Part shown: positions 1 to 64,000 of the stretch, piece by piece
Numbering within the stretch: position 1 is the stretch's first letter
Layout: the number at the start of each line of letters is the position of its first letter
DNA from: Argopecten irradians
Taxonomy: Eukaryota > Mollusca > Bivalvia > Pectinida > Pectinidae
Assembly: GCF_041381155.1 (NCBI RefSeq)
Contig: NC_091144.1
Span: forward strand, 12,905,544 to 12,969,543
Direction: 5' to 3'
DNA length: 64,000 nt
Translations under genes and position numbers: made by a program
Notes under the pieces: model-generated
Seen by the model: the letters and a program-made list of their open reading frames with translations, nothing else
Told to the model about the DNA's origin: nothing
Database searches by the model: none

Positions 1-134
1 AAATGCTGAAAAATAACAAATTTTGTAACGGGACAAAAAATCAAACACACTGACCCAGTATTTTTATGCTGGTTATAGAAACAGCAACTTTTATTTTCTG
101 TTGAATTGCAAAATTGCAGAAAATGTGTTATTTC

Positions 135-256
135 GGACTGAAGAAGACCCTATAGTGGCTGAATATATATTCCATAGAAATGATTTTGATTTTACTTTGA
201 ATTTATTTTGGCCTTTTATTTCGGATTATTAATATACTAGCTTTATACAGTTTTTC
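135..256 (+). repeat. Dispersed repeat, copy 1 (unidentified family)
   Basis: About 120 bp closely matches 48238-48360 on the same strand, including the shared core ctgaagaag-ccctatagtgg and the segment ttattttggccttttatttcg. No flanking homology was seen beyond these limits. The core resembles the ends of some Penelope-like or LINE elements, but no coding sequence is attached, so the family is left open. Confidence 0.6.
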
Positions 257-3200
257 CACATTATGAGCAGAAAATGTTAGTCATCAGAATTTTTTTCTGT
301 GAGGCATCAAATCGGAAAAACAAGGTATTTTTATTTTCAAAATTTAGGGGTTGAACAACAAATAAAGCTATGCTGAGCAGAAAGAATGGGTTGACTGTGT
401 GACATTTATATCTTATCAAAGGACACATTGGTTTTGTCAATTTTGCTAATATTCATATTTATGAGACAAGTAATTTGTTAATTATTGCTTTAATTTTTCA
501 TGTGTATGGTCAAAACAGTGAAATGCCGGTAAAATCGCAATTTACAGCAACTAGCTATCTTCACAATAGCTGAAAATCAAGCACATCACCATATTATTTT
601 AATTCCATTTTCAACCTTGGTATGAACGCCTATTTCAAAAAATCTAAACTGTATAAGAAAAACAAGTTAGTCTTCAGTTAAAATTTATTGTTCACCACAG
701 CAGATCCTTAAGCATGTGTATTTGATGTTTTAAATTAGTAACATACGCTTACAATATAACAGGTAAAGTTTAGCAATGCCTTTCGTTCGGTTTCACATAG
801 TCAAGCAATGCATTGTCTACGGGAAATTTAGGGTATGGGGATATATCAGTCCTAAAATGTTTGATACAAGTAGACTCCGTGCTGGGATAAGTACTTGTCA
901 AGACAGACGTTCCTGATGCTAAGGACGCTTCATCTTTTGGACCATTTGAAGTTATTCTTTTATAATACGTTATTTCCGAAAGAATCTATCAGTATCTACA
1001 TATATGCCTTGCATTTACATTTAGGATAAAAAGGTGAAATCTAGTAAACCTTGAAATCTGTATCGATGTCATCTCAGAACAAGTGTTCTTAAACGAAATG
1101 GAAACAATATATTAGAAAATGATTAAAACTAGCTAAATGATGCGTACCTGTATTAGATGGCTTATCAATTTGTACATAGATGATGTTGATGTTAGAGCGG
1201 ACAAACATCAAAGGGATTACTATGATCAAACATCTACCCTAGCCTTTACATCAAACAATCGTCACCATGTGACCCGAACACATTAATCTACACGCCTGAC
1301 GTATTTCGCGTTAATGGCCACTCCCAATTCTGGTTTTATATCAGACAGTGATAGCCAATAGCATTCTATTGCATTCAATACAAGATCACTGATATAGGTC
1401 ACTCAGGAATTAAAATGATTTGATACCGTTGATGAAAAGACCTATGCTCCAAGAGCAACGATATTGAATGGTATTTATTTATTTCAGGTTTCGATATATA
1501 CATTTTATAAGATATATATGATCCTAAGTAAGTGTTTATTTCATATGAGCTTTTAGGAAACGAGCCTTAAAAGATTTTTTTTATTTACATTTAAATTAGA
1601 ACTCCGAGACGTTATTAAATAATATAAGAAAACAGAAACATATTTTCATAGTTTATATATCTGTATCTTAGCCCAGTCCACGGTGATTTAAATAATAATA
1701 GAACATTGGTAATGCGCATCTGTAACTTATTTTCGGGAAACTCTCAAATGAAAAGAAAGGATATGTATATTGTACAGGTTTTATCTTCACACGATTGAAA
1801 AACGTGTATTTGTACCTAATTGATATTATGTAGTTGGTTTATATCGTGTCAAAATATGTCAGTGTAATACAATGGTTCAAATACAATTCTGTTTGGAAAG
1901 ATAGTGAATATGTGACAACCATTACACATACCAGGAACTGCTGAAGAAAGAGAATGTTTATGGAAAGAGAATGAGATCGAAGGAAAACAAGCCTTTTCAA
2001 ATCTGATCGGATTTCATGACGTCTTAGAATATTGTATGAAGAAGTTAATTGTTCCATGGAATGTAATATTAAACCCCAACCTATCACATACATTTGACTT
2101 GTATATTATACTTCCCTTACCTTATCATTATAAATTAATTTCATTTAAAGTGGCTGTTTCTGTTCTGAAATGTTGAATTATAGATTCATGTTGATGTTAA
2201 CTTAGAATCATATTAAACACAAAAATATGCATGCTAATTCGTAATACATATTGGTAATGATATACATACTTAAATAGCTATTTATGTATTCTGGGCGAAG
2301 GCGAGGATGAGTTGCGATAAAGTGTTTCTAATTTGTAACTAATCACTTATTGTCTGTAGTTTCAACAATAAATATGTTTAAATCAATGTTGAAGCGTGCT
2401 TGATGTGCGGAAAGGCTTATGGCTATAAAAGATTGAAACAATATAGCTTCAATTTCAATAGAAGATAAAATCGATAAACTAAGTAGTTGTAATCTAGAAC
2501 ATACACATTGTCCCTGAAATCTCAAACGGATATCTCATTATTTGTGCAGTCATCATCATTACAAGAGTAAGCAATATTTGTTTTTTTTACAAAGATGTTA
2601 GAATCACAAACATCATTTAGTCGGGAAAACTACCTTAAATATCTAAAAATATCTGGTGTGAAATAAAGATTTTAACTCCTGTTAAATCTAAGATATTTGC
2701 ATGCCAATAAACCCCTTCTTTGGTGCAGCTGAACAGACCTACATGTACGTTGCTCAGATGTGTTTTTCATGGTTACACTTACACATCGAGTTTTTGTCAC
2801 CTTGCGGCTGACACAACAATGGCAAACACATCAATGCCACCACATGGTAAAATAACTTTGTACGTAACTGCAGTTAAATACTTCGTGACATGTTGTTTGT
2901 TTCAATATTATGTGTCAAGCACAATGCCATCCATTGATGATTATGACATGAAATTGAGGTATTATTTACCTAGAAATGAAGGATATTTTCATTAGCGCCT
3001 ATGGTAATAATGCGTGTTTTATTGTAACAGGTAAATATAATGTATTGGGTCTGATCGATTTGTGCATATTACTGTATGATATTTTTTGTGTACAATATTG
3101 TGTTGAAATCGTTCCACATTGTATATATGTATAACATTTGAATAAAGATACTTGTCAATGTTTTATATATGAACTGTTATCTAACACAATTGTAGCGTTA

Positions 3201-3402
3201 AAACCCATCCAATTTCTATACTTGTTCATTCCAGCACTTTTCCATCAACATGCTTTGAACCTCTCTATAATTATCAATCTACTCTCGTATATACTTCACT
3301 GCAATAGTCCCTAACAAACGCTTTTAAACTGTTCTAGGTATATCAACAAACATTCAAACATCTTAAGGATTCACAATATACATCAAAAAGGGATAAAAAA
3401 TG
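257..3402. other. No gene recognised
   Basis: AT-rich sequence with only short open frames (for example 91 codons at 2720-2995 on + and 84 codons at 1839-2093 on -). None has a recognisable domain, a repeat-free codon pattern or credible splice context. It is most simply read as intergenic. Confidence 0.5.
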
Positions 3403-3422
3403 CACGGGGTTTAAACCCCGTG
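3403..3422. repeat. Perfect 20-bp palindrome
   Basis: CACGGGGTTTAAACCCCGTG reads identically on both strands and stands out as GC-rich ends in AT-rich surroundings. It could be the terminus or centre of a small foldback element or a binding site; nothing nearby decides. Confidence 0.7.
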
Positions 3423-4019
3423 AATATAATTATAAATCAAAGCATTTGCATATGCTTGTAATGTAACAATCAAAATGAAATGCCTGAAACAATAAATAAG
3501 AATACAAAATTAAAGATACATGATAACCTAAAAGACGTTTAAACAGTTGTATATGACACTTGCATAAGCAACATGGTTTAATCAAGTTTTAGTCAAGATT
3601 GACAGTTATCTCATTGACGGTTGCCAATATACTTCCATGGATATCCGGAAATTCAGATTTCTGGACTATTTAATTAAATGATAAATAAGTAGTGGAGTGG
3701 CGTAAATGGATGGTGTAAATATATGTAGAACCGTGTTAGGTTATTTTCTGATCAATCTCAGAAATCACCATTAAGTACCATCAATTACCATTCTTTTGGA
3801 ACCAGGTTTTCCCTTCGAAGAATACAATAAATATCTTTTGGTTTGTTCCATAGGGTTTTGCGTCTTCGAGTTTACGGTTACATTAAAGTTCATATAAATA
3901 AACACATTAAGTTTAAAGATCAATAATACAAGCGTTTAAGCTTAAGAAATAAAAGACATCCCATCCCCGAAAATATATATATATATATGAATAAAGAACA
4001 TTCAATAAGGTAAAAGTAC

Positions 4020-4601
4020 TTATAGGATGTTCGATAAATGTTCCTCGTGTTCATTTTTTGCAAAAGTAAAGTTTGACTTAGAATTTTTTACCATTCCGTT
4101 GTGTCGTGTTCGTCGTCTCCACTTTGCCAGTATTATGGAAGTTGTGCCAGTAGGCGGTGGATCCATTGGAGTAGTTGTGCCAGTAGGCAGTGGATCTATT
4201 GGAGAAGTTGTGCCAGTAGGCGGTGGATCCATTGGAGTAGTTGTGCCAGTAGGCGGTGGATCCATTGGAGTAGTTGTGCCAGTAGGCGTTGGATCCATTG
4301 GAGTAGTTGTGCCAGTAGGCAGTGGATCTATTGGAGAAGTTGTGCCAGTAGGCGGTGGATCCATTGGAGTAGTTGTGCCAGTAGGCGGTGGATCCATTGG
4401 AGTAGTTGTGCCAGTAGGCGTTGGATCCATTAGACTACCGACTGTTGTTTTAGTGTGTCCTGTCCCATCGGAACGAGAAGTAGAGGAACTCTTGACTCCT
4501 TCATTAGTCGGATCCACGGAAGTCATATCCTCCGATTTGAAACATGTTAGACTCATAAGTATTACTATTACTCCGTGTAAAATACTCATACTGTACTTCA
4601 T
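4020..4601 (-). CDS. Mucin-like secreted protein with 11-residue Pro/Thr repeats
   Basis: I place the start at the second in-frame Met (4601), because it is followed at once by a signal-peptide-like stretch (MKYSMSILHGVIVILMSL, then TCFKS). A Ser/Thr-rich segment comes next, then about nine tandem units of the form MDPPPTGTTTP, and finally a basic, Lys/Arg-rich tail of about 40 residues. Pro/Thr density suggests O-glycosylation, as in mucin or matrix proteins. The units form a higher-order block of four (MDPTP, MDPPP, MDPPP, IDPLP) occurring twice. The basic tail may be intron read-through, since a GTAAAA donor candidate lies within it. No homologue was recognised. The opposite strand is also open across the repeat only because 33 is divisible by three. 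Confidence 0.5.
   Translation of the reverse strand: MKYSMSILHGVIVILMSLTCFKSEDMTSVDPTNEGVKSSSTSRSDGTGHTKTTVGSLMDPTPTGTTTPMDPPPTGTTTPMDPPPTGTTSPIDPLPTGTTTPMDPTPTGTTTPMDPPPTGTTTPMDPPPTGTTSPIDPLPTGTTTPMDPPPTGTTSIILAKWRRRTRHNGMVKNSKSNFTFAKNEHEEHLSNIL
4140..4437 (-). repeat. 33-bp coding minisatellite (about 9 units)
   Basis: Nine tandem 33-bp units (+ strand core gttgtgccagtaggcggtgg then atccattggagta) lie inside the mucin-like frame. Unit variants (ggcggt, ggcagt, ggcgtt) alternate in a fixed order repeated twice, so a 132-bp block of four units was duplicated. Confidence 0.9.
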
Positions 4602-4639
4602 CGTGTTGCCGTAATATGGACCAGACAATTTTCCATCCT

Positions 4640-6940
4640 ATCGTGTATCATTCGACTGGACAATAGGCCTCCACACTGTTCATTTTATACATAAAAACAT
4701 AACACAAGGGATGGAATCCCACACAAAGGGCAAATGTTATATACAGCTGCTGACTGACAATTACATCGTATTACAACATTTAACATATCCCTGCTGGATG
4801 TTCAGGCCAATAGGAGCGAGACGGGTCATTTAGACAAGTTCTGTACATAACTACACTGTATTAGTGCTGATTAGCCTGTTCATCAGCAGCTGCTGTCATT
4901 GGGGACGTTAGATTGAATACACGATGTCATCGTATGTGATGAAAGTCCTAGATAACTTCCCCGCAGTAATCCTAATATCCCCGTTCAGTACTATGGATCG
5001 AGATGGGCTGTTAGAGCGCGTGTGATCTTTAGTTCTCTTTGTGATCAATGATGACGTCTTGTATCTCTATCATGTTACATTATCGTACAAACTCCCTACA
5101 GGGATTTCATCATAAACAACCAGTATACAACCTGGATAAATGATGGTGCTTTGATTACTCTTATGAAAAAACGTCGAGACAGAATAAATACCTTTATTAC
5201 GAATATGCTGACAAATGATGCTTGAAACATAAAATATTAATAGCAATTACGGCTATAGATTCCCCGTTAACTAACGTGGTATTTAGATAGATAATTGCTT
5301 CACTACATAGTTGATGGGTATAATGGTTTGATTCAAATTACAAAATAAAGATAGGATGTTTAATAATAGTGTAACACCGACATTAGGGAATGTTTCTAAT
5401 GCCTAGGAAACATGGAACTATTACCATGTCATTAAATTTATGGTCGTTACTAGAATAATCTTTATCTAAGTATGTATATTATTAACAATGCATAGCTAAA
5501 CCCCATGTGGTATAAAATAATTGCTCCGGAGCAATATTGAATTATTTTGCAGACATTGGTTATGGCAACGGTTTTCCTAGATACCAGAAAATCGGGTTTT
5601 ATTATTGCCACTGGTTTTTTAAATAAATGTTCGTGCATGTTTAAAAAAACAATAAAATCAAACAAACCAACATTTTATGGATATCGATTGACCCCATAAA
5701 CCCAATTTTTTAAAATATTATGATTTCCTTTACTGATTTTATAAAGAAATAAAGCCAACTCTGTTCTGTTACGGTGACCTTGCACTTGACCTATTCCTAC
5801 ACAAACACTAGTTTAATTGTTGGCAGAGGTTTTTTCCTAAAAATTCATGATACCATGACTAACAAATATTTGCTCTCTGATTTGTTATCCGTTATAACAG
5901 TACTAGCTATATATGTCCAATATATGCTAAACAGTTTTATTAGAAATAAAAAAAAAGTTATGCTTGTTATTTTATTTACATGAAAAAGGAACCTATTGCA
6001 TGGCCACAATTACTAGGTATGTAAGTACTAAAGGTAATGAAGTTATCCATATGACGGCCATATCGAATTTAGGCTAGAACAAATAAATGGCATAGAGTTT
6101 TCTTTTTACCAAATGAGGTATTGAAATAATAATTTCGGAAAAGAGCTGAAAATTAAAAAAAGAAACATCTAAAATCCAAGATATGATGGACATTTTTGGA
6201 ATTTAGTAACATTAAATTAAATTCTACTAGTGTTTATTTAGTTTGCCTATCACATATGCATAACTTTATCATATAGTGATTTACAAAAAAATGCCAACTG
6301 TATTGAAACGTAAATACATTGCATTATGGTAGAAAATGCTAACGTGCAGTACACTACCAGATATTTGAATCTACATAGTTTTTTTGGTGATGAAAATAAA
6401 GACATTTATTAGGGTTTTTTCAGTGAAAAAGTCTGAGGAATTCATTATTTTCTCGCCATTTCACAAAACTGAGAGGACAATTATGATGATTTTATCTTAT
6501 TCAGCATTTTTTAATCATTTGTAATTGAAATCCAAGATGTACGCCATATGACCCCAGGAGACATTAGTTATCAATGGCAACAAGCATAAAATAAAACAAG
6601 ATATCATACTGGTCCTAAAAACCCATGTTTCAAAACACTGCTAGAGGGATACATGGGAACCTATTTCTCTTTCCCCACTCTACTGGTGATTACATGATTA
6701 GTGATACAACTGAAAAGGAGTTGCCATGTGTGATTTTTTGCATATCTTACAAATTAAAAAAAAATCTCAAGAAATGGATAGGGTAAAACAAACATCAGCT
6801 TTGCTTCACCTGAAAGAAACTCGCTAAAATAAAGTACTCAAAACAACCAGGATCATGAATAAGATTTTTGGATACCTTTGAAATCGAATAAGAAGAGAAA
6901 AGTGCTAAAATTTACGATATTACAAGAAATGGTACAGGAT
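4640..6940. other. No gene recognised
   Basis: AT-rich sequence with scattered short open frames of 67-69 codons and no domain. The part just upstream of the mucin-like ORF on the - strand (4602-4800) may hold its promoter, but no TATA box or initiator was convincing. Confidence 0.4.
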
Positions 6941-6949
6941 AGCTATTAT

Positions 6950-8145
6950 TTATGTGTGGGTAAACTGGGCAACATGTGAGAGTTGATCAAGCCCAACAAA
7001 GAGTTTGTGAATTCGGGAGGAGTTACTCCAATATACTCCAGCTTTCCTTTAACAGATGTAGCTGGTAGAGTCTAATATAATGATAATAATAATGATGATA
7101 TAATAAGAGTGAATGTGGAAAAAGTGTTGACAATCCAAATGGCAAATGATCAGCCACTGTTGTATATATGTAGCGCGACATGGAACACGCTTGCGTAGAT
7201 GCTGTATTATAGGGGAAGAAACAGTGTAAATATTAAGATGGAATTAATACATTCAGGTTGATATTCTGAATATTGTCGATGATGTCTAGATCTATGAATG
7301 ATATGTGTATTTTGGTTAAGATACATATTACTTATAAAAGTGTTTTGAATATCTTCTGAAATTGTTTATGCCTCGACACTTACAGCTGTGCTCAAGAATT
7401 TAGCTACAACTGGTTTATAAGTGACTTTCCAAAAAATGATCACATATAAACCGGAAAGCGGTTCAAAATCTTAATATAAACCGGTTACAGGTCACTTATA
7501 GACCAGATATGGGTTCATCCTGTACATTCCATGAAATATAACACAAAAAGAACAAAAGGATTTATGCTAACTGTGTTTTAAGCCTGTATATTACTTCGTA
7601 AGTGTCTAGACTTTTAACTAAGTGAAGTGTATGTATCAGGTCTAACCTTAGGTATTACTGTTGACTCGAAGATTTTTGAAATATGAAATATGCAAAATTG
7701 GTGTTCATTTCAGATTAATAAGTCCACAGACTTCGGTACTTATTGTTGTGACCAAAATTCCATGCCTATTTGTTTACCAGATTCTATAACATGTACAGTT
7801 AGCGCTGATTTGGCCAGATTCAACTTTACAAAGCATACCGCAGTCTGTTTTGATATTGTTATGCAAATAGCAGTTGTAGATTATATCATACAAATATGGC
7901 ATAAATGGGGGCGATCTAATTGATACCAATGTACATATATAATGTTAAAATGTCATCTGAACATAGTGGAAATAATGTTTTTAAGAAAATATGATAGAGT
8001 TAGGAAATTTAAGTGCATTTCCTCAAATCTGCATGTTTTGCACCAAATACAGCGGTTTGAATTTTGTTTTCTCAAAACTGGTCTTCGTTTCAAGTTCAGT
8101 ATTTAATAGAAGTATTAGTGATAATTGAAATGAGTTCATATATAT
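6950..8145. repeat. Dispersed repeat family R1, copy 1 (rearranged)
   Basis: Bases 7860-8135 match 30545-30810 and 31685-31870 in direct orientation (shared tatatcatacaaatatggca and tctgcatgttttgc). Bases 6955-7690 match 31040-31330 and 32005-32120 in the opposite orientation (shared caacaaagagtttgtga and ggtattactgttgactcg). The two halves are therefore inverted relative to each other here. There is no recognisable protein; it is probably a non-autonomous element. Confidence 0.6.
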
Positions 8146-8499
8146 ATTTTTAAAATTCATTTTTTATTCATTTTTAAAAAATAAATACAACATATTCAGA
8201 AGATACATGAAAGACAAATACAATAGAAGTTACATTTGAAGACCAAATAAGCATGTCATAATGTTTAGTAGTGTCTATAGTCTATAGAGCATCATGGGCA
8301 GCTATTTAGTCTCCCGCTGTCATGTGATCACTATAGTGTGTTCCAGATGATCCCTATTATTTTATGATATTTTTTTTTAAATGTAATAACAGTTTTGGAT
8401 TAAATGGCCGCAGCCTATTTAATATTTGTTCAGTGTTAACAAAAGCAGTATACTTATTCTCAGATGTGGCGCGCAGGCAAATATGATTTACCTTAACAG

Positions 8500-11300
8500 G
8501 TAATTTCCTCCCCCTGGGTTAACCAAATCAGATATGAACGTTACCTAGCTAATAAATGATTAGAATTCCATTATGTATAATTCAGGTACATGCAACGGTG
8601 AGCACCCTATGCTGAGTATCTACCAACTGTACCGGACACATCAGTTACTCACCCTCCCCAGGGTTAACCTTGGCGCAGTTTGCATGTACCTGACCCGAAT
8701 AGCCTGTTGACCTACCCAGATCTGCGAGGCTCCATCGTACTCCCAGAGTAAATTCTTGGCGAGTAATCTCCATATTCTCCATCACGGAGAAACCAATAAC
8801 CAAAATCTGTATCCATTATACAGTTACTGTACATGTATCTCCGACATCTCAGCCCCCTGGGATTCACTAGGCAAGTGAAAGGAGGAGTCTATTGAAAAAA
8901 CTGGTTACCACATAATATTTTAGGGTATCCATGACTCCAAGAGTAAATCAAGCGAGCCAGTGCGTATACCCTTACAATCTATAATATACACAAATCAAAA
9001 GACAAATATAACCAAATTATGCCTGCTCGCCACACATGCCACTTGGAACTGTTTATACAGTTCCACCATCCATTCCTAAAGCTAGAGAATAAGTATCAAT
9101 ATTTACAAGGTAAAATTCACACTCTTAGGCAAATATCAATTTAAGACTTTCAGGTGTACCATCTGCCTCTTCTGACATGAACAGCTCTAATGCCCCTTGC
9201 AATGTAATTAGAAAAATTACATTTCCAATATCTGAGAGATGGGCCCCATCTGCCAAATGCAATCCTTTACAGTCATATGTAATATCTACATGCGTTATGA
9301 CTCTACCATTTTCCTTAAAACCAGCCTGACTTCCTATCCGATTAACACTTTTACGCTTCCTCTCTATCCCAGTAATTGATTACATCCCCGCCATTGTAAC
9401 CGCGGCAATATATCCGACCATATTAACATGCAATAAGCTAAACTCTTAGCCAAAGAATGTATATCATTCTCGATCCGTGTACTAAATACCGATGTTGAAG
9501 TAGTTGTTAAGTCATTACCTCCGGTGTGGATAATCAGGAATTGTGGAGGAGCACTCTGTGACAAATGCAAGGACAGGGTTCTTTTTACGTCATACTAAGA
9601 CAGTGCACGTTTCCTTATCCACTTAATTTTAGCCTTCAGATGTCGCAGGTGTCAATTTGGGTCCGACAATGAGAATGACATCCGATGTGCACAGTAGATA
9701 ATTGATGGCTCCAAAATTTAAATATCTGAAATGCTTATGGCTAGGTTAGCCTTTAATAATCTTAACCGTATAAAGGGGAATAACTCTAACTTCAATATCA
9801 AATTATTTTATCAATTCTAACATGTGTGGTGTACGCCTTTGATTTCCACCTAATTACCTCGTCTGAAATTCCTTCCATGGATAACGTTATAGCCTCTCCA
9901 ATTCTAAAGGAATGTGATTTGAAATTTCGATGGGGTATTAAAACCCTCCAATGCTCTTTTTACAATAAATAAAGATGTAGAATCTTCCCAATTCTGTAAT
10001 TTATGAATGTAACTAATTGCTGCTAAATATGATTTTACTGTGGTTGTGGTAGAACCTTTGTTTTAATGAAAGGCAATGAATCACAAAATATGTGAAAGTG
10101 GTACTGGCCAACTGTAATCGATCGTAAATAATGATTGAAATTGATTAAAACTGCGTAGTGCACTTTCATAAAGAGTTTTGGTGTTGCTTGAAATACTAGC
10201 ATATAAAAGTCGTCCAATTTTATCTGACAAATTCACCATAGCCAAATCGGAATTGGAACGAATGCCTTTTCTGCCTGTGGTACCAGTCGATGGAATTTCT
10301 TCAGCTGTAAACGTGACAAGCTATAGGTTATTACATTTGATTTTGTAGTCATAGTATTCACAATTGCCACTACTGATTTATTGTCACAGCGGAATAAATT
10401 TTCTTATTACGCAATTTTTCACTCCAGATATATACCGCCACAAACAAGGGAAAGAACTCTAAAATTGCAATGTCACCTGTGTAACCTAAGTCAAACCATG
10501 ATTCAGGCCAAACCCCGTATGTCCAACTCCCATTAAAAAATGCCCCAAAACCATTCCCCCTTTTTGCCGAGCTGTCAGTGTATAACTCCATGTCTGCATT
10601 TGTTGTCCAAACTTGTTCACTAAAAACTGAAATGCCATTAAATGTTTCAAAAAATCTCAACCAAAGTTTCAAATCTTCTCTAATGTCATTGTTTATTTTG
10701 ATATGATGGTATGGCTGTGTCAGACCTATCGTCACGTTGATTAACCTTCTACAGAAGGTACGACCCGGAAGTATTACCGTACAAGCAAAGTTTAACATGC
10801 CTAACAATGACTGCATAGCTTTCAATGTAGCTTTTGGCCTAGCTAGCATTGTCTGTATTTTCCCTAATTGTGTCTTTCGGCTGGCGGACACACATTTCAA
10901 TTGTATCAATTTCTAACCCTAAAAAACTATTAGCATAGCCTGACATTCAATTGAATTTGGTCTACCTCCGAAAAGGAAATCATCAAGATAATGTATTAAT
11001 TCGCCTGTAAGTGATTGTTGATTTACTGCCCACTCTAAAAATATTGATTTTTTTTTCAAACAAAGCACACGACAGAGAGCACCCCATAGGCAGGCACTTG
11101 TCAAAAAAATATTGATAGTCAAATTTGAAACCAAGCAAATCAAAATCCCCTGGCCAAATTGGCAAAATACGGAATGCTGACTTTATATCGGCCTTTGCTA
11201 GCAAAGCCCCTTTTCCCAAGCGATGAACCATGACAATTGCTTCATCAAATTTAGTATAATTTACCGAACATAATTAAGGATCAATGAAATCATTGACTGA
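8500..11300 (-). mobile_element. DIRS-like tyrosine-recombinase retroelement fossil with SGNH domain
   Basis: Read on the - strand, the parts run in this order: a reverse transcriptase of the DIRS/Ngaro type (LLAKADIKSAFR and LPMGCSLSCALFE at about 11230-11050), an RNase H-like region (10909-10370, ELYTDSSAKRGNGFGA), an N-terminal core-binding piece of a tyrosine recombinase (about 10220-9780), and an SGNH/GDSL-like hydrolase domain (about 9700-9120, with FLIIHTGGNDL and DGAHLSDIGN). A 13-bp inverted repeat (8583-8595 and 8680-8692) and a cttcccc/gttaacc-rich zone at 8500-8700 may belong to the terminal or internal complementary region. The copy is broken, with several disruptions and no intact open frame. 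Boundaries are approximate. Confidence 0.7.
8583..8692. repeat. 13-bp inverted repeat pair near retroelement end
   Basis: CAGGTACATGCAA at 8583-8595 is exactly inverted at 8680-8692. A related direct pair, ctgggttaacc at about 8513 and agggttaacct at about 8660, overlaps it. Such compact inverted structures fit the ends of tyrosine-recombinase retroelements, but the assignment is by proximity. Confidence 0.5.
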
Positions 11301-11429
11301 TGAATTTTCTGGATAGGACAAATGATGAATGAGTCTAAAATCCCCTGGATTTTTAATCCACTGGATTTTTCTTTGAAATTAAAGATTTTGGAGACACTCT
11401 CAAAGTTGATATCGGTTTCTGGTTAAAGG

Positions 11430-14400
11430 GGCCTATTATCCGACCACCTAAGCTAATTTCTTAGACCATTTTTATGCGTTTCTTTGAATGTTGATGACTT
11501 TGGCACGCTCGCCGATGTTTGTAATGTTGGTATTATGACCGGTGTGTCTCGTCCTTTGTTTCCCTCATTAAACTCTTCTTCCTGTAGGATGGCATTTACA
11601 GGATTGTGTATTGCACGCAGGTGCTTTCTGTTCCTTTTAAACCGTTTTCCATTCACACCAACAACATGATCTTGTTCCGATGTGTTCAACACATGTTCCC
11701 TTTTCCCGTGATTTTCCATGGTCCATTCCAATTGCTTGAGTTATATCCCACCCCTTCGTAAAATTCACAAATTCGGACGCGACAACTTGTGGTCCGTTGT
11801 CAGACACGATGCTATCTAGGCGTCCGTGTCTGTTAAAGTGTTGTTTAAGAAAACTTTTCATTGTTTCTGATGAAGTTTCTGATAGTTCATCAAGTTTCCC
11901 TAAGTCTGAGAAGTAATCAATTGTTACCAGGAAGTTACGTTTGTTCTGACTGAAGAGATCAACACCAACTTTACTCTATGAGAGGTTTGGAATGTCATGT
12001 GTGATGAGTGGTACGTAGACTTGTTGTCTTTCGAATTTAAGGAAGGCATCAAATTGCTGAATGTGATCGCTTATATCTTGAGACATGTTGGGCCAAAAAA
12101 GAGAATCCCTAGCTTTTCTCAATGATTATGCAATCCCGAGGTGAAAAGTATACCGTTATGAATTATCAAAAGTTGAAAAAGTATGCTGTGGCTGGGCACT
12201 GTTAGGAGGTATATCGTCAAAATTCTTATTAGAAACAGATTTAGATGTTAAAAAGATGGTTAAACTGAGAAATTTAAAGTTACTTGATAACATGAATTTT
12301 TCCTATTGGAGTAAAATTTCTTTTCAATGTAGTTAGTCTTCTTGTCATAGTTAAGTTTAGGTATAGCATGCAAGTTCACGACAAAGAGCTTTTGGATTTG
12401 CTCCAGTCTTTGTTCGCTGAAATTGAGATATTTCTTCACTTCAATTTATACCCTCTAACTGTTCCTCAAAGTTTGATGTTGCAACATTGAACTGTCAGAC
12501 TTCATAAGTGGAAAAATGCTCTGGACATCTCATACATCTCTGCCCCCGTCTGGTAATCAACGCTTATGTTGAACTTTTGTAGTCTTAGAACCAGGCTAAG
12601 ACTGATTGTTTGAAGACAACTTCAAGCAGTTTGTGGCATGAGTGGACCGTGACCTCGCGCACTAGAATGTATTGCTCAAATCTTTCACAAATAAATACAA
12701 TGGTTAAGCATTCCTTTTTACCTGTGCATATCGCTGCTCTGTTTGACATATACCTCTGGACGCGTACACGACTTATTTTTCTCCTGTACCAATGCTGCAC
12801 CCATACCAACTTTACTGGCGTCAAATTGTATGCTGACCTCTTTCTTCAGATCATAGTGCCTTGGAACTGGTTGTGTAGTCAAAGATTTCTTGACTTTCTG
12901 AAAAGCTTCCTCCTTTTGTGATTGCCAAGTCTATTCTGTTTCTTTTCCTGTGAGCTGCCACAGTGGTTCAATAATATCTGACAAAAGCGAAACACATTTT
13001 GTGAGGTAGTTTGCAAAACCGACGAATCGTTGTACCGTGTCATATCTGTGGGTCGAGGCATGTTAGTTATGGCTTTTACCTTCACCGGAACTCACTTCGC
13101 ACCGTCTGACGTCAGTAAGTGGCTCACGTATTCAGTTTTCCGCAAGTTTATTTCTATTTCGTCTATTGAGGACTTGAGACCGACTTTCTTTGCTCGTCCC
13201 AGGACATTGATCAGATTCCTGTCATGGTCCTCTAAAGCCTCCTCCATGGCTGAACCACTATAAAAAACGATGATGTCATCTACTATGACCTCGTCCCCTG
13301 TTAGACTTTCCAGGGCATCATGCTGTCTCCTTCAGAATTCTTCTGGTGTCGACTTAATACAAAACGACATTCTGAGCCATCTGCATTGTCCCAACTGTGT
13401 GCAAAAAGTCGTCAGATAGCTGCCGTGCTCGTCTAGAGCTACCTGCCAAAATCTATATTTGGTGTCCAAAACAGTGGACACCTTGGCACTACACAGTTTA
13501 GATAAGATGTCTTCCTCTGTGCTCATTGGATAGTGTGGTCGTTTTATGGCCTAATTTAAGTTCTTTGGGTCAATACTTAGTCATAGCTTTTCGGACGGTG
13601 TTCTCACGATCACCATGCTGCTTAATCCATTCTGTGGGTTCTGTGACTTTCTTTATCACACACCTGTTTACCAGAATGTCAATCTCTGTCCTGAGGTCAG
13701 CTTCCATAGCCTCAGGAAATTTCCTCGGACAGTCCTGTCCTGGGCTTACTGTGGTGTCAACCTCTATATGATATTCTCCTGGCAGTTTTCCTAAACCGTC
13801 AAATTGCACCGTGTAGTCTCTTACAATCTGCTCCTTTGTGATGGACGGTCTCTCATTTGTAATTACGCAGAATGCTTGGTTTATAGTAAGAAGTACAAAA
13901 TATTCACACGCATCTCCTGACAGTAGTGTGGGTTGATTTACATCTAATACCTGAAACTCCAGTGTTTTTTGATAATTCCCAACTGAATTGCACTCAATCT
14001 TGACTTTCCCGTTTGGATAAATATGCGATTTATCGTATAATGTTAGTTTTTTTGTTGGAGCGTTTAATTTCTACTTCTCCTTGATTTAGAATGGTTCTTG
14101 TACTGATAATAAGATTTGATGTCGCTCCCGGTCAAGTTGACATTTTACTTTCGGGGCAGCTGCTCCTACCTGCATGTTTAGCGTTGTAAAGTATTGTTTT
14201 CCCTTAGTTTTTGTTACATTTAGTAATGTTTCTTCCACACAAGAGATTCATCAGTGTCGGTTGTGCCAACTTTCGCAATTTTGTAATGTGGTTGTCTACT
14301 GTTTCATTAGTTTGGTCAGTGGTATTAAAGACATAAATAGCAAATATGACACTCGTCTGTGGTTAAAGAAGTCCTGCAAGGCACTGAGTACTTCTGCAAG

Positions 14401-14660
14401 CACTTTTCTACTTTCCTCTGTAATTTGTAAGTGGTGTAAGTGTGAAAACAATCCTTACCCATTACCAGGAGAAGTGTGGCAATACAAATCTGTTCATTCT
14501 TTTTGTCTAATTCTGCTGCCGTTTCGCAGTTTTCCCATTCCTTTTGTTTTCACCTCGCCATGTGTAATCATTGGGACTGGGGATGTAATGCATTTCGACC
14601 TACCATGGCCACGTGGTCTTTCATCCTACGGTAAGCAAAACACGTGGATATGAGTGATGT
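11430..14660 (-). mobile_element. Ty3/Gypsy LTR retrotransposon fossil (pol region)
   Basis: On the - strand the segments follow Ty3/Gypsy order: a protease-like and leader region (about 14650-13830), reverse transcriptase (about 13810-12880, with EIDILVNRCVIKKV and GFAN-type thumb remnants), RNase H (about 12830-12400), an integrase core (about 12100-11640, with VSDNGPQ) and a basic pol tail ending near 11450. It lies just upstream of, and in the same direction as, the DIRS-like fossil. No flanking LTR pair was recognised. The copy is heavily broken, with many disruptions, and looks old. The + strand open frame at 14174-14653 is a shadow. Confidence 0.75.
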
Positions 14661-14889
14661 GAGCTTTAAATAGGAAATAAAGTCAAAAGCAGACTCCTGC
14701 AGGCTTTACACGCATGCCACGATGTTCACTGGGGTCTATTGTCGTTGTTTGTCCTATCTACCGCTGCTTAGCAACCTCGTTCCATCACTAAAAGCCGTTC
14801 TGACACCGTGTTAAAAGTTTAAACAACATTACTTCGGCCATGCTACATTTAGGATACCTAAATATATATTTAATTCAATATTGTCTGTA

Positions 14890-15020
14890 AAATTACATAT
14901 ATTATATATATGATTTTGAGATGTACATGTATGTATCCACAGGGAGAGGGCTTATATAGGCATAGCCTGCTGCCCAATCCCTATTAAATCTAACGATTTA
15001 ATAAAAATATTTTGAAATGA
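14890..15020 (+). mobile_element. LINE 3' UTR/tail relic
   Basis: The segment with gggagagggcttatatagg, then gcatagcctgctgcccaatc and a run ending in ttaataaaaatattttg, resembles the 3' ends of CR1/L2-type LINEs common in molluscs. No reverse transcriptase is attached, so this would be a severely 5'-truncated copy. The identification is from memory of such tails. Confidence 0.4.
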
Positions 15021-15239
15021 AATGCTACATTTATTTTGTACCCAACAAACCATGACATCACCGTATGGTGTATACAAAGTAAAGTACTGTACACAAGTAT
15101 TGACAGTGGCCGTGTTGATCTGTAGCTGAACCTAGCTAACAGTATAACATATGTAACACTACCAGCCGTGTACAGTGTATCTTAAACAAAACATATCAAC
15201 AAATATCTAGTATTTCCTAAAGTTTCCATCATCCATAGA

Positions 15240-15900
15240 ACTTTTCATTAATCGGTGTGTCCAGAAAAAGTCTTCGCTTCCTTTCATTCTGTAGCATTGC
15301 AAAGAGTTTCCCGACAACGCTATACGTGTTATTAACACAGTTCAAGAGTTCATTATTCGGTTATAAAATTTTACAATGACATTCCTGGACTTGTCTATAT
15401 CAATTTTCCAAGGTTATGCGCGATGTTGATGTTGTTCTTTGTCAGATTCATGTGCAGTTTGTTCGTAATAAACCTAACAACCTTCCCAACGCACTCCTCC
15501 ACAGATTCCTTTTGCGACGCATCTTCTAATCCGACTATACGGATAGTCATTCAGTCATTCAGTTTTAGAACTGGCTTTTTCTTTGCCTCACTCAATCTTT
15601 ATGAAACTTCTCCTTCTAGTTGTTTAACTGTTTGTCCAAGACAATCGTTGTCCGTCTTTAGATCGTGTATTCTCCCCTCCTGTGGATCTTTTATTTCTTT
15701 AGTATCAGTACAGATGTCTTCTTTCAGCTGTGGAATATTTCTATAAAGATATTCCCTTGTCAGCATAGATGAGATAGTTTGTGTAGTCTGTCTCCTAATG
15801 ACTTTCTATCCTTCCACTCACTGTGTATCTCCTTTATCGTCTATGTTGAGCTCAATCTCGTTGAAACTCCAGAAGAATTTCTGAACCTGTAGGCATGGTT
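15240..15900 (-). pseudogene. L1-type LINE ORF1 (transposase_22-like) relic
   Basis: The reverse complement reads as coiled-coil-like sequence (IHDLKTDNDCLGQTVKQLEG) followed by RIVGLEDASQKESVEECVG, NINIAHNLGKL and LFAMLQNERKRRLFL. This is the order and spacing of the RRM and C-terminal regions of L1-type ORF1 RNA-binding proteins. Stops and frame changes interrupt it, and no ORF2 adjoins. It lies just beyond the 3' end of glycosyltransferase copy A, on the same strand. It could also be the ORF1 of another LINE clade sharing this domain. Confidence 0.55.
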
Positions 15901-16109
15901 AAGTTGAATATGGTGTCACACAAATGGCGTGTAGCTATACATGTACACTTTACGTAGTGAGTAGTTGTCACTAGTGTCGGTTCAATCCTTTTTCAGAAAG
16001 TAAAGTCCTCTAAACTAACTTTTCTCACTGAAAACTCACAAATTACTTCTAAATTATGTTTGTCCGTTCGACAATCTCTTACACTACCATAAATTACGTA
16101 TGGCAGTCA

Positions 16110-16644
16110 TCACAAAAAAGATGATTTTTTGCGATATTTACAGAGCCAATAAAATGTCGTCTGACCACAAGCCGCGTGAACTTTACCATTCCGTCTAATA
16201 GGAGAATGTTTACTCATGGTGGAGTCCGGATATTGCTGCTTCGTTTTCAAATCATTAGATTTCTTTCCTGTTTCTTGAGACAGACTAAAGCGAGGTAAAA
16301 TCTTCGTTAATATTGCCGATACACCTTGAGTAGTAACAGTAGAATTCCGAGTCATAATGAACTCAACTAAGATCATGTAATATAGCCGAGAATCCAGATG
16401 ATCAGTTTTCAATATTTCCTTCACTGTAGCTTCCAGCTGCTCTTCAATCTTTTGATCTGTGATTCTAATAGGTTTATCAAAGTCATGTTTTCTTTCCCGC
16501 GTTTGATATGGTGTATCAGTCTGGTTTATGGTTGCCAGGATACGCGTATACAAAGGCTGATGAACAATCTGTAACACTTTATACTTAATGCTATTTAGAC
16601 CATCATTCTTCCATCGGTGAACGCTCATTTTAAGAAGGCGATGC
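16110..16644 (-). CDS. Copy A exon 6 (end of catalytic domain plus altered tail)
   Basis: Encodes LLKMSVHRWKNDGLNSIKYK and QPLYTRILATIN, the end of the GT7 fold, then a C-terminal extension. Up to PDSTMSKHSPIRR it aligns with copy B. The last roughly 25 residues (from NGKVHAACGQ to the end) do not, so the tail was replaced by other sequence. Confidence 0.75.
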
Positions 16645-19600
16645 CTACAATGTAATAAACGATTCTTTATGTGTAATATACCATTTATGATATTATGATA
16701 GTAAATTATATAAAATGCTTTATTCAACCTATCCCCGTTCCCTAACCTAGCATCGTTCCTATATATATACTTGTTTACTTACCTGTTCTCGTTCCCTAAA
16801 CTATCCTCGTTCCCTTACCTATCCCTGTTCCCTAACCTAGCCTCATTCCCTTACCTGTCCTCGTTCCCTAACCTATCCTCATTCCCTTTCCTATCCCTGT
16901 TCCCTAACCTAGCCTCATTCCCTTACCTGTCCTCGTTCCCTAACCTATCCTCATTCCCTTACCTGTCCTCGTTCCCTAACCTATCCTCATTCCCTTACCT
17001 GTCCTCGTTCCCTAACCTATCCTCGTTCCCTTTCCTATCCTTGTTCCCTAACCTATCCTCATTCCCTTACCTGTCCTCGTTCCCTAACCTATCCTCATTC
17101 CCTTACCTGTCCTCGTTCCCTAACATATCCTCGTTCCCTTTCCTATCCTTGTTCCCTAACCTATCCTCATTCCCTTACCTGTCCTCGTTCCCTAACCTAT
17201 CCTCGTTCCCTTACCTGTCCTCGTTCCCTATCTTATCCTGGTTCCCTTACCTGTCCTCGTTCCCTAACATATTTTCGTTCCCTTTCCTATCCTTGTTCCC
17301 TAACCTATCCTCATTCCCTTACCTGTCCTCGTTCCCTAACCTATCCTCATTTCCTTACCTGTCCTCGTCCCCTAACGTATCCTCGTTTCCTTACCTGTCC
17401 TCGTTCCCTATCTTATCCCCATTCCCTTGCATATACTTTTTACCTAACCTATCCTCGTTCCATAATCTATCCTCGTTTCCTAACCTATTCCGGTTTCCTA
17501 ACCTATCCCCGTTCCCTAACCTATCCTCTTTCCCTTACCTGCCCACGTTCCCTAAAAATCCTCGTTCCATCACCTATCTTCGTTCCCTAACCTATCCTCG
17601 TTCCCTACTAACCTTTCCTCGTTCCCTTACCTATCCCCGTTCCCTAATATATACTTGTTCCCTAACCTATCCCGGTTCCCTAACCTATCCCCGTTCCCTA
17701 ACCTATCCTCTTTCCCTTACCTGCCCACGTTCCCTAAAAATCTCGTTCCATCACCTATCTTCGTTCCCTAACCTATCCTCGTTCCCTACTAACCTTTTCT
17801 CGTTTCCTTACCTACATCCCCGTTCCCTTAATATATACTTGTTCCCTAACCTATCCTGGTTCCCTTACCTGTCCTCGTTCCCTAACCTATCTTAGTTTCC
17901 TTACCTGTCCTCGTTCCCTAACCTATCCTGTTTCCCTTACCTGTCCTCGTTCCCTAACCTATCCTGGTTCCCTTACCTGTCCTCGTTCCCTAACCTATCC
18001 TGTTTCCCTTACCTGTCCTCGTTCCCTAACCTTTCCTAACCTCGTTCCCTTACCTGTCCTCGTTCCCTAACCTATCCTGGTTCCCTTACCTGTCCTCGTT
18101 CCCTAACCTATCCTGGTTCCCTTACCTGTCCTCGTTCCCTTACCTTTCCTCGTTTCCTTACCTGTCCTCGTTCCCTAACCTTTCCTGATTCCCTTACCTG
18201 TCCTCGTTCCATTGCCTACAACATATCCTCATTCTTTAATACAATTGTTCCCTATTATTACCTTACAATCCCTCTGTCCTGTCCTTACTGTCTTTGAACC
18301 AATACCTATCATCGTCCTTTACCACTCCTAACAAGCATTTCCCAGTTCCCTTACTTGTCCTAGATTCCGCTAAGTGTCTTAGTATCTTTACCTTTTTACA
18401 TGTTTATTATTTCATTAACTTCCTGATCATAGCTTCCTTATAGGTTTCTCTTTCCTGTCTAGTTTTGATTACGTTTCATCGCATCCTCATCTGTCATTTT
18501 TTCCTTACCTGTACTCATTTTTCCACTATTCATCGTTTTTCGTCTCCATGACCTGTCCTAGTTTCCTCATGAGCCCTAGTTCCTTTACCTGGCCTATTTG
18601 CCTTACCTATACTCATTTCCCGGTCCTCCATCATTCATCGTTTCTCGTTCCCTTACCTGCCAATATCTTTGCTGCTGTTACAGTTTCCTTACCTTTCCTC
18701 GTTTCGTTTACTCTTATTATGTGGTAACATTCGGTAGGCGCTGACATCTGAGGTGTACCTAGTTACTGCTAGACCAACGGTACGAATCCTTAGGAATAAA
18801 TAACAAATATTTATGTTAGTAATATTCTTCATCAACTTACCGTTCATAAGTTTAAATTGAATACAATATTAGATTCGAGCCATGAACTGTGTAGTTTTGT
18901 TTGTAACATATATATATTCTACATCTTGCCTTTTTTATTATTTTTAGTAATAGTTTTATGAAGCAATACAATTTACTAATATCTAAGGAGCAGTTGTAGT
19001 TCATGAGTAGAAAAATAATCTACATCAGATTGTCATGTCAAGGTTTAGATGAAACCGCGTTATGTGTCCTTGGTGGTAAGCATTTAATGTTACGTCATGT
19101 TTTTATGAGTATAGATTTGGCTCATAAAATGATGACATCACAAACGATTTTTACTGCAAGGAAAATAACTATGTAAATGCAAAGAAGGAATACAGCAATA
19201 CACATGAAAATACAAAGAACTTCATTATTTAAAAGAAATTTGTTAAAGTGTCCGAATCTGCATTTTTCATTAAATCAGTGGGTTGTAACAAACAAATATT
19301 GAAATAATGAAAAAGTTATGTTGAACAATATTATACTTGTAAGTAAACACCACATATCGTTTAGCATTCTATATTCGACATCTTATAGAAAATGGCAACA
19401 GTAAATAGAGTAAATGATCAACTGGGATTTGTTAAATCTAAAGTCCAATTATGTTTTTAGAAAAATTCTACACACTAAATATCTACAATCCTTATGAATA
19501 TATCTTAATTTTATTCAAATATTCACAGTTTCTACAAAAATGCATATAAAAAATGTATATAAATATAACACGTAATGTGTAAGCTATGGATGAAAGTGTA

Positions 19601-22600
19601 TGTAGTGTTCTTTATATAATTGTTTTATAAAATCATAAGCGATACAATTTTTTTTTTGTATATTTCCATAATTTTCAGACCGTTTGAGTTAGCAGGGAAA
19701 ATCAATATAACTATAGCATTACCTCTCACTACAGGAAGAGGAAAGCAATAGGTTAGGTGAGGCACCCTCGTCAGCCAATACATTGTCTGAACTCTACACT
19801 GTAGCTGAGAGGTATGATATTTGTCCATTCACTCTTATAATATTATAGTAACATAATATACGGTGTATTTGAAAACTCAGAATTAAGATAATAACAGTAA
19901 ATTCCTGGTATGAATGAAGTGTGTCGAATGGATCCCCTCCTGTGAGAGGGCACAGTTGTGTAAGCCCTGTTTTGGTTTTTGGAATAAAAAAACCCAACTA
20001 ACACGTAAATGCGTTTGTTTAAAAATAGCCTATGTGTCTGTACATAACCGGATGACCACCATGTAAATCTAACAGACACCACGGGGAAGTTACGAACATA
20101 TTCAGATATATTAAATGTTTAACAATGTTCATTCTTATAAAACAGGTCCTTTTCTACAAAATAAAAACATACTACTCCAAAAGAAATATATACTGCATTC
20201 TGACGACTTTACACAAAATTGTTTGCCGAATAATTGCATAGATCAACTTAATTGGCTTTTCATTATTAACTCCCTTACTGTTTTCATATGACCAATTTAT
20301 AGTAATAATTTGTATAGGATTTGAATATTATGAGAAGGATTTGAAGTAATTTTCATAGAGATTCATTTTAAAAACAACAAAATTAAGATGACAATGCATT
20401 AGTGTCATCTGTCAACATTCATCAAATGAGAAAGGTTACAAAAGGCACAAAGCGGTCCTCGTGTGTGATTTTACCCACGTGTGGACTGTGGCATATACGA
20501 AGCAAACACAAAGGAAATCCCTGGTATTTTCCCGTCATTGCTTCAAACTTGATGAAATAATTAAGCTATTAGTGTCTGTTTAATGTTATCAAATCTATCA
20601 TTTGGCAAAATTTGATGGATTTTTTTCACGATTAAAAATATTATGAAAACATATTAGGACTTTAAATATCCAGCAAAATGTAGTAACACCAGAACATACC
20701 AATATGTTCCGATAAATTCATTCCCGCGGGTTGTATTATATTCCTTTATATTTTCTATTTACATAGAATATATCTAGAATCATCTAAATTAGAATACAAA
20801 TAAAAGCAGTAGCATTGCATCCGGAAACAAATACACAAAATTCCACTCTTCTCCCCAAAGTCATTTTGGAAAAAATAATATAGACAGATATTGTTTGTTT
20901 ATTTAAGGAATGCAGTTTACAAACCAGTAAACAACAAAAAATACATCATTCCTTATATTTACATTTCAACCAACTGTTCCTTTTATATGAGATGTCCCGA
21001 TAAGTTAAAACTTGGTTTTCAGCCAGTTAATTGGTGAAATCCCGGAACAGCTGGCTCCACTTTGGCGGAAAAGGTTGTTCAGAAAGTACTATCTTTTTAA
21101 TTACATTGATGCAATATTTATGAAATATAATTGAAGATATCAATTACATTCAAATTGTTTAATTGAAGAATTTGAAATACAGCAAATACCTGACACGAGC
21201 CAGCCGTGCTAGATCATGTGTATATATCTAAAACCTTCTCACAGGAAATCGTTAATACTAATGGGTATTGACATTAAAACAATATTCATTTTTAGGAGTT
21301 TGTTTGTCCTACCTGGCATACATATCGTCATCCTCACCGCCCCAATCAAAAAAACTTGTTTGAGTAGCCATTCACCGCTTCAAATACCTCCTTCCTCATC
21401 GCTATCACTCCACCGAACAGACTAACATAGGGTAACCTAGAATAGATAGAGCCAAACTAGAACAAAACCAGCATTTCTTCTAATCCAAATATAATTTTAT
21501 ATACCTGCGTAATAGCATTTAGTCTTTCATTTTTAGAAGATGTAATTATAATGCTATAATCCAGAAACCCTGATAAACCGATCAGATATGCTGGTGATGT
21601 ATTTTGATGATAAAACTTTACAGTCTTACAGGCAGTGCTAAGACACTGTGTTAGAATTGTTTTTTCTACCCTGTTGCAAACTCTTCTTCCTTATTTCTCC
21701 CTTGACACGCTGCACTCTTGGCATTGAGATAAGCGGTCGCTCTCGTGATGAAGGCTCTGGGTTATATCCCTTGGCCGGGGCACGTCTTTAGAGGTAGTTT
21801 CTGCTCATGCTTAGCGCTTAACATGAAGGGAGTGAGACGACTGATTTCCCCTTTGCATGGATAATATGACCGTATGTTTTGATCGGTGTATTAGGTAGTG
21901 AGATATAGCGGCACCACAAAATGGCTAAAAGTATCACTATTATTAAGAGACACAAGACAGCAGTCTCCCAAATTATAGACACACGCAACACACTGTTAAC
22001 AGGGGAGATCGTAATGAATAATTGGACCTTAAGCCCAATCAACCAACCAACCAGATGAAAGTTGCACTACTCACTTGTAACGAAACTTGTCGATGGCAAC
22101 AGACATGTGTCGGGGACTCTCAGAACACGTATACATGTTGTTATCGTTTTCTGGGATCAGGTCCACATCGTGGAAGATGAAGCAATTATAACCATATTTC
22201 TTGCTCACTTCGAGAAATGCGATGTTCATGCTAAGTGCTTTGTTGAATTTTACGGCTGGATCCTTACCAATGAAAAGAAAAATACATCAAAAATACAAAT
22301 ATAGTAAGATACCAAAAATGAAATTACTTTCACTAAGCATTTAAACGCAGACCATGGCTTCATCATCTGGCAGTGTAAATAATCTTTACCAGATAGATCA
22401 TATGAGGAAAATGTAAAATGAATTCCATGAAAGTTTTTTAATGTCAAATTTTACCTAAATCGTCTAGAATTTATAATTATATATATTTGTTGTTATATTT
22501 ACGATAGTATGGATATTTTGTGTGATATTTGCAATGTAATGTAACAATATACATATATAATATAAATCCGCAAGGGTATGTTTGAAGCACTCCGTACAGT

Positions 22601-25600
22601 CTGTAGATAGTGTGGGTATACTATCGTTGGTTCCACAGACGATAGAAATCTGAACATTGATAGTAATTTTAATTCGGTGTACTTTAATCCCTCTTAAATA
22701 GCATCTCATTTTGAGAAGATATTTACCAATTCTGTAACAAAGATGCCGTATTCAAGCTGTTGTTTCTGTAGTAAAGGATGGAGATTATTCAGAAGTATCC
22801 TAAGATGTCTGGTCCGATTACGAAAAGGGACGATTATTGCCACTTTATGTCGTGCTGTACAGGAAGCTGGGCGATAAACCCCGCCAAACGTCACTTCCGG
22901 TAATCGTAATGCTAATTCTCTATCCGTATAGCTCTTCACATCCACAGATATCTTCCCGCCTAAAGTACATGACAATCAATTCAAGTTAGCTCCATCTATC
23001 ATTGTTTCTTATTTTCTTTAACAGTCAATTTTTTTTGTTACTAGAAACAATCTATTATCAAAGAAGGGGTATCACTTTTGACCGTTTTACGGCCACTCAG
23101 TGATAAGCAAAGTATTTTGCATGAGGATACTTTAGGGTCAGCTGTATATAGTATGCTAATAAGAATATCCGATTTTTTCTGGGCTCATGGTAATTTCAGA
23201 GGTCAAAGGTCAAAGGGTGAAAAATTCACATGTTCATTGTTCAAGTCCTAAATAATTAAAAATTTGAATAGAGATAATATATTTTGCAGTTTTTGCATGT
23301 AAATATTTGGGTTTGTGAAATTCAGTTTAGAGCACTGATGACAAATTGAAAAAGTAGGTCACGGTGACCTAAAAAATGTCATCCGTCAACTAAAAATCTA
23401 CAATTTCAAGGCTTTAGAGTAATATTACGCACTTGAATTTTTTGTCACGATCTACTTCAGATGATTACATCATAGGTTCACTGAGTGGCCGTAAAACAGC
23501 CCAAAATCATACCCCTTCTTTAGTCATTTTTAAACTTCTTAGGATTAAATCGTGTCATAAACTGTTTATTTGGAGTAAGTCATGATTTTTCTGTTATGAT
23601 CTCTTTAGCACAAAATATCTATTTAAGTTAATTCTTTATGTATCCAATATATTAATCCTATTATTTCTGTGAAATTTCATATTTCAGGATGACTTATTTT
23701 CTATCAGAATCGATGATGCGAACAACGACGTTTTATTTTGATATTGCAATCTGGAGCGATCGTGCAATAAACAGCCATTTTGTTTGGGATGATAACTCTT
23801 CTATTTAATTTATCATGTTCCTTGTTTATTAACAAAATTTATATTGTCAAAATAAATATTTATTTAGCACCCAGAAAGTTTATTTCGCACTTCAAATACT
23901 TTTCATATAGCACTGTTTGGAAAATTTGTTGTGAAGAAAGAACGTCAGTATCAAGTGTCGACTATATTCGACAACGGGAAAGAGACAGTGTAAAATCCTC
24001 GGGAAACAGTACGGAAAGAGTAAGACAAAATAAACAAAGAAGAATGATATATGCATTTCTGAAGATTTATTTGTTGTTTTACAACTGTGGCATCAATACG
24101 TATATTAAGCCAGCCTTTGTATGGTAAAAAAAATTGGTGGTATTTAAAAAGAAAACAGTTACATTTGCTGTAACTGGACGAAAATTTTACATGTTAGTTT
24201 TTCTTCAATAATCTATTGAAAACCATAAGGTTTAAATTAATGTGTAGAAATCATTCAAATGGCTTCAGATGCCTTATAAACATGAGGTTCAACACAGAAA
24301 TTATGTACTGTAAAATTGTTGTTTGCTATCCCTATTGTATGTACGGAAACATACCTTCAGATATCACTTTATTATAATTAATAACACTGAAAAATGTGAA
24401 CTGAAATTGTAGACCACAATTTGGCTTCATATTCTGACCCAGAAACATATGTTTTTGCCTGACCATATGTACTCATTTCACTACATTACTGTACACGTGT
24501 AAATATAAGGATTTTGGCAGTATTGCCAAAATTCATTTTGAGCTCTTATTTGTACTTACGCATTGAAAGTACTGTAATTAAAAAAAAAAAACTTTTGGTA
24601 ATAAATAACATATTAAAAACTCATCTTGATTTGTGATAATGAAAAATACAACTTTGATTAAGGGATACTTTGTTTAACAGTAAAGACGACGAAAAGATGA
24701 CAATTGGCATTATTCTTCTACTTTCATTTGAATATGTTATCTAAATAATGTAACACTTGTAAATACTAGCCGAAATATATCGCTCGGCTAGAAAGAACTT
24801 TAGCTCGATCGGTTGAGCATCAGACTAGTAATCCAGAGGTCCCGAGTTCGGTCCCTGGCAGAGGCAGATATTAAATATTGCAAATTCTGCACCCTCAGGT
24901 ATAATATAAGTGATCGCACACATAAATATAGGAAAAGCTTATCTTTGAAAGCGATGTTATCAAGAATCTAATAAATACACATATTTGAGAAGCATAGATA
25001 TGAAGTACTGAAAGTAGAATTTGTATATGAATGGATGTCTGAGAAGGTGACAATCCTTAATGCTGTGTACAGGTCCTGTTAGTGGTGTAACCTGCCTTGT
25101 TGACCATCTCTGCATAGCGACCATCTTTAAAAAAAACCACTTAGACATGGTCCCATATGGTCAGTGGCAACCCTATGTGCCCTGTGTTTAAAGACATGTT
25201 GATTATAATCACAATATTTACTTTTCCCATTGGGGAGTCTTTACAGACAGATTTCATTGAAGTGATAAAAATGAGCTTTACTTACTAAGACCAGGCGGAA
25301 TCAAAGGACAGGGAGGAAGACCTGATTTGATATCGGTGACTATCTGCTGCCTTGAGTTGTAATTTGAAGTCCAGCTATTGTTTGTCTGATAAACTGAATT
25401 GTTACTTGACGTCACGGTGTTGTTATGCCGACTAGCAGTGATACCACGTAACGCCATGGTAACAGGAAAACCAGGCGATCCCACTGATCTGGAATTCCAT
25501 ACCATACTACTTTTTGCTGCAATCTGTCCATGATACCAAGCCTCTTGTGTATTGTCCCGGGATGCTAACATCGGAACTTGTTGTCGACTAAAGGTATACT

Positions 25601-25709
25601 GGAGAAAAAAGAAAAACAATGCTGCTTCACACAGTAAAACCGTTATTAATATCTTCCAAACCTTCTCTGAAGAGCCCTCTTTAAGATATATCAGGTATCT
25701 TGTTGGCAT
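16110..25709 (-). CDS. Beta-1,4-glycosyltransferase (B4GALT family, GT7) copy A, frameshifted
   Basis: Six exons on the - strand: 25286-25709, 22727-22959, 22075-22262, 21313-21436, 18693-18788 and 16110-16644. All have GT-AG borders and the same phases as copy B. It would encode a Golgi type II membrane glycosyltransferase: an N-terminal anchor (about residues 18-38), a stem, then the catalytic domain with RHKVAIIVPFRNR, the Mn2+-binding DVD in FIFHDVDLIP and the acceptor-site region. Exon 4 is 124 bp, against 123 in copy B and in vertebrate B4GALT1: a run of seven A (+ strand 21348-21354) adds one base and gives an immediate stop before WGGEDDD. The predicted product is thus about 310 residues and inactive. 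The alternatives are a pseudogene, a recent null allele, or a homopolymer error in the assembly. All other exons remain in frame. The C-terminal tail after about 16205 is unrelated to that of copy B. Confidence 0.85.
16741..18690 (-). repeat. 18/36-bp minisatellite filling copy A intron 5
   Basis: On the gene strand the 36-bp unit is GGGAACGAGGACAGGTAAG followed by a second 18-mer, GGAACGAGGATAGGTTAG. The array is most regular at 16780-18210 and decays towards exon 5. The first 18-mer closely matches the exon 5/intron 5 junction AACGAGGAAAG|GTAAGGAAAC. The long + strand frame at 16771-17895 (SFPNLSSFPYL repeats) is a by-product of the period being divisible by three. Confidence 0.92.
18693..18788 (-). 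CDS. Copy A exon 5 (Mn2+-ligand MxxH)
   Basis: 96 bp, with acceptor ctaag and donor AAAG|GTAAGG. It encodes IRTVGLAVTRYTSDVSAYR, then MLPH, whose Met and His match the bovine B4GALT1 Mn2+ ligands Met344 and His347, and ends KSKRNEER. Confidence 0.85.
18789..21312 (-). other. Copy A intron 4
   Basis: 2.5 kb of AT-rich intron with no recognised element. It lacks the 37-bp minisatellite found in the matching intron of copy B. Open frames at 19625-20082 (- strand) show no domain. Confidence 0.6.
21313..21436 (-). CDS. Copy A exon 4, one base too long
   Basis: Encodes LPYVSLFGGVIAMRKEVFEA up to the seven-base homopolymer at 21348-21354, after which the frame reads TGA. The distal part still spells WGGEDDDMYA in another frame. 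Both splice sites are intact. Confidence 0.85.
21620..22045 (-). repeat. Mollusc-type dispersed repeat in copy A intron 3
   Basis: The - strand contains atttgggagactgctgtctt, ccgatcaaaacatacggtca, cccttcatgttaagcgctaa and a cccggccaagggatataacc block, a layout familiar from scallop and oyster repeats. The matching intron of copy B has the same element at about 53990-54340, so it was present before the duplication. Confidence 0.6.
22075..22262 (-). CDS. Copy A exon 3 (DVD metal-binding motif)
   Basis: 188 bp, the same length as the vertebrate B4GALT1 exon. It encodes DPAVKFNKALSMNIAFLEVS and FIFHDVDLIPENDNNMYTC. Differences from copy B include SESPRH for PENPRH and FRYK for FGYE. Confidence 0.88.
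22727..22959 (-). CDS. Copy A exon 2 (start of catalytic domain)
   Basis: 233 bp between acceptor ...ctttag and donor GTAAAT. It encodes GKISVDVKSYTDRELALRLP through the signature RHKVAIIVPFRNR to YGIFVTEL, and carries the conserved Cys of YRPASC. Confidence 0.88.
23060..23521. mobile_element. MITE-like element with about 44-bp terminal inverted repeats
   Basis: The left end (23060-23103, aaagaaggggtatcactttt then gaccgttttacggccactca) is inverted with few mismatches at 23478-23521. The 462-bp unit has no coding capacity. It lies in copy A intron 1. The matching intron of copy B has no such element, which suggests insertion after the duplication. The target duplication was not clear by eye. 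Confidence 0.75.
24785..24925 (+). mobile_element. tRNA-Thr-derived SINE in copy A intron 1
   Basis: The segment ttagctcgatcggttgagca (box A) plus cagactagtaatccagaggt with an AGT anticodon position and gagttcggtcc (box B) has tRNA-Thr layout. The acceptor stem does not pair, and an unrelated tail (gcaaattctgcaccctcagg) follows, so this is a SINE head and not a tRNA gene. The corresponding position of copy B intron 1 (about 51240-51290) lacks it. Confidence 0.6.
25286..25709 (-). CDS. Copy A exon 1 (membrane anchor and stem)
   Basis: Starts MPTRYLIYLKEGSSEKVW; the hydrophobic anchor ILITVLLCEAALFFFFLQ follows. The stem is rich in Asn-X-Ser/Thr sequons. It ends at a GTAAGT donor. It is one codon shorter than copy B exon 1, and the conserved start supports the choice of ATG. 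Confidence 0.85.
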
Positions 25710-26503
25710 GCTGTGAGGGACGCGTACGGTATATTATACCTTCTCGTACTATTCCGCTTTATTCTCTGTCAGTGTTACTTAATCGTCATCGTTCCGCATG
25801 ATTAACTATCCCATTACTGGCGGTTGATGTCCTTCACCACAGTACTTAAACATCGACTCCACTTCACGTAATATCATTTTCCATTATTAAGTTCCATTTT
25901 GTTAAACACATATCTCATTAAAACTGGTCAACACTGTTGAATATTGTTATTATCCTGTTTCTAATCCTTGATTTTCTCTGCATCACTGTCCAATTCCTGA
26001 AATAGTAACACGTGAAAGAGTTAAAGGACACTACTCTATTGGTGGAAGATATTATTACTGCAAATATATCTCGCTTACTGAGATATACGGGTTAAAATAT
26101 TTACAAATCAGTTTTGACAAATAATTTTGATGTCTTTGAAAAATTGTAGACACGCAAGCGTTTAATGAAGATACATCCATATTATAAATGTGTAAAAACA
26201 CTATAATACTATACAGTATAATTATAATAATCCTTATACATATGCTAGTTATACACACTTACGTCACAATTCATACAGAAACAACCTGATTCAGATACGG
26301 CATCATTGCTTGGGAGATCTTAACCAAATACATAAATGATATAGAACGTTTATCTAGTAACCATGGCAAAGAATGCGAATATAGCCGACCGTTCTGCACC
26401 GGTGCCCTCGGCACCCGTTATAATCGATATCCACTGAGATGCGTGTTAAGCCATATTTATTAATAAATTATACATATAACTTCACCAGTCTCCAATGGCG
26501 TGG

Positions 26504-26736
26504 TAGATTATGAAGCAGATAAACCGATTCAATAAAGAAATTACATCTCAGTTATATATAGTAAATTATGAAGCAGGTAAACCGATTCAATAAAGAAATT
26601 ACATCTCAGTTATATATAGTAAATTATGAAGCAGATAAACCGATTCAATAAAGAAATTACATCTCAGTTATATATAGTAAATTATGAAGCAGATAAACCG
26701 ATTCAATAAAGAAATTACATCTCTGTTATATATAAT
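26504..26736. repeat. 58-bp tandem repeat (4 units) upstream of copy A
   Basis: Four near-identical 58-bp units (ttatgaagcagataaaccga ... catctcagttatatatag) lie about 0.8 kb upstream of the copy A start. The inverted counterpart upstream of copy B (about 49520-49585) has one diverged unit, so the amplification is specific to copy A. Confidence 0.88.
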
Positions 26737-27084
26737 ACACACATCTTTACGGAGGTCAGAATACTGCCTTCCCCGACACACAGATGACTGAAATGATTTA
26801 CTGTCACCGAGAATATAATAATAACGAAATTACGTATTAAACTACCCACCTTATCGCACTGTAGGAGATGCTGCTACTAATCGTTTACCACCATTCGCCT
26901 TGGTATACCTGGACAACACTTACATGTACCTGATCTTGGTGTTTTAACGATTAACTGGAACTCATTGCTGACTACAACGCATCATCATTTTTCTTGTTTT
27001 TTTTTCCGCCAATCTCATTGGACCTCGGTACCCCCACGTAATTGCATAGATTCGTGAAAGAAAGATAAGAAAAATATTCAAAAT

Positions 27085-27530
27085 AACGTAATGTTCGGGA
27101 TGTCGGTACAATCAGAAGATGACGGAAATAAAAGGAAGGAAGTGGATGTCAAATTTATAAAAGAGGTTTTCACTATGTTAGGGGTTCGAGATACACAGGC
27201 AAATGTAGTGAGAAATGTTAACAGAACTGGGAAGAGACCAGAAAAAAACAGTATCCGATGTAAAAGCTAGACTTATCCTCATTTAATTTGTATCTATTGA
27301 ACAAGAGAGAGCTATCTTATAAAAACATTAAAGTATTTAGAAATAACAGAAGATTTTTGTCTGTTCAGATTAGGAATGCTTTAACAAAAAGCCGAAAGAG
27401 GTCATAAAAGAATGTGTTAGAGGAAGTTAAAAGTAATGGAACGGATACAGGGGGTTTTGTATGTCATGTCCGTAGACCGCCCTGGTTCGTTTACCCAAAT
27501 AATATGAAGAACTCAAATGCACAGGTTAAT
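27085..27530 (+). pseudogene. LINE ORF1-like relic
   Basis: One frame reads KRKEVDVKFIKEVFTMLGVR then VVRNVNRTGKRPEKN, and after breaks a later frame reads NALTK and VRRPPWFVYPNN. This pattern (helix, 'RxGK' segment, terminal RRPPW) resembles CR1/L2-type ORF1 proteins. It is broken by stops and frame changes and starts immediately beyond the end of the inverted-duplication arm. The family call is tentative. Confidence 0.4.
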
Positions 27531-28770
27531 ATTCAGTTTCATTATCATATCTTAGATATGGATATTTTCGTAACTTTTGCGTAAGTCATATTTACGAATT
27601 ACTAAGCATTTCACAAAACGTAATAACTTACGAAGTTACGTCAAAAATTTTGCGTAACTTTACGCCAACTCTACCCTGTCGTAACTTCTACGCATTTTCA
27701 TGTCGGTGTTGGAAAACTCGTCATATCTACTTCATTTGTGGATCTATCGCAATACTATTTACACGTTGTAAAACTACAGATAAAAACGGAGAACTTTTGT
27801 TCTAAGAAAAATCATTTGGCAATGTCCACTTTCTCTTTCAGTGAGTTGAAAAAAAATCGTGCCAACTTAGTCTAATTCTGAGCATTTTTAAATTGTTGAC
27901 GTCGGGCGGTGTAATCGCCGGAGCGGAAATTACATGAAGACATTGAGTTTCGAAATATAAATAAGTAGCGAGAAATAATGCTTGTATGTCATAGGTTTAG
28001 TAGTTGATAATTTCTATTTTATGTATGACCAATTATATAGAAAGAAATACGCTCTAAAAATAGTGATTTTCTCGTAGAATAAATAAATGCAATAGGTACC
28101 CTGTGCACTACACATAAAACTTAAATAAATTCTAATATAATATAACCAAAAATAGCAATTTAATATACACACAATAAAAGCCGAGAAAACACTGGTCAAA
28201 ATAATTCATTTTATAATTCATTACATACCCAAATAAGTTATCTATTTATTCTACAAATCAGCAAATAATTTCAACGGAAATCGCGGTCTTGTACAAATTT
28301 TAACTTTGACGTCATCAGTACAAAATAAGAACCTGTGTGATGGAGATGGACAAAGATTTTAGCGAACATTTACAAGAGATATTAATTGCTCATAGAATTA
28401 TAATTTTAAAACATTTTTTGACATATGTAAAAAAGAAAAAAGAAAAACAAATATATATCATGTTGACAGTCCAGCGATATCTATTTATAGTAGAAGGCCC
28501 AATCGGGATGTACACGTATGATCACTTTCGATTTGCAACGCGTACGGACAATGTGCAGATGCATGCGGTATATTTTAGCTATACAAAGTAAACTTGTTAC
28601 CAAAATATGTGTGACCCACATCCTGATGTTATTTTAACAAAAAATTTCGAAGTGATATTGGCATTGTTTATGATACAAGCCTGCATAGTACATGTAAAAC
28701 TTAGTTGTTAAATATGATTAGTACATCACGTGACAGAATGCTGGATTCTGATTGGCTACACAGATGGATA
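27531..28770. other. No gene recognised
   Basis: AT-rich. The segment 27550-27700 repeats short cgtaac/gttacg words in both orientations. Open frames of 60-84 codons (28014-28199 on -, 28337-28591 on +) have no domain. Confidence 0.4.
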
Positions 28771-28777
28771 CTATTTG

Positions 28778-28807
28778 CAATAGTGCCCGGGCAAGCGGGC
28801 ACTATTG
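28778..28807. repeat. Perfect 12-bp hairpin
   Basis: CAATAGTGCCCG, a 6-base loop GGCAAG, then the exact inverse. The arm sequence gggcactattg recurs in the foldback at 29164-29306, so both probably belong to one foldback-element family. Confidence 0.75.
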
Positions 28808-29163
28808 AAGTGGCGCAAACTTGAACGTGAATCTATTATGACGTCACCATTACATGACGTCATTATAACGTTGCGTTTCGACCAAGACGTCAAAATGGCG
28901 GACAGGCTGTTGTGTGCGGGGATGAAAGCAAATGTTGCTTTTCTACAGAAGACAGTTCACTCATGTTCAATATCAATCTACTTTTAATCTCTATGAAGCT
29001 GAATCCCGTTTTATAGAAACACAGATTTCTGCAACCATTCATATGTTGTACTTGGAGATAAACGTGGTGTGGAAATGGAGATAACGTTGCGAGGTGTCGC
29101 TTGACGTGCTTCTGTTACAATGACATGGAAACGGGTCTCATGTGAGGGTGATGTACTAAACCC

Positions 29164-29306
29164 ATTATGGCCTGTTTGAGAGGGCACTATTGCCTCATAG
29201 TATTGTCGAGGGATGGAATAGTGCCCAAGCCGAAGGCGAGGAGACTATAGATCCTATCACGAGACAATACTATGAGGCAATAGTGCCCTCTCAACCAGGC
29301 CATAAT
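29164..29306. mobile_element. Foldback/MITE-like element with 44-bp arms
   Basis: Arms 29164-29207 and 29263-29306 are inverted copies with one mismatch (left arm attatggcctgtttgagagg, then gcactattgcctcatagtat). The 55-bp centre is GC-richer (aagccgaaggcgaggag). There is no coding content. Confidence 0.8.
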
Positions 29307-30143
29307 AGATAAATATGTAATGCATGTCAGTCCAACATACATGTAGGCCATATGTATGTTGGGTAAGTACATTTGAATTTCTTAAAACACCACTGTACAA
29401 AAATTATAATATAAGAATGAAATGCAGCGATACATACTATGTATATGCAAAAAAATTAACGGCAAAGTGTGGTGCCCCCCCTCGTTCAGACAGACAGATG
29501 ATGTATGAGTTAGCATGTACAATGCACATTGGTTCACATAATACAGGTATGATACCTCTTTTGTTTCTGTGTAACATTGTTGTTCTAAAGAGATATTCAG
29601 AGCAAATAGTATTCCCTGTTGAACCGCAATACTCTCTCCCAAGTGAATTATGATTAGGTATCAAACATCTCTCTAACGATTTCCTGGTATTCTAAGAACG
29701 AAGTTACAATGTACTTACTTTTATATTGCATGTGTAATTTGCATAAAGTTGGATCATTACACAAGTGAAGAAAACCCATTTCATTTCTCGACAATTTAAT
29801 TGACACTCTAGTAAATTATTACTACATGTAGCCGATACTAGCCATTTCATGACGGGAGATAGATAATAATCACGCTAACGTTTAATTGGAATTGTCTAGT
29901 CATAACTGCTTTGATTTTATATTTCTTTTCAGGTAAAAAGACATGAGTTCACATAGATTTTGTATAAAGAACATAAAAATGATGTGGGTACACGGGAGTC
30001 TATGGTAGCTACATATGTACGCGCCTGATCCGGCAGCTCTTCCTTGAATGCGTTAAGGGGGCAAATAAAGATTATAAGATTACAGAAAAGTTTCATTGAA
30101 ATTCTCATAATCCACTTAAAGAGGTTTCAGCCCCCGAAATACT

Positions 30144-30172
30144 CCCCCCCACCCCCACCCCCCCACCCCCCC
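30144..30172. repeat. Poly-C/CCCCCA microsatellite
   Basis: A run of cccccccacccccacccccc type. The opposite strand is G-rich and could form a quadruplex. Confidence 0.85.
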
Positions 30173-30394
30173 AAAAAATATCACACAATAAAGCCAACAT
30201 TCTTCGTACATACCTTAGAGCGCACACACTCTGTAAAGCCATTTGCTGTCACCAATAGGTTTACAAACCTTCTTGAGAATGACATTAAATACATTGTGCA
30301 TAATTCCCATGGTTTCCAGCTTTTTCATCGCGCAATTATCACAGGAACTTCATTATTCGTCAAAATTGATGACGTCACTACAATGCGTACCGCA

Positions 30395-30510
30395 GTTACG
30401 CCGCATGTATTGATGACGTCACGTTATTGTCTAGCACGTGTGAGCTGTCTTACACCCCCTGTGTAAGATAGAGATATTTTTTCCCTAGCAACCGCGGGAT
30501 ATCCCTGTGA
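30395..30510 (+). repeat. Dispersed repeat R2, copy 1
   Basis: Contains tgatgacgtcac, gtgtgagctgtcttacaccc and attttttccctagcaacc. The inverse lies at about 60620-60725 (gttgctagggaaaatataac and gacagtccacacgcacttta). It is a non-coding dispersed element, probably of a DNA-transposon family. Confidence 0.55.
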
Positions 30511-30544
30511 AGTATGGAAGGAGTATAACTTAGATTACATATGT

Positions 30545-31335
30545 ATATCATACAAATATGGCATATATGGATCTGATCCAATTCATAAAAATGTACATAT
30601 TCAATGTTCTAATGTCATTTGAACATAGGGGGGATACTGAAAAATGTTAATTTAGAAGTTTAAGTGTATTTCCACAAATCTGCATGTTTTGCCTCAAATA
30701 CAGCGGTTAAACTTTTTTTCAAAACTAGTCTTCGTTTTATGTTCATTGTTCTCGAAGTATGTAATAGAAGTACATGTATTAGTGATGATTGAAATGCCAT
30801 CATATGTATCATATTTGCATGAAATAATTTAAAACCGCTTTTTGCATGTTCAAAAAGGACTCGATGTGTACGCTTTTGTTGTCCAATCTGGTCATGCAAG
30901 AGCTCCTTGTACATGTATATGCTATAGACAGCAGTAAACATAATGGCATAATTATTTGGTGACAGAAATATGTACTGAACCCTGTCTACTTAGTAAGCTA
31001 AAGAATATTATTCTAAAATTTTACAAACAGCACAACAATCCACGAGTCAATAGTAATACTTACGGTTAGTCCCGATACATAGACACTTGTTATCAACTTA
31101 GTTATGTTCAAGTACACCTAAAAAGTGATATATACATGTAGCATTCAAAATATCACTAGTTTAAACAGGGTCTAAAATCTTTAAGAACAATGTATTTCTG
31201 TATAATTCCTGTAAATCAAGTGGATAAAATAGTCACAAACTCTTTGTTGGGGCTGATCAAATTTCACATGTGGCTCAGTTTACCAACACACAAATAAATC
31301 TCCTGTGTCGAATTTTTTAATTTTAGCACTTCTGT
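30545..31335 (+). repeat. Dispersed repeat family R1, copy 2
   Basis: Begins tatatcatacaaatatggca, continues tctgcatgttttgcctcaaa and later gagtcaatagtaatacttac and gtcacaaactctttgttggg. It is the most complete of three copies and has no protein coding potential. Confidence 0.6.
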
Positions 31336-31639
31336 TTTTCCGATGAACCACTATACTGATGTGTTATGTTTTAACATTCAGTTTGATTTACTTCATTTTT
31401 CAGATATTACAAAAACAATAAATCGCATGATACAAACCCCTTTCTGTTTCTAGATCCAATGTATCGCTTAATCATTATACATTAAGAAACTCATCTTAGA
31501 TTTTGTTCATCCTCGGAGAGATTTTAGAGGGGAATAATTCGTTATTGAAGGGTGCACTATGGGCATGTTAGGTTTGCCAATTTTTATATGCAATGAATGT
31601 CTTGTTGACTGTACTTATAAATATTTGAATGGAAATGGT

Positions 31640-32150
31640 GATGCTTTATATCTAGTTATCAATGGTTTTGTCATGCCAATGGCGGTTGTAGATCACATCA
31701 TACAATATGGCATACTATTATATATGGAGACGTTCCAATTGATATCAATGTACACAAATCGTTGTGTTTTGCCCCAAAACAGCGGTTGAATGTTTTTAAG
31801 AAAACAATTGTTTTTTCATGTTCAGTGTTCCTCAATGTATATAACAGAAGTATTTGAGATGATTGAAATGTATGCTTTTGCAAAGTCGAATCACGTCAAG
31901 CAAGCAACCCCTGTATATGCTAGAGAAACTAGGAAACATAATGACATGCTTGTTTGGTGACAGAATATGCATATTTTATCAACACATACTAGCAACACAT
32001 ACAACATTCAGTGATTCAACAGTAATACCTAAGGTAAGGCCTGATGCATACACACTTTTTAGTAACTTTTTAAGTCCAAGTATACTTAACAAGTGATATA
32101 TTGGCATACAAAATATTGCTAGCTTAAACAGGATCTAAAACCTTAATATT
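31640..32150 (+). repeat. Dispersed repeat family R1, copy 3
   Basis: Aligns with copy 2 in the same orientation: cacatcatacaatatggcat, cgttgtgttttgccccaaaa, ttcaacagtaatacctaagg and cttaaacaggatctaaaacc. It lies only about 300 bp from copy 2, so the pair may be a tandem segmental copy. Confidence 0.55.
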
Positions 32151-32297
32151 AAATATAAAAATAACTATTCTGATCGCAGAATTGACTATTTTATTGTTTA
32201 TGGTTTAAAATCATTCTGATTATATACTTAATAGTAACTACAATGTATCGTGATTATAGGGTGCCGGCAACTGAATCATGTGACATATTCAAAACCT

Positions 32298-32444
32298 GTG
32301 TTTTAAGTAAGAGATATAAGCCTCAACCTGTCTATTATGTGAAATATTGGATTGTCTGAGGCGCGTCAGAGCGTCAGGGACGAAGACAGTCCAATATTTC
32401 ACATAATAGACAGTTTGCGACATATATCCCTTACTTAAAACACC
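32298..32444. mobile_element. Foldback element with about 60-bp arms
   Basis: Left arm from tgtgttttaagtaagagata to gaaatattggattgtct. The right arm is its imperfect inverse, from agacagtccaatatttcaca to cttacttaaaacacc. The centre is a short gaggcgcgtcagagcgtcag segment. No coding content. Confidence 0.8.
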
Positions 32445-33361
32445 GCTGTGATATCATCAGTTGTCTTTCTTGTACAATAACCATCAGAAAGAACAGTCCT
32501 CACTCGTCACTGTCCTATATGTTACCTTTAGTAGTCCATTATTTATCTGTAGCTGTTCAATACTTTACTGGACAGCTACAGGTAAGTCAAATGAAACACA
32601 GAATAATGAATACGAAAATTGAAAATCCATGTATTTTCTCAGATATTGCTAACACTGATATTAACATGTAAATTCCAATGACCATATTTTCCGCATACAG
32701 GTAAAATCCAAAATAATAAGAGATTCAAATCAGCTATCTAAGCACTTTACTATAACATATACATTTCACTACGTAACATACATTTGATCTATATAGTTTT
32801 GACAATAATTCTTCTTGAATGACATTATTTATGTACTTGAAAAGCTTTTTGATTCCTTAGCAGATTTGAGTATAATCCGAGAAATATCGACAATATTAAT
32901 CCTTTCCGCATATTTCACATAATTTTGTATATAAACGATATAATCGTTCCATTTTTTTCTTTTGATTGTATGATTTACTTATATAACCCAATTCCATATT
33001 TCCAATATACTAATCACATTTAATCCATTTTGACATAATATGTCATTTCTGCTGTGCACTGTGCTGGAAGCCATCCTAACCCTCTGATGACTTTTTTTCC
33101 AATGAAACTAAAATTAATCTTACATACTGAATGGACAATATCAAGACAAAACGGGCTGTGTTTTAATGTCAGAAAAGACATGTGTATAAAGAGAGACAAC
33201 TCGTTTGTACTTGTAACAGGTTGCAATCTCTATTACAACCTAGTCGATGTGCTCTATTGATTACAACCCTGTTGATAAACCCAGCACCGGTAATTGAAAA
33301 TATATTATTTTTCGTCTCCAATAAAAAACACCAAAGCTGCTTAAATGTGATTGGTTTCACC

Positions 33362-36300
33362 ATGTCAATAGTGTCAACAATGTAGACAGACTATGTCAAT
33401 AGGGTCAACAATGTAGACAGACTATGTCAATAGGGTCAACAATGTAGACAGACTATGTCAATAGGGTCAACAATGTAGACAGACTATGTCAATAGGGTCA
33501 ACAATGTAGACAGACTATGTCAATAGGGTCAACAATGTAGACAGACTATGTCAATAGGGTCAACAATGTAGACAGACTATGTCAATAGGGTCAACAATGT
33601 AGACAGACTATGTCAATAGGGTCAACAATGTAGACAGACTATGTCAATAGGGTCAACAATGTAGACAGACTATGTCAATTAGAGTCAACAATGTAGACAG
33701 ACTATGTCAAGTAACAATGTAACAGCTATGTCAATAGGGTCAACAATGTAGACTGACTATGTCAATAGGGTCAACAATGTAGACAGACTATGTCAATAGG
33801 GTCAACAATGTAGACAGACTATGTCAATAGGGTCAATAATGTAGACAGACTATGTCAATAGGGTCAACAATGTAGACAGGCTATGTCAATAGGGTCAATG
33901 TAGACAATGTAGACAGACTATGTCAAATAGGGTCAACAATGTAGACAGACTATGTCAATAGGGTCAACAATGTAGACAGACTATGTCAATAGGGTCAACA
34001 ATGTAGACAGACTATGTCAATAGGGTCAACAATGTAGACAGACTATGTCAATAGGGTCAACAATGTAGACAGACTATGTCAATAGGGTCAACAATGTAGA
34101 CAGACTATGTCAATAGGGTCAACAATGTAGACAGACTATGTCAATAGGGTCAACAATGTAGACAGACTATGTCAATAGTGTCAACAATGTAGACAGACTA
34201 TGTCAATAGGGTCAACAATGTAGACAGACTATGTCAATAGGGTCAACAATGTAGACAGACTATGTCAATAGGGTCAACAATGTAGACAGACTATGTCAGG
34301 TCATATGTAAAGACTATGTCATAGGTCAACAATGTAGACAGACTATGTCAATAGGGTCAACAATGTAGACAGACTATGTCAATAGGGTCAACAATGTAGA
34401 CAGACTATGTCAATAGGGTCAACAATGTAGACAGACTATGTCAATAGTGTCAACAATGTAGACAGACTATGTCAATAGGGTCAACAATGTAGACAGACTA
34501 TGTCAATAGGTCAACAATGTAGACAGACTATGTCAATAGGGTCAACAATGTAGACAGACTATGTCAATAGGGTCAACAATGTAGACAGACTATGTCAATA
34601 GGGTCAACAATGTAGACAGACTATGTCAATAGGTCAACAATGTAGACAGACTATGTCAATAGGGTCAACAATGTAGACAGACTATGTCAATAGGTCAACA
34701 ATGTAGACAGACTATGTCAATAGGGTCAACAATGTAGACAGACTATGTCAATAGGGTCAACAATGTAGACAGACTATGTCAATAGGGTCAACAATGTAGA
34801 CAGACTATGTCAATAGGGTCAACAATGTAGACAGACTATGTCAATAGGGTCAATAATGTAGACAGACTATGTCAATAGGGTCAACAATGTAGACAGACTA
34901 TGTCAATAGGGTCAACAATGTAGACAGACTATGTCAATAGGGTCAACAATGTAGACAGACTATGTCAATAGGGTCAACAATGTAGACAGACTATGTCAAT
35001 AGTGTCAACAATGTAGACAGACTATGTCAATAGGGTCAACAATGTAGACAGACTATGTCAATAGTGTCAACAATGTAGACAGACTATGTCAATAGGGTCA
35101 ACAATGTAGACAGACTATGTCAATAGGGTCAACAATAGGTCAACAATGTAGACAGACTATGTCAATAGGGTCAACAATGTAGACAGACTATGTCAATAGG
35201 GTCAACAATGTAGACAGACTATGTCAATAGGGTCAACAATGTAGACAGACTATGTCAATAGGGTCAACAATGTAGACAGACTATGTCAATAGGTCAACAA
35301 TGTAGACAGACTATGTCAATAGGGTCAACAATGTAGACAGACTATGTCAAATAGGGTCAATAATGTAGAAGCAGACTATGTCAATAGGGTCAACAATGTA
35401 GACAGACTATGTCAATAGGGTCAACAATGTAGACAGACTATGTCAATAGGGTCAACAATGTAGACAGACTATGTCAATAGGGTCAACAATGTAGACAGAC
35501 TATGTCAATAGGGTCAACAATGTAGACAGACTATGTCAATAGGGTCAACAATGTAGACAGACTATGTCAATAGGGTCAACAATGTAGACAGACTATGTCA
35601 ATAGGGTCAACAATGTAGACAGACTATGTCAATAGGGTCAACAATGTAGACAGACTATGTCAATATGTCAATAGACAGACTATGGTCAACAATGTAGACA
35701 GACTATGTCAATAGGGTCAACAATGTAGACAGACTATGTCAATAGGTCAACAATGTAGACAGACTATGTCAATAGGGTCAACAATGTAGACAGACTATGT
35801 CAATAGTGTCAACAATGTAGACAGACTATGTCAATAGTGTCAACAATGTAGACAGACTATGTCAATAGGGTCAACAATGTAGACAGACTATGTCAATAGG
35901 GTCAACAATGTAGACAGACTATGTCAATAGGGTCAACAATGTAGACAGACTATGTCAATAGTGTCAACAATGTAGACAGACTATGTCAATAGGGTCAACA
36001 ATGTAGACAGACTATGTCAATAGTGTCAACAATGTAGACAGACTATGTCAATAGGGTCAACAATGTAGACAGACTATGTCAATAGTGTCAACAATGTAGA
36101 CAGACTATGTCAATAGGTCAACAATGTAGACAGACTATGTCAATAGTGTCAACAATGTAGACAGACTATGTCAATAGTGTCAACAATGTAGACAGACTAT
36201 GTCAATAGGGTCAACAATGTAGACAGACTATGTCAATAGTGTCAACAATGTAGACAGACTATGTCAATAGTGTCAACAATGTAGACAGACTATGTCAATA

Positions 36301-36386
36301 GGGTCAACAATGTAGACAGACTATGTCAAATATAGGGTCAACTATGTAGACAAATTGTGTCAATAGTGTCAACAATGTAAGACAAC
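33362..36386. repeat. 31-bp satellite array (about 97 units)
   Basis: Unit tatgtcaatagggtcaacaa + tgtagacagac. Most units are nearly identical. A G-to-T variant (agtgtcaa) is sparse at first and frequent after about 35780. A few units are shortened (ataggtcaa) or scrambled near 33710, 34300, 35350 and 35660. The edges decay within one or two units. Confidence 0.97.
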
Positions 36387-36399
36387 TAGGAACTGTTTC

Positions 36400-37590
36400 A
36401 ATATTTATAAATATAGCGTGGGGGATTGGAGGATCTACCTACGCACTTTTTAAATTTATCTTCAAACGGAATATCGTAAATATATTATTACCATGTATTG
36501 ATCATGGTGTTACGCGCTCAATGCTACACTCACGTTGTGTAACCAAGGCGGGTAACTGATTGGTCGCATACAAATTAGTTCATCAAAAGAATATATAGCT
36601 TAATATTTAATATTTGTGCTTCAAGTTGATTACAATACAGTATTGATGGTTAAGGTATGTTATGTGTTTTGATCGATTTTTTTGTAATTGAGAACTTTAA
36701 GTAAATAATGGCATTGATTCCGGCTGTTCAACCCTTGATTTGAAATAAACAAAAAGTTTATTTTTTTATCTAGTTATCTAGTTTTCCTCTTTTAAAATAT
36801 GTCATGTGATTAACCATAGCTCCAATAAAACGATCATAATTTGGAGATACAATAAAGGTCATTGCGTGATTTGCAATAATGGTCAATAATTAGAAATTGC
36901 ATTTTAAAACCGATATTACAAATTGCGTCGAGTCGACACAAGCCGATTTGATGTAAATCGCATGACTTGAAATACGCTTATTTAATGCTATATCAAATAT
37001 TCAAGTATATTTAATCAAACGTGTCAACAGAATTCGTTCCATTTGACCATTTTAATTCAAACAGTAACATGTAGAAATATGAATTAATTTAAGTTGCTCT
37101 ACTTTTGTAATTTGAAGACGCATATACTACAAGATCCATTCCCCAGTACACTTGTACTTGTCCAAATCCGTCAGAGGCATGTTTTTTTGAGAAAATCACA
37201 TAACGATCATCTCTTATTCGGACCAATGAAAATACATAGATATTTAAAATTGATTTGCTTTGCTAGCAGGTAATATAAGATCAATTAATATTAGCATTCC
37301 CTGTAAATATAATTGGAAATTTTACCACAATACGGAAGTAGGAATAGGAAAAACATAATCAGTCATGAAAATGCAATGAAATGTCTGACCGTCAATTCTA
37401 ATTAAATTAAACATAAATCGTATCAATCAATTGCACAATGAATTATTAATCATTTAGTGAAAATTGTCTTTAAAAGTGTTTGTCTTGATTGTATAGTCAA
37501 TGATAGACAATAAAACACAATATCATTAGTCGTGTATTTAATTCAATATCAGACTGAGACAAACTGTGTGATATGGACCGTGTCATCGAT
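36400..37590. other. Unique spacer between satellite and candidate exon
   Basis: AT-rich, non-repetitive sequence with no recognisable coding region on either strand. Confidence 0.4.
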
Positions 37591-37596
37591 CGCTGA

Positions 37597-37718
37597 TTAC
37601 CGTGGAATCTTCACTACCGTATATAACAGGACTGCCAAATAATGCATATCCCTCGGGGCAACCCACTTCAGGCCAACTCGACCGTCAACCGTAGGCACGC
37701 ATACAGCAAAGTAGGGCT
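37597..37718 (-). CDS. Candidate meteorin-like exon 3
   Basis: A tttgtttcag acceptor is followed by two bases that complete the codon left by exon 2, then PYFAVCVPTVDGRVGLKWVA and PRDMHYLAVLL to a stop. The C...GLKWVAPRD spacing loosely parallels C...GLFVEATPQQD of vertebrate meteorin-like proteins. A GT donor before the stop could lead to further exons. Confidence 0.3.
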
Positions 37719-40700
37719 CTGAAACAAACAGGTTATGTTTTCGTATTATACTTTTTATACAAACATTATATACCTCTAGAATTTAGTATTTATTGCTTAC
37801 TTATGTAGTTATTTGTATAGTTATCATTGAAATTTGGTGAGCTTTCAAATTAGATCTAAAATTATATTAAATATTTTGCAGTTGTTTAAGTAAGTCAACA
37901 TTTTCGGGGTCTGAACTAAATTGTAAATTTTGTTTTATCTATCAATTGATCTCAACCTCTTCTAATTTCATATCCGATGTTTTATCTCTCCTCGTCACGA
38001 GATATATATCATTCATTTCATAACGTTCTCTTCAATCATTCACCCATGAACTCTTCACGCTTTTTAATTAGAAGAGTTCATTAATGTTTAATTTTGTCAC
38101 CAGATGTGTGTATTTATATGATCATAGAAATGTAAGGTTCAATAACTTGTCGATAATTACTTGTACCCCTCGAACTTAGTTGACACGATTTTGCTCTTTA
38201 AATAGAACAGGTCAGTCACATACATAGTGTAAACACAAGCTTAATTAATGTATATTCAAATGTATATGTATGCACACATATGGAAGTAGATACAGATAAT
38301 ACTTGTGTTACACACATATGGAAGTAGATAAAGATAATACTTGTGTTACACACATATGGAATTAGAAAAAGATAATTCTTGTGTTACACACATTTGGATA
38401 GATAAAGATAAATACGTATGTTACACACATATGGCAGTAGATAAAGATAATTCTTGTGTTAACACACATTAGGAATAGATATAGGATAATACGTATGTTA
38501 CACATATGGCAGTAGAAAATAAAATTCTTGTGTTACACACTATATATTTTACACTTGATATGCTTTGTCCTACACACAATTCTAGCCGATTTAGTTTACA
38601 TAAAGCATGGTAACATTGAACTGTTGACACACATAAGAAAAGTTCTATGAGTAAAAGGGATATTTTGATTTAAACAAACACATGGCTTTGTTTACATTTT
38701 GATGCAACATTACGTGTATATTGTTGTTCTTTCATAGAATTTTGGAAAAATAAGTTAAACAATAATATACCTGTTTTATATATATATATGATTCACACCA
38801 TTTTTTAAATTAACAAATGTAAAAAGAACGGGTAGAATAACCCGAGACGTCGCTTTCATTTTGTGTAAAAATATGGGTGTCCAAATGTTAAACATTACCT
38901 CTGTGTGTGTTCGTGCATACTGATCTAGTCTTTTTGGGTGTGAGACCTCCTGATGAGGTAGATACAATACTTGTGTTACACAACTATATTTATTTATAAA
39001 TACATGCAGCTAGTAATACGTGTTGAATGTTACGCGTCACACCAAATACATTTGTATTCCATCGAACCAAGTGATAGTTGTTCCATTATACTAAAATGTG
39101 TTACACATACCTGGAATGGATGAATAGAAAAAGTCTAACAAACTTTAGCTCTTTGAAACACTGGAGTTTTGACAACTTCGGAAAAACTCCATTAAGCCGT
39201 GCGTCCCTTCGCCTCGCTGCACAAGATACGGTCACCCGAGTTGTGCTATATATACTTTTTGCAAAATTTAATAACACATATGGAATTAATTTAAATTTTA
39301 CAACATATATTGGATCGTCGCGGGATGAATAATTCTACTTAACGTGATCCATCTTGCTGTTACTCCCACTTTGACCGTCTTTTATACTTTCAAATGAATT
39401 TTATTGTATATAAACACATTATGAAGTAGATATAAGATTATCTTGTGTTACACACATATGGAAGTAGAATAAAGATAATTCTTGTGTTACACACATATAG
39501 GAAGTATACTTGTGTTACACACATAAGATAATTCTTGTGTTACACACATATGGAAGTAGTAGAAAAAGATAATTCCTGTGTTACACACATATGGAAGTAG
39601 AAAAAGATAATTCTTGTGTTACACACATATGGAAGTAGAAAAAGATAATACTTGTGTTACACACATATGGAAGTAGAAAAAGATAATTCTTGTGTTACAC
39701 ACATATGGAAGTAGAAAAAGATAATTCCTTGTGTTACACACATATGGAAGTAGAACATAAAGATAATACTTGTGTTACACACATATGGAAGTAGAAAAAG
39801 ATAATTCTTGTGTTACACACATATGGAAGTAGATAAAGATAATACTTGTGTTACACACATATGGAAGTAGAAAAAAGATAATTCTTGTGTTACACACATA
39901 TGGAAGTAGATAAAGATAATACTTGTGTTACACACATATGGAAGTAGAAAAAAGATAATTCTTGTGTTACACACATATGGAAGTAGAAACAAGATAATTC
40001 CTGTGTTACACACATATGGAAGTTACACACATATGGAAGTAGAAAAAAGATAATTCTTGTGTTACACACATATGGAAGTAGAAAAAGATAATTCTTGTGT
40101 TACACACATATGGAAGTAAAAAAGATAATTCTTGTGTTACACACATAGTGGCAAAGTAGATAAAGATAATTCTTGTGTTACACACATATGGAATTAGAAA
40201 AAAGATCAATTCTTGTGTTCACACACATCATGGAATTAGAAAAAGATAATTCTTGTGTTACACACATATGGAAGTAGAAAAAGATAATTCTTGTGTTACA
40301 CACATATGGAAGTAGAAAAAGATAATTCTTGTGTTACACACATATGGAATTAGAAAAAGATAATTCTTGTGTTACACACATATGGAAGTAGTAGAAAAAG
40401 ATAATTCTTGTGTTACACACATATGGAAGTAGAAAAAGATAATTCCTTGTGTTACACACATATGGACAGTAGAAAAAGATAATTCTTGTGTTACACACAT
40501 ATGGAAGTAGAAAAAGATAATTCTTGTGTTACACACATATGGAAGTAGAAAAAGATAATTCTTGTGTTACACACATATGGAAGTAGAAAAAGATAATTCT
40601 TGTGTTACACACATATGGAAGTAGAAAAAGATAATTCTTGTGTTACACACATATGGAAGTAGAAAAAGATAATTCCTGTGTTACACACATATGGCAGTAG

Positions 40701-43700
40701 AACAAAATAATTCCTGTGTTACACACATATGGAAGTAGAAAAAGATAATTCCTGTGTTACACACATATGGGAAGTAGAAAAAGATAATTCTTGTGTTACA
40801 CACATATGGAAGTAGAAAAAAGATAATTCTTGTGTTACACACATATGGAAGTAGAAAAAGATAATTCTTGTGTTACACACATATGGAAGTAGAAAAAGAT
40901 AATTCTTGTGTTACACACATATGGAAGTAGAAAAAGATAATTCTTGTGTTACACACATATGGAAGTAGAAAAAGATAATTCTTGTGTTACACACATATGG
41001 AAGTAGAAAAAGATAATTCTTGTGTTACACACATATGGAAGTAGAAAAAGATAATTCTTGTGTTACACACATATGGAAGTAGAACAAAATAATTCCTGTG
41101 TTACACACATATGGAAGTAGATAAAGATAATACTTGTGTTACACACATATGGAAGTAGAAAAAGATAATTCTTGTGTTACACACATATGGAAGTAGAAAA
41201 AAGATAATTCCTGTGTTACACACACATATGGAAGTAGAAAAAAGATAATTCTTGTGTTACACACACATATGGAAGTAGAAAAAAGATAATTCTTGTGTTA
41301 CACACATATGGAAGTAGAAAAAAGATAATTCCTGTGTTACACACATATGGAAGTAGAAAAAGATAATTCCTGTGTTACACACATATGGAAGTAGATAAAA
41401 ATAATACCTGTGTTACACACATATGGAATTAGTAGAACACATATGGAAGTAGAAAAAGATAATTCTTGTGTTACACACATATGGAAGTAGAACAAAATAA
41501 TTCCTGTGTTACACACATATGGAAGTAGAAAAAAGATAATTCTTGTGTTACACACATATGGAAGTAGAAAAAAGATAATTCCTGTGTTACACACATATGG
41601 CAGTAGAAAAGATAATTCCTGTGTTACACACATATGGAAGTAGAAAAAGATAATTCCTGTGTTACACACATATGGAAGTAGAAAAAAATAATTCTTGTGT
41701 TACACACATATGGAAGTAGATAAAGATAATACTTGTGTTACACACATATGGTAGTAGAACAAAATAATTCCTGTGTTACACACATATGTAGAAGTAACAA
41801 AAAGATAAATAATTCCTGTGTTACACACATATGGAATAAAAGATAGAACAAAAGTAAATACTTGTGTTACAACACATATGGAAGTAGAAAAAGATAATTC
41901 TTGTGTTACACACATATGGAAGTAGAAAAAATATAATTCTTGTGTTACACACATATGGAAGTAGAAAAAGATAATTCTTGTGTTACACACATATGGAAGT
42001 AGAAAAAGATAATTCTTGTGTTACACACATATGGAAGTAGAAAAAGATAATTCTTGTGTTACACACATATGGAAGTAGAAAAAGATAATTCTTGTGTTAC
42101 ACACATATGGAAGTAGAAAAAGATAATTCTTGTGTTACACACATATGGAAGTAGAAAAAGATAATTCTTGTGTTACACACATATGGAAGTAGAAAAAATA
42201 ATTCTGTGTTACACACATATGTGTAAAGATACTGTGTTACACACATATGGAAGTAGAAAAAGATAATTCTTGTGTTACACACATATGGAAGTAGAAAAAG
42301 ATAATTCTGTGTTACACACATATGGAAGTAGAAAAAAGATAATTCTTGTGTTACACACATATGGAAGTAGAAAAAGATAATTCCTGTGTTACACACATAT
42401 GGAAGTAGAACAAAATAATTCTGTGTTACACACATAGATAGAAAAAATAATTCTGTGTTACACACATATGGCAGTAAACAAAATAATTCCTGTGTTACAC
42501 ACATATGGAAGTAGATAAAGATAATACTGTTTACACATTGGGAGAACAAAATAATGTGTTACACACATATGGAGTAGTAAGTAATTAATTCCTGTGTTAC
42601 ACACATATGGAAGTAGAAAAAGATAATTCTTGTGTTACACACATATGGAAGTAGAAAAAGATAATTCTTGTGTTACACACATATGGAAGTAGAAAAAAGA
42701 TAATTCTTGTGTTACTGTTACACACATATGGCAGTAGAACAAAATAATTCCTGTGTTACACACATATGGAAGTAGAATAAAGATAATACTTGTGTTACAC
42801 ACATATGGAAGTATAAAAAAGATAATTCCTGTGTTACACACATATGGAAGTAGAAAAAAGATAATTCTTGTGTTACACACATATGGAATTAGAAAAAGAT
42901 AATTCCTGTGTTACACACATATGGCAGTAGAAAAAGATAATTCTTGTGTTACACACATATGGAAGTAGAAAAAAGATAATTCCTGTGTTACACACATATG
43001 GCAGTAGAACAAAATAATTCCTGTGTTACACACATATGGAAGTAGATAAAGATAATACTTGTGTTACACACATATGGCAGTAGAACAAAATAATTCCTGT
43101 GTTACACACATATGGAAGTAGAAAAAAGATAATTCCTGTGTTACACACATATGGAAGTAGAACAAAATAATTCCTGTGTTACACACATATGGAAGTAATA
43201 AAGATAATACTTGTGTTACACACATATGGAAGTAGAAAAAGATAATTCTTGTGTTACACACATATGGAAGTAGAAAAAGATAATTCCTGTCTTACACACA
43301 TATGGAAGTAGAAAAAAGATAATTCTTGTGTTACACACATATGGAAGTAGAAAAAGATAATTCTTGTGTTACACACATATGGAATTAGAAAATAAAACAT
43401 ATAACACATATGGAAGTAGAAAAAGATAATTCTTGTGTTACACACATATGGAAGTAGAAACAAAAATAATTCCTGTGTTACACACATATGGAATTAGAAA
43501 ATAAAACATATAACACATATGGAATTAGAAAAAGATAATACTTGTGTTACACACATATGGAAGTAGAACAAAATAATTCCTGTGTTACACACATATGGAA
43601 GTAGATAAAGATAATACTTGTGTTACACACATATAGAAGTAGGGCAAAAATAATAATATTATTTCATACATATAGAAAAAGAAAATGATAAAACCCAGTC

Positions 43701-46388
43701 AATTTCATGATTATTGTCAAAAAAGAACATACCCAAATGCATTTGACTTTAAAAACACAACAGAAAAAACATCGAGATTGCTAGCTATCTGTTGTCTGCA
43801 GAAAATCACTTGAACTTTTGAACTCTCCTGGCCAGTGTCAATATCATAGGAGCAAAATATGAAAGTTTGAACTCATCATGTTCCTTTTGTTCTTTAACTT
43901 CGGCGGTATGTGTCAGTGAGATAGCACTACAAAAGACAAGTGTTTATTACAAGGAGACAAAACACGAATATGCCATAGTCTTCCAAAACATCCGCACACC
44001 GCAGCACATCACACAAATGGGAGACAGTCCTAAATTACCTGGGCTGTTAATTGGACGTTAAACACAAAAAGCTTACTGTAAGTGTTGCAAGCAACACACG
44101 TCCCCTGCCGTCAAATACATTTTTCTAATCTACGGCAAGTTATTATTTCTTAGCGATGCTTTCATTGTATGAAGTTTGAACAAATTCTTTCTCAAGTTAC
44201 CGTCCGGAAACGAAAATTTGTGAAACAAACTGTTTTAGCAACAGTGACCTTTTGACTCCAAATTCAATCCCAAGCGATGCTTTCTTCTATGTACCAAGAT
44301 ATGAAGTGTGAACAAATTCCGTTGATGTGTTCTCATTTAGTCATCATTCAGAAACCAAAACAAAAAAAAAAAAAAAAAAAATCAAAAAAAAATCAAACAA
44401 TCTATTTTAAGTAACAGTGAGCTTTGTCGTTGACCTTTTTACCCAAAATTCAACCCCAAGCTGTACTTTCCCAAATGATGTCTTTTGAAAATCCGTTGAT
44501 GCCTATTCAAGTTGTCGCCTAGAACTAATATTTTGTGAAACATTCTATTTTTAGTAACAGTGACCTTTGTAGTTGACCTTTTGACCCCAAATGCAATGCC
44601 AAGCTTTATTTTGTCATGTGCTACCATTGTGTGAAACTTAAAATCCGTTGTTTATTTCCCAAGATATTGTCTGGAAACGAAAAATGTTTAAACAAATTCC
44701 GCTGGTGCGGTCTCAAGCTATCATACGGAAACTAAATTTTTTAAACAATTTATTTTTAGAAACAGTGACCTTTGTAGTTAGTCTCATGACTCCAAATTCA
44801 ATCCGATGCTTTATTTTCCCCATATACAATCCGATGCTGTTATTTTCCCCATAACTACCATTGTGTAAAATTTTATCAAAATGCATTGTTTTTTTTCCTA
44901 ATCTATCTTCTAGAAACTAATATTTTATGAAACAATCTATTTTAAGTAGCAGTGACCGATGCAGTTGACTTTTTGACCCCAAATTTAATCCCAACCTGTA
45001 TTTTCTCATATGCTACCATCCAAGTTTGATCAAAATATGTCGATGTTTTCTCAAGTTATCGTCTGGAAACATTTTTTAAAACAATCTAATTTTAATAACA
45101 GTGACCATAGTAGTTTATCTTTTGACCCCAAATTCAATCCCAAGCTGTATTTTTCAATATGTTACTATTATGTGAAGTTTGATCAAAATCCGTTTTTTCC
45201 AAGTTATCGTCTGGAATCGAAATCCGGACAGACAGACAGATAAACGGGAACAAGCATTATAGTCCCCCAGGGGACTTATACACCAAATCAAACCAATCAT
45301 TCTGAAACCAAAAGTATGTAATTGTTGTCATAGTTAGTTCATCGTATTATGATAAGTATTCAATACATACGTCCATTACTGGGGAGCACCTTGTTGTGGT
45401 TGGCCGTGACGTCGATCACGGACATATCGTCTGACTTCTTCTCCTGTACACAAACCCACATCGTCCTGTTGTGTGGATTCCAGGGCTGAAAATGGATGGT
45501 CATGTTACCGGAAGGGTAGTGCCATCTTACACTGCCAACCTTACAGCGATGGGGAATCATATGTATCATAGCTGGTTCCATCCTGCAGCATTACACAAAT
45601 TAATATTGATGTAATAAAAAATAAAAAAATACAAATACAAAAAAAAGTCTTAAATTATTTTATCAACTGTTGACTGTATGTAATGCTCCCCTTTCACAAA
45701 CGGACTGTTGCTCAACATTCATTACATTTACATTTATTATGTAATTATCTAAGAATATTTTAATGCTTATAAATAAGATACTATAAATATTTTACAAATA
45801 TATTTTAGACTGAATATTGATAGTTTATTGAAGCTTTAAATGCATTTATAAAATCAAATCAAATAAAGATTACTTTTACACGTTGTGTTCATCTATTTTT
45901 GCTTGGGCAAAAAAAAAATTTACATTCTCATCTCGTTTATTTCATTACCATAATCTCATAAATGGATAATGGCAATGGCTTTTATCGTAATTAATTGGAA
46001 GAGAGATTATTTTGGTATTTTTCCGAAATACATCTCCATTTCTTCTTCCTGTTACCATATCGCCGCTTATGTTCTCGATTTCGCTAGCTATTGCTATGGT
46101 TACCAATGTGACACGCGAAAAATGTGGAAATGCCATGATGAATTATATATCTCCGTATAGATAAATCTCAAAATTTCAAAACAAATGAAATTTAATTATC
46201 TTAATAATTATGTCAATAATAACCCTAAAAAAACAACTTACAATCGAAAATAAAAATAAAATATTTTACCTGGATACGCTTTGTCTGTCGCATCTGGAAA
46301 GTTTTTTGGATTGTGCACTTGTTTCCATGACAACTGAGCAGGCTATGATAACAAGCACATAAACAACAATTGTCTTGTAATTCTCCAT
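37597..46388 (-). CDS. Probable meteorin-like small secreted protein (2-3 exons)
   Basis: Exon 1 (46270-46388) gives a signal peptide, exon 2 (45371-45582) a conserved-looking domain, and a phase-compatible candidate exon 3 lies at 37597-37718. Exon 2 contains HRCKVGSVRWHYPSGNMTI and MWVCVQEK. This resembles the N-terminal region of meteorin/meteorin-like cytokines (Cys, Gly-Ser-Val-x-Trp, Tyr-Pro-x-Gly, Val-Cys). If all three exons are joined, the product is about 150 residues, shorter than vertebrate meteorins (about 290), so more exons may lie elsewhere. The proposed intron 2 would be 7.7 kb and would include the entire 38-bp satellite. The family call rests on visual motif similarity; exon 3 is the weakest part. 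Confidence 0.45.
38266..38545. repeat. 38-bp satellite, small outlying cluster
   Basis: About seven diverged units of the satellite that dominates 39.4-43.6 kb (acacacatatggaagtagat, aaagataatacttgtgtt). Units vary in length and sequence more than those in the main array, as expected at an array edge. Confidence 0.88.
38560..39405. other. Non-satellite island between satellite clusters
   Basis: About 850 bp unlike the surrounding repeat, with a gccgtgcgtcccttcgcctc segment near 39198. The open frames 38776-38967 (-) and 39078-39332 (+) have no domain. It may be an insertion into the array or its original flank. Confidence 0.5.
39410..43640. repeat. 38-bp satellite, main array (over 100 units)
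   Basis: Unit ttcttgtgttacacacatat + ggaagtagaaaaagataa, with length variants of 37-41 bp in the A-rich part and t/c variation in ttcttg/ttcctg. The palindrome CATATG is present in nearly every unit. Several - strand frames run through it (MCVTQELSFFYFH-type repeats) and are by-products. Confidence 0.97.
44000..44070 (+). mobile_element. SINE 3' tail fragment
   Basis: acctgggctgttaattggac then gttaaacacaaaaa matches the 3' tail of the SINE at 58425-58635 and of many bivalve SINEs. The body is missing or unrecognisable. Confidence 0.5.
44150..45265 (+). repeat. Degenerate tandem repeat, about 150-170-bp unit
   Basis: Six to seven diverged copies of: acaatctattttaagtaaca, gtgacctttgtagttgacct, tttgaccccaaattcaatcc, aagctgtattttccc, gtgtgaagtttgatcaaaat and ccaagttatcgtctggaaac. 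The series ends in ggacagacagacagataaac and gtcccccaggggac. This family, including the gacaga end, is common in mollusc genomes. A poly-A tract lies at 44366-44380. Confidence 0.75.
45371..45582 (-). CDS. Meteorin-like gene exon 2
   Basis: 212 bp between acceptor gctgcag and donor GTATGT. It reads MEPAMIHMIPHRCKVGSVRW, YPSGNMTIHFQPWNPHNRT and MWVCVQEKKSDDMSV. It has two Cys and three N-X-T sequons or near-sequons. It ends with one base of the next codon. Confidence 0.6.
46270..46388 (-). CDS. Meteorin-like gene exon 1 (signal peptide)
   Basis: Starts MENYKTIVVYVLVIIACSVV, a clear signal peptide, then METSAQSKKLSRCDRQSVS. It ends AG|GTAAAA, leaving two bases of an Arg codon. Exon 2 supplies the third base, which supports the pairing. 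Confidence 0.6.
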
Positions 46389-46399
46389 TTCCACGATGA

Positions 46400-47740
46400 A
46401 TCCCTTGTTAATATCTATGCTCCTTCATATGTGGTGTGGCAGTATAGCAATGATACTTGCAATGACGCGTCAAAGAAGCCTATAGGTGTTTACTGAAACA
46501 GCTTTAAGACATCAAGCGGTACGTAATTCAATGTTACAGAATGACTTATAGTGATTTCTATTAACACTGATCAATATGAACATTAAAACATCGGACTTGA
46601 TAGATCGGTTCTACAGCAACTTTATATTGTGTTCATAGTCGAAGAAAAACATAAACTTACTTAATTGCAATCAATTTTAACGTGCCTCAAAATTGATAAA
46701 TATTTGTTTTCAACATTAAAACATATGTCAATAAGTCCATAATAACACGGGAGTAAATCGATACTTAATGTAGAAAAAAATGGGGATTTCTGAGGCGGAT
46801 TACGCACTAAAACTAACACAAAGGGCGGATGATCATAAACTAGCCACATACCGAGGCGTCTGTTGTGATGGACACCTTTTTGTACGAAACAACTGGAGAA
46901 AAAGATATCAGAAATATTACAAATATGCAGAAAGGATAATTTCGAAGGAATGGATAAACTATTATTTTCATGTCAAGCCTTCGGTTTATTATGATGCAAG
47001 CCCTTACATTAAACACCAGCAAACTAAAAGATGACAAGCGTTTTTGTGAATGTGAAAAGATGACAAGCGTTTTTGTGAATGTGTTTATATGAAATAGAAG
47101 AAAAAGAAAAATATATATAAGGTCAATAAGAAGTGTACATGCTTAATTCGCCATTGAATAAATTGCTGTTTAAATAATCATTTAAATCATTGGATAGGTA
47201 TTTCTACTTATGGATTAGTTGATTTGAAACCATTCTACACTCTAGAGTAATCTAATTTACTATATTTGGACAAGTATCAGTATCATATTACATAATTCGT
47301 CGATCCTTTTCCTGTGCAGAAATTATTTCTTTATTGTGAAATAGTCAGTCATTGGAACAAAGTCTAGCTATAGATATGTATATGGATTTATCTGTGGAAG
47401 TTTATAAATCGAGTTTATCACACTGACTTAATGTAATTTACATGTGTCAAGTCGTTGTCGGCTTTGAAAAAAAATGTCACTTAATAATATCCTGAAGTAG
47501 TCAGTTAAGCTTCAGTATAACAACAAACATTTTCCGTACAAATATTTTATTGGTGTATTTATTGGTGACAAGCATACAAAAAATATGGTGTTTGTATAGC
47601 ATTAAGCATTGGGATTGGCTGGACTGATAAATCCTACGTAACACGGTCAAGATTTCCCTGACTTGAAGTATCCGTGTATATCACAAAATAATTGAGTTTG
47701 GATCTTATGTTTACCAGCATCTAAGTATATAAACATTTAA
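46400..47740. other. No firm gene
   Basis: An 84-codon + strand frame at 46780-47034 begins MGISEADYALKLTQRADDHK and has Lys/Tyr-rich composition, but no family was recognised and no splice context supports it. A 23-bp direct duplication (gatgacaagcgtttttgtga) occurs at 47030-47080. Confidence 0.4.
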
Positions 47741-47779
47741 TGAGGGACTAATTGACTAGCACATTTACCTATGATATAT

Positions 47780-48075
47780 CTTACGGCATGATCAGTGCCA
47801 TGTATATGGCTACAAAAGTCTATCTGACAATCCCATTTGATATTTCAGTATCATGTATGGCTACAAGAGTCTATCTGACAAAGTATCTTGTGGGTATAAC
47901 ACACCCTTTGTCGATTGTCAGACATTTCGACCGCAATTTGATTGCCACCTCGAAAAACTGATACATCCGACGTTTCAACCGCGCGTGCAATTGCATATAA
48001 TATCCCATTTGATACATCAGTGTCATGTATATGGCTAAACGAGTCTATCTGACAAAGTATCTTGTGGTTATAACT
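47780..48075 (+). repeat. Three-copy interspersed repeat
   Basis: The block atgtatatggctacaaaagt + ctatctgacaa recurs at about 47800, 47853 and 48027, two of them followed by agtatcttgtgg and preceded by atcccatttgatay-tcagt. Spacing is irregular, so this is a local duplication and not a simple tandem array. Confidence 0.7.
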
Positions 48076-48237
48076 GTTGTTTATACAGACCGGATTAATT
48101 TAGTGCACATCGCGTGCAGGGTCGAAATAAACATAAAATCATAAATCATAAACATCAAGCGGACCTAGACATTTAGCACCTGCGCACAATAGATGTAAAC
48201 AACCATGTAGTCGAACACGTTGTGTTAGTGTTATACT

Positions 48238-48360
48238 GGACTGAAGAAGGCCCTATAGTGGCTGAATATATATTCCAAAACAATGATTTTTGATTTTACT
48301 TTGAACTTATTTTGGCCTTTTATTTCGAATCATTAATATACTAGCTTTAAACCGTTTTTA
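48238..48360 (+). repeat. Dispersed repeat, copy 2 of the 135-256 family
   Basis: Matches 135-256 with about ten differences, including the ctgaagaaggccctatagtg core. Flanks are unrelated, which fits independent insertion. Confidence 0.6.
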
Positions 48361-49170
48361 TCTCATTACAACTTTTATGTGAATGTAACTTAGTCGCGAA
48401 ATTCAGTAGCGGAGAAAGACATTTGTTTTACAGTATACACACTACTACCCATATCACTGTACAAAGACACGTTTATGACACAAAGGGACAACATTGTTAA
48501 TGTACATATGTATCAACCGTTGTCATTCTAAACCGTTTTTATTTATAATTATTTCTATTAAACGTTCAAAGCCATTGGTTATTTAATTTCAAGATCTTTA
48601 CTACTTTGAGCTTATCAGCTCATCAGCATATAAAAAAGTCGCCTAGTTATGCATGAGTTCTATTGAATCTATATCTAGAGCCTTATTACATAATCCCATT
48701 GGGATATTTTTGGGCACTTGGGGTTCCAATCACTGTTCGGTTGTGCAGGCATTTAAAATATCTATAAATAGCTATGCATGGGTTAGGTGGTCGCCTTATT
48801 TTGACAAATCAGTCTTGTCAACTTCGGGTGAAGTTAGTTCTGATGATCATTCGAAATAAATCACAGCACATACTAATAATGTTACGGTTGTAATCAAGCT
48901 ATTTAAAGTGCATGCCGAACACCTGTAGTATCGTGTTTGTATACATATGTTTTTCGTGTAACGGATCCGTGTGCGGTACAGTAGTCAGTGACGCTGCAAG
49001 CGAAGACAGTCTTTTTGTTTTTTACACCAACCACACTTGTCACGACCAGACATTGAGGTGAATAGACCCGTGTTAAATGTCAACACGATCTATAAGGACG
49101 GGGATTCTTTGAGGTAGGTCAGGTACGTATGTACGTGTGTTGTACGGGTGCGTCGACTTCAGTAATATTA
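48361..49170. other. No gene recognised
   Basis: Unique AT-rich sequence bordering the start of the right arm of the inverted duplication. The 68-codon frame at 48653-48859 has no domain. Confidence 0.4.
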
Positions 49171-49174
49171 CGTG

Positions 49175-50494
49175 TATTCAGCATTGAGATCCAGGTAATC
49201 GTTTAAACACCAGGTAGGTGTTGTCCAGGTATGTCAAGGTGGATGTGGCAAACAAGAAACAGTATCACCAAATGCAACCGAACGGTAAGATGGGTAGTTT
49301 AATACGTAACTTTGCCATTATTACACCCGAGCACAGCCTTCATTATATGTTGAATATTGATGAGGTTTAGGACACGTGTATAGTATAAACGTTAGGTGAC
49401 AGCACTCATATTCACTATCCTATATACAATGTATAGCTATGTAGGTGACAGTAATTCATTTCAGTCATCTGTGGTCGGGGAAGGCAGTATATCCCGACCT
49501 CCATAAAGATGTTTGTGTATATATAACTAAAATGTATTTTCTTTAAAGAACCGGGTTGTCTGCTTCATAAGCTACCAGCCATTAGAGACTTGTGTAGTCA
49601 GGTATGTTTTTACTAATAAATAAGGCTAAATACACATCTCTACGGGTATTGATTTGGACAGGTACCGAGGGCACTGGTGCAGAGCAGTCGGCCATATTCG
49701 AATTTCTTGCCATGGTTACTAGATAGCTATCCTATATCATTAATGTATTCGGCTAAGATCTCCAAACACTGACACTGTATCTGTACCAGACTGTTTCTCT
49801 ATGACATAAGGGTGTATAATTAGTCCAATGGAAATTCCTATTTTTCCAAATTAAAGACAAAGATCGATATAGTCAATAGGGAAAATGTTAAATACATAAT
49901 CATATTTAGAATAGAAAAGCATCAATTGGTTGCTATTAACATTTATTATGGATATATATTCATTAAAATGCTCTGATTGAGAAAAAAATAGTTTGTCAGA
50001 GGTGGAGCATCTTTAACCTTTTACAATTTTTCAATGACAATGATGGTATTTGTTAAACCTGATAGTAAGCTTTGTTGTTGATTCTGCACTTTGACGATTT
50101 TTATACCGTATATCACAGTAATTGAGATACGTTTGCAGTAATATCTTCTTCCATTAGAGAATTAACCTTTAAACCCCTTTCCTGTTACTATTTCAGGAAG
50201 AGGGCAGTGATGCAGAGAGAATCAGTGATTCGAAACAGTCAGAATGATAACAATATTCAGTGGTGATGGCGACCAGTTTTAAAGAGAAATATATTAAACA
50301 AATGTACCTTAATAATGGAAAATGATATGAAGTGAAGTATTTACTCATGTTTGAGTCTGGACTATGGTGAACGTCACCAGCGGCAAGTAATAGAATAGTC
50401 AATCATGCGGAACGATGTCGATTAAGTGCCATTGATAGAAAATCAAGCGGAAACATACGGGAAGGTTTAATATACCATAACCCCCAATTCCAAT
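49175..50494 (+). promoter_or_regulatory. Duplicated 5' flank of copy B
   Basis: This flank is the inverse of 25710-26985 upstream of copy A. Shared blocks include aggtaatcgtttaaacacca, aggtgttgtccaggtat, tcatctgtggtcggggaagg and ggcacyggtgcaga. Conservation of so much flank suggests that both copies inherited the same promoter and 5' UTR region. No TATA box or transcription start could be fixed by eye. Confidence 0.5.
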
Positions 50495-50921
50495 ATGGCC
50501 ACGAGATACCTGAAATATCTGAAAGAGGGCTCTTCAGAGACGTTTTGGAAGAGACTTTTAACGGTTTTACTGTGTGAAGCAGCGCTGTTTTTTGTTTTCG
50601 TCCAGTATACCTATAGCCGACAAGAAGTTCCGGCGTTAGTATCCCGGGACCAAATACAAGAGACTTGGTACTATGGACAGATTGCAGCAAAAAATGATAT
50701 AGTGTGGAACCCCAGATCAGTGGCATCGCCTGGCGTTCCTCTTACTATGGCGTTACGTGGTATCATTGCTAGCCAGTATAACAAATCCGTGACGTCAAGT
50801 AACAACTCAGTTTATCAGACATTAAACAATATCTTGACTTCAAATTACAACTCAGGGCAGCAGATTGTGACCGATATCAAATCAGGTCTTCCTCCCTGTC
50901 CTTTGATTCCGCCTGGCCTTA
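50495..50921 (+). CDS. Copy B exon 1 (membrane anchor and stem)
   Basis: MATRYLKYLKEGSSETFWKR precedes a hydrophobic anchor (LLTVLLCEAALFFVFVQ). The stem has NKS and NNS sequons and ends SGLPPCPLIPPGL. The donor is GTAAGT. Confidence 0.9.
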
Positions 50922-53900
50922 GTAAGTAAAGCTATCTCATTTTTATCATTTCAATGAAATCTGTCTATAAAGACCTCCCAAAGGACAAAGAAAATATTGT
51001 CTTTATAATCAACAGGCCGTTATACACAGGGCAGATAGTGCTGACGATGCTCATTTGGGACCATGTCGAAGTGGTCTTTAAAGGTAGCCGTTATACAGAG
51101 GAGGTGTTCAACAAGGCTTTTAACAGGATCAGTACAAGTATTGTCACCTTCTCAGAAACCTATTCTTATACATCTATACTTCTCAAATATCTCCATATAT
51201 TAGATTATTGATAACATCTCTTTTAAAGATAATCTTTCTCTATTGTTTAGATTCGAAAGAAATGAGAAGATAAAGAATAAAACCAATTGTCATCTGTTCG
51301 TTGTCTAAACTGTTCAATAAAGTGTTCCTTACATTAAGAGTATTTTAAACAGCAATCATAATACCGGTTAACGATGGAATATGTTTTTAAAGAGATCGCT
51401 TTATACTCAGTGGGGATGGGTGTATCTATGTTTCAGTTGTAATAAAAATGTATTTCTAAATGCCACCAATCAAATCCCATACAACAGTAGGTTTAATATA
51501 CGTAATGATGCCTCTGTAGTACAACAACAAATAACTTTTATTGTTATGTTATCGTTATTGTTTCTTTATTGTTTTTTCTTGTTTAGGTATATAAGAAAAA
51601 CTATCAAAGCGTCATAGAGTTCTTTAAACAATACTTTTCAATGAACACTATATAGGTATTTCTTGACCTCTACAGCATACCTGCTTATAAAACTGAGATG
51701 AACTGTATTGTTATATATAACAGAAGTAGGCCCAAATTACTTAATATCCGTCAACTCAAAATAGACGTTTTAACTAGTATTGGTCAAAGCAAATAATTAG
51801 AAGTTAAAGAAGAAAGATTTGTTTTCTTGCTTTAATGTAATAATGATTATGATTTTTCGTTCTTTTCATACTTCTTCGGACTTTCTCATTGGCTTATGCT
51901 TTTTGCAATATTATTTTGGGGAAAAAATCCGAGAATGGCGTGAAAATTCGATATTGTTGTGACGTTACAATATAACCATTGACATTGCGTATTGATTTGG
52001 AAAAATAAACCAAACCTTGAAGAATCAATTGAATCGTACATTTAAACATATATCAGATGGTAGTGAAATAATAATGTTTTAAGAACTGATGTAGTGGCAT
52101 TAACGCTTAACATGGTTTTGTTACATGTATATTTCAAAACGTCGTTGTACGCATCATCAATTCTGATAGAAAATAAATCATCCCGAAATTTCTAACAAAT
52201 AATATGAATAATATATTGGATTTAAAGGAATAACTTAAATAGATATTTTGTGCAAGAGAGATATAACGGAAAAATCAGAGTTTGGTCCAAATAAACCTCT
52301 AAAAGGTGTATGATACTATTTAATACTAAGAAGTTTGAATTATTAAAATTACTAAACTTGTCAATAAATAATTTCCAGTTACATAAACAAAAGGCTTTTA
52401 CTGAAGAAGAAAAAAAGAAACAATAATAGCTGGAGCTAACTCGAATTGATTGTAATGTGATTTTTTCCAATTAGGCGGGAAGATATCTGCGAATGTGAAG
52501 GAATATAACGATACAGAATTAGCATTGCGATTACCGGAAGTGACGTTTGGCGGTGTCTATCGCCCTACTTCCTGTACAGCACGACATAAAGTGGCAATAA
52601 TCGTCCCTTTTCGTAATCGGACCAGACATCTTAGGATACTTCTGAATAATCTCCATCCTTTACTACAGAAACAACAGCTTGAATACGGCATCTTTGTTAC
52701 AGAATTGGTAAATATCTTCTCACAATAAGATGCTATTTAAGAGGGATTAAAGTACACCCGAATTAAGATTACTATCAATGTTCAGATCTATATCGTCTGT
52801 GGTACCGAAAAAAAAGTATACCAACACTATCTACAGACTGTACGGAGTGCTTCAAACATACATGCGGATCATTATTATGTAGTTTCATTACATTGCAAAT
52901 ATCACACAAAATATCCATACTATCGTAAATATAACAACAAATATTTAATTATAAATTCTAGAAGATTTAGGTCAAATTTGACATAAAAAACTTTCCTGGA
53001 ATTCATTATACATTTTCCTCATCTGACCTATATGGTAAAGATTATTTACACTGCCAGATGATGAAAGCATTGTCTGCGTTTAAATGCTTAGTGAAAGTTA
53101 TTTCATTTTTGATATTTTACTGCATTTGTAGTTTTGATGTTTTCTTCTTTTCATTTGTAAGGATCCAGCCGTAAAATTCAACAAAGCACTTAGCATGAAC
53201 ATCGCATTTCTTGAAGTGAGCAAGAAATATGGTTATAATTGTTTTATCTTCCACGACGTTGACCTGATCCCAGAAAACGATAACAACATGTATACGTGTC
53301 CTGAGAATCCCCGACACATGTCTGTTGCCATCGACAAGTTTGGTTACGAGTGAGTAGTTCAACTGTATTTGTTTAGATGATTGATTAGACTTAACATTTA
53401 CTTCAGATCTTCCCTGTATGCAGTGTATTGCGTGTGTGAATGGCTGTATTTTGGGAGACTGTTTACTTGTGTCTATTTATCATTCCTATTGAATGGCTGT
53501 ATTTTGGGAGACTGTTTACTTGTGTCTATTTATCATTCCCTGTATGCAGTGTATTGCGTGTGTGAATGGCTGTATTTTGGGAGACTGTTGACTTGTGTCT
53601 ATTTATCATTCCCTGTATGCAGTGTATTGCGTGTGTGAATGGCTGTATTTTGGGAGACTGTTGACTTGTGTCTATTTATCATTCCCTGTATGCAGTGTAT
53701 TGCGTGTGTGAATGGCTGTATTTTGGGAGACTGTTGACTTGTGTCTATTTATCATTCCCTGTATGCAGTGTATTGCGTGTGTGAATGGCTGTATTTTGGG
53801 AGACTGTTGACTTGTGTCTATTTATCATTCCCTGTATGCAGTGTATTGCGTGTGTGAATGGCTGTAATTTGGGAGACTGTTGACTTGTGTCTATTTATCA

Positions 53901-56900
53901 TTCCCTGTATGCAGTGTATTGCGTGTGTGAATGGCTGTAATTTGGGAGACTGTTGACTTGTGTCTATTTATCATTCCCTGTATGCAGTGATTTGCGTGTG
54001 TGAATGACTGTAATTTGGGAGACTGTTGACTTGTGTCTATTTATCATAGTGATATTATGTGCTTTCTTATGGTGCATCCTCACTATAGAAGTACATCGCC
54101 TAATTCACTGGCCGATCACATTATATTGATAAAGGGCAAATCAGCCATCCCACATCCTTTATGTTGAGAAACTACCACTAAAGGGACATAATCTATAGCC
54201 TTCCTCATGGGAGCTAGCGCTTAACTCAATGCCAAAAGTATGGCGGTGTCATGGAAGACATAAGGTAGACGAGAGCCCGTTATAAAGAAGAAAGCAGATA
54301 AGACTCAAAAGAGTGGCTTTTTGCAACAGGATAGGAAATACAATTTAAAGCACTGCCTTGGCATTGCTTTTAAGACTGTTATCATTTAACATGTGTCACT
54401 ATCACCGACAGCATATTAATTACGTCTGCTAAAATTAAAGAGAAAATGCTATTCTTCCGGTATATAAAGGGATTCGGATTAGAAATAATGCTGGTTTTGC
54501 TGTAGTTTTGCTTTATTTCTGTGTATTATAGGTTACCTTATGTTAGTTTGTTCGGTGGAGTAACAGCGATGAGGAAGGAGGTATTTGAAGCGGTGAATGG
54601 CTACTCAAACAAGTTTTTTGATTGGGGCGGTGAGGATGACGATATGTATGCAAGGTAGGACAAACAAACTCCTAGAAAAATGAATACTGTTTTAATGTCA
54701 ATACCCATTAGTATGAACGATTTCTTGTGAGTAGGTTTCAGATATATAAGCTGTTATAATATGATCTGGCACAGTGGGCTTGTGTGATGACAAGAGTTTA
54801 TATAACATTTGAAGATTCTGCCATTATTTGAGGTATAAATTTAATCTAGTTGACATAGAATACCACAGTTTTGTTGTCAATGCAGCAGTGCGACGGGAAA
54901 CGAGGTTTGATGATCCCACTTTTGGTGGGAACATATGAATGACTTGATTACAATTAGCTATTAAACTGAATTCGTTGACGATGACGGGAGAGAGAAAATA
55001 TGGGTATATAAAGAAAAGTATGCAACTAAATCGCGAGAATAAATAATATTCATTTGCGTAAAAAACTGTAAATGTTTAAGGAATATATTTACACATTGTT
55101 GAGTTTATGAGGGTATAATGATAATGGCGCCCGTGTTAAGTTTATGAGGGTATAATGATAATGGCGCCCGTGTTAAGTTTATGAGGGTATAATGATAATG
55201 GCGCCCGTGTTAAGTTTATGAGGGTATAATGATAATGGCGCCCGTGTTTAGTTTATGAGGGTATAATGATAATGGCGCCCGTGTTAAGTTTATGAGGGTA
55301 TATAATGATAATGGCGCCCGTGTTGAGTTTATGAGGGTATAATGATAATGGCGCCCGTGTTGAGTTTATGAGGGTATAATGATAATGGCGCCCGTGTTAA
55401 GTTTATGAGGGTATAATGATAATGGCGCCCGTGTTAAGTTTATGAGGGTATAATGATAATGGCGCCCGTGTTAAGTTTATGAGGGTATAATGATAATGGC
55501 GCCCGTGTTAAGTTTATGAGGGTATAATGATAATGGCGCCCGTGTTAAGTTTATGAGGGTATAATGATAATGGCGCCCGTGTTAAGTTTATGAGGGTATA
55601 ATGATAATGGCGCCCGTGCTAAGTTTATGAGGGTATAATGATAATGGCGCCCGTGCTAAGTTTATGTTACTAATATACACGTCATTTATTATCATTACAC
55701 CCTCACAAACTCAAAAAAAATAAAAAAAATATTTGAGAAGGAAATCCACTTAAGAGGAGGAAGAATTTTTTGATTTCCGTAACAGATATTCCGTTTTTGG
55801 GCAGCTGATTATATTGAAAGGTGGTCTATCACTTGAACATTTGCAAATAAAGAGCAATAGCACTGAGCTTCTGTCTGATGAAGATTACGTTCGTTGGATC
55901 ATAAAAGCCGCTTGAACTGCTTGATTACATAAATAATCAAAGCATCGCATTCACGCTGATGTAATTTATTACAGTGGGTTAAAAAATGGCGGCCGCTAAC
56001 TGAAGCTGTCAGTGTGTAGGATTGAATTTTGAAGATTGAATTTTTTCTTATATTTTCATGTATGTGTTACCTTAGAAGTGCTTCGCACTTCGTGCCCTTA
56101 TTACCTAAAATAATAAAAATGCAAAGATGTAGAATATTTACATTAATTTACGAACAAAATTACACAATTCACGGCTCGAATTTGATATTGTTTTCAATTA
56201 ATTAAATATTGATGTTTATTATTTATTCCTAAGGATACGTACCGTTGGTCTAGCGGTAACTAGGTACACGTCAGATGTCAGCGCCTACCGGATGTTGCCA
56301 CATAATCAGAGTAAACTTAACAAGGAAAGGTAAGGAAATTATAAACAAAGATAATGACAGGTAATGAAACGAGAAACGATGAATGATGGAGGACCGGGAA
56401 ATGAGTACAGGAGGCAAATATGACAGGTAAATTAACTAGAGCACATAAGGAAACTAGGACAGGTCATGGAGACGAAAAACGATGAATAGTGGAAAAATGA
56501 GTACAGGTAAGGAAAAAAGGACGGGTAAGGAATCGTTGACACGTAAGCAAACCTAGAACCTGTAGGGAAACAAGGACATGCAATGAAACTGGGACGTTGA
56601 AATTAGCATATGTAATGAAATAATGAAGCTATGGTAAGGAACTTAATGAAATAATCAAAATGGGAAAAGGTAAAGATACTTAGACACCTGACGGAATCTA
56701 GGACAAGTTAGGAAACTGGGAAATGCGTGTAAGGATTTGTTACGGACGATGATAGATATTTGTTGAAAGACAGTAAGGACAGGAAAGATGGAATGTTAGG
56801 GAATAATCCCATAATAGGGAACTAGTGTTTTGAATAATAACATATGTATGGGTAAGAGGAAAGGTGTTAATGTTAGGCAACGAGGATATGTTAAGGAACG

Positions 56901-58291
56901 GGTATAGGCTAGATAACAGGGATGGGTTTTGGAAAGATGATAGGTAAGGGAACGAGGACAGGTCAGGGAACGGGGATAGGTTAGGTAACAAGGACAGGTA
57001 AGAGAACGGGGATACGTGAGGAAACGGGTATAGGCGATGATAATTAAGGAAACGAAGAAAGGTTATGGAGCGGAGATAGGTTATGGTACGGGGACGTGTT
57101 AGGGAACGTGTTAGATAACGGGAACAGGGATAGGCTAGGGAACGGGGTTAGTTTAGGGAACGGGGACAAATTAGGGAATGGGGATAGGCTAGGGAATCGG
57201 GATAGGTTAGGGAACAGGGGCGTGTTAGGGAAAGAGAACATGTTAGGGTACGGGTACAGGGAAAGGCTAGTAAAGCGGGATAGGTTAGGGAACGAAGATA
57301 GATTAGGGAATAGGGATAGGCTAGGGAACGAGAATAGGTCAGTGAACGAGGATGGATTAGGGAACGGGGACATGTAAGTGAAGCGAGAAATGCTGGTGAA
57401 CAGGAATAGATTATAGAACGAGGATATGTTAGTAAACGAGGAGTACGGTGATATGTTAGGGAACGAGTATAAGATATGGAACGGAGATAGGTTGAATGAG
57501 GTATTTAATTTGATTAACTATCCTAATCATTTTACGATGACCTCCAGAAAGTATCAAGATATGCAAACACATAAATATTTTACAGAAATATCCTGAACTA
57601 TGTAGAAAGTGTTAGTTTACAAAATCGTATATTACACAATAATGAATCGTTTATTATTTGTAGGAATCGTCTTCTAAAAATGAGTGTTCATCGATGGAAG
57701 AATGATGGTCTAAATAACATTAAGTATAAAGTGTTACAGATTGTTCATCAGCCTTTGTATACGCATATCCTGGCAACCATAAACCAGACTGATACACCAT
57801 ATCAAACGCGGGAAAGAAAACATGACTTTGATAAACCTATTCGAATCATAGATCGGAAGATTGAAGACCAGCTGGAAGCTACAGCGAAGGAAATCTTGAA
57901 AACTGATCATCTTGATTCTCGGCTATATTACATGATCTTAATTGAGTTCATTATGACGCGGAATTCCACTGTCACTACTGAAGGTGTGTCGACAATTTTA
58001 ACGAAGATTTTACCACGCTTTACTCTGTCTCAAGAAGTAATAAAGAAGTTGAATAATGACATGAAAAAGAAGAAACAGCAGAAATATCCGGACTCTTCCA
58101 TGAAAAAATATTCTTATTTTAGAAAGAAAAAAAATGATCCTTTTTCAAAACTTAAAATGAGTTTAACGATAAATAATTTTCATGAAAATATGAAAAAAAT
58201 GCAACAACGCGCTCTGGAAACACAAAGACTGGTATTTAAGTTGAAGCGTTCTTCAAATAAAACCAACCTCGACACATCAAACCAAACATGA
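50495..58291 (+). CDS. Beta-1,4-glycosyltransferase (B4GALT family, GT7) copy B, complete; likely GalNAc-type
   Basis: Exons 50495-50921, 52475-52707, 53162-53349, 54532-54654, 56234-56329 and 57664-58291 join in phase to 564 residues. It is a Golgi type II membrane enzyme with an anchor at about 19-39 and a sequon-rich stem to about 143. The catalytic domain has RHKVAIIVPFRNR, DVD (252-254, the Mn2+ motif), W314-GGEDDD, and the ligand pair M344/H347; these match the bovine B4GALT1 numbering. Residue 289 is Leu (LPYVSLFGG), whereas Gal-specific enzymes have Tyr/Phe. Ile/Leu here is known to allow or favour UDP-GalNAc, so synthesis of GalNAc-beta1,4-GlcNAc (LacdiNAc) on glycoproteins is the better guess. 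Exon lengths 188 and 123 equal those of vertebrate B4GALT1. Residues 397-564 are an unusual basic C-terminal extension. Confidence 0.92.
52475..52707 (+). CDS. Copy B exon 2 (start of catalytic domain)
   Basis: Acceptor ccaattag, donor GTAAAT. It encodes GKISANVKEYNDTELALRLP, then GGVYRPTSCTARHKVAIIVP and FRNRTRHLRILLNNLHPLLQ. The Cys corresponds to a conserved disulfide partner. Confidence 0.92.
53162..53349 (+). CDS. Copy B exon 3 (DVD motif)
   Basis: Acceptor ttgtaag, donor GTGAGT. It encodes DPAVKFNKALSMNIAFLEVS, the metal-binding FIFHDVDLIPENDNN, and MYTCPENPRHMSVAIDKFGY, the close counterpart of the B4GALT1 segment ending AMDKFGF. Confidence 0.93.
53410..54046 (+). repeat. 73-bp minisatellite in copy B intron 3 (about 8 units)
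   Basis: Unit tccctgtatgcagtgtattg, cgtgtgtgaatggctgtatt, ttgggagactgttgacttgt, gtctatttatcat. The first unit is shortened. The array grew from the start of the dispersed repeat that continues to about 54340; copy A has only one equivalent of this segment. Confidence 0.95.
53990..54345 (+). repeat. Mollusc-type dispersed repeat in copy B intron 3
   Basis: Counterpart of 21620-22045 in copy A: atttgggagactgttgactt, ggccgatcacattatattga, gggcaaatcagccatcccac and ttgcaacaggataggaaata. It was present before the gene duplication. Confidence 0.6.
54532..54654 (+). CDS. Copy B exon 4 (donor-specificity residue and WGGEDDD)
   Basis: 123 bp. LPYVSLFGGVTAMRKEVFEA carries Leu at the position of bovine Tyr289. 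NKFFDWGGEDDDMYAR holds the acceptor-binding Trp and the catalytic acidic cluster. Confidence 0.93.
55104..55667 (+). repeat. 37-bp minisatellite in copy B intron 4 (about 15 units)
   Basis: Unit tttatgagggtataatgata + atggcgcccgtgttaag, nearly identical between copies (a few ttgag, tttag and gctaag variants and one extra ta). It is absent from copy A intron 4. The low divergence suggests recent expansion. Confidence 0.95.
56234..56329 (+). CDS. Copy B exon 5 (MxxH)
   Basis: 96 bp; acceptor cctaag, donor AAAG|GTAAGG. It encodes IRTVGLAVTRYTSDVSAYRM then LPHNQSKLNKER. Met344 and His347 are the expected Mn2+ ligands. Confidence 0.92.
56330..57490 (+). repeat. Degenerate 18-bp minisatellite in copy B intron 5
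   Basis: Sense-strand units such as ggaacgaggacaggtcaggg and aacggggataggttaggg begin immediately after the exon 5 donor and run nearly to exon 6. They are the counterpart of the copy A array but much more diverged, with few perfect AGGTAAGG units. Open frames here (for example 57044-57373) are by-products. Confidence 0.85.
57664..58291 (+). CDS. Copy B exon 6 (end of catalytic domain plus C-terminal extension)
   Basis: Acceptor tttgtag. LLKMSVHRWKNDGLNNIKYK and HQPLYTHILATIN close the GT7 fold. The 168 residues that follow are helical-looking and increasingly basic (KKLNNDMKKKKQQKY, FRKKKNDPFSKLK) and have no recognised domain. The stop is at 58289-58291. Confidence 0.9.
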
Positions 58292-58424
58292 TATATACAG
58301 AGATAGTTCAATGTGCCTGACAAATGCTAGTAAACTCAGATGTTATGGAAACGACATGAGAATCTTAGCTTGCGTCATGGCTGGACTCCTTTATAAGTAT
58401 TTTGATCAATTTATTTTGGTTCCT

Positions 58425-58635
58425 GGGACCGCGGTGATTAAGATGTCTCGACATAGTACCAAACGCCCTTCACCACTATGTCGCAAGTTCGAATCCCATG
58501 CGGGGCAGTTGCCAGGAACTGATTGCTGGCAGGCGGTTTTTCTCTGGATGCTCCGTTTTTCCTCCACCAATAAACTTGGCACATTCTTATACATGTCCCT
58601 AGCTGTAAGTAAGTTGTTAAACTAATAAAGACCAA
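58425..58635 (+). mobile_element. Bivalve tRNA-derived SINE with conserved central domain
   Basis: The head ggtgattaagatgtctcgac ... gcaagttcgaatcccatgcg (box B) is followed by a central domain tttttctctggatgctccgt + ttttcctccaccaataaact and a tail gtaagttgttaaactaataa. This order fits tRNA SINEs with a shared central domain described from bivalves (Meta-domain type, from memory). It lies about 130 bp after the copy B stop codon and may be in its 3' UTR. Confidence 0.7.
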
Positions 58636-58794
58636 AACATTTTAGTTCCATGCGAGGTTTAGTCAGTATGTCAATACACCAACGATGTGTTGTATAGGCA
58701 TATAAAAACAATCCCTAGTTTAAACAGTCTCCTAAACCTTAAACGGATTTCGCGGGTAATAGGGCGAATATAAATCGGCGTAAAATACACAATG

Positions 58795-59795
58795 TTCTAA
58801 TTCTTTATTTCTTTAACGAGGATTGCACACAGCCCTAGGGCTACTAGATGCTCTCCTCGACACATATGACAATACAATATATACATGACAATACATTTGA
58901 ATAACGCACACACTCTCACTCACACAAACATTCCATGACAAAAATAAAATGAGAAAGGGAAGAGGGAGAAAAAAAATCGAGAGAGAAGAGGGTGAGACTT
59001 AGAGAGAGACAGGCGAAGGAGGGGGAGAGAGCGATGCAGATGCAGATGGGAGTGGAAATGAAGTGTAAAGAAATAATTATTTAGAATCTTTTGGAGTCGA
59101 TGATGTATTCGAAAACGGAATCAAAAATAATTTTGTTTGATGAATCGGTATTATCTTCAGAGCCATATAATAAAATTTTGACAAAGATATCAGGTATGAG
59201 ATTGATGATAAGGTCAGGATTGACATTTGGAGCCAGCTCTTTACAAGTATTTTGAATTAGTTTTGTACGTGGGATTATAAATCTAGGACATAATAAAAAG
59301 AAGTGTTTTTCATGCTCAGGAGAGTCTACACATAAATCACAATATTTATTTGGTGTCAATTTGTAAGAAAATCTATGTTTGTTTAGGGCACTAAGGCCCA
59401 TTCTTAATCTACATTGATTGATTTTACCTTTTCCATGCCCATACGTATTTAGTGGATTTGATTTTGTAGTCGAAAGTTTTGATAGTGCTTGTGAAAAAGA
59501 GTTAAGAGTGGGTTTATTCCTTATGTGTTCGGGAAGATTGTTCCAGTCTCTAATAGTTTTTGGAAAGAAAGATTGGTGATAGAATGTTTTTTTTTGGAAG
59601 GAACTGGAAGTAGTGTATTAGAATTTCTGAAATTGTAGTTTGGAGTGCGATGTGAAAGGAGTGGACAGAGCGATTTCAAATATGGAGGAGCGAGATCATG
59701 TTTAATTTTAAATAACATTTTAAGTCTAAAATACTTCCTTCTATCACTTAGTAGCTCCCAGCCAAGCTCAGTTAAAAGTTTTGTATACACAATAT
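58795..59795 (-). mobile_element. CR1/L2-type LINE, 5'-truncated 3' end
   Basis: On the - strand, YTKLLTELGWELLSDRRKYF then RLKMLFKIKHDLAPPYLKSL is the end of a CR1/L2-like reverse transcriptase ORF. It continues, with a frame change, into MGLSALNKHRFSYKLTPNKY and CDLCVDSPEHEKHFFLLCPR, a C-terminal Cys/His motif (C-x2-C-x7-H-x7-C), ending in IIDSKRF. The 3' UTR holds CT-rich and TG-rich tracts, then ctagtagccctagggctgtg and aaagaaataaagaatt. The copy is truncated near 59795 and inactive. It lies tail-to-tail with copy B. Confidence 0.8.
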
Positions 59796-59979
59796 AGAAG
59801 TAAAGAAAGTCCACACCGTATAGACTTTTTCGGCACGAAAACGTAAAATCAATTCGCCACGAGAATAAGTTGGTTTCAGTTCTTTGATAAAACATATCTG
59901 TAACGTGACAATGTATTGCAATTTACCGTTCGGTATTGTTTTATACGTACTATAATAATCGTGTGACATAATGAATCGT

Positions 59980-62150
59980 AATGAATGAAGTGTAATTTCA
60001 TTCCCACCATCTAACAGTAGTCTAAATGACTTGATGTTTTATCATTTGTAAAACCGGAATTGATATCTACAAAGCAGCTGTCGCATCATACGAACAACAA
60101 TAGATAGTTTTGACCTAGCTGTTTTAAAGTTTGATACTAACAATTCATTAGAATACGTGTGATTTGTTAGTCGTTTTTAATACTATTATGTGGATATGAA
60201 GGATAAGGATATTCTGAGGGTGACAAAATGTTATAAAATCCAGAGCTTGCCGTTTTATAACATTTTGTTTTCCGTTATAGAGTATTTTTCTCATACTATA
60301 ATTACCTCTATGATATCCTGCCAGTTTGAAATAAGTTTGTAGAAAACCGCGACTGCAAATCAGTTCTTCATGCATGAAAACTGCGCGATAATTTCAACAC
60401 AAATCATTATTTTTTACATTTTAAAGTAAAACTAGCCAAGTCACAAATATAGATGAAAAAACGTTTACCATACAAACAGTAATTTTGTTGACACTGTGAC
60501 GTCACCAGACTGTATTGCATGGGTAGCCATGAAATACAGCCTCAGGCGGCATGAGAGTATTGTATGAGACCAGCCAAAATTATACCCGTAGGTATGAAAG
60601 AAATATGTTTCTCACATACTTGACAGGGTTGCTAGGGAAAATATAACTTTTTACAGGAGTAGGGAAAAGACAGTCCACACGCACTTTACAATGATGTCAT
60701 CAGTATATCAATACGTTCATTGATTGGTTAGCCAAAATCTCTCACTCGGGCTGAGATATTCCTATCCACTTGTCAGACCCATGTAAGAAACTTTTGTTCT
60801 TTTCTTTAAATACTCAAGGGAAAAGTTAGCATAGGTCTAGCCTGTTGTCCGTTCAATCTGTATCTGTGTAACTGAATGTAATAATAATATTAACGATAAG
60901 TTTACAAAAATGAAAATAAGACTGGTATATGAAATGTTTAATGGTAAACGAGTGTACTGTAGCGCCAATGTCTTTCTGAATAAGAAATACATTCTACATT
61001 TACAACCTGTCATAACCCGATTGATGTTCATATCTTATTTGAGTATGTAATGCAATGCATTGTTGATATTACCTTTATCTAACAAAAATAGACATATTGT
61101 ACATTGTTGATAATAAGAACTTACATGAAATAAAACAAGTAAAACTATTACAGCATAGTTTCCTTCATTTTATGCTGAGTGAAAAATGTTTGACTCCATT
61201 ACGCTAACAAACATGGAATGTCATGTACGTTCATGTAGTAGAATTATCTATAATAATTTGGTTTTCCCCATATGTTTACATAGCGGTAATTAAAACGGAA
61301 ATTTAACATGGTTCTGCATTAAGCTACTTAGTATTACAATGATAGAACAAAAACGGACGAAACTCTTTAGAAATCTTGTCATTATATACAAATACTCGGA
61401 GGATTTGAAGTTCATTCTAAACAAATGCACATTTACTCTGGAGGAAGGTTAAATATTTGCATATTAAACACATATAGGCTAGGTAATAAACAACTTAGGT
61501 TGGACAAAAATTGTAACAAAGGTTTATCAACTGAATTATGTTCAGGGAAGGTATACTTCGCCACAAAAAATAGTCTTCTCGAATCCTGCCATGGCAACAC
61601 CTCGTTTTCGATCAAAATCCAAGATGGCCGCCACTACATGGCTTCAAATACGGTAATGGCCATAGTTTGAAAAGTATTAAACCTAGAGATACAATTGAGG
61701 TGTCTATTTCAATTGATTTTGAGATGCTGAATCGATTGGACACACTTCCAAGGGCAATATATGCCGGAGAAAATAGTTTTGAGGCTAATTTGGTGGTTGA
61801 GATGGATCATATTGTCATGAATTGCGATGGTTTTCTCGCCAGAAATAAATATGTTCAAGTAAGGCAATTAAAAGTGACTATTTGTATACACAACTATTCC
61901 AAATGATCGTAAAAGCAGCCAACAAATCTTTTGACCTCAAGAATTTTGTGATGTTCACATATAAAGAGATAAACACATTATTCAATATTAACAAATGAGT
62001 TAAATTGTACACTGAAAACATAATAAAATAATGTACAATGATTGTTACGTTCAACACTTCAGTTTTATATTCTTTCGACAGCAGTATTCAGTGAATTCCT
62101 TAGTTCAGTTCTCTGTTCTAACCAGTTTTATTCATTTCTTTCATCACTGT
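59980..62150. other. No gene recognised; R2 repeat copy within
   Basis: Contains the inverted R2 copy at about 60620-60725. Frames at 60837-61031 (-) and 61667-61906 (+) have no recognised domain; the latter (MKSIKPRDTIEVSISIDFEM) follows a ccaagatggccgccac segment. Confidence 0.4.
60620..60725 (-). repeat. Dispersed repeat R2, copy 2
   Basis: The reverse complement aligns with 30395-30510 through gatgacatcattg, gtgcgtgtggactgtctttt and attttccctagcaacc. Confidence 0.5.
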
Positions 62151-62192
62151 GATCAATATCGTCATCATCACATCTCTCTGAGGGAGGAACAT

Positions 62193-63998
62193 TTAGACAT
62201 GTGATGCCCTTACATTGTCCGCGCGCTGGAGTACACAGGAGGCCATTTTTGCAACAGGTGCATACCTTTTTTTGCATTTTCCACTACAGTTGCACCTGAT
62301 AATAGTGAAGAGCTTCTCCGGTGCAGCAGATTGAGTCATCCGGATTGGATGTAGACCATCAGAAGATTTTGTCCAACCCCAATGTTCTGGATTAAGGTCA
62401 TGTCCCTGCCAAACATGCACCTGGTGATAAGCCCGATAACTGTGCAGGATGGCAGCATCGTTGGTCGGCGGAAGTTTCTCTGGTGGGACGAAACCAGTAG
62501 ATGTTGCTACCATCTGCTGGAACTCCACAACCCGCGCATCCGTTAGACTTTCTGTTGCTGAGGTGCCATAGATAACTAGCATAGCGTCTATTCTCGCTTT
62601 CGCAATTTGGTCCTTTGAAGCTGATGGAGAGACAAAAGCGGATGCCGAGTGTTGTAGTTCTTCATATTTTGTACATACTGTCGCTTTGCCTACTCCATAG
62701 GGTCGCGAAGTGGTATCACAACAACTGAAGGCGTGAAGGAACAGAAGGGAATCTGTAAGAAGAGGATTGAGTTTTTTCTTCAGGATAGTGATACAGATCG
62801 TCTGTTTTGTCGTAATCATGTGCAAATTTTCACTTTCGTCAGAAGCATCTGCGTGATACACCAACAGCACGTCGGTATCATCGGCGATGACGGCGGTTGG
62901 CTTCGGTGTCGCAAACAAACATGCTACTTAACATATTTTATAGTCTGCATCACCTATCGCGTGTTGAAATACCAGCATCGTTTAGGTATTCTGCGAGGAG
63001 GTTGATGAAGGCTTGTTTGTTAGCCTCGTTTGCGAGGAATGCTTTCTTGCTCATGGTAAGTCGCGTCTCGGGGGATACTGAAACGGGAGCGCCAATGTCA
63101 TTCCCTTTCCGTCGACGGTGGACCTCATCTTTAGTGCTGGGACCGTGGTATCCATCGAATACAACACAGGCATTTGTATAGCTGTCTCGAACATACCGGG
63201 TGTACATAGCACAGATCTCCTCATAGGTAGAGTTCTTTGGCCACGAGAACTTGTGCAGCAATCCACCTCCGTCAAGGACAAACTGTAAGCTCATGTCGAT
63301 CATATCCAGGGTAATGCATGACGGTGCCAGTTTGAGAAGATGGTGTAAAAGTACATCTGTTTGTCGAAGAGAGAGGGAGGGAATGAACACATCTCATATT
63401 TGAAGAGTTCCGGGAGTTCCGTTCATAGCCGTGATGAGGAGACGCTGATACAGATGTTGAAGCTCTATTCTATGTCTATTCTCTCACCAGATGCTGTTTT
63501 TACATGGATAGCAGAAGCCAATGTTTTCACTTGATTCTTTTGGGAAAATGTGTACTCTGCGACCGAATGTCCGACCATGGAATGCAGGATCTGATCACCA
63601 ACGCGTTTAGCATCGGCTGCATTGACCGATTCATTTCCAACCAACCCAGTGGAAAGGCTTTCAAGTTTGTCTGTTTGTTTACTAAATGGCTTCCGTTTAA
63701 CGAACATCTCCAGCAACTTCTGTATGTCAGACCTATCGCGTCCAATTCGCGTTTTCGATAAATCACGATGTCCATCCCCTTTATTCACAGAGATTCCTAC
63801 TATCTCGAAGATTGATTGACTGACCTCAGCGCATACCGGTCTGGAGAGTACTTTCAGTGAAGCCACGACCGTTTATGGCCGCTTGACCGATTGATGCACA
63901 CTTCAGATCGGCTGTTTTACTCTTGATTATTGTCTGTAGACGTAGACGAACCGACAGAGGCATGATGGCTAGGTTGTGATACAAAGACTTCATATCCG
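62193..63998 (-). pseudogene. PIN/XPG-like nuclease-family gene of repetitive type, broken and partial
   Basis: Three - strand stretches in two frames follow the order of a widespread uncharacterised metazoan family. First (63866-63465) comes a segment ending KRVGDQILHSMVGHS...QVKTLASAIHVK. Next (63390-62950) is a PIN-like start with VVFDGYHGPSTKDEVHRRRK. Then (62918-62193) come AVIADDTDVLLVYHADASDE, HAFSCCDTTSRPYGVGKATV, HVWQGHDLNPEHWGWTKSSD and a Cys-rich RCNCSGKCKK end. Conserved acidic residues in FDG, ADDTD and CCDTTS are typical of PIN/FEN-like nucleases. The frame changes at least twice and the 5' part runs off the window. Such proteins occur in many copies and may belong to a DNA transposon (Academ elements carry an XPG domain); that link is a guess. 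Confidence 0.6.
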
Positions 63999-64000
63999 AA

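Follow-up and report, generated by a model that had tools for sequence, protein, structure and literature searches.

Boundaries between exons and introns can be multiplied in tandem. Points of reference are amphioxus Adh, reportedly the subject of Canestro 2002, and the human gene 6-16 (IFI6, G1P3), in which Turri, Cuin and Porter are said to have described in 1995 a minisatellite that gives multiple splice donor sites. The units added in IFI6 are readable in frame. In amphioxus, minisatellite-like duplications of exon–intron boundaries are termed 'mirages'; the accessible sections of one report place them at both 5′ and 3′ boundaries, give units of 10–72 bp in Adh3 and of about 150–160 bp in the globins BflGb6 and BflGb9, and describe them as apparently without effect on splicing and as a proposed source of new introns (PMC3087553). 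The available text of a further report adds TnC and PGBD5 to the mirage genes (PMC3902484). For IFI6, the accessible part of a separate account has two downstream repeat units acting as donors (PMC4526556). The intronic minisatellite CeRep25B of C. elegans is over-represented near regions of alternative splicing, according to the sections of the source that are available (PMC4039745). Mollusc reports of such arrays were absent among the matches listed in the open-access literature.

Here, we focus on an intronic array in the scallop Argopecten irradians. In this genome, a muscle myosin exon agrees at 49 of 49 residues with the S2 fragment of PDB 1nkn/3bas/3bat (Myosin heavy chain, striated muscle/GCN4), which are scallop (Argopecten) entries; a COX1 search (PF00115) gave no match, and another myosin locus, L066, had a non-muscle appearance by eye. 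The window, the whole stretch of 64,000 nucleotides that was analysed, at C11:12905544-12969543, holds two inverted copies of a B4GALT-like gene, A on the minus strand and B on the plus strand; the exon 2–3 peptides of copy B match PF13733 (E 4e-46), and a third copy, C (locus L037), lies outside the window. We consider it very probable that intron 5 of copy A carries a minisatellite of the mirage type, in which a segment of the exon-5/intron-5 junction was duplicated in the ancestor of A and B and amplified into the intron, the extra donors being mostly passive, and that the same process has acted at other junctions. The window contains further repeats: two large minisatellites at 33362-36388 (31 bp x 98) and 39525-43642 (38 bp x 109), whose TRF consensus holds no donor-like word, and a 33-bp repeat (x 8.8) at 4140-4431 that lies in open frames of both strands and is possibly coding. 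Broken open frames at 10370-14070 (minus) resemble, by eye, pieces of a retroelement polymerase.

Exon 5 of copy A (18693-18788, minus) ends in RMLPHNKSKRNEE and the first two bases of R, and the coding part of exon 6 (HRLLKMSVHRWKNDGLNSIKYKVL...) occupies 16110-16644 on the minus strand, beginning at 16644. The 2048-bp intron 5 that separates them (minus, 18692-16645) is occupied nearly in full by the array. The tandem-repeat finder TRF, a check proposed in the initial annotation, returned a single array at 16726-18210 with a period of 18 bp (81.9 copies, score 1603) or, scoring better, 36 bp (40.9 copies, score 1862); on the minus strand, GTAAGGGAACGAGGACAG is found in alternation with GTTAGGGAACGAGGATAG. 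This minus-strand stretch is the homogenised core of the array, built of 18/36-bp units and holding 24 of the 26 CAG|GTAAGG decoys. From the TRF edge up to the donor, 481 bases of decayed array remain (part 18211-18692, minus): wrap-around alignment to the unit scores 98, against a maximum of 28 in 200 dinucleotide shuffles, and decoys lie at +36 and +184. The array touches the donor, and the earlier statement that it begins beside the donor is borne out. The first intact decoy, at +36, stands exactly two periods (2 x 18) from the donor.

The authentic 5′ splice junction of exon 5, AACGAGGAAAG|GTAAGGAAAC (18683-18703, minus; G of GT at 18692), differs from AACGAGGACAGGTAAGGGAAC at two of 21 bases, so that the agreement of 19 bases in sense orientation, from which the initial annotation started, was recovered. 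Like a mirage, the unit spans the exon–intron boundary, and the array sits at the boundary that it copies, in register and in sense; the unit includes the exon sequence that codes for the NEER end of exon 5. Within intron 5, CAGGTAAGG occurs 26 times in sense and never in antisense, which agrees with an earlier count of more than twenty near-perfect U1-binding units, and AGGTAAG occurs 32 times in sense and never in antisense. The word GAAAC flanks the junction on either side at a spacing of exactly 18 bp; it may be the microhomology that seeded the initial slippage, or what is left of a worn second unit. A simple shift test is weak for copy A (10 of 18 bases at +18, outranked by 6 of 10 at +10).

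The unit is rare in the rest of the genome. A search of 846 Mb with the 21-mer, allowing up to 2 mismatches, found 32 places and none for the reversed control, where about 0.75 would be expected at random (hand arithmetic); the match to the junction is thus better than chance, the point on which the initial annotation could have failed. These places comprise 27 in array A (7 of them exact), the copy A donor, two in array B and two elsewhere. The exact 18-mer CAGGTAAGGGAACGAGGA was found once, because the units alternate. Elsewhere in the window, with the stretches of array A, its donor and array B set aside, the 21-mer fits best at the copy B donor, with 4 mismatches, and then at sites with 7. 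A genome search with 353 bases of array A, which skips very common words and whose match count is a lower bound, matched at least A, B and C1:58109914-58111642 (68-70% identity). The initial annotation had named, as what would count against it, the same minisatellite elsewhere without a B4GALT exon; the sole other similar array found is this last one, which lies at a donor of a VPS13-like gene, and the claim stands. An introner or other dispersed repeat, expected to place the same sequence at many unrelated loci, was rejected, as only this one VPS13-like array, in the search that skips very common words, and the two off-locus 21-mers were found besides A and B.

These counts also bear on the idea that an ordinary intronic minisatellite came to resemble the donor by chance. 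The other large minisatellites of the window have no donor-like unit, and at the edge of certain arrays that contain donor words (C2:35071521) no exon was seen, as coincidence would allow. It is, however, strongly disfavoured, and extremely improbable in our estimation, given only two off-locus places within 2 mismatches in 846 Mb, the register of array A at +36, and the recurrence of such arrays, with units that include exon sequence, at exon donors of other genes both inside and outside the family.

Copy B shares the array in decayed form, as had been claimed. Its exon 5 (56234-56329, plus) ends in NKE and the first two bases of R, its donor junction is AACAAGGAAAG|GTAAGGAAAT (56319-56339, plus) with the donor GT at 56330, and its intron 5 measures 1334 bp, exon 6 beginning at 57664. 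The decayed homologous array extends over 56331-57442 (plus); TRF detects its core at 56872-57442, and the stretch from the donor to the TRF edge (56331-56871) has a wrap-around score of 99 against a shuffle maximum of 25. Array lengths differ between copies A and B (by TRF, in one assembly). In copy C, the donor reads AACAACAG|GTAATT and intron 5, of about 556 bp, has no array and no TRF row. Copy C and relatives L039-L042 have their exon-5 donor at the same place as copy A, and by TRF their introns 5 yield no row at all or one of 40 bp at the most, and no long array. A shift of the copy A donor within the family was ruled out, since the donors of relatives share its position. Because copy C and L039-L042 share the donor position but lack a long array, the array most likely dates from the interval between the divergence of copy C and the separation of A from B, with decay later in B.

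The same loci weigh on the reverse direction of events, in which the intronic array came first and one of its units became the donor of exon 5. Nothing speaks for it directly; exon 5 of copy A ends in NEER, and some relatives have a longer N..NPxR. Against it, copy C and L039-L042 use the same donor position with no long array there, and the units of the guanylate cyclase, RyR/IP3R-like, L045 and L046 arrays described below hold coding sequence of their families. We regard this reversal as highly improbable.

The copies differ in other respects. Exon 4 of copy A has a T7 run (21348-21354, minus) where copy B has T6, and the reading frame in this assembly is shifted ahead of WGGEDDD; the extra T may be an assembly error, or copy A a pseudogene. 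Both A (in the shifted frame; 21313-21436, minus) and B (about 54530-54660, plus) read FFDWGGEDDD, a G-to-D change at a place that is conserved in copy C and L039-L042, which read FGWGGEDDD. Soon after exon 3 of copy B lies a 73-bp array (53437-54047, plus), which probably grew after the A/B split because several of its units resemble a single 66-bp stretch of copy A (21939-22004). Downstream of exon 6 of copy C there is a 36-bp array (L037, 2838-4715).

Arrays at splice junctions recur among relatives of the gene. The sample comprised 12 loci around B4GALT-family matches (L037, L039-L049; 101.8 kb; L042 and L043 overlap), chosen by gene family and not by repeats. Within it TRF gave 24 arrays of 120 bp or more, none overlapping another; four start at exon donors, with differing units, and one ends at an acceptor. 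L045 has its own array at the homologous exon-5 donor (sense 4981-6727, 50 bp x 34.8), and TRF thus shows that the relatives are not all free of arrays. Its exon 5 tail reads GAATCCTGAAAG|GTGAGTACTAG and its units GAATCCTAAAAG|GTGAGTACTAG, with decoys AAAGGTGAGT about every 50 bases (27 in sense, 0 in antisense). The remaining donor arrays, for which exon ends were set by local tblastn and reading, are those at exon 3 of L046 (45 bp x 19.1) and exon 4 of L047 (44 bp x 9.0), both of which start inside the exon, and that at exon 3 of L047 (32 bp x 28.6), which starts immediately behind it; in both L047 cases the shift test is weak and the first units are worn. In L046, a 42-bp-spaced array (sense 4822-5170) ends at the exon-6 acceptor and contains TTCTACTTACAG nine times, the real acceptor included. 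Acceptor-born arrays therefore exist, and a process confined to donors was dropped; intron 5 of this locus also holds 7 AGGTAAG. With about 41 donors in these loci (counted by hand), about 0.8 of the 24 arrays would be expected to start within 40 bp of a donor and 4 do, a comparison that covers few loci and in which two of the four arrays share one gene (L047). For acceptors, the same 24 arrays give a similar 0.8 at random, against 1 observed.

Donor arrays are also found in unrelated genes. The array at C1:58109914-58111642 (35 bp x 52.7) starts at the donor ...CAGGAGGGAATGGGGCCAG|GTAAGGGGAAATAAAT, which its units reiterate; exons next to it have a weak match to VPS13_N (E 2.6e-5, short of the Pfam cut-off), and the array-bearing exon gave no family match in the domain search. 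Eight further arrays are all those among the listed matches of three donor-word searches (two, four and two arrays). Three of the eight have a family-supported coding exon at the array edge, from a guanylate cyclase (PF00211, E 1.6e-4, missing the cut-off by 0.1 bit), an OSCP1-like gene (PF10188, E 0.024, under the cut-off) and the RIH domain of an RyR/IP3R-like gene (PF01365, E 1.5e-8), the only one of the eight to exceed the Pfam cut-off. Two (L051, L054) have an open exon between AG and donor with no family match, and the edge exon of another two (L056; L057/L059) is neither established nor excluded; at L053 no exon was seen at the array edge. The array represented by L057 and L059 (C1:67382133-67389460) runs for roughly 7 kb and has a partly palindromic unit, TGTACCTGTACAG|GTAAGTATACAATGCTGA. 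The exon tail is repeated at the unit period in the VPS13-like gene (22 of 28 bases), L051 (28 of 32) and the OSCP1-like gene (38 of 45). For the guanylate cyclase the shift peak is at 39 (20 of 20), not at the usual 42, and the test is weak for L054 and for the RyR-like case, which is best at 46 and not 39.

Genome-wide counts of splice words are suggestive only. Patterns of three tandem copies with gaps of 8-38 were counted on both strands, with the pattern read backwards as control. The donor words gave 17729 versus 3130 backwards for AGGTAAG, 835 versus 20 for AAGGTGAGT and 741 versus 42 for CAGGTAAGTA; the scrambled word AGGATAG gave 5811 and its reverse 6077; and the acceptor words gave 262 versus 802 (TTTTCAGG) and 4234 versus 3893 (TTTNCAGG). 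Because overlapping words were counted, a single long array contributes repeatedly, and donor words can also come from arrays born at acceptors. When separate arrays rather than words are compared, the contrast for the donor word shrinks: among the matches listed, AGGTAAG has 2 in the first 2.9 Mb of C1 and AGGATAG 9 in the first 34.5 Mb.

A field of decoy donors could affect splicing. When units were scored as 5′ splice sites, as the initial annotation had suggested, the CAG|GTAAGG decoys had a U1 pairing energy of -11.5 against -10.0 for the real copy A donor, AAG|GTAAGG. In intron 5 of copy A, 27 of 109 GT sites surpass the real donor in U1 pairing, and on its antisense strand none of 122 lies at or below the donor's energy; in other stretches of gene A the donor is beaten by 1 of 164 sites (18900-21900, which holds exon 4) and 0 of 105 (23100-25200), and in copy B by 3 of 80. 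Pairing thus predicts that the decoys of array A are stronger than the true donor, a poor fit with simple passivity. Read-through past exon 5 meets TAA at once (NEER* in A, NKER* in B), so that the units, unlike those of IFI6, are not readable in frame. Use of a decoy would accordingly add a stop directly after exon 5 and truncate the protein, and a decoy beyond about 50 nt would expose the mRNA to nonsense-mediated decay. In the core of array A, the two GT positions are conserved at 0.91 and 0.91, the unit mean being about 0.86, and position +3 is T in 42 units, A in 38 and G in 2; unit conservation in this core shows neither purging nor keeping of donor bases.

On these data, the array might compete with the true donor for U1 and so lower productive splicing of copy A, or guard against premature polyadenylation within the intron, the strength of the effect being set by the number of copies. 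The excess of strong sites in intron 5 over its antisense strand and the other stretches of gene A is what such a role predicts, as is the truncated or degraded mRNA that would follow from a used decoy, and the idea keeps a small share of probability because U1 binding at the decoys should equal or exceed that at the donor. We think it unlikely: about half of the core units have T at +3 and the conservation of GT gives no clear sign of selection, the array has decayed in copy B, copy A carries the exon-4 frameshift, and amphioxus mirages reportedly leave splicing undisturbed in the accessible text of both reports (PMC3087553, PMC3902484). Tolerated, near-neutral growth of the array appears likeliest from the sequence, because donors are neither purged nor kept and exon 4 of copy A is frameshifted.

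Birth of array A by amplification of the gene's own donor, as the initial annotation had proposed, is strongly supported by sequence comparison, because the unit holds exon sequence, the register is kept at the donor, relatives share the donor position without a long array, and the anatomy recurs elsewhere with other units. In this origin from the junction, an 18-bp segment straddling the exon-5/intron-5 boundary would have been tandemly duplicated in the ancestor of A and B. Slippage or unequal exchange would next have multiplied the duplicate into the intron, in a later phase with a 36-bp dimer as the unit. Both copies would have inherited the array, which decayed in B. The original donor would have kept its place, with the extra donors mostly passive, and such duplications may be tolerable because it stayed there. 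Separate rounds of the same process would have given rise to the arrays at other splice junctions, donors for the most part, in genes of this scallop both inside and outside the family.

Junction-born arrays are apparently common in this scallop genome. More speculatively, and rather doubtfully, junction duplication in scallops, chiefly of 5′ splice sites, could be a major repeated route of intron growth, with donor copies tolerated since the original donor comes first and acceptor copies tolerated less often; in some genes the number of decoys might tune U1 competition and output as a fast-evolving splicing rheostat. Several questions can now be addressed computationally: the frequency with which intron growth draws on duplicated junctions, a possible greater tolerance of duplications that span donors than of those that span acceptors, the selection of a single donor where dozens of sites match or exceed it in U1 pairing, and a possible role of junction arrays as seeds of new introns.

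The comparison with other systems indicates that exon-boundary minisatellites occur in a mollusc too, repeatedly, in related and unrelated conserved genes. CeRep25B is not described as derived from a splice junction in the accessible sections of its source (PMC4039745). The human IFI6 minisatellite, like the scallop array, contains multiple splice donor sites, but, in the available part of its account, its downstream donors lead to alternative mRNAs, where read-through past exon 5 in the scallop leads to an immediate TAA. Amphioxus mirages, as far as the accessible text of their reports extends, are likewise tandem duplications that span and sit at an exon–intron boundary, with many repeats holding AG/GT signals (PMC3087553, PMC3902484). 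They differ in host, a cephalochordate and not a scallop, and in copy number, BflGb6 having 3 and 6 units in the available description against 81.9 x 18 bp in copy A and 52.7 x 35 bp in the VPS13-like gene; in the scallop relatives examined, donor arrays outnumber acceptor arrays 4 to 1, unlike the mirages as described in those sections. The amphioxus mirages are the closest known kind of array, and human IFI6 is a single precedent.
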